Source: a virus
Reading direction: 5' to 3' (one strand)
Virus record (IMG/VR): IMGVR_UViG_3300036861_001052
Coordinates: 62,001-126,000 of that record
Length of the DNA stretch: 64,000 nt
Shown here: positions 1 through 64,000 of the stretch, in pieces
How positions within the stretch are numbered: position 1 is the stretch's first letter
Layout: every line of letters starts with the position of its first letter
Notes under the pieces: model-generated
The model's database searches: none
What the model was told of the DNA's origin: nothing
The model's input: only the letters and a program-made list of their open reading frames with translations
Made by a program: the position numbers and the translations under genes

Positions 1-2
1 CC

Positions 3-746
3 CAGGGTTTTACTGAAACCGAGCTCCTCGCCGAAAACATCGACGGCTACCGAGACGCCGAAAACCGCCTCGTGCTCTGCGCCAAATGCCCTGAGACGGG
101 CGGCGGCTGCGCAAACGAGTTCTCGGTCGTCCCGGTAGGCGAACGCCCCGTGTGGCGTGACCGTAGGCTCGTCTCGGAGCCTTGCCCGAAGTGGGCGGAG
201 TTCAAGACCAGGCGCCGGCTCAAAAATTCGGACGTCCCGGAGTTCTACTGGGACTCGTCGTTTTTCGCGTACGGCCAGCCGAAAAATTCCGCGCGCCTCG
301 CCGAGGTCATGAAGTTTTCGCAAGCGATCGCCGAGGGCCGACGAGAGTTTCTCGTGCTCTCCGGGCCAGCCGGATCGGGTAAGACCCGTCTCGCCGTCGC
401 GCTCTTGCGAGCGCTCGTGCAAAAAGTTCCGCGAGCCCTGCTCTGGTACGCCGACGTCACGACCGTCCGGAGCCAGATGAAACTTCGCTACGACGGCGAC
501 GACGAGTCGCAAGGAGATCCGTTCGGGCACGCGCGAGAGTCGCACGTGCTCGTCGTCGATAACGTCGATCCAGCGAAGTACGCGAAAGAGCCCTGGGTCG
601 CCGATCGCGTCGGAGCGCTTCTCCGCGAGCGGTGGCTCGGGCGGCGCGTGACCGTCGTCTGCACGCACGAGCGCTTTGCCGATCTCGAAAAAGCCTACGG
701 AGACATCCCACAATTTTCCGAGACGAGACGTTGCCAGCTGTCGTGA
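3..746 (+). CDS. DnaC-type helicase loader (AAA+ ATPase), 5' end outside window
   Basis: The reading frame is open from the window edge, so the N-terminus is missing. A cysteine cluster (CAKC, then C and PCPKW) suggests a zinc-binding N-terminal part. It is followed by a Walker A motif, SGPAGSGKT, near bases 360-386 and a Walker B-like LVVDNVD. The end, VVCTHERF, resembles sensor 1 of loaders. Proteins of this kind load the replicative helicase on DNA; the next gene, overlapping by GTGA, is a DnaB helicase, which supports the role. A DnaA/IstB-type ATPase is the alternative, but the helicase coupling makes that less likely. Confidence 0.75.
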   Translation, partial: QGFTETELLAENIDGYRDAENRLVLCAKCPETGGGCANEFSVVPVGERPVWRDRRLVSEPCPKWAEFKTRRRLKNSDVPEFYWDSSFFAYGQPKNSARLAEVMKFSQAIAEGRREFLVLSGPAGSGKTRLAVALLRALVQKVPRALLWYADVTTVRSQMKLRYDGDDESQGDPFGHARESHVLVVDNVDPAKYAKEPWVADRVGALLRERWLGRRVTVVCTHERFADLEKAYGDIPQFSETRRCQLS

Positions 747-2182
747 AAGCTCCAGAGGAGCTCCGCCCGATCCCCGGACGAGTTCCGCCGCACGATCTCG
801 ACGCCGAGGGCGCCGTCATCGCGGCCATCTTGCTGGTCGCATCCCAATTCGATCTCGTGATCGGGATCGTGAACTCCCTCTCGTTTTACTCCGACGCGAA
901 CAAGATGGTCTTCAAGGCCATCGAAGATCTCGTGAGTCGCAACGAGCCCGTCGACGCGATGACCGTCGCCTCCGAGCTCCGCCGCGCGGGCACTCTCGAT
1001 CGCGCCGGCGGCTCGCCGTACATCGCCCAGCTCATCGGCGCGACGCCCGCCGTCGCCAACGTCGTCACGCACGCCGAGATCGTGCGAGACAAGTGGCAGG
1101 CGCGTCAGCTCATCCTCCGCGGCCAGCGCTTCATCGCGGAAGCGTACGTCGGGACCGATCCGTCGATCGAGATCATCCAGCGCGCCGAGACGTCGCTCGA
1201 CGAGCTCCTGTCTACCGGCGTCGGAAGCGAGCTCATCGCCGTCGGAAAAATCGCCGCCGATGAAGTCGCGATCCGCGAAGAGCTTCGCCGCACGGGCTCC
1301 ACCGGCCGCGGCACGGGCTCCCCGACCGGCTACGAGAGACTCGATCGGATGTGCGGCGGCACGCACGACACGGATCTCGTGATCGTCGCCGGTCGGCCAG
1401 GGATCGGCAAAACGACCTTCGCCATGAATCTCATCGCAAACCTCGCGCGCCCCTCGATCGGCGGCCCTCCGGAAGGCGCGGCCTTCTTCTCGCTCGAGAT
1501 GCCGAAAGAGCAAGTCGCGATCCGCTTCGCGTGCGCCGAGCAACAAGTCTCCGTCTCGAACGCTCGCCGCAATTCTCTTCGCGACGACGCGTGGGCGCGC
1601 TTTCAGCGCGGCGCCGAAGAGCTCCAGAGGTTTCCGATCTGGATCGACGACGCGCCGACGATCACCGTGCTCGAGGTCCGAGCGCGCGTGAAAAAACTCA
1701 TGCGCGACATCGCCTCTGGCAAAGCCGGAGTCCCGTGCTCACGGCTGAAGCTCGTCGCGGTAGACTATCTGCAGCTCATGCAGGGGATCCGGCAGAAGGG
1801 CGACACGCGCGAGAGCGAAGTCGCGAGCCTCTCTCGCGGGCTGAAAGCGCTCGCGAAAGATCTCGGCCTCACTGTCATCGGCGTCTCGCAGCTGAACCGC
1901 AATCCCGAGCGCGGAGGAAAAAAAGACAAGCGGCCGGAGCTCAGTGACCTGAGAGAATCTGGCGCGCTAGAGCAGGACGCGGACGTGGTGTGGTTCGTGT
2001 ACAGGAAGGCTTACTACGATCGCGAAGCGGCGACCGATGACGCCGAGCTCATCGTCGCGAAAGATCGCAACGGTCCGACCGGCACGGTGCCGCTCCGCTT
2101 CGTCGACGAGTACGTGCGCTTCTACGAGCGCGCCGAAGAGACCTACGACGATCTCACCCAGAACTTCGCCGAGGACCGATGA
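743..2182 (+). CDS. dnaB: Replicative DNA helicase, DnaB family
   Basis: 479 aa, the usual length for DnaB. The N-terminal domain begins with PHDLDAEGAVIAAILL. The RecA-like domain has Walker A GRPGIGKTTF, the FFSLEMPKEQ motif, Walker B LVAVDYLQLMQG, the DLRESGALEQDADVVWF arginine-finger region and AKDRNGPTG near the end. It unwinds DNA at the fork as a hexamer. The GTG at 743 overlaps the loader stop (GTGA); the upstream extension in the same frame is antisense-like and arginine-rich and was left out. Expected to be co-translated with the loader. Confidence 0.95.
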   Translation: MKAPEELRPIPGRVPPHDLDAEGAVIAAILLVASQFDLVIGIVNSLSFYSDANKMVFKAIEDLVSRNEPVDAMTVASELRRAGTLDRAGGSPYIAQLIGATPAVANVVTHAEIVRDKWQARQLILRGQRFIAEAYVGTDPSIEIIQRAETSLDELLSTGVGSELIAVGKIAADEVAIREELRRTGSTGRGTGSPTGYERLDRMCGGTHDTDLVIVAGRPGIGKTTFAMNLIANLARPSIGGPPEGAAFFSLEMPKEQVAIRFACAEQQVSVSNARRNSLRDDAWARFQRGAEELQRFPIWIDDAPTITVLEVRARVKKLMRDIASGKAGVPCSRLKLVAVDYLQLMQGIRQKGDTRESEVASLSRGLKALAKDLGLTVIGVSQLNRNPERGGKKDKRPELSDLRESGALEQDADVVWFVYRKAYYDREAATDDAELIVAKDRNGPTGTVPLRFVDEYVRFYERAEETYDDLTQNFAEDR

Positions 2183-2391
2183 GCGCCGTCACATGTGTGC
2201 TCGGATACATTCTGGTCGGCATCGTGATCTCGCTCGGGATGCTCAGCATCGACGTCGTCCAGCACTGGCGTGGCAAGAACGACGGCGAGCACGACATGGA
2301 CTTTCTGGTGAACAACATCGTCATCTGGCCGGTCACGGTCGTCGTCGTCCTCCGCGAGACGTGGCGGATGCATCGCGAGAAGAATCGGTGA
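2179..2391 (+). CDS. Small membrane protein, two predicted helices
   Basis: 70 aa. Hydrophobic segments lie at about residues 5-25 and 41-58, with a short charged loop between them and a basic C-terminus. It overlaps the helicase gene by ATGA and the next gene by GTGA, so it belongs to the replication operon. No family recognised. It could anchor replication proteins to the membrane, but nothing in the sequence proves this. Confidence 0.65.
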   Translation: MSAVTCVLGYILVGIVISLGMLSIDVVQHWRGKNDGEHDMDFLVNNIVIWPVTVVVVLRETWRMHREKNR

Positions 2392-2651
2392 CGGGCAGGA
2401 AACCGGTAGTCTTTCTCGCCGAGTTCGACGACGGCGAGATGCACGCTTGCCGTGCTGCCGACGACATGGAGATCGTAAACCGACCGATGTGCGGCAAGGT
2501 CGCGGCCTACCGGTCCCAGGGCGAGAGCGGGACCTTCGTGTGCGACGCTTGCATCCCGCTTCTCGCCGCGGCGCTCGGCATCGATCCGGACGACTTCGCC
2601 CGGAGGCTCGAAGCCGTGAAGTCGGGGCGTGACGATCCGGACGGTTCTTAG
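2388..2651 (+). CDS. Small protein with CxxC zinc-ribbon half
   Basis: 87 aa from the GTG that overlaps the previous stop. It has a cysteine in RPMCGKV and a pair in FVCDACIP, a spacing that fits a zinc ribbon, followed by an acidic, helical C-terminus. Many short proteins in this window carry similar cysteine pairs. Last gene before the promoter at 2680. Function unknown. Confidence 0.6.
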   Translation: MTGRKPVVFLAEFDDGEMHACRAADDMEIVNRPMCGKVAAYRSQGESGTFVCDACIPLLAAALGIDPDDFARRLEAVKSGRDDPDGS

Positions 2652-2679
2652 CCGAAAAAGACGGGGGCGCGCCGAAGGC

Positions 2680-2708
2680 TTGAGCACGCCGCCCGTACGG
2701 CGTACTCT
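2680..2708 (+). promoter_or_regulatory. Sigma70-like promoter, predicted leaderless start
   Basis: TTGAGC at 2680-2685, 17 bp, then TACTCT at 2703-2708. The GTG of the next gene starts 7 bases after the -10 box, where transcription would be expected to begin. There is no Shine-Dalgarno sequence in between. The same arrangement recurs elsewhere in this window. Confidence 0.65.
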
Positions 2709-2715
2709 CGTAGGC

Positions 2716-4419
2716 GTGTCAGACGAGCTCGAGCTGTACGACATCCCGCCGGCCTTCCAGAACCGGCTGCTCCGTTGGCTCGACAAGACCGGCGAGTCGC
2801 TGACGATCACCGCGTTGTTCAAGGACCTGAGAAGCACGCCCTCGGTTCCGCACTTCCTGGTCACGCCGAAAGACGCGCGCGATGGATCGTCGGAACACCG
2901 GAGTCTCGAGCACGCCCTGAACCACGCCATGGGCTCACGAGCCGAGACCAGGTACATCGGCAAGAAGTTCGAGAAGCGAGTGCACGCCTGGCTCGCCGAA
3001 CACGAGGGACGCATCGTGATCCGCGGCGCTGGAAACGAATTCAGGCTGACGCTGTCGGTCCCGGGAGCGAGCGTCGAGGTCTCGGACGAAGATCTCGAAG
3101 TCGCGCTCGTCATCGCGGAAGACGAGCTAGAGCTCCAGAGCATCGAGCCGGAGCCCGAGACGCGCGAGGCGATGACTCGCGCAGCGCCAACGCGCGCCGC
3201 GAGAACGCACCGGATGACGTTCGAGGACGAGCCCGAGACAGTTGCCGCGCCGACACGGATGGCCGAGACGCGCGCCACGGCGACGAAGCTCTTCGGCGGC
3301 GACACCGATCGCACGATGCGCGAAGCCGGCCTCGAGCCGAACCGTGACTACCCGGAAGAGTTTGCGCAGGGTGCGCGCTGCGGTCACCTCGAAGGCAAGG
3401 GCCGCGCGGGACAGTACGTGATCGGCGAAGAGATCCGGCTCGCCGAAGAAGCGACGGACGCGCAGGGCCTTCCGCGCGCCGCGGCGCGCGAGTGGTGCGC
3501 CGGCTACACGCACGGCTACCGGCGAGCCGCCGAGGGCTCCGAGCTCGAACGCGACTACTGCGAGCCGTGGCTCGAAGAGAATTCTCGCTGGTCTCGCGCG
3601 TACGTGAACAGCTTGCCGGACTCGGCGTTCTTGCACGTCGAGCCAGGCGGAAAGAAAGACCGCATCGGTCGCAGTCACCCGCTCTCGCTCCGGCACTTGC
3701 CGTACAAGAATCGCTCGGGTCGCATCGACCGCGCGCATCTTCGCGCGGCGCTCTCGCGCTCGCATCAGGCAAAGACGAAGCTCCCCGCGCGGGTGAAAGA
3801 GCAAGCGTTCCGGCGGGCGCAGGAGCTCTACCGGCGCGAGTACGGCGAGGCCGACTACGAACTTGCCGCAAACGCTTCCCGACTGCCTCGGCCACGGCCG
3901 AGCATGCGCGGCCGGGAGCTTCCGTCGACGACCGAGCTCGTCGAGCGCGAAGAAGCGCGCACTCGGCGAGAGCAGAGGCCGTTCGATCCGGAAGAGCGGC
4001 GGGAGCCCTACGCGCGCACGCACCACTTTGCCGTGAACCGGCATGCCGACCGGGACATGCTTCGCGAGGTAGCGCTCGGCGACACTGGCTACGTGCTCGT
4101 GCTCTGGGACACGCACAACGTCGACCGGATGGGTAAGAGCATCCTCGGCTATGCGTTCTACGCACCCGATGAAGAAGCACCGCTCTTCGAGGGCGAGGAC
4201 TACGGCGCCTCGCCCATGCACGCGATCGACTCGGACGAATCGGTGCGCGGTCTCATCGGCTTTCTGACGCTGAGGCCGGGCGACACCGATCGCGAATACT
4301 TCTCCGGCTACACGGAGCGCCAGCTCGACTTCGCGCGCGGTGACGCCGAAGGCCTGCAAGAGTTCGGGATGGAGCCCGAGGCCGGATACGAGCAGCCTCC
4401 GCTCGTCGACGTCCGATGA
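2716..4419 (+). CDS. Large protein with DUF6582-like segment
   Basis: 567 aa from GTG 2716; the longer frame starts at 2629 but would run through the promoter. Residues about 140-190 form an acidic, proline-threonine linker with MTRAAPTRAARTHR-type repeats. Around residue 304 is FLHVEPGGKKDRIGRSHPLS followed by SLRHLPYKN and LRAALSR, which resembles the DUF6582 segment seen in phage proteins with prohead protease or capsid links. Rich in Arg, Glu and Tyr. Probably virus-specific; exact role unknown. ATGA overlap with the next gene. Confidence 0.55.
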   Translation: MSDELELYDIPPAFQNRLLRWLDKTGESLTITALFKDLRSTPSVPHFLVTPKDARDGSSEHRSLEHALNHAMGSRAETRYIGKKFEKRVHAWLAEHEGRIVIRGAGNEFRLTLSVPGASVEVSDEDLEVALVIAEDELELQSIEPEPETREAMTRAAPTRAARTHRMTFEDEPETVAAPTRMAETRATATKLFGGDTDRTMREAGLEPNRDYPEEFAQGARCGHLEGKGRAGQYVIGEEIRLAEEATDAQGLPRAAAREWCAGYTHGYRRAAEGSELERDYCEPWLEENSRWSRAYVNSLPDSAFLHVEPGGKKDRIGRSHPLSLRHLPYKNRSGRIDRAHLRAALSRSHQAKTKLPARVKEQAFRRAQELYRREYGEADYELAANASRLPRPRPSMRGRELPSTTELVEREEARTRREQRPFDPEERREPYARTHHFAVNRHADRDMLREVALGDTGYVLVLWDTHNVDRMGKSILGYAFYAPDEEAPLFEGEDYGASPMHAIDSDESVRGLIGFLTLRPGDTDREYFSGYTERQLDFARGDAEGLQEFGMEPEAGYEQPPLVDVR

Positions 4420-5366
4420 CGGGCTACGCGCTTGGCCTCGTCGTAAACCCGAAGCTCGCGCGGCCCGTCCTCGCGTACTGGGACGGCCGCGAGATGGATA
4501 TCTTGGCGCTCGACGACGACGAGTGGCTTTCGATCGGCACGGGCTACTACGGCGACACCGATGATCCGGCAACGAGCGCGACCGGCTATCCTCGCTCGCA
4601 CACGCCGAGCGGCGTCCAGATCAAGAAGCAGGGCTACGGCACGTGTCTCTACACGGCGCTCTGCTTGGGCGCGCACCACAACGCCGACGGGGCGCTCAGG
4701 CTCTTTCGCTACGGCCCCGACGGCGACGGCATCTCGTCTGAGTCGAACAGCCGGAGCACGGAGGCAGATCACTGGTGGAGCCGCGCTAAGGAGCTCGGCC
4801 TGGCTAGCGAAGTGGTCGAAGATCAGACCGAGGAGGGCGTCGACGTCACGAGCGAGCTCTCGGACATCGTCTCGGGTCAAGAGGTCGACGGGAAGCTCGT
4901 GAGCTACGTGAACACGATCAACGTCGACGTCGAAGCGAGCGTGACGGCCGACGTGTACCCCTACGACAACGCCGAGGACCACGACCTAGTGCTTGCCGAA
5001 TTCGTCGCGGACATTCCGTTCACGGGCGTCGAGTCGCTCTGGACGATGATCCGAGACCGAGAGTCCACGGACTTGAAGCTTCTGGTGCACGCCGAGCGGA
5101 TCCTCGCGTGCGACGTCCGAGGCCTCTCGGTCTCCGCCATGAACCTCCTCGGCATCCTCGCCGAGCGCGGCGGCGCGCCCGAAGAAGATCTCCATGCGCT
5201 GCGTTTCCGGTGGGAGCACGGGCTCGACCCTGGGGCGCCCGTGAAGCAGATGCGCCTGCCGTTCAAGGCAAATAGCTCCGAGGCCCGGCAAGCGACTGAG
5301 ATCCTAAAGGCCACCAAAATGCTGCGGTCCGAGACCGGTTGGGACGACCTCCGCACGCTGCCGTAG
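4416..5366 (+). CDS. Hypothetical protein, 316 aa
   Basis: Soluble, acidic protein. A segment GYGTCLYTALCLGA near residues 73-86 resembles the acetyl-CoA-binding loop of GNAT acyltransferases, but no further GNAT hallmark is visible, so this is only a hint. The C-terminal part (MRLPFKANSSEA) is Arg/Lys-richer. Coupled by ATGA to the preceding DUF6582-like gene and ending before the next promoter, so the two form one unit. Confidence 0.6.
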   Translation: MTGYALGLVVNPKLARPVLAYWDGREMDILALDDDEWLSIGTGYYGDTDDPATSATGYPRSHTPSGVQIKKQGYGTCLYTALCLGAHHNADGALRLFRYGPDGDGISSESNSRSTEADHWWSRAKELGLASEVVEDQTEEGVDVTSELSDIVSGQEVDGKLVSYVNTINVDVEASVTADVYPYDNAEDHDLVLAEFVADIPFTGVESLWTMIRDRESTDLKLLVHAERILACDVRGLSVSAMNLLGILAERGGAPEEDLHALRFRWEHGLDPGAPVKQMRLPFKANSSEARQATEILKATKMLRSETGWDDLRTLP

Positions 5367-5393
5367 ACAGACGGCGCCCCGGTCGGATATTCT
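5364..5393 (+). promoter_or_regulatory. Sigma70-like promoter, predicted leaderless start
   Basis: TAGACA at 5364-5369, 18 bp, TATTCT at 5388-5393. The ATG of the next gene lies 7 bases downstream with no ribosome-binding site. Confidence 0.6.
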
Positions 5394-5400
5394 CCGGGCC

Positions 5401-5994
5401 ATGGCATTCACGAACGTCTTCTACGAGAACGCCGACCTCTTCGCCCTGTCGTTTCCGGCGCCGGCCACGTCGCTCTTGGTCAAGACCGTAGAGGCCGCGG
5501 AAGCTCCGGTGATGGAAGCGCTCGTGCAAGAAGCGCTCGACGAAGTCACCGCCCAGAACGTACTCATCGCAGCGGCGATCCCGGACGAAGCCGGCGTGCT
5601 CCTGACGCTCGCCGACGCAGATCTCGCAGGAGCCGGTGACGGTCACACGTTCGTGACGACGCTCTTCTTCGTTCCCTCCGACCTGAACGGCATTCAGGAG
5701 ATCTTGGGCTCCGGAGCGCTGCTACCGAACCTCTTCCGGTTCAAGTTCGGCCTGGCGAGCGAAGACGAGTCTTTCGCGACCGAGATCAATAGCGCCATCA
5801 CGCGCAACATCGGTGAGTTCGATATGCCGGCGATCTTCCAGTTCACGCGAGGTGCTGCCAAGGGAACGCGGTTCATGTTCGGCGTCGGCGGGATCCCGGA
5901 AGGCATCAGCGAGTCCCGCCTCGGTAACCGCACCGGCCTCCGCGCGAAGCTCTTCGCTGCCGGGGTCGCCGCCAAGGGCGAGCCGACCGGCTGA
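5401..5994 (+). CDS. Stand-alone fibre-base-like domain protein
   Basis: 197 aa. It has DLAGAGDGHTFVTTLFF in the middle and GAAKGTRFMFGVGG near the end. The two collagen-like fibre proteins have matching N-terminal segments ([14 protein letters not shown] and [28 protein letters not shown] and [13 protein letters not shown]). The order and spacing agree, so this protein appears to be the fibre N-terminal domain without a collagen shaft. It may be a virion attachment or capping protein (inference). It is expressed alone from its own promoter, far from the fibres. Confidence 0.6.
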   Translation: MAFTNVFYENADLFALSFPAPATSLLVKTVEAAEAPVMEALVQEALDEVTAQNVLIAAAIPDEAGVLLTLADADLAGAGDGHTFVTTLFFVPSDLNGIQEILGSGALLPNLFRFKFGLASEDESFATEINSAITRNIGEFDMPAIFQFTRGAAKGTRFMFGVGGIPEGISESRLGNRTGLRAKLFAAGVAAKGEPTG

Positions 5995-6030
5995 AAACGT
6001 GCGCCCGGGCTAGCCCGGGGCCGTTCGGGC

Positions 6031-6060
6031 TTGAGGCAGAGCCGGCCTCTGCCGTATCCT
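6031..6060 (+). promoter_or_regulatory. Sigma70-like promoter
   Basis: TTGAGG at 6031-6036, 18 bp, TATCCT at 6055-6060. The next ATG lies 15 bases further on, giving a very short leader without a clear Shine-Dalgarno sequence. Confidence 0.6.
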
Positions 6061-6075
6061 TCGGGGACTCCGGGC

Positions 6076-6438
6076 ATGTCCGACCCCGTGAACCATCCGC
6101 GGCACTACAACGTGCACCCGTCGGGTCTCGAAGCGATCGAGATCTGCGAGCACCTCTCGTTCTGCGTCGGCAACGCCGTCAAGTACGTCTGGCGCGCCGG
6201 CGAAAAGGGCGACCGGATCGAAGATCTGAGAAAAGCCGAATGGTACCTCACCCGGCAGCGGTCGCAACGGTGGGGCCACGAAGAGCTCCAAAGCACATGG
6301 TTGCAAGACAGGCTCCAGCGCTTGTGGCAGCCGTACCCTGAGCACGACTTCCTCGGGAAGTTTCTCTGGTATCTCGTGACTCGCAGTCTCGAGGAAGCGC
6401 GCACGCTCGTGCGGGAAGAGATCAAGAAGGCGTCGTGA
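6076..6438 (+). CDS. DUF3310 family protein
   Basis: 120 aa. The start MSDPVNHPRHYNVHPSGLEA and the following NAVKYVWRAGEKG and DLRKAEWYL segments match the phage family DUF3310 (SaV-like, sometimes annotated as nucleotide kinase). The function of the family is not settled; it is common in phage replication and nucleotide-metabolism clusters. First gene of a coupled run that continues to 9425. Confidence 0.8.
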   Translation: MSDPVNHPRHYNVHPSGLEAIEICEHLSFCVGNAVKYVWRAGEKGDRIEDLRKAEWYLTRQRSQRWGHEELQSTWLQDRLQRLWQPYPEHDFLGKFLWYLVTRSLEEARTLVREEIKKAS

Positions 6439-6749
6439 CGCGCAAGCTCTACGCCGCAATCGGGCTCTCGAACGCCGAGGCCGACGCGCTCGAGTGGGCG
6501 CTGCACCTCGAGAAGGGGCTCGACGGCGCCGCGACCGGTACGGGCAGAAACCTTCGCCTGAGGACGATGCGCGCGCTCGAGAAGCGCGGCTACGTCGAAG
6601 AGACGTATGCCGTGATGGTCGACGACGACGGCTTCCATCTCGAGCCAGAGCGTGAGCGGCGCTGCTTTCGGCTGACCGAGGCGGGTCGAGCAAAGGCGCA
6701 CGAGGCGCTGCGTGTCGACTCCGAGCGTTACCTCCGGAGCGCGTCGTGA
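6435..6749 (+). CDS. Small winged-helix-like protein
   Basis: 104 aa, GTG start overlapping the previous stop. The pattern LRTMRALEKRGYVEETYAV, a charged loop, then RRCFRLTEAGRAKAHEAL matches the recognition helix, wing and following helix of small winged-helix DNA-binding proteins. Possible transcriptional regulator of the small-gene run; target unknown. Confidence 0.55.
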   Translation: MTRKLYAAIGLSNAEADALEWALHLEKGLDGAATGTGRNLRLRTMRALEKRGYVEETYAVMVDDDGFHLEPERERRCFRLTEAGRAKAHEALRVDSERYLRSAS

Positions 6750-7138
6750 AGTACGAAGACGTCCCGCCGCTCTATCGCGACACATGGGCGACGTACGATG
6801 CGCTTAGGCGCCTTGGGTTTCGAGACGAGCAGATCAGTCACGTCGCCAGTAACGTCGTCATGGCCGACGGCAGGGTGCTCGACGGCGAGCAGATCGTCGT
6901 CGTGCTCACGGCAGACTGTCGCGACGTGAAGTTCACGATAGGGCCGCTCGATAGGCCGTTCGAGGAGGCCCGGGCCTTGCTCGAGGCTGTGCGGTGTGCG
7001 GTTGCCGACGGAAGCCTCGACGACCGTACGCTCCTCCGTCTCTGGGACACGAGCCCGCTCGGGCGGCTCCAGGTCTTCGAGGCGATGGTGCTCACGGTGA
7101 TGGAAAAGGGCATCACGATCCCTGTCTTCCAGAACTAG
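6746..7138 (+). CDS. Hypothetical protein, 130 aa
   Basis: Starts with GTG overlapping the previous stop. The N-terminus (MKYEDVPPLYRDTWATYDAL) is followed by a beta-rich middle (EQIVVVLTADCRDVKFTIG) and a helical C-terminal half. No family recognised. Position in a tightly coupled run argues that it is real. Confidence 0.6.
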   Translation: MKYEDVPPLYRDTWATYDALRRLGFRDEQISHVASNVVMADGRVLDGEQIVVVLTADCRDVKFTIGPLDRPFEEARALLEAVRCAVADGSLDDRTLLRLWDTSPLGRLQVFEAMVLTVMEKGITIPVFQN

Positions 7139-7140
7139 CC

Positions 7141-7395
7141 ATGCAGAACAGGCCCTACACCACCAGCTGGCTAATGCAGCTCCAGAACGGATTCATGGTC
7201 GTGTATTGCTTGGCGGTCATCGGCACGATGTACCGGAGGTTCGGGCTGGACGCCGCGATGGCACCGCTCGCACTCGTGTTCTGTGGGTTCGTTTTCGGTC
7301 AGCGGATGCGGTTCACGAAGTGGGAGCGCGATATGGACGAAGAGCTCGAACGAGCGAAGCGCCTCCGGGCGGAGGCAGAGGAAGACGACGAATGA
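7141..7395 (+). CDS. Small membrane protein, two helices and charged tail
   Basis: 84 aa. Hydrophobic stretches at about residues 16-30 and 38-54 are separated by a short polar turn; the C-terminus is a charged helix rich in Glu and Arg. This resembles small phage holin-like or membrane-shaping proteins in topology only. No lysis gene is adjacent, so a holin call would be unsupported. Confidence 0.55.
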   Translation: MQNRPYTTSWLMQLQNGFMVVYCLAVIGTMYRRFGLDAAMAPLALVFCGFVFGQRMRFTKWERDMDEELERAKRLRAEAEEDDE

Positions 7396-7862
7396 CCGAA
7401 GCAGCCGAGAAGCCAGAGCCGTTCGATGTCGCGGACTACTACGATTGTCGCGAGTCGGAGGAGCTCACGAGCGAGACCGTGGAGGAGGAGCTCGAGCAGT
7501 TCATCGACAGAAACCTTTCTCCGGAATGCGACGTCACCGAGGAGATCCGGAAGATCTGTCCGATCGAGGTGGTGGCGCTCTCGCGAAAAGAGATCACGGA
7601 GCACTTCGTCCGCAGGGTTGCCGAAGAGTGCTACGCGCGGCTCGCGGAGCTCTTCCACGAGGAGTACGGCGAGATCGAAGGCGACTATGTCGACTTCGAC
7701 AAGGAGTCCGCCGAGCAGGTCATGAGGGACTTCGTGCCCGTCGTCCGGAAAGCCGCCGCGCGCGGCCACGTGTGGCAGTGCGAGCAAGTTGGCAAGCGCG
7801 AGTACGACTTCGAAGAAGTGCTCCGGCTCATGCGGGAGCACTGCCCGGAGTGGTTCGAATGA
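7392..7862 (+). CDS. Acidic hypothetical protein, 156 aa
   Basis: Starts at the ATG overlapping the previous TGA. Strongly acidic and helical, with aromatic-acid patches (FDVADYYDCRESEEL, EYGEIEGDYVDFD). Acidic phage proteins of this size sometimes mimic DNA or inhibit host enzymes, but no specific family is recognised here. Confidence 0.6.
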   Translation: MTEAAEKPEPFDVADYYDCRESEELTSETVEEELEQFIDRNLSPECDVTEEIRKICPIEVVALSRKEITEHFVRRVAEECYARLAELFHEEYGEIEGDYVDFDKESAEQVMRDFVPVVRKAAARGHVWQCEQVGKREYDFEEVLRLMREHCPEWFE

Positions 7863-8131
7863 AGGACGAGCTCTCGGTCGAAGAGCGGGACCATCTGCGC
7901 CGCCGGCTCGCAGCGCGCGTGGCTGACGAGAACGCGGTGCTCACGGCGCTCGGAGCTAAGCTCGGGGCCATCGAAGACGCGATCGGAAACTACTTCGTGT
8001 ATTGGGGCGCCGAGCACGAGAACGAGGACTGCCCGCAAGACGACGGGTGCGAGTGCCCGCGCTTGACCGCCCTGAACGAAGCGCTCTCGAATCTACGCGC
8101 CATCGTGCGGTCGCTGAGGGACGACACGTGA
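7859..8131 (+). CDS. Hypothetical protein, 90 aa, with cysteine cluster
   Basis: Begins MKDELSVEERDHLRRRL and has a predicted coiled helix followed by ENEDCPQDDGCECPRL, three cysteines close together in an acidic loop, then another helix. Overlaps both neighbours by four bases. Unknown role. Confidence 0.6.
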   Translation: MKDELSVEERDHLRRRLAARVADENAVLTALGAKLGAIEDAIGNYFVYWGAEHENEDCPQDDGCECPRLTALNEALSNLRAIVRSLRDDT

Positions 8132-8397
8132 CCACCGAGTCGGACGACGAGCTCTTTCCGCACGGGCGCGGCCCGGGCATAGAGCAGTCGACGCCGGTCG
8201 AATGCGATCAGTGCGGCAGGGTCATGTATCGGGCGACGGCGACCGGGATCAAGTACGGCGAAAACAACATCCGTCCGATCAGGATCACGATCGGCCACAA
8301 GAGGTTCTTGCTGTGCACGCGCCGGTGCTTGGATCAGCTGGTCACGTCGCTGTCCGATTCTGATCTCAGGGAGGGCGGTTGGCCGCTCCCGTGGTAA
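8128..8397 (+). CDS. Zinc-ribbon protein, 89 aa
   Basis: GTG start in a GTGA overlap. It has CDQCGRVMY and LLCTRRCLDQL, two CxxC-type pairs about 33 residues apart, the pattern of a small treble-clef or zinc ribbon. Nothing else is recognisable. It may bind nucleic acid or protein partners. Confidence 0.65.
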   Translation: MTTESDDELFPHGRGPGIEQSTPVECDQCGRVMYRATATGIKYGENNIRPIRITIGHKRFLLCTRRCLDQLVTSLSDSDLREGGWPLPW

Positions 8398-8627
8398 TGA
8401 GCGGGCCGCGGTCGGTCACTCGCGATCTCTTCGATCGGTTGTCGGCGCCTGGGCGGCTCGTGAAGAGCTTCATGACGCATCTCGACGCGCTCGAAAAGTT
8501 TTTGGCCGCCGCGAGCGGTCATCCGCGGTCTCTTCACACGCCGGACGATAACTGCGCGCAGTGCGGCGCTCCGGAGCGGACGTTCCGGGCTTGGCTCCGG
8601 CTCCTTGCGTACTCGGAGCGCGAGTGA
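8397..8627 (+). CDS. Small protein with single CxxC
   Basis: 76 aa. The ATG overlaps the TAA of the previous gene (TAATG). One cysteine pair, NCAQCGAPE, near the C-terminus follows a histidine, so a half zinc site is possible. Function unknown. Confidence 0.5.
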   Translation: MSGPRSVTRDLFDRLSAPGRLVKSFMTHLDALEKFLAAASGHPRSLHTPDDNCAQCGAPERTFRAWLRLLAYSERE

Positions 8628-8857
8628 GCCGTCGCCGTCTAAACTTCGAGGTCTGGGAGCTGACGTACCCGACGCATGGTCGGATTTGGTCTCTGGCCGC
8701 TCCCGACGCGCGCGCCGCAGCGCGCCTGTGCAAGAAAGTGATCCCCAAGAACGTGCCGTATACTATCGAGCGTGCGCGCCCGCTGCGCGTCGAGTCCGTC
8801 GACCGCGAGCAGGGTATCGTGCGCCTGTCCCTTTCGCAGAAAAGGAAAAGCCTATGA
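8624..8857 (+). CDS. Small basic hypothetical protein, 77 aa
   Basis: GTG start overlapping the previous stop. Basic, with a beta-alpha-beta look (FEVWELTYPTHGRIWSLAA, then ARAAARLCKKVI). The next gene overlaps by ATGA. No family recognised. Confidence 0.5.
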   Translation: MSRRRLNFEVWELTYPTHGRIWSLAAPDARAAARLCKKVIPKNVPYTIERARPLRVESVDREQGIVRLSLSQKRKSL

Positions 8858-9036
8858 CAGGAAGGCTTCGTGTGCGGCGTAGCCGGTTCCAGATGTTCCT
8901 CAGCGACGCTGAACGTGAGGAGCTCGATCGTCGGGCCCGGGCGGCAGGGATCAGTCGCAGTGCGTTGATCAGGCTCTGCGTCTTTGCTTCAGAAGATTGG
9001 CAGCGCGTTGCCAAAGAGCGAAGGAAGCGACAATGA
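8854..9036 (+). CDS. Ribbon-helix-helix DNA-binding protein
   Basis: 60 aa, basic. RSRFQMFLSDAEREELDRRA followed by RAAGISRSALIRLCV has the strand-helix-turn-helix layout and the G-x-S-R-S/A turn of Arc/CopG-type repressors, which bind DNA as dimers. Located inside the small-gene run, so probably an autoregulator or a regulator of another promoter in this genome. Confidence 0.75.
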   Translation: MTGRLRVRRSRFQMFLSDAEREELDRRARAAGISRSALIRLCVFASEDWQRVAKERRKRQ

Positions 9037-9425
9037 ACATCATCATCCAGTATTGGCCGCTCCTCGAGCGAGTGACGGACTCCGAGGGTAACCTGATCCG
9101 ATCGGGCAAGGGCTACAGGCGCACCAAGGAGCCCGGAATGGATCGCGAGGTCGAGGTCTTGGAGTTCGTGTCGGCGGCGCGCGTCCAGATCTACTTCGGC
9201 ACCGGCGACAGCCGGCTCTTTAGTCTCCGCACGGGCCGCGGCGTGCAGCTCCCGGACTGGATCATCCGGAAGGACTCGCTCAGGGCTCTCCGCGACAAGG
9301 CGCGCGAGCTCTTTCCCGAGGAAGTGAAGGCGCTCGACAAGGCCCTGAAGGCTCTATGTGGCAGCGCCACGCCGGCCGAGGCGCTGTCCGCCTCCGCCTC
9401 CCCCGCGAACGACGTCGCGGGCTGA
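9033..9425 (+). CDS. Hypothetical protein, 130 aa
   Basis: The ATG overlaps the stop of the repressor-like gene. The beta-rich N-terminal half (MNIIIQYWPLLERV, EVEVLEFVSAARVQIYFG) is followed by a Lys-rich helix and an Ala/Ser-rich tail. Last gene of the coupled run started at 6076. No family recognised. Confidence 0.55.
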   Translation: MNIIIQYWPLLERVTDSEGNLIRSGKGYRRTKEPGMDREVEVLEFVSAARVQIYFGTGDSRLFSLRTGRGVQLPDWIIRKDSLRALRDKARELFPEEVKALDKALKALCGSATPAEALSASASPANDVAG

Positions 9426-9451
9426 CGGGCGCCCGCGCGGCGTGATATGCT
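9422..9451 (+). promoter_or_regulatory. Sigma70-like promoter with normal leader
   Basis: CTGACG at 9422-9427, 18 bp, TATGCT at 9446-9451. In contrast to the leaderless cases, the next gene has a strong AAAGGAG at 9459-9465, ten bases before its ATG. Confidence 0.6.
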
Positions 9452-9475
9452 CGGACGCAAAGGAGCCCTCCGCCG

Positions 9476-10012
9476 ATGGCGATCGACAAAGATCTCGAGC
9501 AGGCACTGGAGGCGCTCGCGCGCCGCGAGGGAAAGTCCGGAAGTGAGCTCCTCGGAGAGCTCCTCGGCGGCCGCGCGAAGGAGGCAGTAGCCGAAAAGGC
9601 GCCGCTCGCGCGCTCCGGGCCTGACGACAGGGAGCTCGGGCGCGCCGAGGCCATCGAGCGGCACCACGCGAACGATTTCCCCGGAACGCCGGTCGTCCGC
9701 TACCGGGAAGACCCCTACGGCGAGACCGCGGAAGAAGCGAAAGAGCGCTGGCTCGCCGAAGAAGCGGAGCTCATCGACGGCGTCCACGGGCTCGGAGGGC
9801 AGAGTGCAGGCGGGATTTTCGGCGACGCGGCGGTCGCGACCAGCATTTACGACCCGGGGGCCGAGCACCGAGCGCTAAGCCAGGCCGGCCACGCAGGGAG
9901 CCTCCGCCTGGCGCGCGTTCTCGAGCGGATCGAGCAGCGGCTAGACGCCGCGGAGCCCGCTCGGGCGTTGCCTGGCGGAAAACGCCGCCAGCTTGGCCGC
10001 GGAAACCGCTAA
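9476..10012 (+). CDS. Hypothetical protein, 178 aa
   Basis: Helical N-terminus (MAIDKDLEQALEALARREGK), an acidic centre, a Gly-rich stretch with HGLGGQSAGGIFG and a basic C-terminus. The GLG tripeptide resembles the motif that recurs in the membrane proteins downstream, although this protein has no membrane helix. A good ribosome-binding site supports the start. Possibly a virion protein; unproven. Confidence 0.55.
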   Translation: MAIDKDLEQALEALARREGKSGSELLGELLGGRAKEAVAEKAPLARSGPDDRELGRAEAIERHHANDFPGTPVVRYREDPYGETAEEAKERWLAEEAELIDGVHGLGGQSAGGIFGDAAVATSIYDPGAEHRALSQAGHAGSLRLARVLERIEQRLDAAEPARALPGGKRRQLGRGNR

Positions 10013-10027
10013 GCCCCCGGAACCACC

Positions 10028-10435
10028 GTGAAAACCGGTATTCCACGTGAAGTCTGGCCGAACGTCCAGGCCGCGGGCACCCTGATTTTCGCCGCCGACA
10101 CGGGGCGCGTACTTCTGCTCGACCGGACGGACGAGGGAGGGTGGTGTCAGCCTGGAGGCCATCGCGAGCCGGGCGAATCGGCCTGGCAGACTGCGCAGCG
10201 TGAGCTTGAAGAGGAGACCGGCCTCGCCTTTACCGGCGAGCCGGCCGGCGTTTTGCCGATTGAGACGCCGGCAGGCTGGGACTACGCGGTCTTCGTGCTT
10301 ATTGTCCCGACAGAAGCGGCTCCGGTGCTGAATTTCGAGCATCGGGCCTACACGTGGGCAGATCCGGACGACTGCGGGCCGCATTTGCACCCGGGGACGG
10401 CGGCCGCGCTCGATTACGCCAGGAGAAACCGATGA
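10028..10435 (+). CDS. Nudix hydrolase
   Basis: 135 aa with GTG start. A complete Nudix box spans residues 44-66: G, five residues, E, seven residues, then RELEEETGL, with the glutamates that hold the metal ion. Members hydrolyse nucleoside diphosphate linked compounds. In phages they may clean nucleotide pools or remove nucleotide caps or ADP-ribose signals. Substrate cannot be told. ATGA overlap with the next gene. Confidence 0.85.
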   Translation: MKTGIPREVWPNVQAAGTLIFAADTGRVLLLDRTDEGGWCQPGGHREPGESAWQTAQRELEEETGLAFTGEPAGVLPIETPAGWDYAVFVLIVPTEAAPVLNFEHRAYTWADPDDCGPHLHPGTAAALDYARRNR

Positions 10436-10899
10436 ACCCGTGGGTTATCACCTCGATAGTGCTCGCGATATTCGTGGCTTACGTCTACTTCGCGCGGAGA
10501 GCGCAAAAACGCTTCCGGAGGGAGCTCCTCCAGGTCGGAGAGCGCGCTCGTAAGCACGAGCGGCGCGCCGACGAGTACCTGGGGCTCATTTTGGGCCTGG
10601 AAGGAGAGCGAGACACGTGGCAGCGCTTCTACTTCGAGGCGGCTCACAAGTCGGGGGTCGCCCAAAACTGGCTTTTGCGAGATTTGCAGGGCGCCGTCCT
10701 CCGAGCGAACGCTTTTGCTCAAGAACTCCGAAAAAGAGGCGTCAAAGCGGCCGACGTTATCGTCGACCCGGCCCTAAAAGAGGTGCTCGGCGAGTACGCC
10801 CAGGAGCATCCGGCGGCTCCGGAGGCCGTTCCGAAGGCCCCAGGACTCGAAGAAGCGAAAAAACTGGACGCCGGGCTCGGAGTCGACCGGCCCGCCTGA
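10432..10899 (+). CDS. N-terminally anchored coiled-coil protein
   Basis: 155 aa. A membrane helix at residues about 4-22 (WVITSIVLAIFVAYVYFA) is followed by a long charged helix and a Pro/Ala-rich tail. Topology resembles Rz-like spanins or membrane-tethered coiled coils, but there is no lipobox and no neighbouring lysis gene. Coupled to the Nudix gene. Confidence 0.55.
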   Translation: MNPWVITSIVLAIFVAYVYFARRAQKRFRRELLQVGERARKHERRADEYLGLILGLEGERDTWQRFYFEAAHKSGVAQNWLLRDLQGAVLRANAFAQELRKRGVKAADVIVDPALKEVLGEYAQEHPAAPEAVPKAPGLEEAKKLDAGLGVDRPA

Positions 10900-10915
10900 C
10901 GAAGTTGTGTACACA

Positions 10916-10942
10916 GGTGTGCTAGCAGGATAGCTACACACC
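10916..10942 (+). promoter_or_regulatory. Inverted repeat, candidate operator
   Basis: GGTGTG-C-TAGC, a six-base centre, then GCTA-CACACC: a near-perfect dyad of ten pairs with one extra base in the left arm. It lies directly upstream of the -35 box at 10943, a usual place for a repressor or activator site. Confidence 0.45.
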
Positions 10943-10971
10943 TTGCCCCGGGCTAGCCTGGTGCTTAGTGT
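10943..10971 (+). promoter_or_regulatory. Sigma70-like promoter, predicted near-leaderless start
   Basis: TTGCCC at 10943-10948, 17 bp, TAGTGT at 10966-10971, then nine bases to the ATG at 10981. No Shine-Dalgarno sequence. It would drive the run of genes from 10981 to 15810. Confidence 0.6.
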
Positions 10972-10980
10972 GTGGCCTAA

Positions 10981-11739
10981 ATGTCCGATTCGGAGAAACC
11001 TCGCGATGAGGCGAGCCCCGACGCCGCGGAAGTGGCTCACAAGGCGACCGAGGACGCCGAGACGGAGTTTCACCCGTTCGACGAGCTCGACGAGGACTTC
11101 AAGCCGTCACCGGCGCTCAGGGTCTCGGGACCGGATGGCCTGCCGCTCACGGTCGACCAGACGACCCAGAGCGATATCCCCGCGCTCTCGAAGGACACGC
11201 TCATCTGCATGGGCGACTTTTCGTCGTTCGTGGTGAGGGACCAATGGCGCGCGGAGCTCTATGCATTTCCGCCGTCCGACGTCGAGCGCGCGCCCGACGG
11301 GCGCTGGCGCATCTCCATAGAGAAAGTCATCGAACGCTGTCGGCCTCTCATCGCGGAGTGTCGTGCCGCCCTCGGTGTCACGGTCGCGAACTTCACTGAC
11401 GAGCAGCTCATATTGAGCTGGTTCCACACAAACTATCACAGCGGGACGGCCGGCTTCCTCGTCGTCGAGCCTAAGCGTCCCCCGTGCCGGCACTACGTGC
11501 GCCAGGCGATCGACCGGGAGATCTACCGGCTCTGCGCGGCGAGGCGGACGACCGAGGGGACGTTCATGACGGTCAGGGATCTCTCGGTCCGCGCGTGCGA
11601 CATGCGCGATCCGTATGATCCGGCGCTCTCGGCGCGGCTCGACGAGTTCGATGAGATGAAGATCGAAGAAGGCGCCCATCGGGAATACTTGCCGATGTTC
11701 GGCGGCGGCATTTTCGATTCGAAAGGTGGAGACAAGTAA
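10981..11739 (+). CDS. Hypothetical protein, 252 aa
   Basis: Starts with an acidic tail of about 45 residues, then a folded part (TLICMGDFSSFVVRDQWRAE, LILSWFHTNYHSGTAGFLVV, HYVRQAIDREIYRLCAARR). First gene of the run leading to the long coiled-coil protein, so it may be part of virion assembly. Not recognised. Confidence 0.6.
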   Translation: MSDSEKPRDEASPDAAEVAHKATEDAETEFHPFDELDEDFKPSPALRVSGPDGLPLTVDQTTQSDIPALSKDTLICMGDFSSFVVRDQWRAELYAFPPSDVERAPDGRWRISIEKVIERCRPLIAECRAALGVTVANFTDEQLILSWFHTNYHSGTAGFLVVEPKRPPCRHYVRQAIDREIYRLCAARRTTEGTFMTVRDLSVRACDMRDPYDPALSARLDEFDEMKIEEGAHREYLPMFGGGIFDSKGGDK

Positions 11740-12273
11740 ATGGCAGACGGAGCGACGGAGAAGGAAGAAGCGGAGATCGAAGAGGGCGTGAGTCTCGAGG
11801 AGGAGTGCCGGACGCTCTTCACTGAAGTGGAAGAGGCAAAGTCGCGGCTCGGAAAGCTCGCGACGGCTGCCGAGGGGAATAACCTCCCGAACATTGCCGC
11901 GCTCTATCGGGAGATGAGCGGCACCGTGCTTTCGATCCTCTCCGACCTCACGGCGACGGTCGGCGGAGGCTTCGCGGATATCGAAGAGGACGTGGAGCGT
12001 CTCTACACGCGCGGCGGCGGAGACGAGCCGACCGAATCCGTGCTCCTCGAAGAGGACGGCAAGCGCTACGTCGCCTACCTCGAGCAAGTCCGCCGCCTGC
12101 TCGAAGAGCTCGAGCGTCAGGCCTCGGGGCAGGCCGAGCAAGCGGAGGTCTTCAAGACTCTTCTCCGGCTGACGGACGAGCTCCTCACGTTCACGAAAGA
12201 GATTACTGCCGAAGAGGACGAAGACGAGCCCGAAGCGGGCGAAGACGACGAGCCCGAAGCGGACGAGGACTGA
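11740..12273 (+). CDS. Acidic coiled-coil protein, 177 aa
   Basis: Mostly helical with heptad-like leucines (RRLLEELERQASGQAEQAEV) and a C-terminal tail made almost only of Glu and Asp. Small, acidic and helical is the usual look of a scaffold or chaperone protein, and the next gene (overlapping by one base) is a large coiled-coil protein. No sequence family is recognised, so scaffold is only a suggestion. Confidence 0.55.
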   Translation: MADGATEKEEAEIEEGVSLEEECRTLFTEVEEAKSRLGKLATAAEGNNLPNIAALYREMSGTVLSILSDLTATVGGGFADIEEDVERLYTRGGGDEPTESVLLEEDGKRYVAYLEQVRRLLEELERQASGQAEQAEVFKTLLRLTDELLTFTKEITAEEDEDEPEAGEDDEPEADED

Positions 12274-14801
12274 TGACGGAGCAGGACGCGGCATTGCCGC
12301 ATGAAGGCGCGAGGGAAGTCGACCGGCAGCTTCTTGCCGAGTGCAAGCGCTACAGCGTCCCGTACAAGTCGTGGCTCGAGATGTCGGTCGGAGAGCGGGG
12401 AGCGGTCAAGGCGAAGTACACCCGTGGGCTTCGTCACGAAGCGAAGCGCCGCGGCATCGACGACGACGAGTTCGTGAAGATGACCGACGAGGAGCGCGAC
12501 CGGGTGCGAGAAGAGTACCCGGAGAGGCCGCCCGGAAAGAGAAAGCCGCGGACTGTCGATGAGGTTGCTCAGGCGCACGCCGCGCGCGTTGCGGACGTGG
12601 TGGATCAAGATCTCTCGTCGCCGGGCCCCTACTCGCCTGCATCCGAGGTGCCGGCGATCGAGGAAGACCCCGCGCGGCGCGACAGGCCGACGCTCGACGA
12701 AGTCGTGCCTGTCGAAAACAAGGATCTGGTCGGATGGGAGACACCGCGGAATCTTCGTGACGTCTTCGCGCGCTACACGATCGGCGACGGCCAGCACTAC
12801 ATCCGGGTCGAGCGCATCGAGCCGCGAGTCTTCCAGCAGATCGCTACCTCGGGCTACCTCGGCGAGATCCGGGAGCCGCTCACGGAGGAAGAGTTTCACG
12901 CTTTCTACGGCGGGCGGATCTACGAGCTCAGCGTCTACGGTCCCGACACGCAAGGCAGGCGCGATCCCGTGACGGGGCATCCTCTCATCAAACCGAAGAC
13001 GAAGCCCTTCCGGTACACGGTGCCGATGTATCCCCCGAATCTCGCCGTGCTTCCGGGCACGAATCCGACGAAGAAGAAAAACGGAGATCCCATGCATCCC
13101 TTCTCCATGTTCCAGTCGCCTGTCCTTCCGACGACGCCGGCGGACGCATCCATGCACAAGTCGAACCTCGACTTCGTAGCGCAGGTCATCGAGCGCTCGG
13201 CCGAGGAGAGTCGTGAGCTACGAAAAGAGCTTCAGTCGAAAGGATCGGCCGACGTGGACGTCCTGCGTGTGATTGGTGACCAGAGTAAGAGCGTCGTCGA
13301 GCAGGCAAACCGCGCCTCTGAGGCGCGCGAGCGAAGCCTCCTCGACCAGCTCGAAAACGAACGCGAGCAGCGGCGCGAGCTCGCCGCAAAGCTCGACAAG
13401 CTCCAGGAGCAGATGTCGGCCGAGCCCCGGCAGAGCCCCGTGAAGGACGCGGTCGAGCTCATGAAGGTGACGAACCCCGCGCAGACCGCCGAGCAGCATC
13501 TCTCCCGCCAGAACGAGTCGCACCGCTCCGAGGTCGCGAGCCTGAAGGAAAGCCACCGGGACGCCATCGAGACCTTGAAGTCGACGCATCGCGACGCGAT
13601 CGAGACTATGAAGAGCCGCCAGGAGGAAGAGCTCAAGCGTCTTCGCGAGCGCGCGGACGAAATAGAGCGAAGCTACGGGCGCCGGCTCGAGGACGCGGAA
13701 AGGCGCCAGCGAGAGGTAGCACAAGAGCACAAGGATCAGATGGAGCAGCTCCGGCGGGACGAGCGGGCGGCAGCCGATCAGCGTGTGAAGGACACGGAGA
13801 AGCGTTTCGAGGACAGGATCAGCGATATCAAGCTCCAGCAGGAGCGCGAGCTACGAATGCAGGAGGAGCAGCACAAGACGCGGGTCGAGACGACCAAGAG
13901 CAATCTCGAGCTCCAGCTCTCGAACCAGAAGGAGCGCGTGAAGCGTCTCGAGGACGAGGTCAGCGAAGCGCGCGCGGAGCTCGCCGAGGCGGGAGATCCA
14001 GTGGCGGTCGTCGAGAAGCAGGAGAAGATCGCAAAGTCTCTCGGCTGGAGGAAAGAAGAGAAGGACGGGCCGCAGACGGCCGGGGAAAGATTTGCGGCGA
14101 CGGTCGGCATCGGCCTCGGCAAATCACTCGAGGACATGGGGACGTGGCTCCCGAAGGTTGCTGAGGCGTTTCGAAAGCAGCCGCTCGGGGGCCCGCCGGT
14201 TGGCGTGCCGCCGGGTCTGCCCGGGCGAAGGCCGGGGCCGCCGGGGCAGCGAGGACCGGGACCGGGACAGCGGCGAGCGGTCGCGTGGGCGACGCAGGGA
14301 TCGATCCCCATCACCGATCACCGCCCGAGCATGCCGCCCGAAGCGCCGCCGGCCGCGCCGCCTCCTCAGCCAGAGGCAGCGCCCGCGCCGCAGCAGCAAG
14401 CCGCGCCTCCGCCCGAGGCGCCTCCGCCAGCGGCCGCTCCGGCCGAGCCCGCGCCTTCCAATGGTGCGGCGCCGTACCCGGGAGGGATCCCGGAAATTCC
14501 GATGGAGTTCGTGCAGGCGTTCCGGACGGAAGTGGAGATGTCGATCGACGGCGGACGGAGCCCAGACGAATTCGCACGGCTCTTCGTCGAGCGGTTTCCC
14601 GATCCCGCGCGCGAGCTCGTCACGCTCTACAAGGCCGAAGATCTCATGAAGCTCGTCGAGTCCCTCCCGAACGGCCCCTCGAGCAACATCCTCCGCCGTG
14701 ACGGAAAGCGCTGGGTAGAAAAGCTCTGGGCCGCGATCCCGATCGAGTACGCAAAAATGGCGAGCGCTGCAGCGGCGGCTCAGGCATCATCCGGCGTATG
14801 A
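12273..14801 (+). CDS. Large coiled-coil and proline-rich protein
   Basis: 842 aa. Residues about 1-100 are basic; about 140-270 form a beta-rich domain (RYTIGDGQHYIRVERIEPRV, RYTVPMYPPNLAVLP). About 300-600 form one long charged coiled coil (SHRDAIETLKSTHRDAIETM). About 620-760 are Gly/Pro/Ala-rich, followed by a helical C-terminus. No ATPase or protease motif. It could be an elongated virion or assembly protein. Probably co-translated with the acidic protein before it. Confidence 0.6.
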   Translation: MTEQDAALPHEGAREVDRQLLAECKRYSVPYKSWLEMSVGERGAVKAKYTRGLRHEAKRRGIDDDEFVKMTDEERDRVREEYPERPPGKRKPRTVDEVAQAHAARVADVVDQDLSSPGPYSPASEVPAIEEDPARRDRPTLDEVVPVENKDLVGWETPRNLRDVFARYTIGDGQHYIRVERIEPRVFQQIATSGYLGEIREPLTEEEFHAFYGGRIYELSVYGPDTQGRRDPVTGHPLIKPKTKPFRYTVPMYPPNLAVLPGTNPTKKKNGDPMHPFSMFQSPVLPTTPADASMHKSNLDFVAQVIERSAEESRELRKELQSKGSADVDVLRVIGDQSKSVVEQANRASEARERSLLDQLENEREQRRELAAKLDKLQEQMSAEPRQSPVKDAVELMKVTNPAQTAEQHLSRQNESHRSEVASLKESHRDAIETLKSTHRDAIETMKSRQEEELKRLRERADEIERSYGRRLEDAERRQREVAQEHKDQMEQLRRDERAAADQRVKDTEKRFEDRISDIKLQQERELRMQEEQHKTRVETTKSNLELQLSNQKERVKRLEDEVSEARAELAEAGDPVAVVEKQEKIAKSLGWRKEEKDGPQTAGERFAATVGIGLGKSLEDMGTWLPKVAEAFRKQPLGGPPVGVPPGLPGRRPGPPGQRGPGPGQRRAVAWATQGSIPITDHRPSMPPEAPPAAPPPQPEAAPAPQQQAAPPPEAPPPAAAPAEPAPSNGAAPYPGGIPEIPMEFVQAFRTEVEMSIDGGRSPDEFARLFVERFPDPARELVTLYKAEDLMKLVESLPNGPSSNILRRDGKRWVEKLWAAIPIEYAKMASAAAAAQASSGV

Positions 14802-15577
14802 CACCGACCATCGCGATTCTGAACCGGACCACGATCCTCGACGACGCGGCCTTTCATCCGGTCGTCTCCGCGCTTCAAAAGCAGGTCTCGGGAGACTTCG
14901 CGCCGCTCTGGAGGCGAGACGCCTCGCTCGTGCACGTGGCTAAGAGCGAGACGCCGCCTCCGGGAGCCTGGCAGGTCGTCGTCTCAGACACGATCGCGAT
15001 GGCGGGCGCGCTCGGGTATCACGATTTCACGCATGCGGGCCTTCCGATCAGCAAGGTCGCGGCCAAGACTCACGGCAAGTGGACGGTGACGTTGTCCCAC
15101 GAGGTGCTCGAGATGCTCGGAGACCCCGACATCGTGAGGGCGGCGTTCATACAGACGAGCCCCTTTCGGGCGCTCGTCTACGCCTACGAGAATTGCGATC
15201 CGGTCGAGGACGATCGCTTCGGCTACGACATCGACGGCGTGACTCTCTCGGACTTCGTGACCGAGGAGTGGTTCGAGCCGGGCAGGTTTGGTGTGAAGTT
15301 TTCGTTTCGAGACACGGTCAAGCGTCCGCTGACGCTCGCGCCAGGCGGCTACATTTCTGTCTACAGGACGCCGGGCATCGGGCGCTGGATACAAGTCACG
15401 GCACGCGAGGACACGTACGCCGTGCACGAGGGCAATGTCAGCGAGATCACGCGCATGTACGCCGGGGAGCAGCACGGCTCCTACACGAATCTCTACCGGA
15501 ATCTCCCGAACGTCGGCTCCCGCCGCGAGCGCCGGAACCGGTCGCGCATCGAGTGGATGCGAAGCGACACCCCGTGA
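14798..15577 (+). CDS. Zincin-like putative metalloprotease
   Basis: 259 aa. Near residues 93-106 stands TVTLSHEVLEMLGDPD. The HEVLEMLGDP pattern (His-Glu, then Glu three residues later and an Asp) resembles the zinc-binding helix of a group of phage and bacterial zincin-like proteins. Two later segments (ENCDPVEDDRFGYDIDGVTL, SDFVTEEWFEPG) fit an active-site rim. No signal peptide. It could process virion proteins or open the cell wall. Activity is inferred only from the motif. Confidence 0.5.
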   Translation: MTPTIAILNRTTILDDAAFHPVVSALQKQVSGDFAPLWRRDASLVHVAKSETPPPGAWQVVVSDTIAMAGALGYHDFTHAGLPISKVAAKTHGKWTVTLSHEVLEMLGDPDIVRAAFIQTSPFRALVYAYENCDPVEDDRFGYDIDGVTLSDFVTEEWFEPGRFGVKFSFRDTVKRPLTLAPGGYISVYRTPGIGRWIQVTAREDTYAVHEGNVSEITRMYAGEQHGSYTNLYRNLPNVGSRRERRNRSRIEWMRSDTP

Positions 15578-15810
15578 GCTACTCGGCGCGGCCTGCCATG
15601 AAGCCCGAGACGCGGCAGCGTCTCATGCGGGACTACGCCTTCGCGCGAAAGCTCGTCGAGCACGGGCACCGCGCGGGCACGAGTAAGCACGGCGTCGTGG
15701 TTTCGTACAATGGCTACGTCTGGCGGGTCGTGGGTGGTGACGCCGTGCATCCTTCGCTCATGATCCTCCACGGCGTCCGCGAGGAGGACGTGTGCTGGAT
15801 GAGGCCGTGA
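15574..15810 (+). CDS. Hypothetical protein, 78 aa
   Basis: GTG start in a GTGA overlap with the zincin-like gene; ATG 15598 is an alternative. Basic helix (RQRLMRDYAFARKLVEHGH) followed by beta strands (GVVVSYNGYVWRVVGG). Ends just before the next promoter. Unknown. Confidence 0.5.
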   Translation: MSYSARPAMKPETRQRLMRDYAFARKLVEHGHRAGTSKHGVVVSYNGYVWRVVGGDAVHPSLMILHGVREEDVCWMRP

Positions 15811-15822
15811 CGGGCTAGCCCC

Positions 15823-15852
15823 TTGCCAGAGTCTCGGCCTCGGCAGTAAACT
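15823..15852 (+). promoter_or_regulatory. Sigma70-like promoter, predicted leaderless start
   Basis: TTGCCA at 15823-15828, 18 bp, TAAACT at 15847-15852, with the ATG of the glycine-rich protein eight bases later. Confidence 0.6.
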
Positions 15853-15860
15853 CCCGGGAC

Positions 15861-16394
15861 ATGTACCAGAGCACGGGACTTGGTCGCGGCGGCGGAGGTG
15901 GTGGGCACGGCGGCGGCGGTCATGGCGGGGGAGGCCACGGCGGTGGGGGTCATGGTGGCGGAGGCGGTGCTCGCGCGGGCGGTGGAGGCGGAGCGCGTGT
16001 CAGCGGAGGCGGCGGAGCGCGTCACGGCGGCGGCGGCCATCACGGTGGTCACCACGGCGGACGCGGCCGCGGTCCCACGAACGTTTTCGTGACCGACGGC
16101 GGCTGGGGACCTGGATGGGGCTGGGGGCCCGGCTATGCGGAGACCGTGTACGTCGACTCGTCGTGCGCTGTCGTCGACGACAGCGGCGTCTGTGTTTGTA
16201 AGTCTTTGAATCTCGACGGCAGCTGCGCGCGGCCCATCATCGGCTGGGTCGGCGGTCGCCCGGTCTACGGACTCGGCGCGGACGAAGAGAAGGCATCGGT
16301 CGCGCCCTGGATCGCCGGCGGGATCTTGCTCGCGCTTGCCGTCGGCGCGTACGCCCTCGATAAGAAGGGCCCAGCTCCGCTCCGTAGCTCGTAA
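15861..16394 (+). CDS. Gly/His-rich tail-anchored membrane protein
   Basis: 177 aa. Residues about 9-73 are nearly all Gly and His with some Ala, Arg, Ser and Val, including GGGGH units every five residues. Then comes a Gly/Trp-rich bridge, four cysteines, the motif VYGLGADEEKA and a C-terminal membrane helix (about 145-165, PWIAGGILLALAVGAYAL). The His-rich part may bind metal or form a flexible coat. First of the tail-anchored series that fills the next 29 kb. Confidence 0.65.
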   Translation: MYQSTGLGRGGGGGGHGGGGHGGGGHGGGGHGGGGGARAGGGGGARVSGGGGARHGGGGHHGGHHGGRGRGPTNVFVTDGGWGPGWGWGPGYAETVYVDSSCAVVDDSGVCVCKSLNLDGSCARPIIGWVGGRPVYGLGADEEKASVAPWIAGGILLALAVGAYALDKKGPAPLRSS

Positions 16395-16403
16395 TCGCGG
16401 ACC

Positions 16404-16655
16404 GTGCAGCTCAAGCGGTGCCGAGGAGTCTGCGGCGAAGAGTGGCCGATCGAGTCCTTCTCTCGCGATCCGGGTAACTCCGACGGTCGCCGGAACGAAT
16501 GTAACGCTTGCCGGCAGGAGCGGCGGGCAGCGCTCGCTCTGGGCGCAGCGCGGAAACGGCCGTGGCAGCACAAATTCGAGCGGGGCTATGACTACACGAC
16601 CGAGCGAGAGCGGCGGCGGGGCGAGGCTGCGGCGCGGCGGCGCATGATCGCATAG
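16404..16655 (+). CDS. Small zinc-finger protein, endonuclease VII-like N-terminus
   Basis: 83 aa. KRCRGVCGEEWPIESFSRD and then RRNECNACRQERRAA give two cysteine pairs separated by about 25 residues, with the typical aspartate and asparagine of the treble clef found in phage recombination endonuclease VII and HNH-like proteins. The rest is a basic helix, so a complete nuclease is not evident. Located between two promoters. Confidence 0.6.
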   Translation: MQLKRCRGVCGEEWPIESFSRDPGNSDGRRNECNACRQERRAALALGAARKRPWQHKFERGYDYTTERERRRGEAAARRRMIA

Positions 16656-16692
16656 GGGTTCTGGCCGGGAATTGCCCCGCCGGCGCCTCTAC

Positions 16693-16721
16693 TTGAGCTT
16701 CGGCCGGTGTCCCGGTAGAGT
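16693..16721 (+). promoter_or_regulatory. Sigma70-like promoter
   Basis: TTGAGC at 16693-16698, 17 bp, TAGAGT at 16716-16721. The next start codon is 41 bases downstream, so this unit has a leader. Confidence 0.6.
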
Positions 16722-16762
16722 GAAGGCTGCAGGGCGCTCCCGACGCCGGCCTCGGGAAAGTT

Positions 16763-17383
16763 GTGCGCTCGCTCCTCCACCATCAACCGGCGACCTTCAC
16801 ACCAGGCTATCCTGGTGCTCTCGGTTGGTATGGCGAGCCGATGGCGGGGACGCTCTCGAGAAATCCCCCGAACACGCTCGCGGGCTTTCAGGGGCACCCC
16901 GACACGCTTCGAGCGATGGTCCGCGCAGCGCACGGACCGCGGGGCGAGCAGAGCATCCTCGTCCGTAGCGTGACCGAGGAAGTGGTCGGGGACCTTCAGC
17001 CGAAGGACTACCTCGGTGAGATCTTGGCGATTCGCTACTGGGTGACCGAGCACATCCGGTACGTGAACGATTCTCTCCACGTCGAGATCGTGAAAGACCC
17101 GCAGCGAGTCATCGAAGAGATCCTCGCGCGCGGCCGCGCGGCGGAGGACTGCGACGGCATCGCTCTCATGATTGCCGTCATGTGCTTGCAGGTCGGACGC
17201 GTGGCGGAGTTCGTGGTGGTGGGCTTCGGCGAGCCGGGGCACTACAGCCACGTCTTCGTGAGAGTGAAGGAGCCACGGAGCGGCCAATGGATCGTGTGCG
17301 ATCCGGTTGCGGGCTCCGACGAGCGCGGCATGCTCGACCGCGTGACGACGTTTTACACGAAGAGCCTAGACGAGGCGGCCTAA
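16763..17383 (+). CDS. Transglutaminase-like (cysteine protease fold) protein
   Basis: 206 aa. The Cys-His-Asp triad of the transglutaminase-like superfamily is visible: C130 in RAAEDCDGIALMIAVM, H163 in GHYSHVFVRV and D180 in WIVCDPVAG. The preceding RYWVTEHIRYVND also fits the family. Prokaryotic members are mostly cysteine peptidases or amidases. It heads the membrane-protein operon together with peptidoglycan-binding proteins, so cell-wall entry or virion maturation are both possible roles. No signal peptide or membrane helix. The GTG start is tentative. Confidence 0.75.
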   Translation: MRSLLHHQPATFTPGYPGALGWYGEPMAGTLSRNPPNTLAGFQGHPDTLRAMVRAAHGPRGEQSILVRSVTEEVVGDLQPKDYLGEILAIRYWVTEHIRYVNDSLHVEIVKDPQRVIEEILARGRAAEDCDGIALMIAVMCLQVGRVAEFVVVGFGEPGHYSHVFVRVKEPRSGQWIVCDPVAGSDERGMLDRVTTFYTKSLDEAA

Positions 17384-18105
17384 TGTCGAGCAGGTTCCAG
17401 AGTCTCAGGCCTCCGTACCCGGTCTACGAGTCGCAACCGATCTTCGGCGGGGACTTGCCGACGATCGACGAGATCGGTCCGCCCGACGTCCGGGCTTCCG
17501 CCACGAACCCCTACTACGACATGTATCGTGGTGCGCACGGTCGGAATTTCTCTGGCCTCGGAGTAACCAACATGATGAGTGCAGACCGCGGTCTCCAGGA
17601 TTACCCGAACGAGCTAGATCTCCTGGCGGAGATGGACGACGTGCAAGGCAACGGCGTCTTCGATCCGCACGGCTCGCACGGAAACATCCATCCCGACGAG
17701 GGCGTCTTCGCCGATCACGAAAACCTCCCGGGCTATCTCGTCCGGGACGAGTACTACGCCCCGAGCCAGGTCATCGACGGCACGACGGGCGAGCCCGTGA
17801 TGTACGTGCCGGGCGGAGCCGTGGCGATCGATCAGTCGCAGCTCGACACCTACCGCGACCGGCAGCTCCTCTGGGAGATCCCGCCCGGGATGAGCGCTGA
17901 GCACCGAGAGGCGCCGCCGGACGGCGAGACGTGGATCCCACACGAGTACTCGTGGCCCATCTCGGGCATCGGCGAGGAGATTTCCCCGCCGGGGAGCGAC
18001 ACGGCGTCGCTTCCGGGGCAGAAGAGCAAGGTGCCGCTGATTGCGTCGTTCGCGATCATCGGCGTCGCCGTCGGAGTCTTCGTCGCAACACTGGTGAAGA
18101 AATGA
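17383..18105 (+). CDS. Tail-anchored membrane protein, 240 aa
   Basis: Soluble N-terminal domain rich in Asp, Tyr and Pro (NFSGLGVTNMM near residue 57), then a single C-terminal helix (about 217-236, LIASFAIIGVAVGVFVATLV) ending in two lysines. The TAATG overlap couples it to the transglutaminase-like gene. Belongs to the series with a GLG motif. No known family; candidate virion membrane protein. Confidence 0.65.
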   Translation: MSSRFQSLRPPYPVYESQPIFGGDLPTIDEIGPPDVRASATNPYYDMYRGAHGRNFSGLGVTNMMSADRGLQDYPNELDLLAEMDDVQGNGVFDPHGSHGNIHPDEGVFADHENLPGYLVRDEYYAPSQVIDGTTGEPVMYVPGGAVAIDQSQLDTYRDRQLLWEIPPGMSAEHREAPPDGETWIPHEYSWPISGIGEEISPPGSDTASLPGQKSKVPLIASFAIIGVAVGVFVATLVKK

Positions 18106-18512
18106 GCGGAGCCTACCAAAGCATTCTGCCGGAGTTCGATGTGTTCAGGTCGCCGGGTCCCGTGAGGGAGCCTCCCGGAGGTCAGATGCTCGGCGGCGTA
18201 AAGCCCCATCGCGCCGCCGCCTTCATCCTGAATCCCGGCGTTGCCGCGATGCGGGGCCTCGGGCAAACCGAGACGCCTGGCGCTCCGCCCGCGCCGGTCA
18301 TGCCGCCGGAGCCAAAGAAGCTTCCCGTGTGGGCCGCGGTCGGGATCTTGGGGCTCGTCGGATACCTCGGATACGAGATCGGGAGCGCGATGACGCCTTC
18401 CGGATCCAAGAAGACGACGTGGGGTCTCATCGGGATCCCCGTGACGCTTTTCACGGGCCCCTTGGGCCTCGGCGTGATGGGGATCGTCTCCAATCACCAG
18501 AGGAGAAGCTGA
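18102..18512 (+). CDS. Membrane protein with GLG motif, 136 aa
   Basis: N-terminal soluble part with AAMRGLGQTETPG, a Pro-rich hinge and two hydrophobic segments (about 72-92 and 101-125) separated by a polar turn. ATGA overlap with the previous gene. Candidate virion membrane protein; no family recognised. Confidence 0.6.
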   Translation: MSGAYQSILPEFDVFRSPGPVREPPGGQMLGGVKPHRAAAFILNPGVAAMRGLGQTETPGAPPAPVMPPEPKKLPVWAAVGILGLVGYLGYEIGSAMTPSGSKKTTWGLIGIPVTLFTGPLGLGVMGIVSNHQRRS

Positions 18513-18515
18513 GCC

Positions 18516-18797
18516 ATGAGAGGCATTGGAGCGTACTCACTAACCACGGCGAGTCATCCAGATCCAACCGGAATGCGGTGCGGAGACGGGAGGACCGCTA
18601 TCAAGGAGTCGAACGGTAGCATCTGGTGCTACTCCGATGCCGAGCTCGCTGCGCTCAGGGCAGCTGGTGCTGGCGTTACGGTGCGCAACGCGACTCCATT
18701 CGAGCGGTTTACCCATTCGCTCACGGAAGTTCCGTGGTGGGTCTATGCAGGCATTGGCGCTGGTGGACTCTGGTTCTTGTTGGGGAGGAAGCACTAA
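18516..18797 (+). CDS. Tail-anchored membrane protein, 93 aa
   Basis: Begins MRGIGAYSLT, a GIG variant of the GLG motif. Two cysteines (MRCGDG, IWCYSD) could pair. The C-terminal helix (about 71-88) ends GRKH. Stop overlaps the next start (TAATG). Confidence 0.6.
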   Translation: MRGIGAYSLTTASHPDPTGMRCGDGRTAIKESNGSIWCYSDAELAALRAAGAGVTVRNATPFERFTHSLTEVPWWVYAGIGAGGLWFLLGRKH

Positions 18798-19123
18798 TGG
18801 GCTGCGGTTGCTCGGCGCCTCTCGGTGACTCGATGAACACCTACCAGGGCCCTGTTCCGCCCGGCGTGCCGAATCCGTTCACGCCGATGCTGCACTCGTT
18901 TCCGACGCGCTACCACGGCCCGATCTACACGCGCCCCATGAACCAATTCCCCTGGCGCGAGCGCCCGAACGACTTCGCGCTCGAAGAGGGCATGCAGGGA
19001 CTCGGCGCGGACGACGACAAGGCAATCCCGCCGGCGTGGAAGATGGCCGTCGCCGCGGGCCTCGTGGGCATCACGATCTGGGCCGTCGTCAAATGGGCGG
19101 ACGCCCAGCCAAGGAGGGCGTGA
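18797..19123 (+). CDS. Tail-anchored membrane protein, 108 aa
   Basis: N-terminus MGCGCSAPLGD is cysteine-rich. A proline-rich soluble part follows, then MQGLGADDDKAIPPAWK directly ahead of the membrane helix (about 80-99) and a basic tail. The GLGAD stretch closely matches that of the Gly/His-rich protein (YGLGADEEKA). Stop and next start overlap. Confidence 0.65.
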   Translation: MGCGCSAPLGDSMNTYQGPVPPGVPNPFTPMLHSFPTRYHGPIYTRPMNQFPWRERPNDFALEEGMQGLGADDDKAIPPAWKMAVAAGLVGITIWAVVKWADAQPRRA

Positions 19124-19578
19124 TGTACAGGCGCGACGGTCAGCCGATGCCCGAGCACGAAGAGGGCGCCGCCTTCTTCAAGCCGATTGCGGGGCCCGAA
19201 GCGGAGACGGGTCAGATCTGGGGCGTCCAGAAGAATCTCCTCACGCACGGGTTCAATGTGCACGGTCTCGGCGTCCCGGCGATCGATCCCAACACGAGCA
19301 TGATCTCCGACGAGGAGGCCGCGCTCCGGAGCGGAGCGGAGACGCTCCCCGAAGTGAGGATCGAGGGCCAGCCCATGGGCGGCGCAGAGTTCTACGAGAG
19401 CTCCTTCTGGAGACTTCTCGCTGTCGCCGGCATGGCCGTCGGCGCCTACCACGGATACAAGCGGAACAATTCCGTGGGTTGGGGCATCGGCTGGGGACTT
19501 CTCGGCGGACTCGTTCCGATCATCGTGATCCCGATTGCACTCGCACAAGGGATCGGAAAACCCAAAGGCAGGTCGTGA
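19123..19578 (+). CDS. Membrane protein, 151 aa, two helices
   Basis: Soluble N-terminal part with VHGLGVPAIDPN near residue 48, then hydrophobic segments at about 93-109 and 122-143 with a Gly/Trp-rich loop. Basic C-terminus. Coupled on both sides by overlapping start and stop codons. Confidence 0.6.
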   Translation: MYRRDGQPMPEHEEGAAFFKPIAGPEAETGQIWGVQKNLLTHGFNVHGLGVPAIDPNTSMISDEEAALRSGAETLPEVRIEGQPMGGAEFYESSFWRLLAVAGMAVGAYHGYKRNNSVGWGIGWGLLGGLVPIIVIPIALAQGIGKPKGRS

Positions 19579-20438
19579 TGGACGTCAATACTCGAGGCGG
19601 TCTTTTTGGTCCCGGCGGCTACGGCGGCGGGATCTTCGACGGATCCCAGATGGGCTTCGGAGGGCTCGGACAGTCCGAGCAGGCCGCGGCCGGCATCGGC
19701 CTCGGCGCGACGACCGGCGCCTTTCAGTGGTGCAGCAAGACGAGCCCGTGCGCGACCGGCGATCCGAGGGTGAAGTCTCTTCAGACGGCGCTTAACCGCG
19801 TGCTCGCGGCGCACGGCATGAAGCCGCTCGTCGTCGACGGGAAATTCGGCGCGGCGACGTGCGGCGCCATGGTGTGGCTCGCGGCCGTGCCGGTCGCCGA
19901 GTGGCAGAACGACCCCGTTCTCTCGTCGGCGCACGACTACATGATCGACGCGAGTGGCCACGCCGTGTGCCAGTCGTACACGGCTCCGACCCGGGTCGGA
20001 TCCACGACGCCGGTCGACATCAACAAGGAGATCGGGATCCAGCTCCCGAGCGTGTCGGCGCCCTGGATGCAGCCGAATGGAGATCTGCCGGGCCTGCAGC
20101 AGGGGATCAATCACGATCTCTCCGAGCACGGATTCGATCCGATCTCCGTGACGGGCATGCTCGACGCAGAGACCTGCGGAGCGATGCTCTACGCGAAGGA
20201 ACACTGGGGGATGAGCGAGTACCTCCAGCGCTACGGCCAGAACTGCCAGGCGTTCACGGCGCCGCACCAGCACGCCGTGCCGGTAACGCCCGGGCCTGCG
20301 CCCACGCACGACGAGGAAACGCCGCACGCGGCGGTCGGCGCGAAGAAGAGCGGCGTCTCGACGGCGTGGGTTCTCGGCGGCCTTGCTGCCGCGGCGGGCG
20401 TCGCGGGTCTGGTCGCCATGAACAAGAAGAGGCGCTAG
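19578..20438 (+). CDS. Tail-anchored protein with two peptidoglycan-binding-like repeats
   Basis: 286 aa. A Gly-rich start with GFGGLGQSEQ and GIGLGATTG is followed by two related modules. One has VKSLQTALNRVLAAHG, VVDGKFGAATCGAM; the other has LPGLQQGINHDLSEHG, VTGMLDAETCGAM. Both match the PG_binding_1 pattern (LQ, G-x-F/L-D/G, T). A single membrane helix (about 258-279) and a KKRR end follow. It likely displays cell-wall-binding modules from a membrane. Confidence 0.75.
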   Translation: MDVNTRGGLFGPGGYGGGIFDGSQMGFGGLGQSEQAAAGIGLGATTGAFQWCSKTSPCATGDPRVKSLQTALNRVLAAHGMKPLVVDGKFGAATCGAMVWLAAVPVAEWQNDPVLSSAHDYMIDASGHAVCQSYTAPTRVGSTTPVDINKEIGIQLPSVSAPWMQPNGDLPGLQQGINHDLSEHGFDPISVTGMLDAETCGAMLYAKEHWGMSEYLQRYGQNCQAFTAPHQHAVPVTPGPAPTHDEETPHAAVGAKKSGVSTAWVLGGLAAAAGVAGLVAMNKKRR

Positions 20439-21049
20439 TGTCGAACTTCGGTCCCATCGCGTACGAAGACTTCTCCCAGCTGAACGCTCGGTGGGGAGAG
20501 GCGCGGCCTGCCGTTGCCGGTCTCGGCGTCGTGTCGGGGCCGCACGACTACGTCGATCTCTCCTACCTGAACGCCCACTACCGGCCGATCCAGCCGGCGG
20601 GCGTCGGCATGGGAAACGGGATCCTCTCCTCGAACTCGCTCGGCATGCTGTCGGGCGGAGGGCTCGGCGAAGATCCGAGCTATCCCTGGCGGGAGTACAG
20701 CGCGGACACGAAGGCGCTCCAGCAAGCGACCAACGAGGCCCTCCAGGCGCACGGCTACGCCCCGATCACGGCCGACGGAAAGCTCGGGCCCGCGACGTGC
20801 GGCGCCATCCGCGCCATGTGCCAGTACGCCGGCGCGGGCTGCGAGGCTCCGGGGACCTGTCAGGACTTCGCGGCGCCTGTGAAGGCTGGCGGCGGCTCGC
20901 TCCTCTCGAAGTCGACCGGGACGAAGACGACGACCGCGTCGCGCGCGAGCATGTTCGGGGGCGGCGGCACGAACTGGATGCTCATCGGCGGCGCGATCGC
21001 TGCGGTCGCGGTCGGCGGCGCCATCATCTACAAGGCGGCGAAGAAATAG
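20438..21049 (+). CDS. Tail-anchored protein with one peptidoglycan-binding-like module
   Basis: 203 aa, GTG start overlapping the previous stop. It has VAGLGVVSGP near residue 27, GGGLGEDPSY, then the module KALQQATNEALQAHGYA, TADGKLGPATCGAI, which is close to the modules of the gene before it, so the two are paralogues. Cysteines AMCQYAGAGCEAPGTC may form disulphides. C-terminal helix at about 178-197, ending KAAKK. Confidence 0.7.
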   Translation: MSNFGPIAYEDFSQLNARWGEARPAVAGLGVVSGPHDYVDLSYLNAHYRPIQPAGVGMGNGILSSNSLGMLSGGGLGEDPSYPWREYSADTKALQQATNEALQAHGYAPITADGKLGPATCGAIRAMCQYAGAGCEAPGTCQDFAAPVKAGGGSLLSKSTGTKTTTASRASMFGGGGTNWMLIGGAIAAVAVGGAIIYKAAKK

Positions 21050-21421
21050 ATGCCGACTCCGATCGACGTCGTGCAGTCCCGGCTCGGTGTCCCGCGATCG
21101 GGACACTGGGATAGGACCACCGACGGGGCGATCCTCGCCTACCAGTCGAGCGGCAAGGGTCAGTACCCGATGCGGCCGACGGGGCATCCCGATCCGGCGA
21201 CGCTCGCCAATCTCGGCTACTTCGATCCCAAAGAGATGCTCCCCGAGCGCTGGGCGAACTACCTCGGGGGCGGGGCTAAACCGGGGACGTTCGGGAGGGA
21301 CGTCCGGACGGCGATCGATCAGGTCCCGCGCTGGGCGTGGGGCACGGTTGCCGCGGCGTTTTCGGTGTTCGCGATCATGGCGTACCGGACCGATCGAAAG
21401 CGCGAGAAAGGCGGCCGCTAG
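21050..21421 (+). CDS. Tail-anchored protein with short peptidoglycan-binding-like module
   Basis: 123 aa. The start MPTPIDVVQSRLGVPRSGHW, then TTDGAILAYQ and DPATLANLGYF match a minimal PG_binding_1 module. The membrane helix (about 94-112) is followed by a long basic tail. Third wall-binding-like protein in a row, which supports a role in host-wall attachment or entry. Confidence 0.65.
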   Translation: MPTPIDVVQSRLGVPRSGHWDRTTDGAILAYQSSGKGQYPMRPTGHPDPATLANLGYFDPKEMLPERWANYLGGGAKPGTFGRDVRTAIDQVPRWAWGTVAAAFSVFAIMAYRTDRKREKGGR

Positions 21422-22302
21422 TGCTCGGAGATCTCGCCGACATGTACGACGAGCTCGCCGGAGCTCCGGGGATCCCGTGGGCGGGCCTCACGGCCGACGG
21501 CCACGGCATCGAGGAGAACGGCTACGACCCGACGTACATGGACTACATGCTCAAAGACGGAGCGGAGTTCTTCGGCGTCGTCGGAAGCCTCGGCCCGGAC
21601 TTCGTAGCGAAGTATCGGACGCTCCGTGAAGATGAAGGGCGCGCGAGCGTGACGCGCATCATGGCGATCATCGATCAGATGGGCACCGACGTCTGGCAGG
21701 CGGTGAAAGACGGCGACTGGGACGCCTTCGTGGCCTTGCCGCGAACGACGACCGTCGATGCGTTCGCGGCGCTTGCGGCCGCTGCCGCCAACGGCGCCTT
21801 CCTCCACTACGACGGCATCATGGAAGCGGCGATGCGGGCGAAGAAGCTCAAGCCCGCCGAGGTCGTCTCCCACGCGAACAACGTGACGAAGGTCTTTCAG
21901 ACGTTCGTGGACCTCGACAAGAACGGTCACTTCGCCGACTTGAAGAAGAAGCCGCCGCCCGTGGCGGGTCTCGGCCTCGCGCCGGCTCTCATTGCGGCCA
22001 TCGTCGCCATCGGCGTCGTGCTGCTCCTCGGGCTCTGCTATCTCATCTACGTCATAAAGCTCGCCGCCCCTGCGCAGCAGAAGGCGCTCGAGTGGTGCGA
22101 CAAGGTTGCCAAGGAGGGATCCAAGGAAGACGCGATGGCGTGCGCAAATCTCGCCGCCAGCATGGAGCAAAAGGGAAACCCGCTCCTCGGTAACATCTTC
22201 GCCCAGGCGCTCACTCCGATTTTCGTGGTGCTCGCCATCGGTGCGGCATTCTGGATCGCGCCGACGGTCATTCAGGGGATTCGCAAAACTCGAGCCGCGT
22301 GA
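21421..22302 (+). CDS. Membrane protein, 293 aa, two helices
   Basis: GTG start overlapping the previous stop. Helical soluble domain of about 170 residues, then VAGLGLAPALIAAIV leading into a strong hydrophobic helix (about 180-207), a loop with two cysteines and a second helix (about 262-283). No family recognised; candidate virion membrane or entry protein. Confidence 0.6.
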   Translation: MLGDLADMYDELAGAPGIPWAGLTADGHGIEENGYDPTYMDYMLKDGAEFFGVVGSLGPDFVAKYRTLREDEGRASVTRIMAIIDQMGTDVWQAVKDGDWDAFVALPRTTTVDAFAALAAAAANGAFLHYDGIMEAAMRAKKLKPAEVVSHANNVTKVFQTFVDLDKNGHFADLKKKPPPVAGLGLAPALIAAIVAIGVVLLLGLCYLIYVIKLAAPAQQKALEWCDKVAKEGSKEDAMACANLAASMEQKGNPLLGNIFAQALTPIFVVLAIGAAFWIAPTVIQGIRKTRAA

Positions 22303-22652
22303 TGTCGACGCTCATCTACTCGAGGTGGCGTCCGGACGAAGGTGGCTACGACTACTTTCAGTCCTCGCTCCGCCAGAACATCAACGACGATCTGCCCGCG
22401 CCCGAGCTCGTGGCCTCGAAGATCGGCGTGCCGTCGATCGAGGCGGGGCGGCCCATTCCGAATGACTCGGTGCCCATCGGAAGCGGCGAGGTGGCAGTGG
22501 GCCTCGTCGCCCCGGTCGACAGCTCGCGCATCGTCCGGAGGACGCGGTCCCTTTCCGGGAGCGATCCCATGAGCGTCTACAAGAGCCCGTGGTTTTATCT
22601 CGGCGGCGCGATCGCCGTCGGCCTCATCTATATGGTCATGAAGGACAAGTGA
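22302..22652 (+). CDS. Tail-anchored membrane protein, 116 aa
   Basis: Soluble part rich in Pro, Ile and Val, then a C-terminal helix (about 93-113, WFYLGGAIAVGLIYMVM) with a KDK end. Overlaps both neighbours at stop and start codons. No family recognised. Confidence 0.6.
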   Translation: MSTLIYSRWRPDEGGYDYFQSSLRQNINDDLPAPELVASKIGVPSIEAGRPIPNDSVPIGSGEVAVGLVAPVDSSRIVRRTRSLSGSDPMSVYKSPWFYLGGAIAVGLIYMVMKDK

Positions 22653-23218
22653 TGACGGTCCGGGTCATAGAAACCAAGGACGTCGCTACGAAAACGTTCG
22701 AGACGTTTTACGATCGGCCAAGCAAGAGGGAGATCCCGCTCGAGTTCGGGTGGCCGAAGGAGCTCCAGGAGGTCGGCGTCGGCAAAGCGGAGATGTACAC
22801 CTCGAACAAGTGGAAAAAGAGCCGCTCGGACTTCGAGGACTACAAGCACGTCGCCGAGGGCCTTCGCACGGTGTACGCCGAGCCCGGCTTTCTGCGAGTT
22901 GGCGCGCACCCGGCGCGCATGATGCCGGTCTACGGACCGATGGCGAGCTTCGAGGAGCCGATGCCGAAGCACTTCGCGAGGCTCGGGCCGCTTCTCGGTG
23001 TGCAGGTCAGGCTCTACGACCGGGACGACAAGGGTGAGCTCTACGTGCCGGGCGGCGACGATCGGGTCTACGAGGTCGAGATTGCGCGCGCCTGGCTCGG
23101 CTCGGCCAGGCACCCAGGCACCAAAGAGACCTTCCTCTTCGTGTACACTCCGGATGGCGTCCACATGATCCTCACGGGAGACAAGCTCTCCATCGAAAAG
23201 GACGGCATTGCCGGGTGA
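22652..23218 (+). CDS. Soluble hypothetical protein, 188 aa
   Basis: No membrane helix, unlike its neighbours. Beta-rich C-terminal half (GVQVRLYDRDDKGELYVPGG, KETFLFVYTPDGVHMILTG) and a basic N-terminal half. Possibly a peripheral partner of the surrounding membrane proteins. Unknown family. Confidence 0.6.
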   Translation: MTVRVIETKDVATKTFETFYDRPSKREIPLEFGWPKELQEVGVGKAEMYTSNKWKKSRSDFEDYKHVAEGLRTVYAEPGFLRVGAHPARMMPVYGPMASFEEPMPKHFARLGPLLGVQVRLYDRDDKGELYVPGGDDRVYEVEIARAWLGSARHPGTKETFLFVYTPDGVHMILTGDKLSIEKDGIAG

Positions 23219-25143
23219 CGTATTCTCTCACGGCGTCTGGCCTTTACGTCCCGGAGAGACTCCGGGGCTTGGGCGTCACTCCGCCTCCGCGGATGCCGCT
23301 CCCGCCCGACGCTGGCACTTCGAATAATCCCGCCGACCAGGCGCGCGGCTTCATCCCGCCGGAGGAAGCCGCTGCGGCCCGCAATGCCTACCCGTCGGGG
23401 CAGATGCCGTGGGTACCGACGACGCCGACCGAGGTCGGGCCGTGGGCGAAGGAGCAGGCGAAGCTCTTCGCCTCGAAACAGATCCAGGAGGGCATCGAGC
23501 GCGGTAAGCGGATCTTCGAAGACAAGCTCTCGGGCGCGACCCCGGTCACGGTCGAGCCGTTTCCTCCCATGAAAGAGGACGAGATCGAAGCGTGGGTGAA
23601 GTTTTTCGTCCTTGCCCACGGCTACCCTACGAACGCAGCCGACGGCGTCCGGTTTGCGCGAGAGTTCGTGCTCGCAAACTGCGATCAGATCGGGCTTCCA
23701 CCGGAGTTCATTGCGGCGAGCGATCTGATTCAAAACTTCCCCGACACGCCCGAAGAGGCCGTGACCTGGGCCATTAACCTCGGCTCCTCGTTCCTCGCGT
23801 CGTTCGGCGTGCCGCTCGTGGACGTGTCGGACGCCTCGAGCTTCATCTCCGCGAGCGCGCGGGCGGCCGTTGCTCAGGTCGCTCCGGGCGTGCCGTTTGA
23901 CTTGTTCGAGACGACGTTCGATGCGCTCTCGGACGGGCGCGTGACCTCGGCAGAGGCGAAGGGCATCGTCATCGGCGCCGCGGGCTTCGTCGGCGCCGTG
24001 ATTGGGCAAGCGTTTGGCTTGCCAGCTCCGCTCGGCGCCCTTCTCGGTCAGCTCATCGTCGGAGGCCTGTCCGAGGCATTCGGGTGGGGACCGGACGATT
24101 CGGAAAAGCTCAAGAGCGCGCAGGACGCCGCGGCCGCCGCGGCTGCGACAGCGCACTCGCAGTGCCAAGATCTCTCCATCGCGCTCTGGCTCGAGTACCA
24201 GCACTACTGGGATGCGATCGCAAAGACTCTCGATGCCACCATTCGCCAGAACCAGTCCTGGCTCACGCCAGAAGGCTCCTGCCTCCGAACGAACGGCATC
24301 CGCCTCTTCGGCTCGACGACGCTCGACATCATCCGTGACGGCGCTGGCATGCCCCTCATCACGAACCCCGCCGAAGTGAAGAAGGGCGCGCGGCCGAAGT
24401 ACCGGACCTATCCTGTCAAGATGACGAGGTCGTGCGGCGATGCGCGCGGCTGCCCGTACCTCTCCATGCCGATGGAGAAAATGCTCAGTCGGGATAAGTG
24501 GCCGCTCGCTCCTGACGATCTCCGCCGTGTGCCGTCGATCTCCGCCGGCTCGGCGGGATGCGACGCCACGGGCGCGCTCCTCTTCTGGGGAGCTCGCCGG
24601 TACGTTAATCCCATGCATGTCTTTTACGCCATGCAAGGGAAAGCCAATCAGTGGGTCGAGCCCGACACGTACCGAGCGACCGAGCTCTCGAGCCGGAACG
24701 TCCGCCGCTGGGAAGAAATCGTGCACTCGGACTACGACTACCTCTCGTCGGTCGTCGGCTACGTCGGCACGATCAACTTCGGCACGGCCGTGAGCGAGTG
24801 TCCGGCGCCGGCGTGGGCGGCGTTCATGTTCAAGTCGCTGGAGCAAGCGGCGGCAGCGGTTGCGCTCGTGCAGCGGGATCTCGCGCGCACGGTCTCCGCG
24901 GCGACGACCGAGTACGGAATCAAGTACCACATGGAGCAGGCGGCCCAGGTAAACTGGGAAGTCGCGACCACAACGCAAAAGCGCCAAGCCGCGCGCCAGG
25001 TTGCCGCGCAGGCAGCGGGTCTCCGGCACGCGGTCGTGGAAGCGAAGCGGCGCGGTCGCGAAAAGTCCGACCTCTTGAATTACGGCCTCCTCGCTGCGGG
25101 CGGCGCGGCCGTCTTCGGGCTAGCTCTCGGGAGCAAGCGATGA
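23215..25143 (+). CDS. Large tail-anchored membrane protein, 642 aa
   Basis: Residue 18 onward has LRGLGVTPPPRMPLPP. The centre contains a Gly/Ala-rich hydrophobic stretch at about 240-275 (GIVIGAAGFVGAVIG). The second half carries several cysteines (SQCQDL, GSCLRT, RSCGDARGCPYL, AGCDATG), pointing to an oxidising or exposed location. A basic helix precedes the C-terminal membrane helix (about 618-637). Longest of the tail-anchored set apart from the Arg-rich protein. Function unknown; a spike or entry protein is conceivable. Confidence 0.6.
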   Translation: MTYSLTASGLYVPERLRGLGVTPPPRMPLPPDAGTSNNPADQARGFIPPEEAAAARNAYPSGQMPWVPTTPTEVGPWAKEQAKLFASKQIQEGIERGKRIFEDKLSGATPVTVEPFPPMKEDEIEAWVKFFVLAHGYPTNAADGVRFAREFVLANCDQIGLPPEFIAASDLIQNFPDTPEEAVTWAINLGSSFLASFGVPLVDVSDASSFISASARAAVAQVAPGVPFDLFETTFDALSDGRVTSAEAKGIVIGAAGFVGAVIGQAFGLPAPLGALLGQLIVGGLSEAFGWGPDDSEKLKSAQDAAAAAAATAHSQCQDLSIALWLEYQHYWDAIAKTLDATIRQNQSWLTPEGSCLRTNGIRLFGSTTLDIIRDGAGMPLITNPAEVKKGARPKYRTYPVKMTRSCGDARGCPYLSMPMEKMLSRDKWPLAPDDLRRVPSISAGSAGCDATGALLFWGARRYVNPMHVFYAMQGKANQWVEPDTYRATELSSRNVRRWEEIVHSDYDYLSSVVGYVGTINFGTAVSECPAPAWAAFMFKSLEQAAAAVALVQRDLARTVSAATTEYGIKYHMEQAAQVNWEVATTTQKRQAARQVAAQAAGLRHAVVEAKRRGREKSDLLNYGLLAAGGAAVFGLALGSKR

Positions 25144-25289
25144 CCGACGCCGACGTGAAGAAGGCCCTCCTGGCGATCGCCGCCGAGCTCAAGCGCCAGG
25201 AGCACGCGGAGATCCGCCTCGGCATCATCGGTCTCATCGGACTCGGTCTCATCGGAACCGCTGGCTACTTCCTCTGGAGGAAGCGGTGA
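25140..25289 (+). CDS. Tail-anchored microprotein, 49 aa
   Basis: A charged helix (KKALLAIAAELKRQEHAEIR) runs into a single membrane helix (about 26-45) ending LWRKR. ATGA overlap with the gene before and GTGA with the gene after, which makes it very likely translated. Confidence 0.65.
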   Translation: MTDADVKKALLAIAAELKRQEHAEIRLGIIGLIGLGLIGTAGYFLWRKR

Positions 25290-26335
25290 CCTACAGCGGG
25301 CTAGGATTCGGCTTCTTCACGGAGCCGTGCGGCATCAACGTGGAAGGCACGGATCATTTCGTGGCCGGCCCGACCTATCAGGCGCTCGAGACCGTGGCGC
25401 AGGACACCGTCACCGTGCTCCTTTCGGGGCACGGCAACGTGCAGCTCTGCGGAAATCTCCTCCCCTACGTGGCTCCGGCTCCAGGAGTAGCGGCCGTCTT
25501 CGGGGCGCACGAGCAAACGGCGCGGCTGATTGCAGCGACCGTGCTCGCTTCGCTCATGGAGCAAGAGAGGAGGAAGGCCCACGGGACTCGAGCCTCGACC
25601 CGCATGCTCGCCGAGAGGCTCGTCCCGGAGATCGTGCAGACGCTGACGCACAACGGAGACCCCGCGGCCTGTCAGATCGAGTTCGAGGCGTCGTTTCGGA
25701 ACTGGTCGGGCCTCTCGGCGCTGAAAGTGCCGACGACGGTCTCGAAGACCGGCTGGTGCGAGAAGAGCCTCGCTCTGCCGTGGGATAGTGCCGGCCACAT
25801 CCGGTCGTGCGAGGCGCAAGCGATCTGCAAATCTGTCATCGGCGCGGGCGGGGCGATCCAGTACGTCACGAGCCCTCCGCCGGCTCCGACCGATCCGCGC
25901 GTGGCCGCGAGCGCGCCCGGGACGACGCCGTCGCCGCCTCCGACGAAAGCGGAGATCGAGGCGGAAGTCCGCCGGAAGATGGTGGCGAGCGGAGAGACCG
26001 TAGCGGACCGAGAGAACAAGCAGGAGTTCACAGAGCTCGCGGCGTACTTGAAGGCGCTCGGAGAGGCGCGGCGCTACCTCACGATGGCGCTCGGGATCCC
26101 GGACAAGTCGACCGACGCGGCCGTAGCCGCGGCGCTCGGTCACGAGGGGATCGCCACGGCAGAGGTGCTCGACTGGTTTTTGGGCTGTAACTTCGAGCCC
26201 GGCTGCTTTCGCGAGCAGATGAATCTCTCGCTCGGCGAGGCGAGGCGCTACTCGAGAGACACGCGCGCGAAGATCGCTGTCGCCGTGGGAGGAGTCCTCG
26301 CCGTGGGATTTCTCCTCTTTAGGTGGAGACGCTGA
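25286..26335 (+). CDS. Tail-anchored membrane protein, 349 aa
   Basis: Begins MTYSGLGFGFFTEPCGINV. Six or more cysteines in the soluble domain, a Pro/Thr-rich linker at about 200-220 and a C-terminal helix (about 325-344) ending RWRR. Built like the 642-aa protein two genes upstream. No family recognised. Confidence 0.6.
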   Translation: MTYSGLGFGFFTEPCGINVEGTDHFVAGPTYQALETVAQDTVTVLLSGHGNVQLCGNLLPYVAPAPGVAAVFGAHEQTARLIAATVLASLMEQERRKAHGTRASTRMLAERLVPEIVQTLTHNGDPAACQIEFEASFRNWSGLSALKVPTTVSKTGWCEKSLALPWDSAGHIRSCEAQAICKSVIGAGGAIQYVTSPPPAPTDPRVAASAPGTTPSPPPTKAEIEAEVRRKMVASGETVADRENKQEFTELAAYLKALGEARRYLTMALGIPDKSTDAAVAAALGHEGIATAEVLDWFLGCNFEPGCFREQMNLSLGEARRYSRDTRAKIAVAVGGVLAVGFLLFRWRR

Positions 26336-26694
26336 TGCCGCCGCCACCACTCTTGAAGGCGCCGAGCTGGGAGCAGGGGCGCCCCGCGCGAAACCTCGCG
26401 TACGTTGCCGTGCTTTTACAGGAAGCACACATCGACCCGAAGAAGATCCCGAAAGGTCAGGTCATCTTTGCGCTGGCAACGCCGTACGAGCAGCGCGGCG
26501 TGACGGGCAGAGACATCGAGCGCTGGGCGCTCGAATGCGATCCGGCTAAAAAGCCCGCCTGGGATCCGGTCGAGTGCTTCCGAAAGAAGGCCCGGGCGGC
26601 GATGGCGCCACGGCCAGGGCTCGGCACCAAGGTCGCGCTCATCGCCGGAGCCTCGTTTGTGGCGGCTTTTGGCCTTGCGCGCTGGCTCCGGTAG
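26335..26694 (+). CDS. Tail-anchored membrane protein, 119 aa
   Basis: Helical soluble part with two cysteines (LECDPAKK, VECFRKK) and a C-terminal helix (about 97-115) ending in Arg. Overlaps the previous stop by one base. Last gene of the operon that began near 16.7 kb. Confidence 0.6.
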   Translation: MPPPPLLKAPSWEQGRPARNLAYVAVLLQEAHIDPKKIPKGQVIFALATPYEQRGVTGRDIERWALECDPAKKPAWDPVECFRKKARAAMAPRPGLGTKVALIAGASFVAAFGLARWLR

Positions 26695-26722
26695 CCCTTC
26701 CGGCCCGAGGGAAACGCCGGTG

Positions 26723-26751
26723 TTGACGGCGTTTCGGGCAGAGGCTAGTCT
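26723..26751 (+). promoter_or_regulatory. Strong sigma70-like promoter ahead of the capsid region
   Basis: TTGACG at 26723-26728, 17 bp, TAGTCT at 26746-26751. It lies in a 121-base gap and would drive the Arg-rich protein and capsid genes with a leader of about 60 bases. Confidence 0.7.
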
Positions 26752-26815
26752 CAGTTCTTAGTTAGCGGGCGCCTTCCCGACGCCTCGCGACCCCTAGTGG
26801 TTTGCGAGAAGAGTC

Positions 26816-29272
26816 GTGAGAGGCAAGCACAAAGCGTACGGTCGAGCGTTTCCAATCCGGGAAGCGGACGTCGGCTCGTACAAGGTAGCGCGTCACCGTC
26901 CCTATCGAGCGAATCCGATGGGCGTGACGACGCTGTCGAGCGTCAACGGCCCGGGCGCGTATTCCGCGCGTGCGGCCTCGAGTGGGCTTTCCCGCGCCGA
27001 GCGTCTGCGGCGCGCGCGCCGGCTCATGGAGAACCGAAGCATGCAAGGACACAAGGTGCACAGGGCCAAGTTCGTACGGCGCATGAAGGCAAACAGCGGT
27101 CGGATGACCTCGAACGCTGCCCGACGCCGCGCGGGCAAACGCCTCGCTGCGTTTCAGGCAGCTCGGCGTCGTGGGCTTTCGAAGGAAGCGGCGATGCGGA
27201 GCGCGTCCCGGAAGTTTCCGAAGAGTCGCCGGCGTGGCTACCGCCGAAACGAGGGACCGGCTCAGGTCGCTTCCCCCGCCTACCGGTCGGGCCACGAGCG
27301 GATCTACGGGAAAAAGGCTCAGCGAAGGCGCGCCGCCGCGGCAAAGCGGAAAGCGCATCGCGCCGAGGTCGCCGCGCGTAAGCGCGCTCGTAAGGCTGCC
27401 GCTCGCGCGAAGAAGCGCGCAGCGATGACGCCGGAAAAGCGCGCTTCGCTCCGAAAGCGCCGCCGCAGGGCGAGCTTTCCTAAGCAGTACAAGAAGGTGC
27501 GGGGCCGAAGGGGCAAGATGCACCGAGTGCGAGTGGCGTACGGACCGTACCGCCGCGCGCGCCTTTCCGATCCGAGGTCAGGCCGAAAGCGCCTCTCCTA
27601 CACCTATCGAGGCAAACGCGGCAAACGCCGCAAGATTCCGCAGTGGGCCGTTGCCGGAGCAGTCAGTGCGCGCGACTACAAGACGTCGAGCGTGTACGGG
27701 CGCGCCCGGGAGCGGATCGCACGGCGTCGTAAACGTGCTGCCGCTCGCGTAGAGCGCAGCGGAGATGCGTTCGTTCCGAACGCGGGAGCAAGAAAAGTGG
27801 CAAGACGAAGAAAGCGAAAAGGGCACAAGCGTTCCCGCCGGGGACGTCGCAAGGTGAAACGGACGCGCGGTCGCGCGCGGCGCCGATCGGCGGGTCACAC
27901 CGTCCGCAGGCGCAAGAGGCGCAAGTCAGCGAGCCGCCGGACAGCCCGGAAGCACCGTGCGAGCCCGCATCGCCGGAAGAAGCGTCGTGCGCACGCGAAG
28001 AGGCGTTCCACGCGCCGCCGGTCCAAGCGCCGGTCGCACCCGCGTCGGATCGGTCGCCGCAAGGTGAGGCGCCTGAGAAAAGGCATCTACCTGGTCGCGA
28101 ACCGCCGTCGCCGTCGCTCGCGCCGCCGCTACGAGGAAAACCGCAGGGTCCGCCGGCATCGTCGTCGGAAGCTCGCGGCAAATCCGCGTCGCAGGCGTCG
28201 CTCGCGGCGTCACGTCGCAAACCGCAGGCGCCGAACGCATCGGCGTCGGAGCTACCGTCGTAACCGGAGCTACCGCCGTAACGGCTTCATGGGCGACTTG
28301 AAGACGCTCGCGAAGATGGGCTTCCTGGTCCTCGGCGGCTTCTTCCTCCACAAGGGGATCACGGGCGGAATCATTCGGGCGCTGACGTCTACGGACGCCT
28401 CGACCGGAGCGATGACGTTCGCCTCGCTGCCGATGATCGGAGCCGACGGCAAACCGACGGTTCTCGCGACTTGGCAGAAGCCGCTCGTCGGAGGCCTGTT
28501 CGGCGGTCTCGGCATCTTCGGGATCTCCAAGCTCCCGATGAAGTCGGACACCCGGAATGCGCTGTCAGCGGGCGTGGTGACGTCGTTCCTTCAGAGCCTC
28601 GTCCACACGATCCTGACTGTCGCAAACCAGCCGGAGGTCCTCTCCTATCTCGAGGGTTACCAGAACAGCGCAGCGTACTCGCTCCGCGGTACCCGAGGGA
28701 AACGGCGCCGTCACCCGATGCGAGGCCTCGGCGTCGCACGGAACGCGACGTCGATCATGCCGCACTACGCACCTGTCGGACAGTTCCAGCAGGCCGCAGC
28801 CGGCATGGGCGAGTACTTCGCGGCTCAGAGCGGCATGGGTGAGTACTTCGCGGGTCCCGGCGTCGAAGGCGTCGGTCACTACGAGAAGGCTGGCCCCTTG
28901 GCGCTTCAGCCCTCGACGAGCCGGATGGGTAACCTTCCGATCGACGACGGCATTCGCCCCGACTCGAACCTCGACCACGTGATGGATCTCGCGGAAAGCG
29001 CGGCCGGTCTCGGCCAAGGTTTCCGTCAGGCCGCCGCGGGAGTCGGGGCGGGCCCGGGTTACCGGCAGGCAGCTGCCGGTATGGGCGAGTACTTCTCGGC
29101 TGCCCCGCAAGACGGCGGCTACAAGGAGTTCTCGGTCCCGACGCAGTCGCAGTGGATCCCCTCGGGGCCCCTCTGGGCCGGCACGATGAGTGCCGACGCT
29201 GCGTACACGGAGAGCGAGCTCCCGGCTGGGATCCTCCAGGGTCCTGGCGGAAACGGAGTGCTCTCGGGCTGA
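26816..29272 (+). CDS. Protamine-like Arg/Lys-rich membrane protein with GEYF repeats
   Basis: 818 aa. The first 490 residues are extremely basic, with long Arg runs such as NPRRRRRSRRHVANRRRR, like DNA-condensing proteins. A hydrophobic region follows (MGFLVLGGFFLHKG, LVGGLFGGLGIFGIS, FLQSLVHTIL). The C-terminal 190 residues repeat GMGEYF three times and have MRGLGVARNA and AAGLGQGFR. It could tie the packaged DNA to the virion membrane (inference). GTG start; it precedes the capsid genes. Confidence 0.7.
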   Translation: MRGKHKAYGRAFPIREADVGSYKVARHRPYRANPMGVTTLSSVNGPGAYSARAASSGLSRAERLRRARRLMENRSMQGHKVHRAKFVRRMKANSGRMTSNAARRRAGKRLAAFQAARRRGLSKEAAMRSASRKFPKSRRRGYRRNEGPAQVASPAYRSGHERIYGKKAQRRRAAAAKRKAHRAEVAARKRARKAAARAKKRAAMTPEKRASLRKRRRRASFPKQYKKVRGRRGKMHRVRVAYGPYRRARLSDPRSGRKRLSYTYRGKRGKRRKIPQWAVAGAVSARDYKTSSVYGRARERIARRRKRAAARVERSGDAFVPNAGARKVARRRKRKGHKRSRRGRRKVKRTRGRARRRSAGHTVRRRKRRKSASRRTARKHRASPHRRKKRRAHAKRRSTRRRSKRRSHPRRIGRRKVRRLRKGIYLVANRRRRRSRRRYEENRRVRRHRRRKLAANPRRRRRSRRHVANRRRRTHRRRSYRRNRSYRRNGFMGDLKTLAKMGFLVLGGFFLHKGITGGIIRALTSTDASTGAMTFASLPMIGADGKPTVLATWQKPLVGGLFGGLGIFGISKLPMKSDTRNALSAGVVTSFLQSLVHTILTVANQPEVLSYLEGYQNSAAYSLRGTRGKRRRHPMRGLGVARNATSIMPHYAPVGQFQQAAAGMGEYFAAQSGMGEYFAGPGVEGVGHYEKAGPLALQPSTSRMGNLPIDDGIRPDSNLDHVMDLAESAAGLGQGFRQAAAGVGAGPGYRQAAAGMGEYFSAAPQDGGYKEFSVPTQSQWIPSGPLWAGTMSADAAYTESELPAGILQGPGGNGVLSG

Positions 29273-29447
29273 GCTGTAGCGCTTAACACCGCCGGCCCCG
29301 GTAGGACGAGCGCGCCTCACCGCTCTCGAGCCCCGGGGCAGCGGTGTCAGAACCGACCGGCGGAAAAGCCCCGAAAGGGGCCGGGACGACACCCGACCAA
29401 AACGGATCTTCCGGTCACCCACCCGTTTCCAAAGGAAACATACCAAC
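29273..29447 (+). promoter_or_regulatory. Structured leader of the capsid gene
   Basis: No ORF. It holds a stem with arms CACCGCT (29318-29324) and AGCGGTG (29340-29346) around a GC-rich centre. A second stem, GCCCC-GAAA-GGGGC (29368-29381), has a tetraloop. Then comes AAAGGA before the ATG. No clear -35/-10 pair was found, so it is probably transcribed from upstream. Such stems may protect or process the capsid mRNA. Confidence 0.45.
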
Positions 29448-31028
29448 ATGGCAAAACTGACGAACGTCAGAGAGCGTGTGCATCACGCGGACGTTCGGTG
29501 AAAGCGAAAGCTGGTGCCCCTCGGCGGTAACGCCGGGGTGATAACTGGGTGAATCAAACCGTTTCGTGATGAGAATGAGAACTTCAGACACAGACATCGC
29601 CTGGCTTGCTGGAATCGTGGACGGCGAGGGCTGCTTCTCCGTGAAGCGTCCCATCGTTCGCAAGACCTACAAGAAGGGGCGAGTGACGAGCTACCAAGTG
29701 TGGCTGGTCGTCTGTAATACGTCCGAGCCGATGGTACGTCGGGTCACGGAGATCTTCGGATCTCTCGGGATCGGGCACCAGCCGGTGAGGCGCGTCTGGA
29801 AGGGAAAGAAGGCAACTCGGTGGCAGTACTGGGTGCACGTCGCGCGAAAGCACGAGCTCTTGCGTCTGACGGAACTCCTCCTGCCTTTCCTCGTGGCCAA
29901 AAAAGACGAGGCCGAGATCGTGCGCTGGTTCCTATCGAGGGCTTGCAGCACGAGGCAATACGTTCCCACTCTTCTCGATCGTACCGCGCTCGAAGCGATG
30001 GCCACGATCAAGCGACACGGCGGGGAAGCCCCTGCTGAGGTGCGAGAGCTCCTTCGCGAGGTAATCCCGAGCCAAGCCGTTTCTGGGATCCGTGCGGCCC
30101 ACGGATTGGAGACGGAAGGCGTAGAGACTAGGTCGGTGACTCCCAAGAATAACCCGACCCACGAGTGCCCGGCGCCCCTCCACTTGGTGGGGTGATGAGA
30201 TAGCCCGACACTCCGGGAAACCGGAGAGCCCGCATAAACAGCGGGCATGACAGAAGCAAGCAGCCGTTTTACGACACGCTCATCCGAACCTCCGGTCTCG
30301 GCGGTTCCATCCCCAAGGTGAATCAGCGGACCTCGCTGTTCACGAACCAGGCTCGCCAGGACGACATCAACGCCCTGACGAACCTGCCGAACGGTTCGAC
30401 GCTCCCGTCCGACCAGAGCCACGTGACGCTCGCGCTTCGCGTGTTCATCTGGTTCCGCAATCCGCAGATCCGCGCAAGCGGCTTTGCGAACGGTGCGATC
30501 AAGAACAACGGCGACTTCTCCCAAGCGGGAGCGGCGGCGTTCTTCTCGCAAGGCGGAGTCGACCCGAACGGCGCGACCGCGGGCCCCGGCGCCTTCAACT
30601 ACCCGGGCTCGATCGAGGACGTCTACCGCCTGTACTGGCAGTCGGAAGAGCAGCTTCACTGGAGCTACGGCACCGGTGACAAGTTCTCGATCACGAACAT
30701 GCCGACGAAGTACTTCCCGGACGGCGGTGGCCTCTGGGGTGACCTCGGTGGCTCTTCGGATCTCATCCACTTCAACAACGGCACGCCGGACCACACGGCA
30801 ATTCTCCGGCTCGCGCGCGCGATCCTTCTGCCTCCCCGGCAGAACATCAAGTGCGCCGCCGAGATCGTGCCCTTGCCCGACGGTGGAAACGCCCAGATCG
30901 CTGGATCGACCGTGACCGGCAACGGCCGGAACATGCTGTCGCTCCAGGACAACCTGAACGCGACCGACGGGATCAACAAGGTGATTCAGTTCACCTTCGA
31001 CGGTCTCTTCGCCCGCGACGTTCAGTAG
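29448..31028 (+). CDS. Candidate capsid protein, gene split by a group I intron
   Basis: Exon 1 is only about 11-20 bases (MAKL...). Exon 2 resumes near 30257 in the frame KQPFYDTLIRTSGLGGSIPK and runs to 31028. Splicing 29458 to 30257 gives about 260 aa starting MAKLKQPFYDTL. Exon 2 has no in-frame ATG, so splicing is needed for a normal start; GTG 30318 lacks a ribosome-binding site. Beta-rich, no membrane helix, no cysteine-rich part. Its abundance-type neighbours and leader suggest a major virion protein, maybe jelly-roll; fold not provable here. Confidence 0.6.
29459..30256 (+). mobile_element. Group I intron with homing endonuclease
   Basis: About 800 bases between a stop-containing 5' part and the recovered 3' frame. 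A strong stem CGAACGUC/GACGUUCG (29461-29497) encloses a second stem GCGUG/CACGC, in the position of P1-P2. Core-like elements follow: AGAGACUAGG at 30123-30132 resembles the R segment and GAUGAGAUAGCCCGAC at 30194-30209 the S segment. Near the 3' end is a stem GCCCGC/GCGGGC. Exact splice sites are uncertain: 5' at 29458 or 29467, 3' G at 30253 or 30256. Confidence 0.75.
29569..30195 (+). CDS. LAGLIDADG homing endonuclease, intron-encoded
   Basis: 208 aa, starting at ATG 29569 (GTG 29566 and ATG 29575 possible). WLAGIVDGEGCFSVK is a clear LAGLIDADG motif at residues about 13-27. The later helix HELLRLTELLLPFLVAKKDE fits the single-motif class, which acts as a dimer. It cuts intronless alleles and so spreads the intron. 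The stop codon lies in the intron core, as usual for such ORFs. Confidence 0.9.
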   Translation: MRMRTSDTDIAWLAGIVDGEGCFSVKRPIVRKTYKKGRVTSYQVWLVVCNTSEPMVRRVTEIFGSLGIGHQPVRRVWKGKKATRWQYWVHVARKHELLRLTELLLPFLVAKKDEAEIVRWFLSRACSTRQYVPTLLDRTALEAMATIKRHGGEAPAEVRELLREVIPSQAVSGIRAAHGLETEGVETRSVTPKNNPTHECPAPLHLVG

Positions 31029-31076
31029 CTTCGAACGCAGGTTGATCGCGCGCCTGAGCCAAGCGCGGTACGGCAC

Positions 31077-31109
31077 GGACGGCGGTTTCCCTCAAAAGAG
31101 CCGCCGTCC
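31077..31109 (+). terminator. Hairpin between two capsid genes
   Basis: GGACGGCGG (31077-31085) pairs perfectly with CCGCCGTCC (31101-31109) over a 15-base loop. No T-run follows, so it may be an RNA-processing or stability element rather than a true terminator. The next gene has CGGAGG 18 bases ahead of its start. Confidence 0.4.
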
Positions 31110-31139
31110 GGTACTCCTCACGGAGGCACGAAAAAAGAC

Positions 31140-32132
31140 ATGGCAAGTTGGGAACAGGTCATTCGAGACCTGCAGAACACGGCAGGCTTTGCCGCCGCAA
31201 AGGCGAAGGAAGCGATCGACAAGGCAGGCCGAAACGAGAGCGCCCTCGCGCTCGTCCGGCAAGAGCTCGAACGCGAGCAGCGCTCCATGCAAGCGCTCGC
31301 CGACGCGCTCGAAAAGGTCCAGGGCCGCGGCGCGGGCTACGGTAACGGTAACGTCGGCGTCGACGAGCGCGTGCGCTACATCGAGTCGATCCCGGGTCGC
31401 AGGATCCCGTTCGACTTCGTCGTGACGATTCCTATTTCTTCGAACTCGGTCTCGCAGGTCCAGGGCACGAAGACCGTGAGCCAGGACGGGCCGTTCGTGG
31501 CGGTTGCGCGCTACGCGGCGTTTCAGTCCGCGTTCCAGTTTCAACGGGTAGACCCCGTCACGCAGGAGAAGGCGGTCTTTCAAGGACGCTCCTTCGGCCG
31601 TTTTCGTCCGATGCACTCCATGTGGGACCTGAACGATGCCTCGACCGGCGTCTTTCAGCCGACGACCGGCATCGCTCAGCCGGGCACGGGCGCGCCGATC
31701 GTGGCGGCTCCCTCGAACATGTCGTCCTTCCGCACGATGGAAGGCGACTTCATCATCCAGATGCTGAATCAAGGCGCTGGCTACCCTCGCGACAATCAGG
31801 ACGGCGGCATTCCGAGCGCCTGGTACTCCGAGAGCATCAACAGCCCCTTCCAGCTCGGAGCCTTGGACTTCTTCGAGCGCGGCGAGACGATCCAGTGGAA
31901 GGTCACGCCGACGCACGTCAATAACCCGCCGGCAGGTAACCTTTCGGGTTACGCTGCGGGTGGCGTGTTCCCGTTCCTCGCGAGCCAGTACGACGTGCAC
32001 GAGGGCATCAACGACCAGCTCGATCCCGAGGCAACGAGCGATCCCATCACGAGGCTCCCCGACGGGATCTTGTGGATAGGGATGCACGGGATCAAGATCG
32101 TGCAGCCCCCCGGGCCGGTGAGGCTCACCTAA
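31140..32132 (+). CDS. Candidate second capsid protein, coiled coil plus beta domain
   Basis: 330 aa. Residues about 1-65 are a helix with coiled-coil features (LVRQELEREQRSMQALADAL), then a Gly-rich hinge (GRGAGYGNGNVG). The rest is beta-rich (IPFDFVVTIPISSNSVSQV, FQLGALDFFERGETIQWKV). The strand pattern and size fit a jelly-roll type virion protein, by inference only. Sits between the intron-split gene and another beta-rich protein of similar size. Confidence 0.55.
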   Translation: MASWEQVIRDLQNTAGFAAAKAKEAIDKAGRNESALALVRQELEREQRSMQALADALEKVQGRGAGYGNGNVGVDERVRYIESIPGRRIPFDFVVTIPISSNSVSQVQGTKTVSQDGPFVAVARYAAFQSAFQFQRVDPVTQEKAVFQGRSFGRFRPMHSMWDLNDASTGVFQPTTGIAQPGTGAPIVAAPSNMSSFRTMEGDFIIQMLNQGAGYPRDNQDGGIPSAWYSESINSPFQLGALDFFERGETIQWKVTPTHVNNPPAGNLSGYAAGGVFPFLASQYDVHEGINDQLDPEATSDPITRLPDGILWIGMHGIKIVQPPGPVRLT

Positions 32133-32140
32133 GGAGAATT

Positions 32141-33046
32141 TTGACCCTCCGATCACATTTGACGCCGCGGCAGGTCAAGGGGCTCGGCCTCGGAGCCCCG
32201 TCGCCGCCGGCGGAGCCCGTACGCGTGCTCGATCCGTGGCGAGGCGATCCGCCTCCTCCTCAGCCCTACGAGGGCGAGGGGATCAGCCACGGCTGCGACG
32301 CTTCCCGGGTCCAGCTCGCCGGAGGGGCGCTGAACACCCTCCTCGTCCATCCCGAGGTGACGCCCTTCGAGCAGCTCTACCGGCGCCTGCCCGAGGAGGG
32401 GATGTTTCTCGACTCGGTCGGCCCGGAGAATCCGTTCACGTTCGAGCTCGGGGCGTTCCGCGTGCCGGACACGTTCACGCTGCTCTTGTTCGATTTGAGG
32501 CCAGACATCTATCGCTTCAGCGGCGTGGATCCGGGAGACACGATCCCGGTCGAGGCGCGGCGCTTCAGCTCGGTTCTCGGCTTTCAGATCACGGTCGACC
32601 AGCGCCAGCCCGCCAATCTCCTCTACCAGCTCGATCCGGCGCCGATTCAGACGTTTCCCGAGGCCTTCACGAATCCGATCGGCGCTCCCGGCGAGCTCCC
32701 GCCCGCCATCGCGGCGGCAATCGGTTTCCAGAACGGATCGCGCTTCAACCTCTCTCAGGCGACGAGCGTCGCGACGGCTTCGGGCGCCGGAGACCAGCTC
32801 CAGCCACAGAGGCCGACCCGGTACGGGCCCTTGTCCGTGCCGTTTACGATGTACATCCGGCCCGGGCAGACGTTTCAAGTCCGCTGCGTGATCTTCAATC
32901 CGGTGCCGAGCCCGATTGCGTTCATCGAGTACGACATCGCTGGCATGCTCATGCCGGACACGTGGGTGACGACGATGACCGAGTGCATGAAGCCGCTCTC
33001 GAACGCTTCGCACGGTCCAGGCTCTCTCGGGGGAGGTCCACGGTGA
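32141..33046 (+). CDS. Candidate third capsid protein, 301 aa
   Basis: AAGGAG at 32131-32136 is followed by TTG at 32141; no ATG fits. It starts with VKGLGLGAPSPP, then a beta-rich domain (FELGAFRVPDTFTLLLFDL, FSSVLGFQITVDQ) and a C-terminal strand set (VPFTMYIRPGQTFQVRCVIF). Three consecutive beta-rich proteins of 260-330 aa resemble the paired single jelly-roll or vertex proteins of tailless viruses, but similarity is not demonstrable by eye. Confidence 0.55.
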   Translation: MTLRSHLTPRQVKGLGLGAPSPPAEPVRVLDPWRGDPPPPQPYEGEGISHGCDASRVQLAGGALNTLLVHPEVTPFEQLYRRLPEEGMFLDSVGPENPFTFELGAFRVPDTFTLLLFDLRPDIYRFSGVDPGDTIPVEARRFSSVLGFQITVDQRQPANLLYQLDPAPIQTFPEAFTNPIGAPGELPPAIAAAIGFQNGSRFNLSQATSVATASGAGDQLQPQRPTRYGPLSVPFTMYIRPGQTFQVRCVIFNPVPSPIAFIEYDIAGMLMPDTWVTTMTECMKPLSNASHGPGSLGGGPR

Positions 33047-33192
33047 CTTCGGTGAAGGAGGCCAGCCGGCCGCCGTCGCGCTTCCAGCGGGTATGGACGA
33101 ACGCACCCCTATCGGACATGGGGGCTGTCGAGTCTTACTCGGGAAACGGCGGACGGCTGGCCTCCTTCACCGAGCTCGAGGCGTCATGGTGA
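33043..33192 (+). CDS. Small protein, 49 aa, encoded across an inverted repeat
   Basis: GTG in a GTGA overlap with the previous gene. The N-terminal codons (TSVKEASRPP) lie in the left arm of a 20-base inverted repeat and the last codons (GGRLASFTELEASW) in the right arm. Translation coupling supports it, but the repeat may be the functional element instead. Confidence 0.4.
   Translation: MTSVKEASRPPSRFQRVWTNAPLSDMGAVESYSGNGGRLASFTELEASW
33049..33173 (+). repeat. Perfect 20-bp inverted repeat around an 85-bp segment
   Basis: TCGGTGAAGGAGGCCAGCCG at 33049-33068 returns as its reverse complement at 33154-33173. In RNA it would form a long stem. In DNA it could flank an invertible segment. It lies right after the third capsid gene. 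Confidence 0.8.
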
Positions 33193-33953
33193 TGCAGAGC
33201 TACGTCGAAGGCGGCGCCTCCCAGATGGGGACGGCGTGGGACGAGATCGGGATCTTGCCTGCTCCCCCCGGAACGTCGCTCGGCCAGATGGACGCGATGA
33301 GTCTCTTCTCGGAGGTCTCGGACGCGCTCCGCCTGCGGCCCATCGGTGTCGTGACGCCCTGGGCAGCACGCGTCGGTGATCTCGAGTGGGAGGACATTCC
33401 CCATCCCGACACGAACGTGATGCTCTGGGAGCTCACGGACGCGGCCATCAATGCCGTGCCGGAGGTGACGTTCGGGAGTCCCTTGCCGTTCGTGGGGATC
33501 GTGACGTCGCGGCCGATGAGCGTCGCAGAGACGCGAAAGATGTGGGAGGGGACAGCCTACGCTCCGTACGAGACGCAAGCCGTCTACCGGCAGGACGACG
33601 CGAAGGATCCGCCGACTGCGCTCTTCTTGCACTGGGGCGAGCGCATCGACATCGCGAAGCTTCCGAAGGAGGTCTTGCTCCTCGGCCCCCGCGCTTCGGC
33701 CGCCGCGGGAAGCCTCGTCTTCGCGGCTCAGATCCCAGCGCAGAATTCGACCACGCGCGCAGCTCCGTCGAGCTCGTTTGCTTCGGTCCTCGCGCGGCAG
33801 GCGCCGCTTCCGCCGGAGCCGCCGCCGAATCCCACGCCGGGCCCGATCCCTCTCGGCCCTGTCAAAGAGGACAAGATGAATCTCGGCGTGCCGATCGCCG
33901 TAGGGCTAGGGGCAGCGGCTCTCGGCTTCTTGCTCTGGAAGAGGAAGAGGTAA
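33186..33953 (+). CDS. Tail-anchored membrane protein, 255 aa
   Basis: Start ATG 33186 overlaps the end of the 49-aa gene. Soluble domain of about 180 residues (TPWAARVGDLEWEDIPH), a Pro-rich stalk (LPPEPPPNPTPGPIPLG) and a helix (about 233-250) ending LLWKRKR. A stalk plus anchor suggests projection from a membrane surface, as in spikes. Confidence 0.6.
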   Translation: MVMQSYVEGGASQMGTAWDEIGILPAPPGTSLGQMDAMSLFSEVSDALRLRPIGVVTPWAARVGDLEWEDIPHPDTNVMLWELTDAAINAVPEVTFGSPLPFVGIVTSRPMSVAETRKMWEGTAYAPYETQAVYRQDDAKDPPTALFLHWGERIDIAKLPKEVLLLGPRASAAAGSLVFAAQIPAQNSTTRAAPSSSFASVLARQAPLPPEPPPNPTPGPIPLGPVKEDKMNLGVPIAVGLGAAALGFLLWKRKR

Positions 33954-33958
33954 GGCGC

Positions 33959-34333
33959 ATGTATACGGGCGTTGGACAAGACTCTGGCATGGTGTTTCTT
34001 CCTGGGAGCATCACTCCGCGCCCGACGGCGCCGGCCCCTTCCCAGCCGCCGCGCCTGATCCTTAAGCTCAAGCCGGACGGCGGCACGTGCGACTTCGCCG
34101 AGCAGTGCGCCGGTCACATTTGCCGGAACGGCCTCTGCCGCTCGGGCGTGATACTCAAGCAGCCATCGCGTCCCCCGGCCGAGTCGACACCAGCGCCCGT
34201 CCCGTCGCTGGTCGTCAGCGAAGGCGAGCCCACTACCGAGCCCGGAGCTCCGAAGTCATCGAAGCTCCCGCTCTACATTGCGGCGGGCGGCGTTGCCGTG
34301 CTCGGCATCGCCTGGCTCGTCATGAGAAAGTAG
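33959..34333 (+). CDS. Tail-anchored membrane protein with cysteine knot-like core
   Basis: 124 aa. Starts MYTGVGQDSG, then a Pro-rich stretch, then GGTCDFAEQCAGHICRNGLC: four cysteines in 20 residues, like small disulphide-rich domains that follow the pattern C-x5-C-x4-C-x4-C. Another Pro-rich stalk and a C-terminal helix (about 103-120, ending VMRK) follow. Disulphides imply an extracytoplasmic or virion-surface location. Confidence 0.6.
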   Translation: MYTGVGQDSGMVFLPGSITPRPTAPAPSQPPRLILKLKPDGGTCDFAEQCAGHICRNGLCRSGVILKQPSRPPAESTPAPVPSLVVSEGEPTTEPGAPKSSKLPLYIAAGGVAVLGIAWLVMRK

Positions 34334-34344
34334 GAGATAGAGAG

Positions 34345-35172
34345 ATGTTCGTAGGACAAGGCATGGGCCGGCGCGCACAAGGCGGTCTCGGTCTCTATCA
34401 GCCGACGCCTACCGGCATCAAAGTGACGGCGCTTCCGACGTGCGCATTTCCCGCGGAGAAGGCGGAAGCAGCGAGCAAGTGTCAGACGATGAGTCTTCAC
34501 GGGCTCGGTCAGACGATGACGCGGGTCACGGGGCCGATGACGGGCAGGCTCGCCGGCTACTCGCCCTGCGACATCGTGAACTACCCCGTCTGCCCCGAGC
34601 CGAAGTGCATCGACGAGCAGACGGTCACCACGATCCTGAAGTGCGCCAACGGCCTACCGGTAGAGGGCGTCGACTGTAACACGCCGAGCACCGCTCTCTA
34701 TCTCTACTCGCTGTCGCTTCTGCCCTATTGCGGCAAGCCGAGCTTTTTGGCGCCGCCGCCCTCGTGTCTCTCGAAAGACCAGCAAGCCCTCATCGGGTAT
34801 TGCGACGCGCATCCCGACTTCAAGGGCCCGAACAAGTCGTGGAACAACATCTGCTGGGTCAACACGCACGACCCCGTGTACTGGGCGAAGCTTCGAGCGG
34901 TGAGGCCGTGCCCGGTGGCCGCGCCGGCCGCTCCACCTCCGGTGAGGCCCCCGCCGGTCTTGAAGCCTCCGCCCGCGGCGCCGCCGCCGGTTCGTCCTCC
35001 TCCATCGGCTCCGCCGCCCGTCACGGCGCCGCCGTCGGACATGGTCCCGCCGGAAGACATTCCGGACGAGCCGGAGCATCGAGAGTCCGCCATGATGGGG
35101 CTCTGGGGGATCCTCGCGCTCGTGGCCGTGGGAGGCGGGGGATACTACCTCTACAGGCGCTACAAGAGATGA
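34345..35172 (+). CDS. Cysteine-rich tail-anchored protein with proline stalk
   Basis: 275 aa. GGLGLYQPT and LHGLGQTMT near the start; about eleven cysteines in the first 190 residues; then a stalk of PPPVRPPPVLKPPPAAPPP type and a helix (about 249-268) followed by a basic tail. AGGAGATAGAG lies before the ATG. Probable surface-projecting virion protein. Confidence 0.6.
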   Translation: MFVGQGMGRRAQGGLGLYQPTPTGIKVTALPTCAFPAEKAEAASKCQTMSLHGLGQTMTRVTGPMTGRLAGYSPCDIVNYPVCPEPKCIDEQTVTTILKCANGLPVEGVDCNTPSTALYLYSLSLLPYCGKPSFLAPPPSCLSKDQQALIGYCDAHPDFKGPNKSWNNICWVNTHDPVYWAKLRAVRPCPVAAPAAPPPVRPPPVLKPPPAAPPPVRPPPSAPPPVTAPPSDMVPPEDIPDEPEHRESAMMGLWGILALVAVGGGGYYLYRRYKR

Positions 35173-35366
35173 CCATGAACCTCGTCGCCATCGCCGGAGT
35201 GCCCTTCGGGGAGAGCGTGACGCTGCCCCCGGGCTCGGGCCCCTCACAGCCCTACGTGGCGACGACAGAAGACAAGAAGGCGATGTGGATGGCGCTAGCG
35301 GCGCTCGGCGTCGGCGCAGTCGTGGGCTACGTCTTTCTCGGTGACATGGTGCGGAGGGGCGCGTGA
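35169..35366 (+). CDS. Tail-anchored membrane protein, 65 aa
   Basis: ATGA overlap with the gene before. Short Pro/Gly-rich N-terminus, membrane helix at about 39-57 (MALAALGVGAVVGYVFLG) and a basic end. A second ATG at 35175 is possible. Coupled also to the next gene. Confidence 0.6.
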   Translation: MTMNLVAIAGVPFGESVTLPPGSGPSQPYVATTEDKKAMWMALAALGVGAVVGYVFLGDMVRRGA

Positions 35367-35587
35367 GAGATCCCGTCCGCACAGCCGCATCGGCTGCCGA
35401 GGTCCTCGGGCCCGCGATGGACGATGTGGGAGGCCCGGTCGGGCTCGTCGGGCGGGCCATGGGGCTCGGAGCCGACGAGATCGACGCCGGCATTCCCGGC
35501 TGGGGCTGGTTTGGCGTCGGCGTCGTAGCCGGCGGGATAGCCATGTACTTTTTGCGTGACCGGCTCCGCGCTTTCGCCGCGGACTGA
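35363..35587 (+). CDS. Tail-anchored membrane protein, 74 aa
   Basis: GTG start in a GTGA overlap. Contains AMGLGADEIDAGIPGWGW directly before the membrane helix (about 46-63). The GLGAD element matches that of the Gly/His-rich, 108-aa and 171-aa proteins, in the same position relative to the helix. Confidence 0.65.
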   Translation: MRDPVRTAASAAEVLGPAMDDVGGPVGLVGRAMGLGADEIDAGIPGWGWFGVGVVAGGIAMYFLRDRLRAFAAD

Positions 35588-35621
35588 GCCACGGTAGGAT
35601 TGACTCAGAAGGACCATCCAC

Positions 35622-36584
35622 ATGAACTCACTCGGCGCCTACTTCGGAAGCACGCGAATCGTTCAAGGGGCAGGTGGGCTCGGCGACGACTACCTCCAGG
35701 CCTATGCCGACGGCGTCGTCGGCGGGAGCGCCCCGAATGCGGAGATGCCGGGTCCGATCACGGCGTACCGCGACGGAAGCCTCGGCCGGATGTCGCACCA
35801 GTACGGCGGAGGCGACTCGGGCGAGCTAGCCGCTTGGGCTGACGGCGTCGTTGGTGGGAACGCCCCCGACGCGGTCCCGGGCGAGCTCTTCGCCTATCAC
35901 GACGGAAGCCTCGGTGCCGAATCGAACCCCGCGACGATCGGCGACGACATCTCGTCCTATCACGACGGCGTCCTCGGCGACCGCAAGAACTTCGTTGTCC
36001 CTGGCTTCGGACCGCTCCAGTCCTTTCACGACGGAAGCCTCGGCGCGTACGCGGCTGCGATCGGAGCGGCGGCGGAAAACGTCCTCGATCTCGGCGACGC
36101 CAATGTCTTGAAGGAACTCAAGGTGGCGATGAGCTTCATCGCTCCCGAGCAGACGCTCACGATGGACGGCCAGAAGGTGTACACGCCCGACTGGTACACG
36201 AACGGGATCTGGGATCCTCAGGCCTCGCTTCTCTGGCAGTACATCGTCAGTAAGACGAGCGCCTTCAAGGGCAAGAGCGTCTCGGTCGACATCGGCGCGC
36301 AGACCTACCCGAACGCGACCGGCATCGGCTTCATGGTGGCGGCTCTAGCCGCGCCGCAGTCCGGGACCTACGGCCCCGACTACGTGAAGAAGAACCTCCC
36401 CGCGCTCTACGCCTGGTTTACGGCCGGCGGAGGCACAGTGCTCGCTCCGTACCTGTCCCTCACGGACAAGACGAAGGGCGCGCGCGGCACGCCGAGCTCG
36501 GAGATGAAGATGAGCACCGTCGCGCTCTACGGCCTCGGAGCCGTGGCGCTCTTCGGCGTCGCACTCGTCTTTTGGAAGAAGTGA
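35622..36584 (+). CDS. Tail-anchored protein with six YxDGxLG repeats
   Basis: 320 aa. Residues about 25-150 carry six copies of an eight-residue unit: AYADGVVG, AYRDGSLG, AWADGVVG, AYHDGSLG, SYHDGVLG, SFHDGSLG, spaced about 20 residues. A folded domain and a C-terminal helix (about 297-316, ending VFWKK) follow. GGLGDDYLQ precedes the repeats. A weak promoter (TAGGAT at 35595-35600) and AGAAGGA lie upstream. The repeat is not a family I recognise; Asp-Gly units suggest metal or glycan binding. Confidence 0.65.
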   Translation: MNSLGAYFGSTRIVQGAGGLGDDYLQAYADGVVGGSAPNAEMPGPITAYRDGSLGRMSHQYGGGDSGELAAWADGVVGGNAPDAVPGELFAYHDGSLGAESNPATIGDDISSYHDGVLGDRKNFVVPGFGPLQSFHDGSLGAYAAAIGAAAENVLDLGDANVLKELKVAMSFIAPEQTLTMDGQKVYTPDWYTNGIWDPQASLLWQYIVSKTSAFKGKSVSVDIGAQTYPNATGIGFMVAALAAPQSGTYGPDYVKKNLPALYAWFTAGGGTVLAPYLSLTDKTKGARGTPSSEMKMSTVALYGLGAVALFGVALVFWKK

Positions 36585-36587
36585 GCC

Positions 36588-36824
36588 ATGTGGTTAGCAT
36601 TCACAGGAGCCGACAGAATCTGGCCTGCCTGCAATAGCCAGAGGTGCGGATTTGTAAAGGTTCCTGGCACAAACACGAGCCAGCCGGATCTCAATTGTGA
36701 TCCGGATGCGTGGCAGCACTGCGTCGACTCGTTGGCTCACGAACAACAGACCCAGCAGCGCATGGTCATAGGCGCCGGACTCGTAGCAGTGGTCGGCATG
36801 GCGTGGCTATTTTTCAGAAAGTGA
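36588..36824 (+). CDS. Tail-anchored membrane protein, 78 aa
   Basis: Four cysteines in a short soluble part (PACNSQRCGF, LNCDPDAWQHC) suggest two disulphides; a helix at about 59-75 ends FFRK. The base composition is a little less GC-rich than its neighbours. No family recognised. Confidence 0.6.
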   Translation: MWLAFTGADRIWPACNSQRCGFVKVPGTNTSQPDLNCDPDAWQHCVDSLAHEQQTQQRMVIGAGLVAVVGMAWLFFRK

Positions 36825-36834
36825 GTTCGTCATC

Positions 36835-37350
36835 ATGATGAGCGGACTAGGAGCAATGCGGCAAGAGAGCCCGGACGTGGCGCGGCTCAGGCACGCGCTC
36901 ACGGCATGGGCGGCGAGCCCGAACGACCGCGCGGCGATCAACGGACTCTACGGCGCCGCGTGGATCTGGACGGCGAAAGTCAGGCCGCGGTTTACGGCGC
37001 TCGACAATGCGCTCGCTTCCGCTCTCGCCCAGTGGGGTAAGAGCCCGAGCGACGTCTCGAGCCAGCGCCTGGTGAGCGCGGCGGCCGCGCGGTGGATGGC
37101 GGGCGTGCACGCGCTCGGTGAATACTTTTCGGGCACTGGCGAATACTTCGCGGCTCAGGGCATGGGAGAGTACTTCTCTGGAACGGGCGAGTACTTCTCG
37201 GGTGCGGACGGGCTCGGAGCGGACATCGCCATGGTCTGCTCCGAAGAGTGCATGAAGTACGTCAAGGCCGACAAGAAGCGCCTCATGCTCATGACGGGAT
37301 CCATCGCGCTCGGCCTCGGGCTCTTCGCGGGCATGGTCGTCTTTCGGTGA
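36835..37350 (+). CDS. Tail-anchored protein with four GEYF repeats
   Basis: 171 aa. Begins MMSGLGAMRQ. A helical domain of about 90 residues comes first. Then come four copies of GEYF (LGEYFSG, TGEYFAA, MGEYFSG, TGEYFSG), the motif that also ends the Arg-rich 818-aa protein. ADGLGADIA and a C-terminal helix (about 150-168) follow. The shared motif implies that both proteins bind the same partner. Confidence 0.65.
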   Translation: MMSGLGAMRQESPDVARLRHALTAWAASPNDRAAINGLYGAAWIWTAKVRPRFTALDNALASALAQWGKSPSDVSSQRLVSAAAARWMAGVHALGEYFSGTGEYFAAQGMGEYFSGTGEYFSGADGLGADIAMVCSEECMKYVKADKKRLMLMTGSIALGLGLFAGMVVFR

Positions 37351-37373
37351 CGGAGAAAGGGCCTCTCCGTTTT
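37350..37373 (+). terminator. Hairpin with short T-run between two genes
   Basis: ACGGAGA (37350-37356) pairs with TCTCCGT (37364-37370), followed by TTT. It could be a weak intrinsic terminator. It also hides GGAGAAAGG, the only ribosome-binding site for the TTG start at 37372, so translational control is an alternative. Confidence 0.4.
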
Positions 37374-37992
37374 GAAAGACATCTTCGCAACTTTCGGTCG
37401 TAAGGTTTCCCGGATCCCCTGGGGGGCCGTTGCGGGCGTTGTCGTCGAGCAGCTCCATGCGCAGGGCGGCGTCGCGGGGCAGGTTCTCGCGCAGCTCCAG
37501 GAGTGGGCGGGTCATCTCGCCGCGAACGCCGTCCGTGAGTGGCCCGGAACGATCGCGAGTCACGCTCCCTGCGCCTGCCCGAACGTAGCTTCCGGCACAC
37601 CGAAGAAGTGCCACGCCTCGGCCGTCGTCGTCTGCGACATCTGCAATCGCAAATGCTGCCTCGCGCACGCTCGGATCGATTACCTAGCCGGCGCCATCTG
37701 CGAGATCTGCATCGGCGAAGCCAAGGCGCGGGCACGGGCGGCGGGACCAAAAGCTCCGGGTCAGGCGGCTCCGAAAAAGGACGTCGACCGGGCGTTCAGG
37801 ATCTTGGATCTCGGTCGCACGGCGACCTGGGAGGAGATCAAGAAGCGCCACCGCGAGCTCGTCTTCAAGCACAACGCCGACCGGCCGCAGACGGACAAGA
37901 TGCGAGCCCAGAACACGGAGCGCCTGAAGAAGGTGAACTGGGCGCTCGAGGTCCTACGGAAGTTTCATGAGGACAAGAAGGAGGCCGCGTAG
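37372..37992 (+). CDS. J-domain-like protein with cysteine-rich region
   Basis: 206 aa, TTG start. The middle has about nine cysteines (CACPNVASGTPKKCH, CDICNRKCC, CEICIGEA), a likely zinc module. The last 70 residues match a J-domain: RAFRILDLGRTATWEEIKKR, then ELVFKHNADRPQTDKM and LKKVNWALEVLRKF. The HPD signature is replaced by HNAD, so stimulation of DnaK is doubtful. Phage J-proteins can redirect host chaperones during assembly. No DnaK in the window. Confidence 0.65.
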   Translation: MKDIFATFGRKVSRIPWGAVAGVVVEQLHAQGGVAGQVLAQLQEWAGHLAANAVREWPGTIASHAPCACPNVASGTPKKCHASAVVVCDICNRKCCLAHARIDYLAGAICEICIGEAKARARAAGPKAPGQAAPKKDVDRAFRILDLGRTATWEEIKKRHRELVFKHNADRPQTDKMRAQNTERLKKVNWALEVLRKFHEDKKEAA

Positions 37993-38189
37993 TGGCCCTC
38001 TACAAGGTGAAGCTCCGCGTCGACTACGTCCTCGACATCCTCATCGAGAACGCCCCGAGCGCCGATGAGGCGAAGCGCAGAGCGGCATTCGAGGCCACGA
38101 AGGCCGTCGAGCGCGCGTTTCCTGAGAGCACGAGCATGATCGGGCAGGCTCAGCCCCTCTCCGCCGTCTGCGTGAACAGCCTGGAGTAG
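37992..38189 (+). CDS. Small soluble protein, 65 aa
   Basis: GTG start overlapping the previous stop. Beta strand then helix (YKVKLRVDYVLDILIENAP, SADEAKRRAAFEATKAVERA). Similar in size and layout to the two small soluble genes at 38800 and 39322, which also sit next to membrane-protein genes. Unknown. Confidence 0.55.
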   Translation: MALYKVKLRVDYVLDILIENAPSADEAKRRAAFEATKAVERAFPESTSMIGQAQPLSAVCVNSLE

Positions 38190-38200
38190 AGCCCGATGAA

Positions 38201-38383
38201 CTACTTCACCCCGAACATGCGCTTGACCTCTTCGTGCGAGGTTCTGGTCTCCGGGCCCTCTCTGCGGCCTTGGGCGATCTGCTGCCAGAGCGCTTCGTTC
38301 GTCGCCCAGTACCAGTCTTCGTCGTCCATGTCCGCGACTGCGGTAAAAAGGTTTTGCGCGTCGCTGGGCTCGATTGGTTTCAT
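38201..38383 (-). CDS. Small antisense-strand gene, antitoxin-like C-terminus
   Basis: 60 aa, alone on the minus strand inside a plus-strand operon. Starts MKPIEPSDAQNLFTAVADMD; ends EGPETRTSHEEVKRMFGVK. The TSHEEVKRMFG ending is like RelB or Phd-type antitoxins and orphan regulators. No toxin gene is adjacent. The plus-strand ORFs in the same place are poor in coding signs, which favours this strand. Confidence 0.5.
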   Translation of the reverse strand: MKPIEPSDAQNLFTAVADMDDEDWYWATNEALWQQIAQGRREGPETRTSHEEVKRMFGVK

Positions 38384-38413
38384 GGGGTGCCCTGCTGTTT
38401 TAGCAGGTGCAGA

Positions 38414-38800
38414 ATGACGTACCACCCCGTAGGTGCCGGCCCTGGGCCCGTCGAAAAGTACAAGGTCGACGCGCCGTGGCCCTGGGGCGACAACACGGAG
38501 ATCGCGCTTCCGATCCAGGAGCTCGTGAGCGACGCCTGGGCTGCGGCTCGTCCCCGCATCGACGAGCTCGAGGCGAAGCTCATCGACGACATGGAAAACG
38601 AGATGTCTCTCTACGGGCCACGGCTCGTGAAAGACATCATGGACAACGTCGTCACTCCCGAAATGAACAAGGAGCTCGAGGTCGCGATGGCCGAGCTCGA
38701 CGTCATGAAAACGGACGTCACGAGGACTCTCTTTGCCGTGGGCGCTTCTCTCGTCATCGCTGTCGGGCTCGGCGCCTGGTGGCTGAAGAAGGGTAAGTGA
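38414..38800 (+). CDS. Tail-anchored membrane protein, VGAGPG family copy 1
   Basis: 128 aa. N-terminal domain PVGAGPGPVEKYKVDAPWPW, then a long charged helix and a C-terminal helix (about 103-122) ending LKKGK. The first 50 residues are clearly related to the 77-aa protein at 39087 (AVGAGPGDVTTYRVDLPLPW), which lacks the central helix. GTG/ATG junction with the next gene. Confidence 0.65.
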   Translation: MTYHPVGAGPGPVEKYKVDAPWPWGDNTEIALPIQELVSDAWAAARPRIDELEAKLIDDMENEMSLYGPRLVKDIMDNVVTPEMNKELEVAMAELDVMKTDVTRTLFAVGASLVIAVGLGAWWLKKGK

Positions 38801-39084
38801 TGGGCAAGCGCGGCCCCGTCTTCTTTCAGATCCCCGTCGAGCTCAGGTTCGTGGTGACGGTGCAGCTCCCGGCCTTGCCGGAGTCGGGGCAGTACATGTC
38901 TCGGCCGTACGGTCTTTCGCCGGCCGAGGGGAAGGAACTGCGGGACGAGGCAGAGGCGATTGCGTGGGAGTTTTTGGAGCGGAAGATCGATGTGGGCGGC
39001 GGAGAAGCCATTGCGGCTCACGTGGAGGAATGGGAGCTCACTCGAGGCGGTCGCTCTGGCGTAAAAAGTCGAAGGGGCAGATAA
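38800..39084 (+). CDS. Small soluble protein, 94 aa
   Basis: Overlaps the previous stop by one base. Beta strand (FFQIPVELRFVVTVQLPALP), helix and a basic tail. It lies between the two VGAGPG-type membrane genes, as the 79-aa gene lies after the second, suggesting a duplicated two-gene cassette. Unknown role. Confidence 0.55.
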   Translation: MGKRGPVFFQIPVELRFVVTVQLPALPESGQYMSRPYGLSPAEGKELRDEAEAIAWEFLERKIDVGGGEAIAAHVEEWELTRGGRSGVKSRRGR

Positions 39085-39086
39085 CG

Positions 39087-39320
39087 ATGTACCGAGCCGT
39101 CGGCGCTGGACCCGGAGACGTGACGACCTACCGCGTGGATCTCCCGCTTCCGTGGGGCAGGGACACGGAGGTGACTCTGCCCATGCAGGCGCTCGTCGAC
39201 GACGCGTACGCCGCCATGGAGCCTAACCTCACGGCCGCCATCAACAAGGGAGCGATCGTCATCGCTGCGTCCGTGGCCCTCGCCGTAGGCCTCGCAGCGA
39301 TGTGGATCAAGAAAGGATGA
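39087..39320 (+). CDS. Tail-anchored membrane protein, VGAGPG family copy 2
   Basis: 77 aa. RAVGAGPGDVTTYRVDLPLP, then LPMQALVDDAYAAMEPNL matches copy 1 (LPIQELVSDAWAAARPRI) position by position. A membrane helix follows directly (about 54-72, ending IKKG). Shorter by the roughly 50-residue central helix of copy 1. Confidence 0.65.
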   Translation: MYRAVGAGPGDVTTYRVDLPLPWGRDTEVTLPMQALVDDAYAAMEPNLTAAINKGAIVIAASVALAVGLAAMWIKKG

Positions 39321-39321
39321 C

Positions 39322-39561
39322 GTGGCTTCTCTCTGGCGCTTCGTCGTCGACATCTACGAGCCCGGGACGAGCACGGCGTATCCGGTGCTCCGCCACGTCT
39401 TTTTTGGCCTCGACGAAGAGGAAGCCTACGGCACCTTCGAGGCGCACATGACGACGGACGAGTTTTTGCGCGGGTGCGTGGAAAAGGGCCGCTGGAACGG
39501 CCTCGACTGTATTGCCAAGGCGCAGTGGCTTGCTCCGGGAGAGCAAATCCCCGAAGATTAG
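39322..39561 (+). CDS. Small soluble protein, 79 aa
   Basis: GTG start one base after the previous stop. Strand-strand-helix layout (LWRFVVDIYEPGTSTAYPVL, EEAYGTFEAHMTTDEF) with two cysteines. Second member of the cassette formed by a soluble and a membrane gene. Unknown. Confidence 0.55.
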   Translation: MASLWRFVVDIYEPGTSTAYPVLRHVFFGLDEEEAYGTFEAHMTTDEFLRGCVEKGRWNGLDCIAKAQWLAPGEQIPED

Positions 39562-39570
39562 GAGACCCCG

Positions 39571-39879
39571 ATGTCCTACTGGAACGTTCCGGACCAAGAC
39601 TACCATGAGCTCCCCGTGGCGACGCCGTTCTGGCAGTCGGCGCCGGTGCCGGGCTGGGGCAAAAACCCGCTTCGCGCCGGTCCCCGGCGGGTCGGCATCG
39701 GCGGCGGGATCTGGGAAGAGGATGCGTTTCTCCCTCACTACATGTCGATCGGCGAAGATCCGGCGGCGAGCTACCGCGAGACGAGCTACGGCGTCGTGGC
39801 GCTGTCTGGCGCGGGCGGGATCATGCTCGGGATCTTGTTCGGCTACGCCTGGTGGGGGATGAAGAAACGGGCGGCGTAG
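39571..39879 (+). CDS. Tail-anchored membrane protein, 102 aa
   Basis: AGGAG precedes the ATG. Trp/Pro-rich soluble N-terminus (MSYWNVPDQDYHELP, PVPGWGKNPLR), a Gly-rich centre and a helix (about 76-95, GAGGIMLGILFGYAWWGM) with a basic end. Stop overlaps the next start. Confidence 0.6.
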   Translation: MSYWNVPDQDYHELPVATPFWQSAPVPGWGKNPLRAGPRRVGIGGGIWEEDAFLPHYMSIGEDPAASYRETSYGVVALSGAGGIMLGILFGYAWWGMKKRAA

Positions 39880-40169
39880 TGAACGGCTACGGATACGTCT
39901 CGTATCCGACGAGCACGGGACAAGTCGAGTCTCGGGTCGCCGTCGTCACGTGCCCCGAGTGCTCCTTTCTCAAGAACGGCGACTGCGTCGTCTGCATCGA
40001 CGGCGAGGATCATCCAGCCTGCAATGGATGCTCGGACGGTCAGATCGTCTGGTACCGGCGTCCGCTCTTCGTCTCGGTAGCAACGGCAATCGTCGTGTCG
40101 ATCATCGCGGGCATTACCGTGCATCAGATCGAGAAGCATTCCTCGGTGCTTCGAAGGCTAAGGTCATGA
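39879..40169 (+). CDS. Cysteine-rich tail-anchored protein, 96 aa
   Basis: GTG start overlapping the previous stop. Six cysteines in a short stretch ([22 protein letters not shown]) could hold zinc or form disulphides. Membrane helix at about 62-83, then a basic tail. Directly before the first fibre gene. Confidence 0.6.
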
Positions 40170-40170
40170 T

Positions 40171-42927
<2,757 letters not shown>

Positions 42928-42952
42928 GAATAGCAAGAGAAACGCTTTCTCG

Positions 42953-44457
<1,505 letters not shown>

Positions 44458-44464
44458 GGTTACC

Positions 44465-44770
44465 ATGGACGTAGCGATCATCCCCGGCACAGAAGACGAC
44501 AGGCGCGCCGCTTTCCTCGCGTTCTCGTCGGTCATCGGCGGCGGCATCATCGCTTACGAAGCTGCGCGCGCGATCCGGGACGGAGAGCTCCTCGGGACCG
44601 ACGAGGTAGAGAAAAATCCGAAGGCGGGTTTTTTCGCGATGGCCGGCGGCATCGCCATGCTCGGCGTCGCCATGAACGAGACCGCGAAAGAAGTCGGCTG
44701 GAAGCCGCTCCTACTCGGCGGCGCCGGCATCACGGCGTTCGTGATGGTGGCTCGGGCCGTGCGTCGGTGA
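44465..44770 (+). CDS. Small membrane protein, 101 aa
   Basis: GAGGTTACC precedes the ATG. Hydrophobic segments at about 16-35, 52-68 and 77-96 with charged loops (DGELLGTDEVEKNPK). It follows the fibre and may share its transcript. No family recognised. Last plus-strand gene before a short minus-strand pair. Confidence 0.6.
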   Translation: MDVAIIPGTEDDRRAAFLAFSSVIGGGIIAYEAARAIRDGELLGTDEVEKNPKAGFFAMAGGIAMLGVAMNETAKEVGWKPLLLGGAGITAFVMVARAVRR

Positions 44771-44817
44771 CCCAGGCGGGCGCATCTCGTACGACATTTC
44801 GTCGATGATGTCGCTCA

Positions 44818-45090
44818 CTAGCCCGCGCTCCGTCTGCGCACGCGCTCGATGGCCTGCTCTCGGGCACTGACCTCGACGGCGCCCTCCAGGATGGCCGCGC
44901 GCCTCCGCCGCGGCGTGAGGTCGTAATGCGGCGCCGACGGGTGCTCCTGAAACCAGGAGCGCTTGAGACCAATCTTCCGCGCGAACGCGTGGAGAGCGTC
45001 GAGGGGGCCGTCGGTCGTGAGGTGACAGGAGCCGCGGTGGAAGGGCGGCGGAGCCCCGGGCCAAAGACGAAGCTCGTCGACCATGATCAT
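44818..45090 (-). CDS. DUF4031 family protein
   Basis: 90 aa. MIMVDELRLWPG, then HLTTDGPLDALHAFARKIGL, KRSWFQEHPSAPHYDLTP and the Arg-rich helix RRRRAAILEGAVEVS match DUF4031, a small family of unknown function common in actinobacterial and phage genomes. Coupled by ATGA to the Trp-rich microprotein upstream. One of few minus-strand genes left of 53 kb. Confidence 0.75.
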   Translation of the reverse strand: MIMVDELRLWPGAPPPFHRGSCHLTTDGPLDALHAFARKIGLKRSWFQEHPSAPHYDLTPRRRRAAILEGAVEVSAREQAIERVRRRSAG

Positions 45091-45221
45091 TGGCGGTCCA
45101 AGATGGCGACCCACCAGAGCCACCCGGTTTGCAAGTACCAGCCGCCCAAGCACCGATCGAAACTCAGCCACGGGAGCCACCGAAACCAGCCGTTATCGCC
45201 GCGACCGACGGAGAAGTGCAT
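45087..45221 (-). CDS. Trp-rich microprotein, 44 aa
   Basis: Starts MHFSVGRGDNGWFRWLPWL; the remaining 25 residues include GGWYLQTGW and LWWVAIL. Seven tryptophans in 44 residues. AAGGAG lies seven bases before the ATG and the stop overlaps the DUF4031 start (ATGA). The coupling and the good ribosome-binding site make it real in spite of its size. Function unknown. Confidence 0.65.
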   Translation of the reverse strand: MHFSVGRGDNGWFRWLPWLSFDRCLGGWYLQTGWLWWVAILDRQ

Positions 45222-45232
45222 GGGGACGCTCC

Positions 45233-45261
45233 TTGACAACTTTAGCAGGACCGGCTAGCAG
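45233..45261 (+). promoter_or_regulatory. Sigma70-like promoter
   Basis: TTGACA at 45233-45238 (consensus), 17 bp, TAGCAG at 45256-45261, start codon 13 bases later. The -35 box overlaps the ribosome-binding site of the divergent microprotein gene on the other strand. Confidence 0.65.
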
Positions 45262-45274
45262 TGATAGCCACAAA

Positions 45275-45877
45275 ATGTCCGAAGACAAGGGCGAGCGCTC
45301 GACGCTCGGTGGCGCCGGCCCCGAGATCATCGTGAAGGGCGGGACTGTCCCGAGCTCTTACGAAAAGGAGCGAGAGGAGCAGCGGAAGGCCGCTCTACTC
45401 GGCCAAGAGCATCAGGACAAGCAGATGCGGGCGGCTGCGGCGGGCGACCAGCTGACCCCCGACGGCTTCGTGAGCTCGAAGCTTCACTCGCTCCGGATGA
45501 TGGACAGCGGTTCCCCTCGCCTGGTCCTCTACTACCTGAACCGCGACAAGACCGTGCGGCAGGAGTGCGTGAGCGAGCTCGTCGTGACTCCCGACGGCGA
45601 CGAAGTCTTCACGATGATCTGCCCCCGCTGCCTCGAGCGAGGCGAGCCAGCGGCGCGCGCGCAGATCATGGTGAGAAAGAGTCATCGGAAGTGGGAGCTC
45701 GACACGCGGGAAGAGGGGAAATTCATCATGCTGGTCGATCCCTACGGCGAGCCCTTCTCGGTCCGGATCTGCGGCACGGTGTCCTGTCAGGACACGCTCC
45801 GCTGCGCGAACTTCAACTGTAACTGGGCCGTGCGCGTCGAGAGCCGTGGCGGTCGCACGGAGGTCGTCGAGGTCTGA
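45275..45877 (+). CDS. Zinc-binding hypothetical protein, 200 aa
   Basis: N-terminal charged helix (SSYEKEREEQRKAALLGQEH), then a domain with MICPRCLERG and ICGTVSCQDTLRCANFNC, a likely zinc site. Basic in between (MVRKSHRKWELD). First gene of the run that includes groES. Unknown role. Confidence 0.6.
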   Translation: MSEDKGERSTLGGAGPEIIVKGGTVPSSYEKEREEQRKAALLGQEHQDKQMRAAAAGDQLTPDGFVSSKLHSLRMMDSGSPRLVLYYLNRDKTVRQECVSELVVTPDGDEVFTMICPRCLERGEPAARAQIMVRKSHRKWELDTREEGKFIMLVDPYGEPFSVRICGTVSCQDTLRCANFNCNWAVRVESRGGRTEVVEV

Positions 45878-46074
45878 TGATGCAGAGGATGAGCGACGAG
45901 GCGCGCCACAATCGAAAAGTGATCGATGCGCTCCGGGAGCTCCTCGGCATCGGCCCCCTCTACGGTCGCGAAAGGCCTGTAGATCTCCGGCCGGTATTTT
46001 GCGCGCCCATGGAGGCCTACCGTCACCAGCAAGAGCAGATCCCCGCCACAGGAAAGGACAGAAGCAGACTATGA
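45877..46074 (+). CDS. Small basic hypothetical protein, 65 aa
   Basis: Overlaps the previous stop by one base and the groES start by four. Helical, Arg-rich (SDEARHNRKVIDALRELLGI). Unknown. Confidence 0.5.
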   Translation: MMQRMSDEARHNRKVIDALRELLGIGPLYGRERPVDLRPVFCAPMEAYRHQQEQIPATGKDRSRL

Positions 46075-46370
46075 AGATCATTCCTTTGCAAGACCGCGTG
46101 CTCGTCAAGCGTGACGACGCCGAGACCAAGATCGGCTCCATCGTCATTCCTGACACCGCCAAGGAGCCCGTCACGCGCGGCGTGGTCCTCGCCGTCGGCC
46201 CGGGTCGCATCCTCGAGAGCGGTAGCCGCCTCGAGCCGAGGCTCAAGGCGGGCGACAAGATCATCTTTGGCAAGTACTCCGGCTCCGAGTTCGAGAACGA
46301 CGGTGAGAAGCGGATCTTCATGAAGGAAGAAGACGTGCTCGCCATCCTCGTCGAAGACGACGCCCCGTGA
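46071..46370 (+). CDS. groES: GroES co-chaperonin
   Basis: 99 aa, the normal length. KIIPLQDRVLVKRDDAETK, then IVIPDTAKEPVTRGVVLAVG and DKIIFGKYSGSEF match Cpn10. A groEL gene is not seen in the window. Phage GroES proteins replace the host cap to enlarge the folding cage for capsid proteins, as T4 gp31 does. The mobile loop (about 17-30) is present. Confidence 0.95.
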   Translation: MKIIPLQDRVLVKRDDAETKIGSIVIPDTAKEPVTRGVVLAVGPGRILESGSRLEPRLKAGDKIIFGKYSGSEFENDGEKRIFMKEEDVLAILVEDDAP

Positions 46371-46537
46371 GCCTGAAGAAGCGCATCTCCGATCGCATCG
46401 AAGCGAGAGAGGTCGTGACGAAGTCTCCGGAGGAGGTCCCTCCGACGCACACGGAGAAGATGATGTTCGTGCCGCACCCGGCCCGGGTGCTCAGTCGGAA
46501 CAAGCGAAAGCAGAAGCGCCGCGCGGCGCGGAGGTAA
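46367..46537 (+). CDS. Small basic protein, 56 aa
   Basis: GTG start in a GTGA overlap with groES. Begins MSLKKRISDRIEAREVVT and ends with a run of Lys and Arg (RNKRKQKRRAARR). Its position directly behind groES and the basic tail may indicate nucleic-acid binding. Unknown. Confidence 0.5.
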   Translation: MSLKKRISDRIEAREVVTKSPEEVPPTHTEKMMFVPHPARVLSRNKRKQKRRAARR

Positions 46538-46540
46538 AGC

Positions 46541-46810
46541 ATGCCGAGATCACATCACCTCGACTGGGAGACTCGAGCCGAGTGTCTGGTCGCCATTGCC
46601 GACTCGTACGGCGAGTACCCGCCGGTCGGCGAGACGCCCGAGTGGTGGAAGGCGTTCGAGAAGTGGTACCAGGAAAAGAAGAAGGACGCGCGTGACGGCG
46701 TCGTCTCGGTCGTCCTTCGTACCGAAGCGCGTCCCTACGAAGACGAGGCCGAAGAGGAAGAGGACGAAGACGAGGACGAAGACGAGGACCCCGAGGACGA
46801 GCCGGAGTGA
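46541..46810 (+). CDS. Small protein with polyacidic tail, 89 aa
   Basis: Folded N-terminal part (MPRSHHLDWETRAECLVAI, ETPEWWKAFEKWYQEKKK) and a tail of about 25 residues of only Glu, Asp and Pro. GTGA overlap with the glycosyltransferase. Unknown. Confidence 0.55.
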   Translation: MPRSHHLDWETRAECLVAIADSYGEYPPVGETPEWWKAFEKWYQEKKKDARDGVVSVVLRTEARPYEDEAEEEEDEDEDEDEDPEDEPE

Positions 46811-48174
46811 CGCTCCCCGGCGGATTCGAGGGTCTCGAGCGCTTCCGCGCCCCGAGCTCCATCCTGGAGGGCGACGGTAAGCCTCCGGATCCGACCGAGG
46901 CGGAGCTCGAGAGAGCTCTCGTCGCCCCTGGCGGCGACGCGCTCCTTCCCGCCGGCATCGTCTACCAGGCGGGCTACGAGCAGGCGGGAGACGGTCTCGC
47001 GCGCCACGCGCGCGCGCAGGCGCGCGCCCTCGCGCGCGCGGGGGTGGCCGTCTCTCTTCAGTCCCTTCCCACGTCACGCATGATGCTCGAGGACGAGATC
47101 GAGGAGAGCGTCCGGCGCGAGGTGCAGCACTTGCGCATGACCTCTGTTGGCTCGGCGCCCATCGCGATCCGGCAGATCATTTTACACAGCCACCGGTATC
47201 TCGAGAACGTGGTCGCGCCCGCGGGAGCGCGCCTCGCGGACTTCGACAACGAGATGAAGGTCTACCGATCGACCGTGGTCTACACGTCGTGGGAGCGGAG
47301 CACGGTGCATCCAGAGGTCGTGGAGATCTTGAACCGATGCGGCCGCGTCTGGGTCCCCTGTAACATGAACTACAACGTCTTCCGCAATGCCGGCGTTAGA
47401 AACGTGGACGTAATCCCCTGCCCGTTCGATCCGGAGACGTCGCTCACGGCCGGCGTCGCCGCGCCGCGCGGCAAGGAGACGGCGCCCTCGGGCAAGCGCT
47501 TCTACGCGATCGGAAAGTGGGAGCCGCGGAAAAACTACCACGCGCTTATCGGAGCGTTCCTGTCGGCCTTCACGATGGAGGACCGGGCGTCGCTCTTTCT
47601 GAAGACGCACGAGTGGGGCGCATGGAAGGACTACCCGTCGATCGGCGAGAGCGTCGAACACTGGCTGTCGGATTTCCTGGTCAGGGATAACGGCTGGACG
47701 CGGGACAATTACGGTAAACGCTTGCGCGTCGTGACGAAGAAGCTCCCGGACGAGAAGATCCTTGCGATTCATAGGGACAACAACATCTACGTCACGTGCT
47801 CTCACGGCGAGGCGTGGGATCTCCCAGCCTTCGATGCGCGGGTCGCCGGTAACCGCTTGGTCTACACGGGCTGGGGCGGAGCCGAGGACTACGCCGCCGC
47901 GGAGGACATCAGGATCCTCGTCGAGCACGGTAAGGTTTGTGAGCCAGTGCATCCGGGCTACGGGTGGGAGTCTGGCGCGGAGTGGGCGAGGTGCCCGGTT
48001 GCGGATATCATGCATGCGCTTGTGGAGGCGGAGCCGCCGGCCCGGCGGATGCTCCCTCCTGATCTCTACCGGGACTTCGGAAGCCACGCCGTCGGCCGTC
48101 GTATGCTCATGAGCCTTAATAACGTGTCGGCCGGCACGGTAGAGGATCTTCTCGTGCAGGGAGGGTTCGGGTGA
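46807..48174 (+). CDS. Glycosyltransferase, GT4-like (GT-B fold)
   Basis: 455 aa, GTG start. GKRFYAIGKWEPRKNYHALI is the typical start of the C-terminal domain with the Lys-asparagine pair; ILAIHRDNNIYVTCSHGEAW and LPAFDARVAGNRLVYTGWGG occupy the position of the E-x7-E donor site. It transfers sugar from a nucleotide donor. In this genome the Thr/Ser-rich collagen fibres are possible acceptors (inference). Confidence 0.8.
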   Translation: MTLPGGFEGLERFRAPSSILEGDGKPPDPTEAELERALVAPGGDALLPAGIVYQAGYEQAGDGLARHARAQARALARAGVAVSLQSLPTSRMMLEDEIEESVRREVQHLRMTSVGSAPIAIRQIILHSHRYLENVVAPAGARLADFDNEMKVYRSTVVYTSWERSTVHPEVVEILNRCGRVWVPCNMNYNVFRNAGVRNVDVIPCPFDPETSLTAGVAAPRGKETAPSGKRFYAIGKWEPRKNYHALIGAFLSAFTMEDRASLFLKTHEWGAWKDYPSIGESVEHWLSDFLVRDNGWTRDNYGKRLRVVTKKLPDEKILAIHRDNNIYVTCSHGEAWDLPAFDARVAGNRLVYTGWGGAEDYAAAEDIRILVEHGKVCEPVHPGYGWESGAEWARCPVADIMHALVEAEPPARRMLPPDLYRDFGSHAVGRRMLMSLNNVSAGTVEDLLVQGGFG

Positions 48175-48275
48175 GGGGCGTGCTCGAGGGGTTCGTGCTA
48201 CAGCACGTGTTCGGGCGACAGGCCACCCTGGCATTCATCGCCGATGATCTCGAAGCAGCCATTCAGGAGAACAAC

Positions 48276-48596
48276 ATGAAGCAGAAACTGGAAGAGCACC
48301 ATAACCTCGACGCAGCTGGTAACCCGGCTGGAGGCCGCTCGAAGGGCGTCGGCTTCGACATCGAGTGGCAGGACGGCCCGCTCGGTCGAGGCGCCGATCG
48401 AAAAGACCCGAACGGCGCGTTCGTGGAAGGGATCGTCCAGGCAGCGATCGGGCGCCTGCACTTCTACCAGTCGTCGAAGTTTTCCTGCCGGGAGAACGCG
48501 ATTGCGCTGACGCACCTCGAGACCGCGCTTCTTTGGCTCGGCAAGCGCACTGCCGATCGGGAAGAGCGCGAAGTGGAGGGCACGAACGTCAAGTGA
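48276..48596 (+). CDS. Acb2/Tad1 hairpin-domain protein, putative anti-CBASS or anti-Thoeris sponge
   Basis: 106 aa from ATG 48276, which has CAGGAG six bases ahead; the frame is open to GTG 48171. DIEWQDGPLGRGADRKDPNG, FVEGIVQAAIGRLHFYQ and SCRENAIALTHLETALLWLG with VEGTNVK at the end match the Acb2/Tad1 (DUF7681) helical hairpin family. Known members bind cyclic nucleotides or gcADPR and so block defence signalling. Which ligand this one binds cannot be told. Confidence 0.65.
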   Translation: MKQKLEEHHNLDAAGNPAGGRSKGVGFDIEWQDGPLGRGADRKDPNGAFVEGIVQAAIGRLHFYQSSKFSCRENAIALTHLETALLWLGKRTADREEREVEGTNVK

Positions 48597-48672
48597 ACCG
48601 CTGGGCGCTCGGGACGGTGGGCTGCGTCGCGCTCGCACGCAGCAATCGCGTACCATGCAGGGAGCATCCCCA

Positions 48673-48903
48673 ATGAATCCTCGCATGAAAAAAGTCTGGC
48701 AGTACGTGAAGGAGCAAAAGGTCGGAGACGTCGTCGACCAGCTCCGTGACTACCTCGACAACGTCCGAGACGGCGCCGATCCGATCGAGGCCATGTCCGG
48801 CCACCTCTGTGGGCCCGACTGCTGGCACTGGGACCACATCGACGAAGAGCGGAAAGCAAAGCTCCGGAAGGCGCCATGGAATCGGAAACGAAAGGATCCG
48901 TGA
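48673..48903 (+). CDS. Hypothetical protein, 76 aa, Cys/His-rich centre
   Basis: GGGAG lies eight bases before the ATG. Basic helices flank GHLCGPDCWHWDHIDEE, where two Cys and two His within 15 residues could bind zinc. The end is basic (KAPWNRKRKDP). Unknown. Confidence 0.6.
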   Translation: MNPRMKKVWQYVKEQKVGDVVDQLRDYLDNVRDGADPIEAMSGHLCGPDCWHWDHIDEERKAKLRKAPWNRKRKDP

Positions 48904-49280
48904 AGGCCCGGGTCCTGGTCTACGAGGCCCTACGAGCTGCGTCGAGCGTGGCGCACGCTAGGCGCATTCTCGGGGTGACCCCGCTGGAGCTTCGGGCGCT
49001 CGTGAGAACGTATCGGCTGGACGCTGCGTTCGTGCGGCTCGAACGCGGCAAGTACTGGCAGCACCCGTGTTTCGTCAGCATGGACGGCAAGGAGCTCTTC
49101 GACGGAGTTCTCACCGTGGTCTCGCGCGCTACGAATTCTCCCCACGGAAATGCGCGGTGGGAGGTCAAGTTTCGGGCGTGCGGGCACACGGACGTCTTCG
49201 AGGGGATCAGGCTCCGGGAGAAGCGGGTGGCGCCAAAGTGCCGGGTTTGCGTGGCCCTGGGCCAGCCCGGTGGCGTTTAA
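48900..49280 (+). CDS. Helix-turn-helix protein with zinc-like C-terminus
   Basis: 126 aa from the GTG in a GTGA overlap (ATG 48876 would overlap more). ALRAASSVAHARRILGVTPL, then ELRALVRTYRLD is a Fis-like helix-turn-helix. The C-terminus has ACGHTDVFEG and PKCRVC, a possible zinc ribbon. Candidate DNA-binding regulator. Confidence 0.6.
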   Translation: MKARVLVYEALRAASSVAHARRILGVTPLELRALVRTYRLDAAFVRLERGKYWQHPCFVSMDGKELFDGVLTVVSRATNSPHGNARWEVKFRACGHTDVFEGIRLREKRVAPKCRVCVALGQPGGV

Positions 49281-49321
49281 GGGTGTTTTACGTGCCGCTG
49301 ATATTGCAAGCTTCGAGGCCG

Positions 49322-49555
49322 ATGACCACCGAGCCGCCCGGCGACGAGGAAAAGTCCGAAGAGGAACGGATCTCGGACATTCTCGGCGAAAACCCCTTTT
49401 ACGACGATCGAGTGGACGTGCTCTTGAACTGCCTTGCGTTCGAGCTCGACGAGCTCGGCCTGCCGGAAGAAAAGTCGAGGGAGCTCTACCGGGAGCTCCG
49501 CGGCGTCATCGACAAGTACGAGCTCCTCTTGCCCGAGAAAGGCGCCACGAACTGA
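49322..49555 (+). CDS. Acidic hypothetical protein, 77 aa
   Basis: Helical, Glu-rich (EEKSEEERISDILGENPF, LPEEKSRELYRELRG). The start is uncertain because the frame is open further upstream. Stop overlaps the next start (TGATG). Unknown. Confidence 0.5.
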   Translation: MTTEPPGDEEKSEEERISDILGENPFYDDRVDVLLNCLAFELDELGLPEEKSRELYRELRGVIDKYELLLPEKGATN

Positions 49556-49827
49556 TGCCCGGTTTCTGTGACTCCACAATCGAAGATCTCACGGCCGAGA
49601 CGCTCGTGGATTGCCGCCGCTGCGGGCACTCGCTTGCGGTCCACCGAGGGACCGTCCAGGAGTGCGTGCTCTGTCACTGCGTGTCGTTCGTGGGGGAGGA
49701 CTGCCGGCCTCCGGTCGAGACGAAGACCGCGAAAGAGCTCGGCATGGTGGAGGCGAGTGGCGATGACGAGGCCGTATGGTGCGCGGTCGAGGACGCGGGG
49801 CTCACGGGAAAGCCGAAGAAGAAATGA
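49555..49827 (+). CDS. Zinc-ribbon protein, 90 aa
   Basis: DCRRCGHSLAVHRG and ECVLCHCVSF give two cysteine pairs about 17 residues apart, a compact zinc ribbon. Acidic helix behind it and a Lys-rich end. Overlaps both neighbours. Confidence 0.65.
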   Translation: MPGFCDSTIEDLTAETLVDCRRCGHSLAVHRGTVQECVLCHCVSFVGEDCRPPVETKTAKELGMVEASGDDEAVWCAVEDAGLTGKPKKK

Positions 49828-50054
49828 GCGAGTGGCACGTCGTTCCCTTCGTTCAGAAGGTCCGGATGTACGCTCTCGCGAAGTTGAGCGGGCACGACCA
49901 ATATCAGCCGACCGGAGAATTCGTCTGCACCACATCGGACATTGCTCGCGTCACAGACGATGACTGGCGCTCATCGCGATGCAGGACATATCACCGGTCG
50001 CGTGCAGTGGCGGAAGCGCACGCGCGCAAACTGAATGCGCGGAATCAAAAATGA
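49824..50054 (+). CDS. Hypothetical protein, 76 aa
   Basis: The ATG overlaps the previous TGA. Starts MSEWHVVPFVQKVRMYAL; Arg/His-rich helix at the end. It has a somewhat lower GC content than neighbouring genes. Coupled to the glycosyltransferase behind it. Unknown. Confidence 0.55.
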   Translation: MSEWHVVPFVQKVRMYALAKLSGHDQYQPTGEFVCTTSDIARVTDDDWRSSRCRTYHRSRAVAEAHARKLNARNQK

Positions 50055-51160
50055 CGAAGTCCGTGCGGCTCTACGGCTACCTCCATGGCGAATCGTCCTT
50101 CGCGCAGGTAACGCGCGGTCTCCAGCGGACGCTCGAGGCGATGGGCGAGCTCGCCGGGCTCTATCCGGTCGATATGGACCCGGAGCTCGCACCGAGAGAG
50201 CTCCGCGGCGGCGAGAGCGCGCCTCTCTCCTTGAACTGCGGCTCCCCCGAGGGACTTCTCCGTGCGCACCGCTCCGGCGATCACAAGGAGCACTGGCTGC
50301 TTCTCGCCCCGAACAGCCAGGGCCTTCCGCATGGCTTCGTGGAGGGGCTCTTGAAGACGTCGGATATCTTGCCGCGCGGGACGCTCTCCGGAGGGATCCT
50401 CGCGCCGAGCCGGTGGGCGGCAAGCGTGTGCCAGGACGCGTTCCCCGAAAAGAAGGTCCTCGTCGCGCCGCACGGCGTCTCCCCCGAGGTCCACTCCGTG
50501 AATCCGAAGGATCTCGCGGCGAGCCGCCGAGACTTCAAGAACGGCCTCTTCGACGTCCTTCACATGGCGAGCACGGAGGCGGACAGGAAAGGCACTCGGC
50601 AGCTCATGCGCGCGTGGGCACACTTGAAAAGCCGACGGGAGCTACCGAGCGTGGCGCGCCTGCACATCATGATGAACCCGACGCACTGCTCGAAAGTGAA
50701 GTGGTGGGCAGCGGATCTCGGTCTCTCCGAAAACGACTACAGCGTGGCCCCTGGCCTCGTCCACGATCGCTACCAGGTTGCCAATCTCTACCGGGCCATG
50801 CACCTCGTCTGTCAGCCGTCGCGGGCGGAGGGCTTCGGCCTGGTCCCGCTCGAGGCGCTCGCCTGCGGGACTCCCGTGGCGATCACGATCTCGACGGGGC
50901 ACTCGGAGTACGCGTCGACGGGCCTTCCGGGCCTCATGGAGGTGCCCCACGGCCCCTTGGGTCCGATGGACGATTACCCCGGGTCGACGGCGCCCACGGT
51001 CACGGCGGAGGCGATTGTCCATGCCCTTTGGAGTGCGTACGATAGGTGGGAGAGTCTCTCGGCGCAGGCAGCCGACAACGCCGCCCCACTCGCCGAGGAG
51101 TGGTCCTGGGAGAAAAAGAACCGCCCTGCCCTCACGAAAATGATCGCGGAGAGCCCATGA
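50051..51160 (+). CDS. Glycosyltransferase, GT4 family
   Basis: 369 aa. The C-terminal domain has VLHMASTEADRKGTRQLMRA and the E-x7-E donor motif in PSRAEGFGLVPLEALACGTP near residue 258. Typical GT-B enzyme of group 1 type. Second transferase of the window; it may act in sequence with the one at 46807 on fibre glycans or host surface sugars. Confidence 0.85.
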   Translation: MTKSVRLYGYLHGESSFAQVTRGLQRTLEAMGELAGLYPVDMDPELAPRELRGGESAPLSLNCGSPEGLLRAHRSGDHKEHWLLLAPNSQGLPHGFVEGLLKTSDILPRGTLSGGILAPSRWAASVCQDAFPEKKVLVAPHGVSPEVHSVNPKDLAASRRDFKNGLFDVLHMASTEADRKGTRQLMRAWAHLKSRRELPSVARLHIMMNPTHCSKVKWWAADLGLSENDYSVAPGLVHDRYQVANLYRAMHLVCQPSRAEGFGLVPLEALACGTPVAITISTGHSEYASTGLPGLMEVPHGPLGPMDDYPGSTAPTVTAEAIVHALWSAYDRWESLSAQAADNAAPLAEEWSWEKKNRPALTKMIAESP

Positions 51161-51390
51161 AAATGATTCTCAGCACCGGAGAGTTCGAGCAAGGAAAGAA
51201 GTTCTTCGAGGGACTGAAGACGGCTTTCATAGGCGCCGGGATCCCCAAAGAGCTCTGGTATGGGTATCTCGTTGGCTTCATCTACGGGCAGTTCCGACAG
51301 ACGATGAGCAAAGAAGAGGTCCGCAAGGCCTTCCTGGCGACGATCGCCGAGCTCGAGACCCAGTTCGACGAAAGTGCTCCGGAGGCGTGA
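51157..51390 (+). CDS. Hypothetical helical protein, 77 aa
   Basis: The ATG overlaps the previous stop. Helical with aromatic residues (FFEGLKTAFIGAGIPKELWY) and an acidic end. Unknown. Confidence 0.55.
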   Translation: MKMILSTGEFEQGKKFFEGLKTAFIGAGIPKELWYGYLVGFIYGQFRQTMSKEEVRKAFLATIAELETQFDESAPEA

Positions 51391-51602
51391 AGGTAACGAT
51401 GGCAGACAACGACCGAATCATCACGCTCTCGCACCGCCAGTTCCTCGAAGCGATCGGTGACTACCTCGCGAAGCACCGGCTGGCCCCGGACGGGCTCTAC
51501 CACTTCGCTGTGACCGTTGCGGCGGACAATGCCGTAATCGTCAAGATGATCAAGCAACCGGATCTCAGTGCGTTCGGGGACGATATCCCCACTACCGGGT
51601 AA
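51387..51602 (+). CDS. Hypothetical protein, 71 aa
   Basis: GTG start in a GTGA overlap, or ATG 51399. Helix then strand (LSHRQFLEAIGDYLAKHRLA, HFAVTVAADNAVIVKMI). Unknown. Confidence 0.5.
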   Translation: MKVTMADNDRIITLSHRQFLEAIGDYLAKHRLAPDGLYHFAVTVAADNAVIVKMIKQPDLSAFGDDIPTTG

Positions 51603-51604
51603 CG

Positions 51605-51868
51605 ATGGGAACGAAAGTCATTCGAACGACGCCCGACCGTTGGCATGTATCCGTCACCGTGAACCCGACGACGTTTGCTCCAGATGATCCGGCGCGAGCC
51701 ATGGCGCTGCATGTGGGGTGCACTTGCATCGTGCATGCGCAATACGTGCACGGCTCCGTTGTTGAAGTGGTCGAGCGGGCGCTTGAGGCGCTCGCTCTCT
51801 CGCCCGCGCTGGACAACCTCGGCGTTTACGCGGCCACCCAGGGAATCTCAGTCGAGCCCGAAAGATAA
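51605..51868 (+). CDS. Hypothetical protein, 87 aa
   Basis: Starts MGTKVIRTTPDRWHVSVTV; the middle has VGCTCIVHAQYVHG with two cysteines and two histidines. Helical C-terminal half. Directly follows the previous gene. Unknown. Confidence 0.55.
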   Translation: MGTKVIRTTPDRWHVSVTVNPTTFAPDDPARAMALHVGCTCIVHAQYVHGSVVEVVERALEALALSPALDNLGVYAATQGISVEPER

Positions 51869-51883
51869 AGGAGAAAACAACAC

Positions 51884-52258
51884 ATGTCCGACCCAGAACC
51901 CGCGACGGAGTCCCCCGAGGCAACCCCGGCCCCAGAGAGCGAGAGCGGCTGGCTCATCTATCACGAGCGTCCCGTGATGCTCCAGCTCCGACAGCCGTAC
52001 ATCGGCGTCACCTACAACGCCAGGGCAGCGGACGGCGTCTACCGCGCGTCCATGAATGCCGAAGGGCACGTGCGCGCGAGTCCCATCCTGAGCGGAGTGC
52101 TCTTCGTGCGTCAGAGCGGAACGCCGAGCGGCGTCCTCTTGATTCTGAGAGTGCCAATTCCGGAGACGCACGACTTTACCCTCATCGCTCTTCATCCGGA
52201 CGATGTGCTCTACTGCACGCACATCCACCAGGCTGATAGCCGCATCGTCACTCCGTGA
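51884..52258 (+). CDS. Hypothetical protein with Pro/Glu linker, 124 aa
   Basis: AAAGGAG lies ahead of the ATG. The first 22 residues are a disordered Pro/Glu/Ser tail; a beta-rich domain follows (GVLFVRQSGTPSGVLLILRV). Stop overlaps the next start by four bases. Unknown. Confidence 0.6.
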   Translation: MSDPEPATESPEATPAPESESGWLIYHERPVMLQLRQPYIGVTYNARAADGVYRASMNAEGHVRASPILSGVLFVRQSGTPSGVLLILRVPIPETHDFTLIALHPDDVLYCTHIHQADSRIVTP

Positions 52259-52884
52259 TCCTCGGCCGCACGAATTCGTTCCGGCGCTGGCTCTTCGATC
52301 GCGTCTCGAGCACTCCCTGGGCAACGAAGTCGATGTCGGATGCGGACGTCGAGCGCGCGGCCCACGAGCTCGGACTCGACGCGGAGTTTTTGCTCGAGGT
52401 GCGCGCCGAGACGAGGATCCGCCGGAACAAGCGCGGCTTTGCGGGACAGCTCAATGAAAAGAGGATGCTCTACCAGTACCATCTCTTCATGCCGGAGGTG
52501 GTCTGGAACGACTGGCACCGCGAGTGTGCATTCCGGGGCGTGGGAGGACCGATCCTACTTCGGAGTCTCATCCACGATTACCTTCTCGGCGACAGGGAGC
52601 CGCTCCCGGCAGGATCCTGGTACTGGAAGGGCAAGCGCTACGAGATGGGCGAGAACAAGAAGAGATGGAAGTTTCTCGAGCGCGCGGCAATGCCCCATGG
52701 GGCCAGGCGAGCTCTGCGCGCGCGTGCGGAGCGGCTCGGCACGATGCCTACGGCGGTTGCCCGCGCGCTCGTCATCGAGGCGATGAGCGGGCTTCACAGG
52801 GACGTGCCGCTCGTCGAGACGGGGATGATGTTCGATGACGAGAGGCGATATTTGGCCCGGGTTCCGGGGGCGCTTGACCGGTAG
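52255..52884 (+). CDS. Hypothetical basic protein, 209 aa
   Basis: GTG start in a GTGA overlap. Rich in Arg and Trp (WLFDRVSSTPWATKSMSD, HRECAFRGVGGPILLRSLI). Its C-terminal helix pair AMPHGARRALRARAERLG, then TMPTAVARALVIEAM resembles the helix-turn-helix of ribbon-helix-helix proteins. Ends just before a promoter. Unknown. Confidence 0.55.
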   Translation: MILGRTNSFRRWLFDRVSSTPWATKSMSDADVERAAHELGLDAEFLLEVRAETRIRRNKRGFAGQLNEKRMLYQYHLFMPEVVWNDWHRECAFRGVGGPILLRSLIHDYLLGDREPLPAGSWYWKGKRYEMGENKKRWKFLERAAMPHGARRALRARAERLGTMPTAVARALVIEAMSGLHRDVPLVETGMMFDDERRYLARVPGALDR

Positions 52885-52903
52885 GGCCCCTGCCGGTTAG
52901 CCT
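52874..52903 (+). promoter_or_regulatory. Sigma70-like promoter, predicted leaderless start
   Basis: TTGACC at 52874-52879, 18 bp, TAGCCT at 52898-52903, ATG seven bases later. The promoter overlaps the end of the previous gene. Confidence 0.65.
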
Positions 52904-52910
52904 CTAGCGT

Positions 52911-53366
52911 ATGGCCATCGCCGTGGGCGACCGGGTACGACCGAGGCTGTCGAGCTCAGCGCTCGCCGCCTCCCGCCTGAATCCCCAGCCGCCGATACTC
53001 GGGGTCGTGACCAGGATCGTGGCGGGCGCCCCGAACCTGATCTTCGCGACCATCGCCGATAACGGCATCACGTGGTCGATCAACGCGAGCGCCCTCTCCC
53101 CGAACGGAGTCAGCGAAAGCTCGCTCGACCAGATCACGGCGCCCGATCCGACGATCCGCGACGCCTTCATCGACAAGGTCGTCGTCGGCTTTCGTTCGGC
53201 GATCTCAGATCCCCTCGATCTCTCCGAGCAGTACACGTCCGAGTACATCGGCATCGTCGTCGATGTCTACAACGTGAACGCCGTCGCGACCGTGCTCATC
53301 AAAACGCAGACGGGGGTCTTCTACGAGCTCCCCATCACGCGCGTCGCAATCCTGCCGTTTCGGTGA
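52911..53366 (+). CDS. Beta-rich hypothetical protein, 151 aa
   Basis: Predominantly beta strands (ILGVVTRIVAGAPNLIFATI, YIGIVVDVYNVNAVATVLI). It begins MAIAVGDRVRPRL, like small SH3-type or hub proteins. No cysteines. With the next gene it forms a two-gene unit. Possibly a virion protein; not recognised. Confidence 0.6.
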   Translation: MAIAVGDRVRPRLSSSALAASRLNPQPPILGVVTRIVAGAPNLIFATIADNGITWSINASALSPNGVSESSLDQITAPDPTIRDAFIDKVVVGFRSAISDPLDLSEQYTSEYIGIVVDVYNVNAVATVLIKTQTGVFYELPITRVAILPFR

Positions 53367-53369
53367 ACC

Positions 53370-53852
53370 ATGGCAGACGTACAAAAGGTCGTTGCGGCTC
53401 GCATTCAGGCGACGTCGCTTTCCGCCGTCCAGCAACCGAGCCTCCAGCCCCAGGGCCCGCGCTTCGGTAACATCATCGCCGAGGAGTCTAGCGAGCTCCC
53501 CCCGAACGAGATCCGGACCGTCCTCTGGGACAATGGCCTGGTGGACGACGTGGACGCCGACAGCGTCGCGGCGCTCAATCTCGATGTCATCGAAAATCCA
53601 GCGGCCGACGTCATTTCGACCTTCGAGGGACAGGTCGTCCTTCGTATTGCGCCAGAGGGCGCCGTGCCGGGCGACGCGGCAGGCGGCACGAGCCGGGAGT
53701 TTTCCGGGCTCGTCCTCGCCATCTACAAGCGAACTCCGATCGAAGCGGAGGCGGGAAGCGGCGACGACTTCCTCCTCGTGCTCAATTCGTCGGGCACTTA
53801 CTTCGAGGACCTCGCCGGATCTTTCACGGTGCTCCGAAACCAGACGCCCTAA
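53370..53852 (+). CDS. Beta-rich hypothetical protein, 160 aa
   Basis: Beta-rich, acidic (VISTFEGQVVLRIAPEGAVP, LVLAIYKRTPIEAEAG). Pro-Gln-rich N-terminus. It ends in a stop codon that overlaps the stop of the convergent recombinase gene (CTAA), so there is no space for a terminator. Function unknown. Confidence 0.6.
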   Translation: MADVQKVVAARIQATSLSAVQQPSLQPQGPRFGNIIAEESSELPPNEIRTVLWDNGLVDDVDADSVAALNLDVIENPAADVISTFEGQVVLRIAPEGAVPGDAAGGTSREFSGLVLAIYKRTPIEAEAGSGDDFLLVLNSSGTYFEDLAGSFTVLRNQTP

Positions 53853-56800
53853 AACGGCGCTGTCATCGCCGTCATCATGCGGAGCGGGCTCGGCATGACC
53901 TCGCTCGCGCTCCGGATGGGGCGGAGCCCTGCCTCGAAGGCGTTCCGGGTGAGGAGGCGCCTCGGTGGGGCGTTCGGCAGGAGCTCTTCGTCCTCGTCCT
54001 CGCCGCCGACGGAGAAGTAGGTCTGGGGCGCTTTGGGCGCCTCGAGCACGGCTCTTCGTGGGCCCCCCTCCCGCGAGACGACCACGGTCGGCCGGCGCCG
54101 CATGACCTGAATATTGCCGCTCTCGACGGCAGATCGAGCGATGGCCTCGGTGACGTCCGGGCTCGGGAGGGCAATTTCTGCCCGGACGGAATCCTGGACG
54201 AGCCCTGCCTCGAGCACTTCGGCCGCTCCTGCCTCGTCGAGGCCCTCCTCGACGGCGATCCGGCGGAGGTCGTCCTCGCGGAGATCTTCGCTACTCCGGA
54301 GGATCCTGCGGGAGGCCTGCCGGAAGCCCGCCAGGTAGCGGAGGCGCGCCTTTTGTCCCGAGAGGCCGAGCTCGGCGGCGAGCCGCTTCTCGACTACCTC
54401 GGGGCAGGGAACGATCCAGGCGATGTAGGAGAGCATGACCGAGTAGAGAAGGCTGTACTCACTCGAGCGCTCGCCGCCGCGCAGGACGGGGATCCCATGG
54501 CGCCGGACGTGCTCCCACATGCCGCGCGCCGCCCTCCGCATCACGCACTCCGAGTCCCGCCCGTCGTAGCGGCGCCCGAACTCCTCTCGGAACGCCGCCG
54601 TGTGCACGATGGTCCGCTTCTTCGTGTCGATCCGGAAGGAGTCCTTGTCGAAGAGCGTGCTCCGGAGAATGTTGGCGTCGACGAGCTCGACACTAGCCGA
54701 TGGAAACGCCGCACGCAGGAGCGCCTCGATGCGGGCGTCGAGGGGCCTCGGGAGAGACGGCCGCTCCACCTTCGGATCGCCGACGCCGAGTGCGGCGAGC
54801 CTTTCCGTGATGAGCTTGAGGGTCTCGCGCTCCCGCTCGGCCTCGTCTTTTTCTTTGGCGCGCGACGCCTTCCGGAGCGACTCGACGCTCTCGTAGTAGC
54901 CCTTGAGGAGCTCGCGGGCTTCGCTGACTTGGATCTTCATCGCCTCCTCGGCGAAGCCGACTTCGGCGGAGCGCTCTTTCTCGCGCGCCACCGACAGATC
55001 CTGCCCCGTGATGGATCCGATCCATTTCAGAAACCAGGAAAACTCCTCCGGACTCTTGTCGTAGATGTCGCGCACGGGATCATCTGCGAGAAACCAATCC
55101 GGGAGCTCTTCGGCCGGGCTCACGCCGACGAGAGAGGCCTCGGCAAACTTCTCCATGAAGGCCGTCCACTCTTCGTCGTCCCGCTCGCTCCCACGCGGCC
55201 GCTCGATGTGCTCGAACGCCCGCACCGTCGTCGTGTAGCGCTCGGCGTTCTGCTCGAGCCAGCGGGCGAGGTAGTCGTCGTCGTGGGCGCGGATGTCTTT
55301 ACCGACCCGCGCTTCCGCATCGAACGGCACGAACCGAAACTTCCCCTTCGTGCCGCGGGATAGGCCCCGCTGGATCTCCTGGAACGCTCCCCACCACCGG
55401 TCGAGCCCGAAGGCTTTCGTCGGCGAGGTCTTCATCCACTCGGCGCGAAGAGCCTCGACTTTGGCAAACAGCGTGGGCGCTTTGATCTCCGAATAGAGCT
55501 GCTCGCCCGCGAAGACCGGCAAGGGGGGCACCGTGACCGTCTTCGTCTTCCCCTCCTTGTCCCGTACGGTGACCGTGACTTCTCCGTGCTTGGAGGCAGA
55601 GCCGCGCGCAAACCACGGAAGGAGCGAGAGCTCGCCGAGGCCGTAGCTCAAGGGCCACGGGTCGTAGTGCTCGCCGAGCCAGTGGTCTGCCTGCACCATG
55701 TCCTTGCCACGGCGCTCGTAGAGCGCGACCGTGCCAGGGCTCTTTCCCTGGCGGGGCTCGACGCGGGTGAAGTGGATCTTTTCTCGCGCTTCGTCGCGGT
55801 GCGAGCCCGGTGGGGCGCCGATGTCCGCGTACGCGTAGAAGGGGGAGCCGCGGGAGATGTCCTTCTTCGGCGGCGCGGGCGGCTCCTCGTCCTCGGCGAT
55901 CGCGACGAGGCCTCCCTCTGTCGCGGGCTCGGGCCCCATCTTCGGCGACTCGGCGACGAGAGTCGGATCGGCCTCTTCCCTGGCTTGGACGCCGTAGGTC
56001 TCGATGACTCGCGCGGGGGGAGGCACGGCCGGCGGCGTCCCGGCAGCCGCCCCGCCGGCAATGTACTCGAGGATCTCGTTTTGGCCGGACAGCACATCGA
56101 GCTCGCGTTCGTCTTCGATGTAGCCCTCGGTCACGACCACGCTCGAGTGACCGAGGATGCTCTGGATCTCCCGGATGGGTTTCCCCCGCTTCGACATCGC
56201 CGTCGCGGCGAAGTGCCGGAAGGCGTGGCTGTAGACGAGGCGGCTCTCCTCTGCCGAGAGGCCCGCTTTCTCGGCGATGCGCTTTAGAAGCGCCCGGAGA
56301 CACCACCTCGACATGGGCCGGCTGTGAGCGGGCCGCACGTTGGGTTTCATCTCCTGATACTGCGAGGGGGAGTTCGCTCCCCAGAAAGCGACCGGAGGAA
56401 AGAGCGGCGCGTCGGTCTCTTCGGAGAGCGCCCGGTAGCGCCAGGCTGCGCCCCCGCGCGGGACGTAGAGCTGCCCCTTCGGATCCTCGGACTGAGCGCC
56501 GGGGGGCGCCGCGCGCGCCGCGAGGGCCGACTGAAAGTCGTAGAGCGATCGGAGCGCGTACGGCGGGTAGGGAAGCCTGTGATGGACGCCGCCCTTCCGG
56601 ACGAGCTCGACCATGACGGGAGCTGTGCGCGGCTCGAGCCAGCCGGGCGTCCTCTCGAGCTCGGTCGCCTTCGGCTTCTCGCGAGTGAGCCGGCGGGCCT
56701 CGGTGGCTCGGACTCCCGTGAGGACCAGAAACCAGAAGATGGCGGCGTCGCGCTTTTCGACGAGCGAAGGCCCGCCGGTCGCGGCGAGGAGGCGCTCGAC

Positions 56801-57688
56801 TATCGCCGGGGTGAGCCTGGGGCGCCGTGCGCGCGCGGCGCGCTTGTCGGCAGAGAGGCCGCGGGAGACTCGCGCCGAGATCTCGTCGAAGACGTTCGTG
56901 CGAACGAGGGGCTCTACGTCCACGTCGGCGCGGGCGAGCTCGGTCCATAGGCGGGAGAGAGCCGCGAGCCGGAGCGCAATCGCCGAGCGTCCGAGCGGCC
57001 GCGGCACGGGCAGGCTGTAGATGAAGATGTCTTCGAGCGGGACTTCTTTCGTGCCGCCGCCGTCGCGCGGCACGGTCACGGTAAAGACGTCGATGCCGAT
57101 CTGGGAGTTCTCCTTACGGAGCTCGGAGAGGGTCGGCGACCGGACGAGGAGATCGTGGAGCACCATGCGGCCGAGCTCGCTCGCGAGCCAGGTCCGGAGG
57201 CCGACGCCGCCCTCGTGGGCGCGCGCGAGCCCCGCCGGAAGGCCGGCGAGGATGCTCTCGAGATCGGCCGAGCCGAGAGACTTCACTAGATCGTAGAGCG
57301 CCAGCCGCTCGGGCTGGTCACCGTCCCTGAGGCGCTCTCCCTCGAGCGTGAAGGATTTGGTCGCGAGCCACTCGACGTAGTCCTCGGCGTCCTTCCGGCT
57401 CACCTCCCGCGGCAGGACCACCCGGCGCTTGACCGTTGCGCTCCACTCGAAAAATTCCGCGATGGCGCGGCCGTACTCCTCCCTGGTCCGGGGTGAGTAC
57501 CTGCCCACATAGGAGCTGTAGCGGCCGCCCGGCGCGTCGGGGCCGGCGATGCGGCTCAAGATCTCCGCGTACCTCTCGGTGACCTTGCGGCTCCCCTCGC
57601 CAAAGGCCTCGGTCCACCGCTCGAGAGCCTCCGGGGTGCGCTTGCCCCTCGCGAGCGCAAGCTCCGGACGGTTCCGACCGAGCATCAC
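53849..57688 (-). CDS. Giant tyrosine recombinase, 1279 aa
   Basis: Residues about 70-290 contain a core-binding-like region with long insertions. The catalytic domain at about 290-530 has R327 (LTGVRATEARRL), K365 (VRKGGVHHRLPY), H488 and R491 (SHAFRHFAATAM), H514 (LGHSSVVV) and Y523 (EGYI): the full set. About 750 further residues carry no domain I recognise. Normal XerC/D-type enzymes have about 300 residues. Start GTG 57688 or ATG 57685, directly behind a TATGGT box. It could integrate the virus, resolve dimers or move a segment. Confidence 0.85.
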   Translation of the reverse strand: MMLGRNRPELALARGKRTPEALERWTEAFGEGSRKVTERYAEILSRIAGPDAPGGRYSSYVGRYSPRTREEYGRAIAEFFEWSATVKRRVVLPREVSRKDAEDYVEWLATKSFTLEGERLRDGDQPERLALYDLVKSLGSADLESILAGLPAGLARAHEGGVGLRTWLASELGRMVLHDLLVRSPTLSELRKENSQIGIDVFTVTVPRDGGGTKEVPLEDIFIYSLPVPRPLGRSAIALRLAALSRLWTELARADVDVEPLVRTNVFDEISARVSRGLSADKRAARARRPRLTPAIVERLLAATGGPSLVEKRDAAIFWFLVLTGVRATEARRLTREKPKATELERTPGWLEPRTAPVMVELVRKGGVHHRLPYPPYALRSLYDFQSALAARAAPPGAQSEDPKGQLYVPRGGAAWRYRALSEETDAPLFPPVAFWGANSPSQYQEMKPNVRPAHSRPMSRWCLRALLKRIAEKAGLSAEESRLVYSHAFRHFAATAMSKRGKPIREIQSILGHSSVVVTEGYIEDERELDVLSGQNEILEYIAGGAAAGTPPAVPPPARVIETYGVQAREEADPTLVAESPKMGPEPATEGGLVAIAEDEEPPAPPKKDISRGSPFYAYADIGAPPGSHRDEAREKIHFTRVEPRQGKSPGTVALYERRGKDMVQADHWLGEHYDPWPLSYGLGELSLLPWFARGSASKHGEVTVTVRDKEGKTKTVTVPPLPVFAGEQLYSEIKAPTLFAKVEALRAEWMKTSPTKAFGLDRWWGAFQEIQRGLSRGTKGKFRFVPFDAEARVGKDIRAHDDDYLARWLEQNAERYTTTVRAFEHIERPRGSERDDEEWTAFMEKFAEASLVGVSPAEELPDWFLADDPVRDIYDKSPEEFSWFLKWIGSITGQDLSVAREKERSAEVGFAEEAMKIQVSEARELLKGYYESVESLRKASRAKEKDEAERERETLKLITERLAALGVGDPKVERPSLPRPLDARIEALLRAAFPSASVELVDANILRSTLFDKDSFRIDTKKRTIVHTAAFREEFGRRYDGRDSECVMRRAARGMWEHVRRHGIPVLRGGERSSEYSLLYSVMLSYIAWIVPCPEVVEKRLAAELGLSGQKARLRYLAGFRQASRRILRSSEDLREDDLRRIAVEEGLDEAGAAEVLEAGLVQDSVRAEIALPSPDVTEAIARSAVESGNIQVMRRRPTVVVSREGGPRRAVLEAPKAPQTYFSVGGEDEDEELLPNAPPRRLLTRNAFEAGLRPIRSASEVMPSPLRMMTAMTAPF

Positions 57689-57745
57689 GTTACCATAATC
57701 CTCGAGCCGCTCGATTCCTAGCGGCGTTTGGGCTTAGAGTCGGGT
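57689..57745. promoter_or_regulatory. Divergent promoter region
   Basis: Plus strand: TAGAGT at 57735-57740, five bases ahead of GTG 57746; the -35 match is weak. Minus strand: TATGGT at 57697-57692, three bases ahead of GTG 57688. Both units would be leaderless. The arms CGAGCCGCTCG form a short dyad between them. Confidence 0.45.
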
Positions 57746-58180
57746 GTGCTCCATGCCTCCCGTATCACCGACGATCTCTGGGTCGGCTCCGCTCCGCCTC
57801 CCGGGCACTACTGGGGACGCTTCGACGTGCTGGTCCTCGTCTCGAGCGAGTACCAGCCGGCGTCCCGAGGCTTCCCCGGGCTCATCGTCCGGCGCTTCCC
57901 CTTCGACGACACGGAAGCCATGTCGAAGGCCGACGTAGAAGCGGCCTGGCGCGCCGCCGTCGCCGTCGCCGAGGATATCCTCGCTGGCCACCGCGTGCTC
58001 GTGACGTGCAACATGGGCCGGAACCGCTCCGCGCTCGTCGGCGCGCTCGCCCTTCACATGCTGACGGGCATGTCGGGTGAGAAGGCGGCGAAGATCGTCC
58101 GCTCTAAACGGGTCGACGCCCTCGGCGTCCGTGCCCTCTCGAACCCGACGTTCCGAGCGTTTCTTCGGAAACTGCCTTGA
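57746..58180 (+). CDS. Dual-specificity phosphatase-like protein
   Basis: 144 aa from GTG 57746. VLVTCNMGRNRSALVGAL holds C88 and R94 in the C-x5-R loop, followed by Ser; FDDTEAMS near residue 54 could give the general acid. The histidine before the cysteine is Thr here, a known variation. It would remove phosphate from proteins or other phosphoesters. Divergent from the giant recombinase. TTG 57728 is the alternative start but lies before the -10 box. Confidence 0.75.
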   Translation: MLHASRITDDLWVGSAPPPGHYWGRFDVLVLVSSEYQPASRGFPGLIVRRFPFDDTEAMSKADVEAAWRAAVAVAEDILAGHRVLVTCNMGRNRSALVGALALHMLTGMSGEKAAKIVRSKRVDALGVRALSNPTFRAFLRKLP

Positions 58181-58436
58181 GGGCGTAGCGGCCGGCCTGG
58201 ATGTCCGTCGCCCAGCGATTGTAGAGCGACTGCTCGATGAGCCGGTAGTGCCCGGACCAGGCTTCTTCGAGCCGGAAGGCGAAGAGGTCCCAGTCGATCT
58301 TTTCCGTGAGCCTCGGATCTCCTGGCCACGCGGCCTTGAGGTAGCGGGAGAGATCTTCTTCGTTGACGGCGAGCGGGTAGACGGCGCTCGTCCGGGTCAC
58401 CTTGTTGATCTTCGTGCGGTGCTTCGGCGGTCTCAT
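58104..58436 (-). CDS. Hypothetical protein, 110 aa
   Basis: Basic N-terminus (MRPPKHRTKINKVTRTSAV), then a Trp-rich helical part (DWDLFAFRLEEAWSGHYRL). The last 26 codons overlap the phosphatase gene on the other strand; the true end could only be here, as no earlier stop exists. Last gene of the leftward operon. Confidence 0.55.
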   Translation of the reverse strand: MRPPKHRTKINKVTRTSAVYPLAVNEEDLSRYLKAAWPGDPRLTEKIDWDLFAFRLEEAWSGHYRLIEQSLYNRWATDIQAGRYALKAVSEETLGTSGSRGHGRRGRRPV

Positions 58437-58600
58437 CGCTTCGCCGCCTCCGGCTTCGGGTAGATGCGGCCCGAGTACGTGTACTCGAGCACGGTGACCT
58501 TCTGGCCCTTGGCCCAGACGTCGAAGCCCTCGAGAGGCGCCTTCTCGAGCAGGTAGTGCTCACCGTTTTCGCGGATGATGACCCAGATGTGCTCGTTCAT
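58433..58600 (-). CDS. Hypothetical protein, 55 aa
   Basis: MNEHIWVIIRENGEHYLLEK, then VWAKGQKVTVLEYTYSG: two beta hairpins with a Lys-rich end. Overlaps its neighbours by four bases on both sides, which supports coding. Unknown. Confidence 0.55.
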   Translation of the reverse strand: MNEHIWVIIRENGEHYLLEKAPLEGFDVWAKGQKVTVLEYTYSGRIYPKPEAAKR

Positions 58601-58872
58601 GGGCGGTTCTCCTCCATGAGGCCGGAGGCGACAAGCGCCGCTTCGGTGGCAGCGAGACGCGCTTCCAGGCGTTTGATGTGCTGGTGAGCGCAGGCAATCT
58701 CGTGCCCGCGGGCCTCTATGTCGCTCAACCCGCGTCCGCCAAAGGCCAACTCGCGTCCGCACAAGGAACACGCGACTACAACGGATGGGGGCGGTGGCGG
58801 CGCACGCACTGGCCCCATCATATCCGGTGGCTGCTTCACGTGGCTCATGGGGTCCTTTCTGGTGCCGCTCAC
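58597..58872 (-). CDS. Small zinc-finger-like protein with coiled helix
   Basis: 91 aa. After a Pro-rich start, ACSLCGRELAFGGRG and HEIACAHQHIKRLEARL give two Cys, one Cys and two His that could coordinate zinc, followed by a helix. Start at 58872 or 58848. Unknown. Confidence 0.55.
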   Translation of the reverse strand: MSGTRKDPMSHVKQPPDMMGPVRAPPPPPSVVVACSLCGRELAFGGRGLSDIEARGHEIACAHQHIKRLEARLAATEAALVASGLMEENRP

Positions 58873-59337
58873 CTAGGCACCGGCTTTATGTCGCAATGCC
58901 TCCGCTAGCTCCTGGTTCTGCGGGGCCAGGAGAGCGGAGCGCAGGCGAAGCTCATCACTCGCGTCCGCCGCGCCAATGGATCGTAGAAAATCGATCATGA
59001 CGCCGATGACGAGTGCGTTCGTCGGCTCCGGCGTCTTACGGTAGTCGAACGCGCCCGCCATCAGCGTCACTTCTGCAAACGTTGCGTACGGAGCGAGCCT
59101 ATCCTCCAGGTCCTCTGCGCTCGTGTACCCGCGCGGAGAACGCACCTCGCGACCTGTGGCGGCGGCCACAATCGCGACACCAGCGAGAATCTGGCTCGGG
59201 TCCAAAGTCTTCCACTGCCCCACCGTCCGTTCCTTGGTGGAGGGCTTAGCCTTGCGCCTGATCTGGTGTTTCCGGTTTGCTGGCTTCGACTGCTTCAGTC
59301 CCAAATCGGGGTTCGCTGAACGTGATCCGCTCACCAT
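58873..59337 (-). CDS. Hypothetical protein, 154 aa
   Basis: Basic tail of 45 residues (KQSKPANRKHQIRRKAKPST), then a helical domain (ILAGVAIVAAATGREVRSP, FAEVTLMAGAFDYRKTPEP). It stops one base before the next gene. Unknown. Confidence 0.55.
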   Translation of the reverse strand: MVSGSRSANPDLGLKQSKPANRKHQIRRKAKPSTKERTVGQWKTLDPSQILAGVAIVAAATGREVRSPRGYTSAEDLEDRLAPYATFAEVTLMAGAFDYRKTPEPTNALVIGVMIDFLRSIGAADASDELRLRSALLAPQNQELAEALRHKAGA

Positions 59338-59570
59338 GACTCATAATCCGACACGTCGGCCTCCTTCCCGCAGCCCTGGCACTTCACGACGATCTTCGTG
59401 CCGATGCCCGTCGCTGTGAAGCGAAGCGTGAAGTCCAGCGCCGGACCGTGGTGCTTCTTCACGAACGCCGCGATGCTCTTGCGCTCGACGTCTGACACAC
59501 GGAACCAGTCTCGCTGGTCAGAAACAACCGGCGCGGCCTTCTTACGGCTCCGCTGAGTACCCTGCTTCAT
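59331..59570 (-). CDS. Zinc-binding hypothetical protein, 79 aa
   Basis: Basic start (MKQGTQRSRKKAAPVVSDQR), a helix, beta strands (LDFTLRFTATGIGTKIVV) and one CxxC (KCQGCGKEADV). It begins MKQ like two neighbours, as if the starts were copied. Unknown. Confidence 0.55.
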   Translation of the reverse strand: MKQGTQRSRKKAAPVVSDQRDWFRVSDVERKSIAAFVKKHHGPALDFTLRFTATGIGTKIVVKCQGCGKEADVSDYESW

Positions 59571-59788
59571 CTTCGCGACCCCTTCTTGGTGCTCCTGAGT
59601 AGCGATGCCTGTTTATAAAAAGCTAATTCCAGGATGCGCAGTGTTTCGTTGATCGACGGCGTGACCGCTCCAAGCGTCAAGACACGGGCCTCGTTCACTG
59701 CATGTGCGGCACGCAATGCCTGAATGGCGGACGTGCACCCGACTTGTCGAACGGCGTTCCGTACTCCGGTAGCGTCCTGCTTCATCAT
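59567..59788 (-). CDS. Hypothetical helical protein, 73 aa
   Basis: Starts MMKQDATGVRNAVRQ; the sequence ATGAAGCAGGACGCTAC at its start recurs 17 for 17 bases at 60300-60316. Helical with a basic end. Overlaps the next gene by four bases. Unknown. Confidence 0.5.
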   Translation of the reverse strand: MMKQDATGVRNAVRQVGCTSAIQALRAAHAVNEARVLTLGAVTPSINETLRILELAFYKQASLLRSTKKGSRR

Positions 59789-59790
59789 GA

Positions 59791-60021
59791 CTAGTTGAGT
59801 CCTCCACCTTCGCGCGGCGTGTCGTCGAACACGACCGGCTCGACCTTATGCGGACCGCCGGGACACTTCGCGTCGCGCTGTCCCTCGTCCCAGTGCTCGC
59901 ACCGCGTCGCAGCGGAATAGACCCCCGCGTCGCATTCGGCATCGCCGAGGTTGTGATACGGCAGGTGGCGACGTGCTCCGTCCGGGCAGACGATCTCCCA
60001 ACCGCTCGCGAGCTTGCTCAT
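59791..60021 (-). CDS. Hypothetical protein, 76 aa
   Basis: MSKLASGWEIVCPDGARRHL, then cysteine and histidine residues (AECDAGVYSAATRCEHWD, KCPGGPHKVE) that may form a zinc site. The longer frame from 60111 was not chosen because it has no ribosome-binding site. Unknown. Confidence 0.5.
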   Translation of the reverse strand: MSKLASGWEIVCPDGARRHLPYHNLGDAECDAGVYSAATRCEHWDEGQRDAKCPGGPHKVEPVVFDDTPREGGGLN

Positions 60022-60071
60022 AGGTGTTCCGTCCTTCCGCGGATCAGGCCGCAACCGTGCTTCATTCTCGC

Positions 60072-60287
60072 TCACTCGTCCCCTGTGCTGACCCCGCTCA
60101 CCATCGGACACTCGTTGTCATGTTTGTTGCCTGGCGGCGACGTGTTGCAGAACAGACAATCCCCGGTGTCGCGCCACCAGTCGTAGCACGCCGCGTACAC
60201 CCAGCGTGCGCGCTCATCGCTGGGGATAGGTAGCGGCGCGACCGAAATAAACGCCGACTCCGTACTCTGCTCGTCCGTGTTTGCCAT
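60072..60287 (-). CDS. Hypothetical protein, 71 aa, with cysteine and histidine cluster
   Basis: GGAGGT is followed by three ATG codons; the third (60287) has the best spacing. Trp-rich centre (YAACYDWWRDTGDCLFC) and NKHDNECPM can form a zinc site. Unknown. Confidence 0.55.
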   Translation of the reverse strand: MANTDEQSTESAFISVAPLPIPSDERARWVYAACYDWWRDTGDCLFCNTSPPGNKHDNECPMVSGVSTGDE

Positions 60288-60312
60288 CATCATACCTCCG
60301 TAGCGTCCTGCT

Positions 60313-60639
60313 TCATTCGCGCGGCTCCGATCCGTCTTTGATCCCGGCTGCCAAGCGCGCCCATCGCCGACCCTTTTGGGTCAGCGTAATCGTTGGGGGC
60401 CATGTCAGATTGTCTTTCGTTCCGTGCGACTCAATAACCAGTCCGTGCAGCCGCAAAATGCGCAGCGTGCGCTGCTCCTTCCGCGAGACCTGATGACCCG
60501 GGCTGAATAGCGTGGTGAGCAAAAGTCGCCACTGTGGGACCGTGAGCACTTTCCTTCGATCGCGCTCCGTTGAGGCGCGACGGTCGTCAGAATCGACCGG
60601 CGCGCCCGCCTCGGAATTCGACTGAGTCTCGTGCTTCAT
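60313..60639 (-). CDS. Winged-helix-like DNA-binding protein, 108 aa
   Basis: Disordered start, then LTVPQWRLLLTTLFSPGHQV, TLRILRLHGLVIESHGTKDN and ITLTQKGRRWARLAAG: helices, a recognition helix and a wing. It resembles a small MarR-like or phage repressor-type winged helix. Overlaps the gene before it by four bases. Candidate regulator of the leftward operon. Confidence 0.6.
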   Translation of the reverse strand: MKHETQSNSEAGAPVDSDDRRASTERDRRKVLTVPQWRLLLTTLFSPGHQVSRKEQRTLRILRLHGLVIESHGTKDNLTWPPTITLTQKGRRWARLAAGIKDGSEPRE

Positions 60640-60815
60640 CTGCGAACTCCTGTTCGCGCTCTCTTGGTTGTCGCCTCTTGGTAGCGGCGAGCGACGTGCC
60701 TATCGAGGTCATCACTAGGCTTACGGAACGCCCAGATGCCGCGGCCGACATGTACCAACAGCCCTGCCTTTTTCAGGCGCTCAACAGCCCGCAATTCGCT
60801 TTTGCTTGGCTTCAT
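60636..60815 (-). CDS. Small winged-helix-like protein, 59 aa
   Basis: MKPSKSELRAVERLKKAGLL, VHVGRGIWAFRKP: a short helix pair and wing. The ATG overlaps the stop of the 29-aa membrane peptide (ATGA). Longer frame upstream rejected as it runs through that peptide gene. Confidence 0.6.
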   Translation of the reverse strand: MKPSKSELRAVERLKKAGLLVHVGRGIWAFRKPSDDLDRHVARRYQEATTKRARTGVRR

Positions 60816-60901
60816 CTCTTGCCACCGAGCCAGACCGCCAACGTACAGACGAACGTGGCTAACAGTCCGCCGACCAGAATTCCTAGGGCCAGGTCGCTCA
60901 T
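60812..60901 (-). CDS. Membrane microprotein, 29 aa
   Basis: MSDLALGILVGGLLATFVCT is followed by LAVWLGGKR. A single membrane helix fills almost the whole peptide. Both ends overlap neighbours by ATGA, a strong sign of translation in spite of the size. It may associate with a host or phage membrane protein. Confidence 0.65.
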   Translation of the reverse strand: MSDLALGILVGGLLATFVCTLAVWLGGKR

Positions 60902-61428
60902 CGTCGCGCCTCGTAGTGCCTGAGGAAGTCGAAGAGCTCTCGGTTCCACCGCGCATCCGCGAGCGCGTTGTGCTCGCCCGCCAGCTGGGGCGGGTGCCTC
61001 GGATTGCCCAGCATGTAGGAAAGCTGCTTCAGATCCAGGCAGTACTTCGGGAAATGGTTCGGGAGGCCCATCATCGTGCCGTAGAGCTGGCAGAGCGCCA
61101 CCCAGTCGTAGTCGGCGTAGTAGGCCCAGAGCTCGACGTTCCGGTCGGTCGGGATGAAAGTGGCCAGTCTGTCGCGGATGGCCTCGCGGGGCATCCAGGC
61201 GGCGTCGCCGTAAGGAGGGAGCGAGGGCAGCACGTGATGGCGGACCCAGGACGAGACGAGATGGAGCTTCGCGTTCCGGTTCACGGCGTAAAACTCCTGC
61301 CCGTCGGACGAGACGACTCCGATCGAGATGAGGTCGATGGTCTCGCCGTCCTCGTAGAACTCCGTGTCGATGAAGAATCGCGTGAAGTCGTCGCGATACT
61401 CGATCTGCTGGCCTAGCGTTACTGTCAT
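60898..61428 (-). CDS. DEDDh 3'-5' exonuclease, Rv2179c-like
   Basis: 176 aa from ATG 61428. RFFIDTEFYEDGETIDLISI gives D21 and E23 of motif I; WAYYADYDWVALCQLYG motif II; GEHNALADARWNREL motif III with His and Asp. The layout matches the Rv2179c-like exoribonuclease family found in phages and mycobacteria. It could trim RNA or degrade single-stranded nucleic acid. It is followed by two coupled small genes. Confidence 0.85.
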   Translation of the reverse strand: MTVTLGQQIEYRDDFTRFFIDTEFYEDGETIDLISIGVVSSDGQEFYAVNRNAKLHLVSSWVRHHVLPSLPPYGDAAWMPREAIRDRLATFIPTDRNVELWAYYADYDWVALCQLYGTMMGLPNHFPKYCLDLKQLSYMLGNPRHPPQLAGEHNALADARWNRELFDFLRHYEARR

Positions 61429-61688
61429 GAGAGCCTTTGTCTTATCGCCCGCTGTAGGGTTTGCACGTCGGCCGGGATGGGCTCGTCCTTGGGCCAGGGC
61501 TCGCGCTGGAGAGTCTCTCCTGTGTAGACGGAGACGCCCCCGCACTGGATGCAGACGCTCAGATCTCCGGCGGCCGGGTAGCGCGTGTGGAAGCCGGTGG
61601 CCCGGTCTTGTTTGTCTCCACAGTACGGGCACGCGGCCTCAGGCACGCGCACGCTCGGCTTCAGCTCACGGCGGACGGGGTCGGACAT
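61425..61688 (-). CDS. Zinc-ribbon protein, 87 aa
   Basis: ACPYCGDKQDRATGFH and SVCIQCGGVSVYTG hold two CxxC pairs about 26 residues apart, a standard zinc ribbon. Start MSDPVRRELKP at 61688, or ATG 61700. Overlaps the exonuclease start by four bases. Probably binds nucleic acid or a partner. Confidence 0.65.
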   Translation of the reverse strand: MSDPVRRELKPSVRVPEAACPYCGDKQDRATGFHTRYPAAGDLSVCIQCGGVSVYTGETLQREPWPKDEPIPADVQTLQRAIRQRLS

Positions 61689-61908
61689 GGTGGGACTCAT
61701 TGAGAGCCAGATCAGCGAGGCGGCTTCTGACGCGCACAGCTAGTTTCAGTAGGTCGCTCCGGAGACCGTCCGGGAGCGGGAGCGCTGTCCGCTCGATTTC
61801 TTCGATCGCGGCAAGCAGGCCGAGCCGGTAGCCGGTTCGGAGCGCCTCGTGCATGACGGGCGGGTAGGCGTCCGAGAGGAGGTCGCCGAGGCTCTCCTTC
61901 GCGGTCAC
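61666..61908 (-). CDS. Hypothetical protein, 80 aa
   Basis: Helical: MTAKESLGDLLSDAYPPVMH, RLGLLAAIEEIERTALP, LLKLAVRVRSRLADLAL. Overlaps the zinc-ribbon gene by about 20 bases and the next by four. Unknown. Confidence 0.5.
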   Translation of the reverse strand: MTAKESLGDLLSDAYPPVMHEALRTGYRLGLLAAIEEIERTALPLPDGLRSDLLKLAVRVRSRLADLALNESHHVRPRPP

Positions 61909-62435
61909 CCTGCCCTCCGGAGCGGCGTCACGCCGATCGTTTCCTTGCTGATGCCGCCGCGCTGGATTTCCACGATGACCTCTTCCTGCTTGAGCCTCGT
62001 AGCGATCTCCTCGCCGAGCTCGATCATCTGCTGCCGGAACTCCTTCACGGGCGAGCCCGCGAGATTCAGGATGATGATCTGAGAGCCCTGCTCGTCGACG
62101 ACGGACTGGTCACGCTTGCTCGTGTAGAGGCCGCGCTGGTAGAGAAACGTCGCGTCGGGGGTGCCGACCTGAGCCTTCCGGACGCGCTTGACGATACGGA
62201 CGACGTCACCCATCTTCCACCGCGGCTTCTCACCGACGTTGAAGCCGACGAAGATCCGCGCGGCGTAGATCGGCTGGCGGCTCGACCAGCCGGCGGGGTT
62301 TTCGACGTAGGCGTTGCTCCTGCCCTCGAGCGTCAGGCGGCCGTTCGGGCGAAAGAATCCGACGTCGCCGTTGGGGTTCTGCCAGGAGAACCGGCGCGTG
62401 TCGGCGGGGACTGTCATGTAGGCAGAGCGGGTCAT
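61905..62435 (-). CDS. Hypothetical protein, 176 aa
   Basis: Beta-rich N-terminal half (SWQNPNGDVGFFRPNGRLTL, IYAARIFVGFNVGEKPRWKM) and a helical C-terminal half (EFRQQMIELGEEIATRLKQE, EVIVEIQRGG). The start ATG 62435 overlaps the previous stop. Unknown family. Confidence 0.6.
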   Translation of the reverse strand: MTRSAYMTVPADTRRFSWQNPNGDVGFFRPNGRLTLEGRSNAYVENPAGWSSRQPIYAARIFVGFNVGEKPRWKMGDVVRIVKRVRKAQVGTPDATFLYQRGLYTSKRDQSVVDEQGSQIIILNLAGSPVKEFRQQMIELGEEIATRLKQEEVIVEIQRGGISKETIGVTPLRRAG

Positions 62436-62623
62436 TAGGGGACCTTCCAGTAAGGGCCGGCGAGCGCCTTCTCGAACTTGAATACGGCCTCGTCGAGCTC
62501 CGCGTCCACATGGCGTGCGATGGTCGTCGGATACTTCGGCGCGAGCTGAAACGTGATCTTCGCCCCGTGCTCGTCGAGCCAGGCCTGGAGCTCGGCCATG
62601 GTGGTTTCCGGTGTGACCCTCAC
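62435..62623 (-). CDS. Hypothetical protein, 62 aa
   Basis: MRVTPETTMAELQAWLDEHG, then a strand and helix (ARHVDAELDEAVFKFEKAL). GTG start in a GTGA overlap. Unknown. Confidence 0.5.
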   Translation of the reverse strand: MRVTPETTMAELQAWLDEHGAKITFQLAPKYPTTIARHVDAELDEAVFKFEKALAGPYWKVP

Positions 62624-62862
62624 GAGTCCTCGAGCTCCGGAACGAGGTAACTACTGTGCTGGACGGGGACGCCGTGCGCGGTGCCGAGTCGGTAGACTTC
62701 CCTGGCAAGAGGCAGGTCGCTCGCCACCCAGCGGCATCGCCCGTCGGGCAATCGGTACACCAGGAACGTGTGACCCGGCTCGAGGCTTTCGAGCGCCTCG
62801 GTGTACGCCTGGTCGAACGCGTCGGGGGGCATCTGGTCTTCGAGCTCGGCCTGTTCGGTCAT
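62620..62862 (-). CDS. Hypothetical protein, 80 aa
   Basis: Acidic start (MTEQAELEDQMPPDAFDQAY), then beta strands (HTFLVYRLPDGRCRWVASDL). ATGA overlap with the gene before. Unknown. Confidence 0.5.
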   Translation of the reverse strand: MTEQAELEDQMPPDAFDQAYTEALESLEPGHTFLVYRLPDGRCRWVASDLPLAREVYRLGTAHGVPVQHSSYLVPELEDS

Positions 62863-63272
62863 GGATCTTCCGTCTTCTTTTCAGCCGTGTCGAGGTCTTT
62901 GCTCGGGATGTCGCCACGGGGATAGCCTGGCGCTCCGCGGAGCGGCCTGGCGTAGGCAGGGGGCTTGTCGACTTCTCGGAGGAGATAGTTCGGGGGGAAG
63001 GCCACGTAGGCGCGGCTCTCGTGCGGAGCGCCGCCGTCGTCGCGGTACCGGATGAGCCGGACCGCGAGAACAAACCCCTCGGTCCGAGCGCGCTCGAGGG
63101 CCCGCAGCGCGAACCTGTCTTCCGGCTTCATGAAGCGGGGGCTCTGAGCGCCGAGGCGCTTCTCGAGCCGGCGCTTCGAGGGAGCGTCGCAGATCTTGTA
63201 GTAGGTCGTCCCGGAGTCCCTCGTCAGGCGGTAGATCTTGCCGGGCTCGCACTCTTTCGCTGGTAGGGCCAT
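62859..63272 (-). CDS. Hypothetical protein, 137 aa
   Basis: MALPAKECEPGKIYRLTRDS, then RRLEKRLGAQSPRFMKPED, then a beta-rich end. Pro-rich tail with TAEKKTEDP. The ATG overlaps the stop before it. Unknown. Confidence 0.55.
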   Translation of the reverse strand: MALPAKECEPGKIYRLTRDSGTTYYKICDAPSKRRLEKRLGAQSPRFMKPEDRFALRALERARTEGFVLAVRLIRYRDDGGAPHESRAYVAFPPNYLLREVDKPPAYARPLRGAPGYPRGDIPSKDLDTAEKKTEDP

Positions 63273-63544
63273 CACGTGCCCCCTGCTTTTGGGAAGTTTG
63301 GGAGCCTCGAGATTTCTACGTGCTCGCCAATGAACTCCTCGAGCTCTCGTACGCGCCGGAGGGCGTCGCGCCGCGAAGTCACCAGGCGATCGTAGTCCTC
63401 TCGCGGCACGCAGCAGACCCCGGCGACGCTCGTCACGAACTCGTCGGCGATCTCGAGCCAGTCGACCGCGTCCTTGTTCGGGACGGGCATCAGGCGGCAG
63501 AGCGCCCGGGCGATCGCGTAGTGCATGGGAATCGTTTCAGGCAT
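63272..63544 (-). CDS. Hypothetical protein, 90 aa
   Basis: MPETIPMHYAIARALCRLMP, then VDWLEIADEFVTSVAGVCCV and a charged helix (DRLVTSRRDALRRVRELEEF). GAGGACAG precedes the start. The 88 bases before it are gene-free. Unknown. Confidence 0.55.
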   Translation of the reverse strand: MPETIPMHYAIARALCRLMPVPNKDAVDWLEIADEFVTSVAGVCCVPREDYDRLVTSRRDALRRVRELEEFIGEHVEISRLPNFPKAGGT

Positions 63545-63632
63545 GGCTGTCCTCGTGAAAAAGCCCCCGGCCGAGGCGGCAGCAGGATGAGGGAAGGACC
63601 CGCTTTCCTCGCCCCAGCCGGGAGCAAAAGTA

Positions 63633-64000
63633 CTACTTGAGCCGCACCTCGGGGGCGCTTGCACTGCCCTCGTGGTGCCCCACGAACTCGAAGCGCCGCG
63701 TGCCGACGGGCTCGCTGTCCTCGTCCCGTTCGAAAAAGATGATGTCGTTCCAGCCGTCGGGGTCGCCGCTGTGACCGAAGAGCGACCGCACACTCACGGT
63801 GCCGCGCTCGTGCGACAGGTAGACCACCATGGGTTGCCTCGACTCGTGGTGAAAGACGACGCCGAGCGCCGTGTACAGGCCGCCCTTGTAGTGGCGGTAG
63901 ATGCCGAGCGGCAGGCGGAGTGGCGCGCCCGAGCCAGGCTCCCACGCTGGCCATTTGCGAGCGAGCGCAATGCACTCGTCGAAGGCGGCAACGGCGGCAT
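63633..64000 (-). CDS. DUF1653-type domain protein, 5' end outside window
   Basis: The frame is open to the window edge, so the first part is missing. The visible part has GIYRHYKGGLYTALGVVFHH, MVVYLSHERGTVSVRSLFG and DIIFFERDEDSEPVG, matching DUF1653, a small bacterial and phage domain of unknown function. First visible gene of the leftward operon. Confidence 0.7.
   Translation of the reverse strand, partial: AAVAAFDECIALARKWPAWEPGSGAPLRLPLGIYRHYKGGLYTALGVVFHHESRQPMVVYLSHERGTVSVRSLFGHSGDPDGWNDIIFFERDEDSEPVGTRRFEFVGHHEGSASAPEVRLK

Follow-up and report, generated by a model that had tools for sequence, protein, structure and literature searches.

The window analysed here, 64,000 nucleotides in length, covers positions 62,001 to 126,000 of a 138,414-bp virus record (G000:C1:62001-126000). 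It contains a gene whose 818-aa product (92 kDa, predicted pI 12, zero cysteines) carries a polycationic domain, hydrophobic segments and a part with GEYF motifs in one chain. The parts of the gene are:

26816..29272, plus strand: whole gene for the 818-aa basic/membrane/GEYF protein, GTG start, TGA stop
26816..28282, plus strand: polycationic domain, residues 1-489, net charge +182, with a counterpart in every homologue
26840..26962, plus strand: N-terminal conserved motif GRAFPIREADVxSY...NPMGVTTLSxVNGxGAY, residues 9-49, from alignments, recognisable in 10 of 10 homologues
27530..27682, plus strand: conserved motif within the basic domain, RVAYGPYRRARxxDPRSGRxxxSYxxRxKxxxRRIPQWAxAGAxSAxDY, about residues 239-289, from alignments
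28310..28378, plus strand: hydrophobic segment 1, about residues 499-521
28478..28534, plus strand: hydrophobic segment 2, about residues 555-573
28559..28621, plus strand: hydrophobic segment 3, about residues 582-602
28622..29269, plus strand: C-terminal part, acidic and Gly-rich over residues 641-818, the best-conserved region among distant members
28802..28819, plus strand: GMGEYF copy 1, residues 663-668
28832..28849, plus strand: GMGEYF copy 2, residues 673-678
29078..29095, plus strand: GMGEYF copy 3, residues 755-760

The reading frame is real. A DNA-repeat artefact was considered as its source and rejected: all six types of Arg codon are present, TRF found only two tiny repeats, the frame is intact in nine other assemblies, and dN is lower than dS in every part of the gene. 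Relative to the closest relative, L002, dN/dS is approximately 0.14 for the N-terminus, 0.2 for the basic part, 0.33 for the membrane part and 0.19 for the C-terminal part; the protein is under purifying selection. Ten homologues, the one in the window included, were found in separate metagenome assemblies among IMG/VR and GTDB contigs, the others lying in eight virus records (61-140 kb) and one MAG contig. All ten carry the basic part, the hydrophobic segments and the GEYF half in one unbroken frame, and the gene is a core gene, present in each of the four genomes compared in full (G000, G004, G006 and G008). Searches of Pfam and PHROGs with the protein returned no family at E values up to 1. 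Neither its C-terminal half, used alone as query, nor the 236-aa protein encoded downstream matched INPHARED phages, and the 818-aa protein had no match among the 72,556 plasmids of PLSDB. In the databases searched, homologues of the protein turned up only within its own virus group.

The first 490 or so residues had been described, in an earlier note on this DNA, as mostly Arg and Lys. The strongly basic character holds, with 152 Arg and 46 Lys to 16 acidic residues, but "mostly" overstates the composition: Arg and Lys make up 198 of the 489 residues (40%), climbing to about 55% at residues 350-450, and conserved non-basic motifs lie inside the domain. Across the homologues the net charge of the basic part, delimited by an automatic cut, ranges from +115 to +192. 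The ratio of Arg to Lys shifts from 130/4 in L024 to 84/90 in L026, with 152/48 for the window's protein in that comparison, so that the sequence diverges while the charge stays. Conservation of polycationic character, rather than of sequence, fits the expectation for a charge-driven nucleic-acid binder. Nine of the ten homologues have no cysteine, and L026 has two.

A polycation can bind either RNA or DNA, and composition alone cannot separate the two. The basic domain might accordingly bind RNA, ribosomes or host membranes, in which case the protein, with its hydrophobic segments, would be a host-takeover or lysis factor. We regard this as very unlikely, since a polycation of 300-550 aa occurs in every member of the group within a structural-type module and exceeds what a lysis factor would need, and separate cell-wall enzymes of the SLT transglycosylase and amidase families are encoded.

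Hydrophobic segments following the basic half and three copies of GMGEYF in a Gly-rich C-terminus had also been noted, and both observations are borne out. The segments number three and recur in the average over the ten homologues; the motif, starting at residues 663, 673 and 755, occurs exactly three times, with approximately zero copies expected in composition-matched shuffled proteins. The segments are Gly-rich and of moderate hydrophobicity (Kyte-Doolittle values up to about 1.5). Segment values of 1.2-2.0 are only moderate, and the automatic scan finds two segments rather than three in L002 and L015. Loop 1 is neutral or acidic in most members, the loop after segment 2 carries net positive charge in nine of the ten, and the C-terminal part is net negative in all ten. 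These predicted loop charges fit an N-inside/C-outside arrangement, in which the membrane would separate the basic half from the acidic GEYF half. The topology is blurred by the residues immediately following segment 3, which are basic in most members.

Shortly before segment 1, the Arg tracts are interrupted by Asn-containing breaks. These would suit a precursor that a maturation protease cuts into a free basic core protein, comparable to the adenovirus precursor core proteins, and a separate membrane/GEYF envelope protein. G[LM]G sequences might serve as sites of cleavage or docking. The proteins of the surrounding module (window positions 17182-40169) contain 28 G[LM]G where 6.8 are expected, a four-fold enrichment, versus 17 where 23.6 are expected elsewhere. 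The modules of the other genomes are similarly enriched (observed versus expected, 30 and 7.8 in G004, 13 and 5.9 in G006, 10 and 3.7 in G008). However, the fusion is unsplit in all ten members, and no protease was recognised in the called ORFs among the family matches listed. We consider the precursor model unlikely.

The gene lies inside a syntenic block, at approximately 17 to 40 kb of the window, that was delimited by tblastn against the relatives. Its other main features are:

17182..26694, plus strand: upstream half of the module, syntenic, with hydrophobic C-terminus ORFs, mostly with a basic tail, at 17182, 18626, 19036, 19479, 21050, 21337, 22299, 23215, 25286 and 26323
30318..31028, plus strand: 236-aa protein, candidate capsid, with 56-93% identity the most conserved in the module
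31140..32132, plus strand: 330-aa protein, candidate capsid, with an N-terminal helix followed by a strand-rich part in a low-confidence model
32120..33046, plus strand: protein of about 308 aa, candidate capsid, conserved
33093..40169, plus strand: downstream half of the module, with anchored ORFs at 33093, 34087, 35622, 36588, 36835, 38234, 39571 and 39852
36835..37350, plus strand: second GEYF protein, 171 aa, with GEYF four times and then a C-terminal membrane anchor with a final Arg

ORFs with a hydrophobic C-terminus, defined as one with a tail no longer than 16 residues, account for 18 of the 31 called ORFs in the module. Outside the module they number 12 of 186 (Fisher p=9e-11). Most of the tails finish in Lys or Arg. 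The same enrichment is seen in G004 (19/28 versus 10/166) and G006 (13/25 versus 17/126); it is weak in G008, the most distant genome (5/24 versus 10/160). Among the called ORFs of G000, GEYF is found in the 818-aa protein and in the 171-aa protein and nowhere else, and in several relatives GEYF also occurs in anchored proteins. AAGxGEYF was also tried as a broader virus motif and rejected, the IMG/VR matches outside the group being single, out of context or unrepeated and appearing to be due to chance.

Several other features of the region were noted. One anchored ORF of the module (19479-20438, plus strand) has peptidoglycan-binding-like domain repeats, a C-terminal membrane anchor and an NKKRR tail, the family call coming from bulk Pfam matches and reading of the sequence. 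Between the gene under study and the 236-aa gene lies a LAGLIDADG-type endonuclease gene (29566-30195, plus strand; PHROG name "HNH endonuclease", E=2e-14). It was not found at that site in the relatives, and the corresponding gap in L002 is only about 280 bp. Collagen-like repeat genes are present at 40200-44457 and in L005/L006, and several of them share an MSRYGSVxIxS head, which suggests swappable fibre tips. No Rfam match was found over window positions 17000-46000.

A basic domain with a membrane anchor would serve equally well inside the cell, tethering viral DNA to the host membrane during its replication or organising a replication site as a non-virion protein. Such a role seems distinctly unlikely given the position of the gene, which in the conserved module has genes for anchored proteins on one side and probable capsid genes on the other and is distant from the DnaB/DnaC-like genes at window positions 72-2182, and given that GEYF is common to this protein and another of the module.

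The 236-, 330- and approximately 308-aa proteins are soluble, are encoded downstream of the gene under study and are conserved in all members compared. From position and conservation, they are probably the capsid proteins. AlphaFold models built from 8-sequence alignments reached pLDDT values of 34 (236-aa) and 38 (330-aa) and are too poor for the fold to be read. A PDB fold search with the latter model gave no match at E<=0.001. PDB sequence searches with A5 and A6 gave chance or coiled-coil matches only, and hhalign comparisons of A5, A6 and A7 with the capsid proteins of PRD1, PM2 and P23-77 stayed below 1% probability.

The ends of the G000 record carry a perfect repeat of 127 bp, from which its genome is probably complete. 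End repeats are also present in G004 (9.9 kb) and G006 (132 bp), and all three genomes look complete. The ends of G004 (L035, L041) form a 9,887-bp terminal redundancy that is 99.99% identical, giving a unique genome of about 120.5 kb. The group most likely infects bacteria. The only hint of a host comes from L026, which carries the module and belongs to a Pseudomonadota MAG (KLAP178); the contig may be viral and have been placed in the bin of its host. A tRNA search identified one tRNA-Met, in G008, which is uninformative in this respect. We found no paper describing this virus group under IMG identifiers.

A 1279-aa ORF (53849-57688, minus strand), unusually long, includes a tyrosine integrase domain spanning residues 455-526 and is homologous in G004 over 1,354 columns. 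An integrase, together with the lack of any recognised hallmark virus gene, could indicate that the record is a plasmid-like or other mobile element rather than a virus. This we consider highly improbable: a phage-type endolysin, a lytic transglycosylase, nucleotide kinases and a helicase loader are present, the 818-aa protein is unmatched in the plasmid collection, and eight related virus records, which IMG/VR classed as viruses, carry the same module.

Nine records were searched for the genes that mark tailed viruses and for packaging motors. With the models used, TerL, portal and HK97-fold capsid, the hallmarks of Caudoviricetes, were found in none of them: the terminase models PF03237, PF03354 and phrog_2, the portal model PF04860 and the HK97 capsid model PF05065 matched 0 of 9 records, while the controls for terminase, portal and HK97 models did match. 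The phrog_2 model also matches archaeal controls, and the Pfam terminase models were therefore added. The P9/FtsK-type ATPase of the internal-membrane varidnaviruses (PRD1, PM2, P23-77) was likewise not found. The FtsK/HerA family (PF01580) gave no match over the cut-off in the nine records, with a single weak match inside DnaB, and phmmer searches with the PRD1, PM2 and P23-77 packaging ATPases found nothing at E values up to 1 in 5,069 six-frame ORFs from four genomes. In G000 the strict Walker A pattern, which does catch those three ATPases, picks out the DnaC-like loader, DnaB, an AAA protein with 42-43% identity to AAA-ATPases of mycobacteriophages, and a few matches without ATPase character; no Walker A protein is common to G000, G004, G006 and G008. 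A divergent packaging ATPase in the group is possible. The AAA-ATPase gene at L008:2807-4366 (minus strand) has a product that shares 42-43% of its residues with mycobacteriophage AAA-ATPases (phrog_8638, E=8e-158), and neither G004 nor G008 showed a counterpart.

We think it somewhat likelier than even that the 818-aa protein condenses the genome while anchored in a membrane, as a matrix-like protein of a group of tailless, membrane-containing dsDNA viruses, most likely bacterial. The earlier note had proposed that it might line the inner face of a virion membrane and bind the genome, and that proposal is partly supported, indirectly, by the core status of the gene, its module context, the kept charge and the predicted loop charges. 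Two observations go beyond that note: GEYF recurs in the 171-aa membrane protein, and the genome shows no detectable packaging motor. The polycation of about 490 residues would face the lumen, where it would neutralise and condense the genome. The two or three hydrophobic segments would anchor the protein in the viral membrane, and the acidic Gly/GEYF half would lie on the opposite side, between membrane and shell. There it might contact other anchored proteins, one of which has the same GEYF motif, or the putative capsid proteins of the neighbouring genes. Since a packaging motor was not detected, the DNA would be enclosed by co-assembly, as proposed for PM2, with membrane patches loaded with the protein collecting condensed DNA and wrapping it. 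By arithmetic, about 1,500 copies would balance all genome phosphates, and partial neutralisation needs fewer.

To our knowledge, the protamine-like core proteins of adeno-, asfar- and baculoviruses are not fused to a membrane domain. They resemble the 818-aa protein in being Arg-rich polycations proposed to neutralise packaged dsDNA (PMC3281028). Its Arg/Lys-rich, strongly positive chain, kept in 10 homologues, is as in protamine-like proteins; these are typically smaller than 15 kDa (PMC6163548), whereas it is 92 kDa. Looser analogues are A278L and A282L of PBCV-1, which are basic and genome-bound in an internal-membrane virion but come from an algal virus, are reported at about 63-69 kDa with kinase activity, and have no membrane fusion described in that source (PMC3281028). 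Another looser analogue is VP11 of P23-77 (Matshushitaviridae), a basic minor capsid protein with a pI of 10.63 (PMC12429598); the phage has an internal membrane and two major capsid proteins. VP11 has 187 aa, 27% K+R and 24 acidic residues; P23-77 has a packaging ATPase, and no sequence similarity between VP11 and the 818-aa protein was found.

Internal-membrane varidnaviruses encode several anchored virion proteins beside the capsid gene; in the module studied here, ORFs with hydrophobic C-termini are enriched next to candidate capsid genes, and their products are possible virion proteins. P3 of PM2 (Corticoviridae) has a C-terminal hydrophobic anchor and basic tail like those of the module proteins. 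The PM2 genome is proposed to be enclosed along with membrane and capsid formation, through contact between the nucleic acid and a phage-specific patch of membrane (PMC6356626). PM2 P3 and P6, however, lack a polycation (9 K+R to 7 D+E in 104 residues, and 16 to 15 in 127), and PM2 has a 10-kb genome and encodes the P9 packaging ATPase, none being detected in the group studied here.

By sequence features, the 818-aa protein would be a viral genome-condensing polycation in kind, and a member of no named family. Its nearest functional analogue is ascovirus P64, a 64-kDa, Arg-rich virion protein with a pI of 12.2 that was shown to condense a dsDNA genome of 100-200 kb (PMC6163548). The two were compared by description, and the P64 analogy, like that to PM2 co-assembly, is functional only. 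Both proteins are large and basic, and the basic repeats of P64 vary widely among relatives (PMC6163548). P64 differs in having virus-specific two-Cys adaptor (vs2C-ad) motifs, where the 818-aa protein has no cysteine and instead has hydrophobic segments and an acidic GEYF half, and P64 comes from insect viruses rather than prokaryotic ones. We also raise, tentatively and as rather unlikely, a wider proposal: a prokaryotic virus lineage of 110-140 kb, unrelated to known tailed and PRD1/PM2/P23-77-type viruses and without a packaging motor. Its large dsDNA genome would be condensed by a polycation bound to the membrane, which would also drive the enclosure of the DNA by membrane and shell, a matrix-type assembly in bacteria. 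If true, a group-wide, 92-kDa, membrane-tethered polycation without a detectable packaging ATPase would make motor-free enclosure of a genome of more than 100 kb testable. It would also counter a statement from 2012, made in a study of chlorovirus DNA, that evidence is lacking for a large contribution of basic proteins to the neutralisation of phage dsDNA genomes (PMC3281028), and it would exceed in size P64, termed the largest known virion protein with a genome-condensing function (PMC6163548).

Follow-up and report, generated by a model that had tools for sequence, protein, structure and literature searches.

Tyrosine recombinases usually have 300-400 residues and are controlled through borrowed partners. 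The gene described here, found in an uncultivated virus known only from metagenomes, encodes a member of this family about four times that size, which raises the question of what such an enzyme does for the virus and what its additional residues contribute. It lies in a window of 64,000 nucleotides (the whole stretch of DNA that was analysed), which corresponds to bases 62001-126000 of the 138,414-base IMG/VR record IMGVR_UViG_3300036861_001052. The coordinates of the gene, its parts and its neighbours are displayed in Table 1.

Table 1. Features of the giant recombinase locus (positions in the window; residues numbered from the GTG start).
Feature	Position	Strand	Remarks
Giant tyrosine recombinase gene, 1279 aa	53849..57688	-	GTG start; coordinates include the stop codon
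Residues 1-112: conserved N-terminal stretch (NRPELALxRGK) plus the SAM-like first segment of the core-binding domain	57353..57688	-	PF13495 weak match at 63-111
Residues 113-225: insert inside the core-binding domain, probable Fur/MarR-type winged helix	57014..57352	-	Structural alignment
Residues 226-284: rest of the core-binding domain, following the insert	56837..57013	-	Model
Residues 285-545: catalytic domain	56054..56836	-	Pfam, alignment, model
Codons of catalytic residues R327; K365; H488	56708-56710; 56594-56596; 56225-56227	-	
Codons of catalytic residues R491; H514; Y523	56216-56218; 56147-56149; 56120-56122	-	
Residues 546-640: variable linker, proline-rich	55769..56053	-	Alignment
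Residues 641-895: conserved region C1 (YDPWPxxYG, LLPxFAR, GLxRW, WFxxDDPV)	55004..55768	-	Without known homologue
Residues 896-975: predicted charged helical hairpin/coiled coil	54764..55003	-	pLDDT about 80-89
Residues 976-1195: conserved region C2/C3 (DSECVxRRAARGMWExV)	54104..54763	-	Without known homologue
Residues 1196-1279: variable stretch, then conserved tail (xPSxLRMMxAMTxPF)	53852..54103	-	
Dual-specificity phosphatase gene, CX5R motif	57728..58180	+	Divergent from the recombinase gene, 39 bp between
Convergent 160-aa gene, conserved neighbour	53370..53852	+	No family; stop overlaps the recombinase stop
151-aa conserved neighbour	52911..53366	+	No family
209-aa conserved neighbour	52255..52884	+	No family; orthologue near the recombinase in L069 too
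Glycosyltransferase, conserved in the recombinase block	49979..51160	+	
Second glycosyltransferase, conserved in the recombinase block	46807..48174	+	

A previous reading based on the letters of the window (the sequence-only reading) had taken this open reading frame for an outsized tyrosine recombinase with all six catalytic residues in place, about 290 residues before the catalytic domain and about 750 after it. These proposals hold. The window protein matched PF00589 (Phage_integrase) with 53.2 bits against a cut-off of 27.1, the proteins of the seven relatives described below also exceeded this cut-off, and the catalytic half was grouped with phage integrases in PHROGs (3.4e-19). The six residues were confirmed at the exact positions proposed and are invariant in all eight aligned homologues, and the domain is preceded by ~285 and followed by ~735 residues. 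The second codon is ATG, and the GTG start agrees with the conserved N terminus of the relatives. The recombinase is thus most likely catalytically competent, judging by these residues. An inactive domain, or a gene absent or broken in close relatives, would have spoken against the sequence-only reading, but this objection fails, since all relatives carry an uninterrupted gene with intact catalytic residues.

Concerning the fold, the models were built from shallow alignments of seven sequences, since only eight homologues occur in the collections used. The model of residues 1-560 had a mean pLDDT of 62.7, and its best PDB matches by Foldseek were Cre, XerD and XerH (probability ~1, E 1.6e-3 or worse). 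With VIA, the top match was XerA (Z 12.8 over 261 residues, with an rmsd of 14.2 that reflects a loose domain arrangement), and Cre (Z 11.4, 292 residues, rmsd 7.5) and XerH (Z 9.8) were also found; the catalytic domain alone matched XerD 5dcf with Z 9.9 and an rmsd of 3.4 over 165 residues. The repressors SroF and YopR were among the structural matches as well (Z 8.0-8.8). With moderate confidence, the N-terminal half is predicted to adopt a XerA/Cre-like core-binding and catalytic fold. No arm-binding domain, a fold of three strands and one helix, was matched in Pfam, and the N terminus was modelled as helices, with residues 1-17 at low confidence.

The core-binding domain is split by an insert. 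Residues ~114-229 of the model align separately to the winged-helix domains of Zur, Nur, Fur, PerR and RosR (Z 8.0-9.2, rmsd 2.6-3.6 over 69-79 residues, VIA). A search of the insert against Pfam gave no family match, and for this reason the winged helix between the two core-binding parts is graded as probable.

The region after the catalytic domain is present in all eight homologues. Residues 605-1279 share 42-66% identity with the window protein in the first six relatives, and mean pairwise identity is 0.50 for residues 641-895 and 0.55 for residues 976-1120, close to the 0.58 of the catalytic domain; it is lower in the linker (0.40) and in residues 1196-1235 (0.30). The dN/dS values, which are rough because synonymous changes are near saturation, are 0.11-0.35 for the catalytic domain, 0.22-0.47 for residues 641-895 and 0.22-0.27 for residues 976-1195, and the C-terminal region as a whole shows about 0.2-0.6 depending on the part, which indicates purifying selection. 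As judged from this selection and from identity near that of the catalytic domain, the C-terminal half is a conserved working part of a real protein.

What this part resembles is less apparent. Residues ~640-1279 gave no match in profile searches of Pfam, PHROGs, NCBIfam, PADLOC or PDB, and a search of the viral genomes examined revealed no paralogues of the C-terminal segments. The model of the C-terminal half is poor, with a mean pLDDT of 45.6; confidence is limited to residues ~900-990, predicted as long helices, and Foldseek and VIA returned only generic helix matches for it. The region thus remains unrecognised, as in the sequence-only reading, and with so poor a model the missing matches do not show a new fold. 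The suggestion that a recombinase of this size may have extra DNA-processing or targeting functions is borne out in part: the extra regions are conserved modules and the insert resembles a winged helix, a combination that fits such functions.

Regarding its distribution, scans of 2.9 million viral contigs revealed seven further IMG/VR records with the gene, which together with the window make up all the homologues in the collections used. All seven encode full-length proteins (1249-1451 aa), with 37-66% identity to the window protein in the alignment, the most distant being 33% identical by BLAST. Collections of 50,697 phage records and 72,556 plasmids yielded no homologue of the giant recombinase, and two pattern-based scans, of limited sensitivity, detected none among 84,980 prokaryote genomes. 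When the catalytic domain alone was compared with the phage collection, the matches listed were weak (E 5e-4 or worse). The gene is single-copy in all eight genomes. The relative G004 also encodes an ordinary-sized tyrosine recombinase of about 316 aa (L042:13755-14705, - strand), and therefore the giant enzyme need not be the integrase of that virus.

The surroundings of the gene are also conserved. Its divergent pairing with the phosphatase gene is kept in 8/8 viruses, and the CX5R signature of the phosphatase in the seven sequences aligned. Seven viruses share a common block with the 160-, 151- and 209-aa genes and the two glycosyltransferases on one side and the phosphatase on the other; an extra gene lies between the recombinase and the 160-aa gene in G004 (L014), and a CRISPR-like array in G006 (L021). 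The eighth virus (L069) keeps the recombinase-phosphatase pair in reversed orientation relative to the 209-aa gene. The recombinase gene stands at the border of this conserved block and a variable region, and a conserved stretch 2-4 kb upstream that appeared to be non-coding corresponds to a missed gene of about 138 aa. Judging by gene content and order, the recombinase is a fixed core gene of this virus lineage.

Among known systems, Xer (XerA, XerC/XerD, XerH) and Cre share with the giant enzyme the core-binding and catalytic architecture, the residues and the fold. However, the giant enzyme adds the core-binding insert of about 115 aa and the ~735 C-terminal residues, no dif-like site was found, and the nearest NCBIfam models all scored below their cut-offs (XerA 61 against 220, XerD 50.6 against 329.6, XerC 49.8 against 335 bits). 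The telomere resolvases (ResT, TelK, TelN, TelA) are enlarged tyrosine recombinases with large accessory domains and likewise combine this chemistry with large extra parts, but the giant protein has neither a PF16684 match nor an adjoining telomere-like palindrome, and the assemblies are circular. The fungal Starship captains are long tyrosine recombinases with extra C-terminal sequence which belong to eukaryotic mobile cargo elements, whereas the giant gene is a fixed viral core gene; the two are likened here by description, not by sequence. The Brujita-type simple integrases are also phage tyrosine recombinases in which no arm-binding domain is detected, and the integrase in 5vfz matched structurally (Z 10.3, rmsd 14.6 over 255 residues), but that chain has 287 modelled residues, with no counterpart of the insert or of the C-terminal half.

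Enlarged recombinases linked to mobile elements have been described, which are, like the giant enzyme, tyrosine recombinases with added parts: according to the available part of one study (PMC8138268), RitA has two core-binding domains, RitC an extra C-terminal helix, and some simple recombinases carry an extra domain of unknown function, DUF3701. The additions described in that part are single domains or helices, and none is comparable to the ~640 conserved post-catalytic residues found here. The same text counts 410 phages with the arm-binding domain and 27 with simple recombinases, and regards the domain as strongly predictive of phage or ICE mobility (PMC8138268). A search of the literature for tyrosine recombinases of giant or large size brought up nothing comparable from prokaryotes or viruses, and PADLOC gave no support for a defence system.

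The genome itself offers some indications of the substrate. The first 127 bases of the record recur without change at its end, and so the genome closes into a circle of about 138.3 kb. G005 closes likewise, with a 123-bp end overlap, and in G004 the opening 9.9 kb recur at the end (87-bp and 9,799-bp repeats, with one offset). The virus has its own DnaB, and a DnaC-like loader is among its conserved genes. A perfect 22-bp palindrome, GAACGCCGTTCGAACGGCGTTC, occurs in two copies (L008:1660-1681 and L008:1755-1776) inside an initiator-like gene that precedes the helicase-loader-like and DnaB genes, and related palindromes are found at the same place in G005. This region is likely the replication origin. 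The DnaB, the DnaC-like loader and the origin-like palindromes make circular replication intermediates plausible.

Concerning the virion, neither Terminase_6N nor Terminase_6C was matched in the eight genomes. A conserved late module is found at window positions 8997-44770 (+), with about 17 mostly small proteins that carry a hydrophobic stretch resembling a membrane anchor, in most cases close to the C terminus, and the virus may be non-tailed or extremely divergent. Other observations concern this part of the genome. A conserved 818-aa protein (26816-29272, +) with 27% lysine plus arginine could be a core protein that condenses DNA. Three soluble proteins of 236, 330 and 324 aa (30318-33046, +), all highly conserved and without sequence matches in PDB, are candidate capsid proteins; the first is 77-92% identical across six viruses, and its annotated start is probably too far downstream, since the relatives share about 30 more N-terminal residues. 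Long collagen-like proteins with tandem repeats are encoded at 40171-42927 and 42991-44457 (+), and similar genes on the opposite strand elsewhere in the genome cause most of its long inverted repeats. Outside the window, the same genome carries a transposase-like open reading frame (L006:2748-4160, +; PHROG 2e-13), possibly an insertion sequence. Moreover, three relatives carry CRISPR-like arrays (L055:6967-7811, L031:13070-13900 and L041:4682-5222) with 12, 9 and 5 copies of a 36-bp repeat and spacers of 35-42 bp; the L055 array lies directly 3' of the giant recombinase, and some spacers have matches within the viral genome itself (33/35, 35/36 and 29/29 bases). These arrays resemble the virus-borne mini-arrays of archaeal viruses (PMC6858448).

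The recombination site was sought in several ways. Searches for arm-spacer-arm palindromic sites common to the genomes gave coding or repeat matches only, although a diverged or single-genome site could escape them, and no intergenic dif-like site (two short inverted arms with a 6-8 bp centre) was recognised across the relatives. Long direct and inverted repeats were considered as att sites and discarded, as they correspond to the collagen-like fibre repeats, the CRISPR arrays and the end overlaps. No strong palindrome lies beside the recombinase gene, the notable pair being the one in the initiator-like gene, and no repeats above those of random windows of the same locus flank the recombinase-phosphatase pair. 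In synonymous conservation along the gene, the best window (0.224) stays below the median permutation maximum (0.233), and therefore no hidden att site was called. The sequence-only reading had found no att site or inverted end nearby, and repeats, palindromes and conservation give the same result here. Neither an att site nor, in the pattern-based scans of prokaryote genomes, an integrated copy was found, and the lack of an att site is weak evidence where no integrated copy can be compared.

Considering these data together, we lean slightly towards a Xer/Cre-like recombinase, fixed as a core gene, whose target site lies in the circular genome of the virus itself. The resolution of replicated multimers into unit circles would be its outcome with a probability approaching, but short of, an even chance; the circular assemblies, the DnaB/DnaC-type module with its origin-like palindromes, the likeness to Xer and Cre and the universal presence in the lineage support it. 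Integration and excision in the host are a possible outcome, held more tentatively, for which the general prior and the PHROG class speak. Several points count against the preferred explanation: repeats, palindromes and conservation revealed no recombination site, circular assemblies also arise from terminally redundant linear genomes, no ParA-type partition ATPase was found in the genomes scanned, the C-terminal half has no recognised homologue and a poor model, and the winged helix is matched by structure but not by sequence.

The enzyme could instead serve lysogeny only, inserting the circular genome at a host attB and excising it, with the extra domains handling arm sites and direction. 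This has a real but less than even chance of being right. Integration is the commonest role of phage-borne tyrosine recombinases, PHROGs places the catalytic half with phage integrases, and the border of a conserved block and a variable region, where the gene lies, is a usual int/att place. On the other hand, the limited pattern-based scans of the 84,980 prokaryote genomes gave no integrated copy, no att-like repeat lies near the gene nor a hidden site within it, no arm-binding domain was found, repressor-type HTH_3 domains exceed their cut-off in only 2/8 genomes, and one relative has a second, ordinary recombinase. It is improbable that the protein keeps the recombinase fold but does not recombine, serving to regulate through DNA binding or as a component of the virion, in the manner of the SroF and YopR repressors of SPbeta-like phages. 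The structural matches to SroF and YopR and the extra putative DNA-binding and coiled-coil parts would suit such a role, but those repressors have lost the catalytic residues, and here the six are invariant even at 33-37% identity, a conservation that is not expected of a non-catalytic role.

The new transposition-type system contemplated in the sequence-only reading finds little in its favour, and we consider it very improbable. Some tyrosine recombinases do move elements (Tn554, RIT, the Starship captains), and the recombinase-phosphatase pair is reversed relative to its 209-aa neighbour in L069. Nevertheless, the single copy in every genome, the neighbours common to all eight viruses and the constant pairing with the phosphatase argue against transposition, no flanking repeats rise above background, and no homologue was found outside the lineage in the phage, plasmid and pattern-scanned prokaryote collections. 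It is just as hard to credit a telomere resolvase (protelomerase) making hairpin ends on a linear genome. Such enzymes are enlarged tyrosine recombinases with extra domains and perfect palindromes do occur in the genome, but PF16684 (the ResT/TelK catalytic domain) matches none of the eight genomes at E <= 0.1, no long palindrome is located in the vicinity of the gene, the assemblies of three genomes are circular, and the repeated short palindromes sit inside the gene preceding the helicase-loader and DnaB genes, where a replication origin fits better than a telomere. Transposition, telomere resolution and a non-catalytic role are thus each disfavoured by a direct test: neighbours and copy number, PF16684 and the catalytic residues, respectively.

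If the recombinase acts on a site in its own circular genome, it should work as other members of the family, which form a tetramer on two site copies and proceed through a Holliday junction. Four protomers would clamp two copies of the site, and attack by Y523 would join the enzyme to the DNA in a 3'-phosphotyrosyl link. Strand exchange would pass through a Holliday junction, as it does in Cre, XerH or XerA. With its inserted winged helix, the core-binding domain would probably gain a second DNA contact, in place of that made by the arm-binding domains of other integrases. For the C-terminal half we infer an accessory role, in which it would probably stand in for separate partners such as a directionality factor, a synapsis partner or an FtsK-like activator.

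A further and rather unlikely extension is that this is a new recombinase class, in which the inserted winged helix and the ~640-residue C-terminal module replace accessory factors and the enzyme serves as genome-unit resolver of a lineage of ~110-140 kb without recognisable terminase, maybe non-tailed. A self-contained recombinase with built-in conserved domains would show how control can be carried in one chain, and the giant enzyme could give a separately controllable recombination tool. Furthermore, if the lineage is truly without terminase, the enzyme may explain how its unit genomes are produced.
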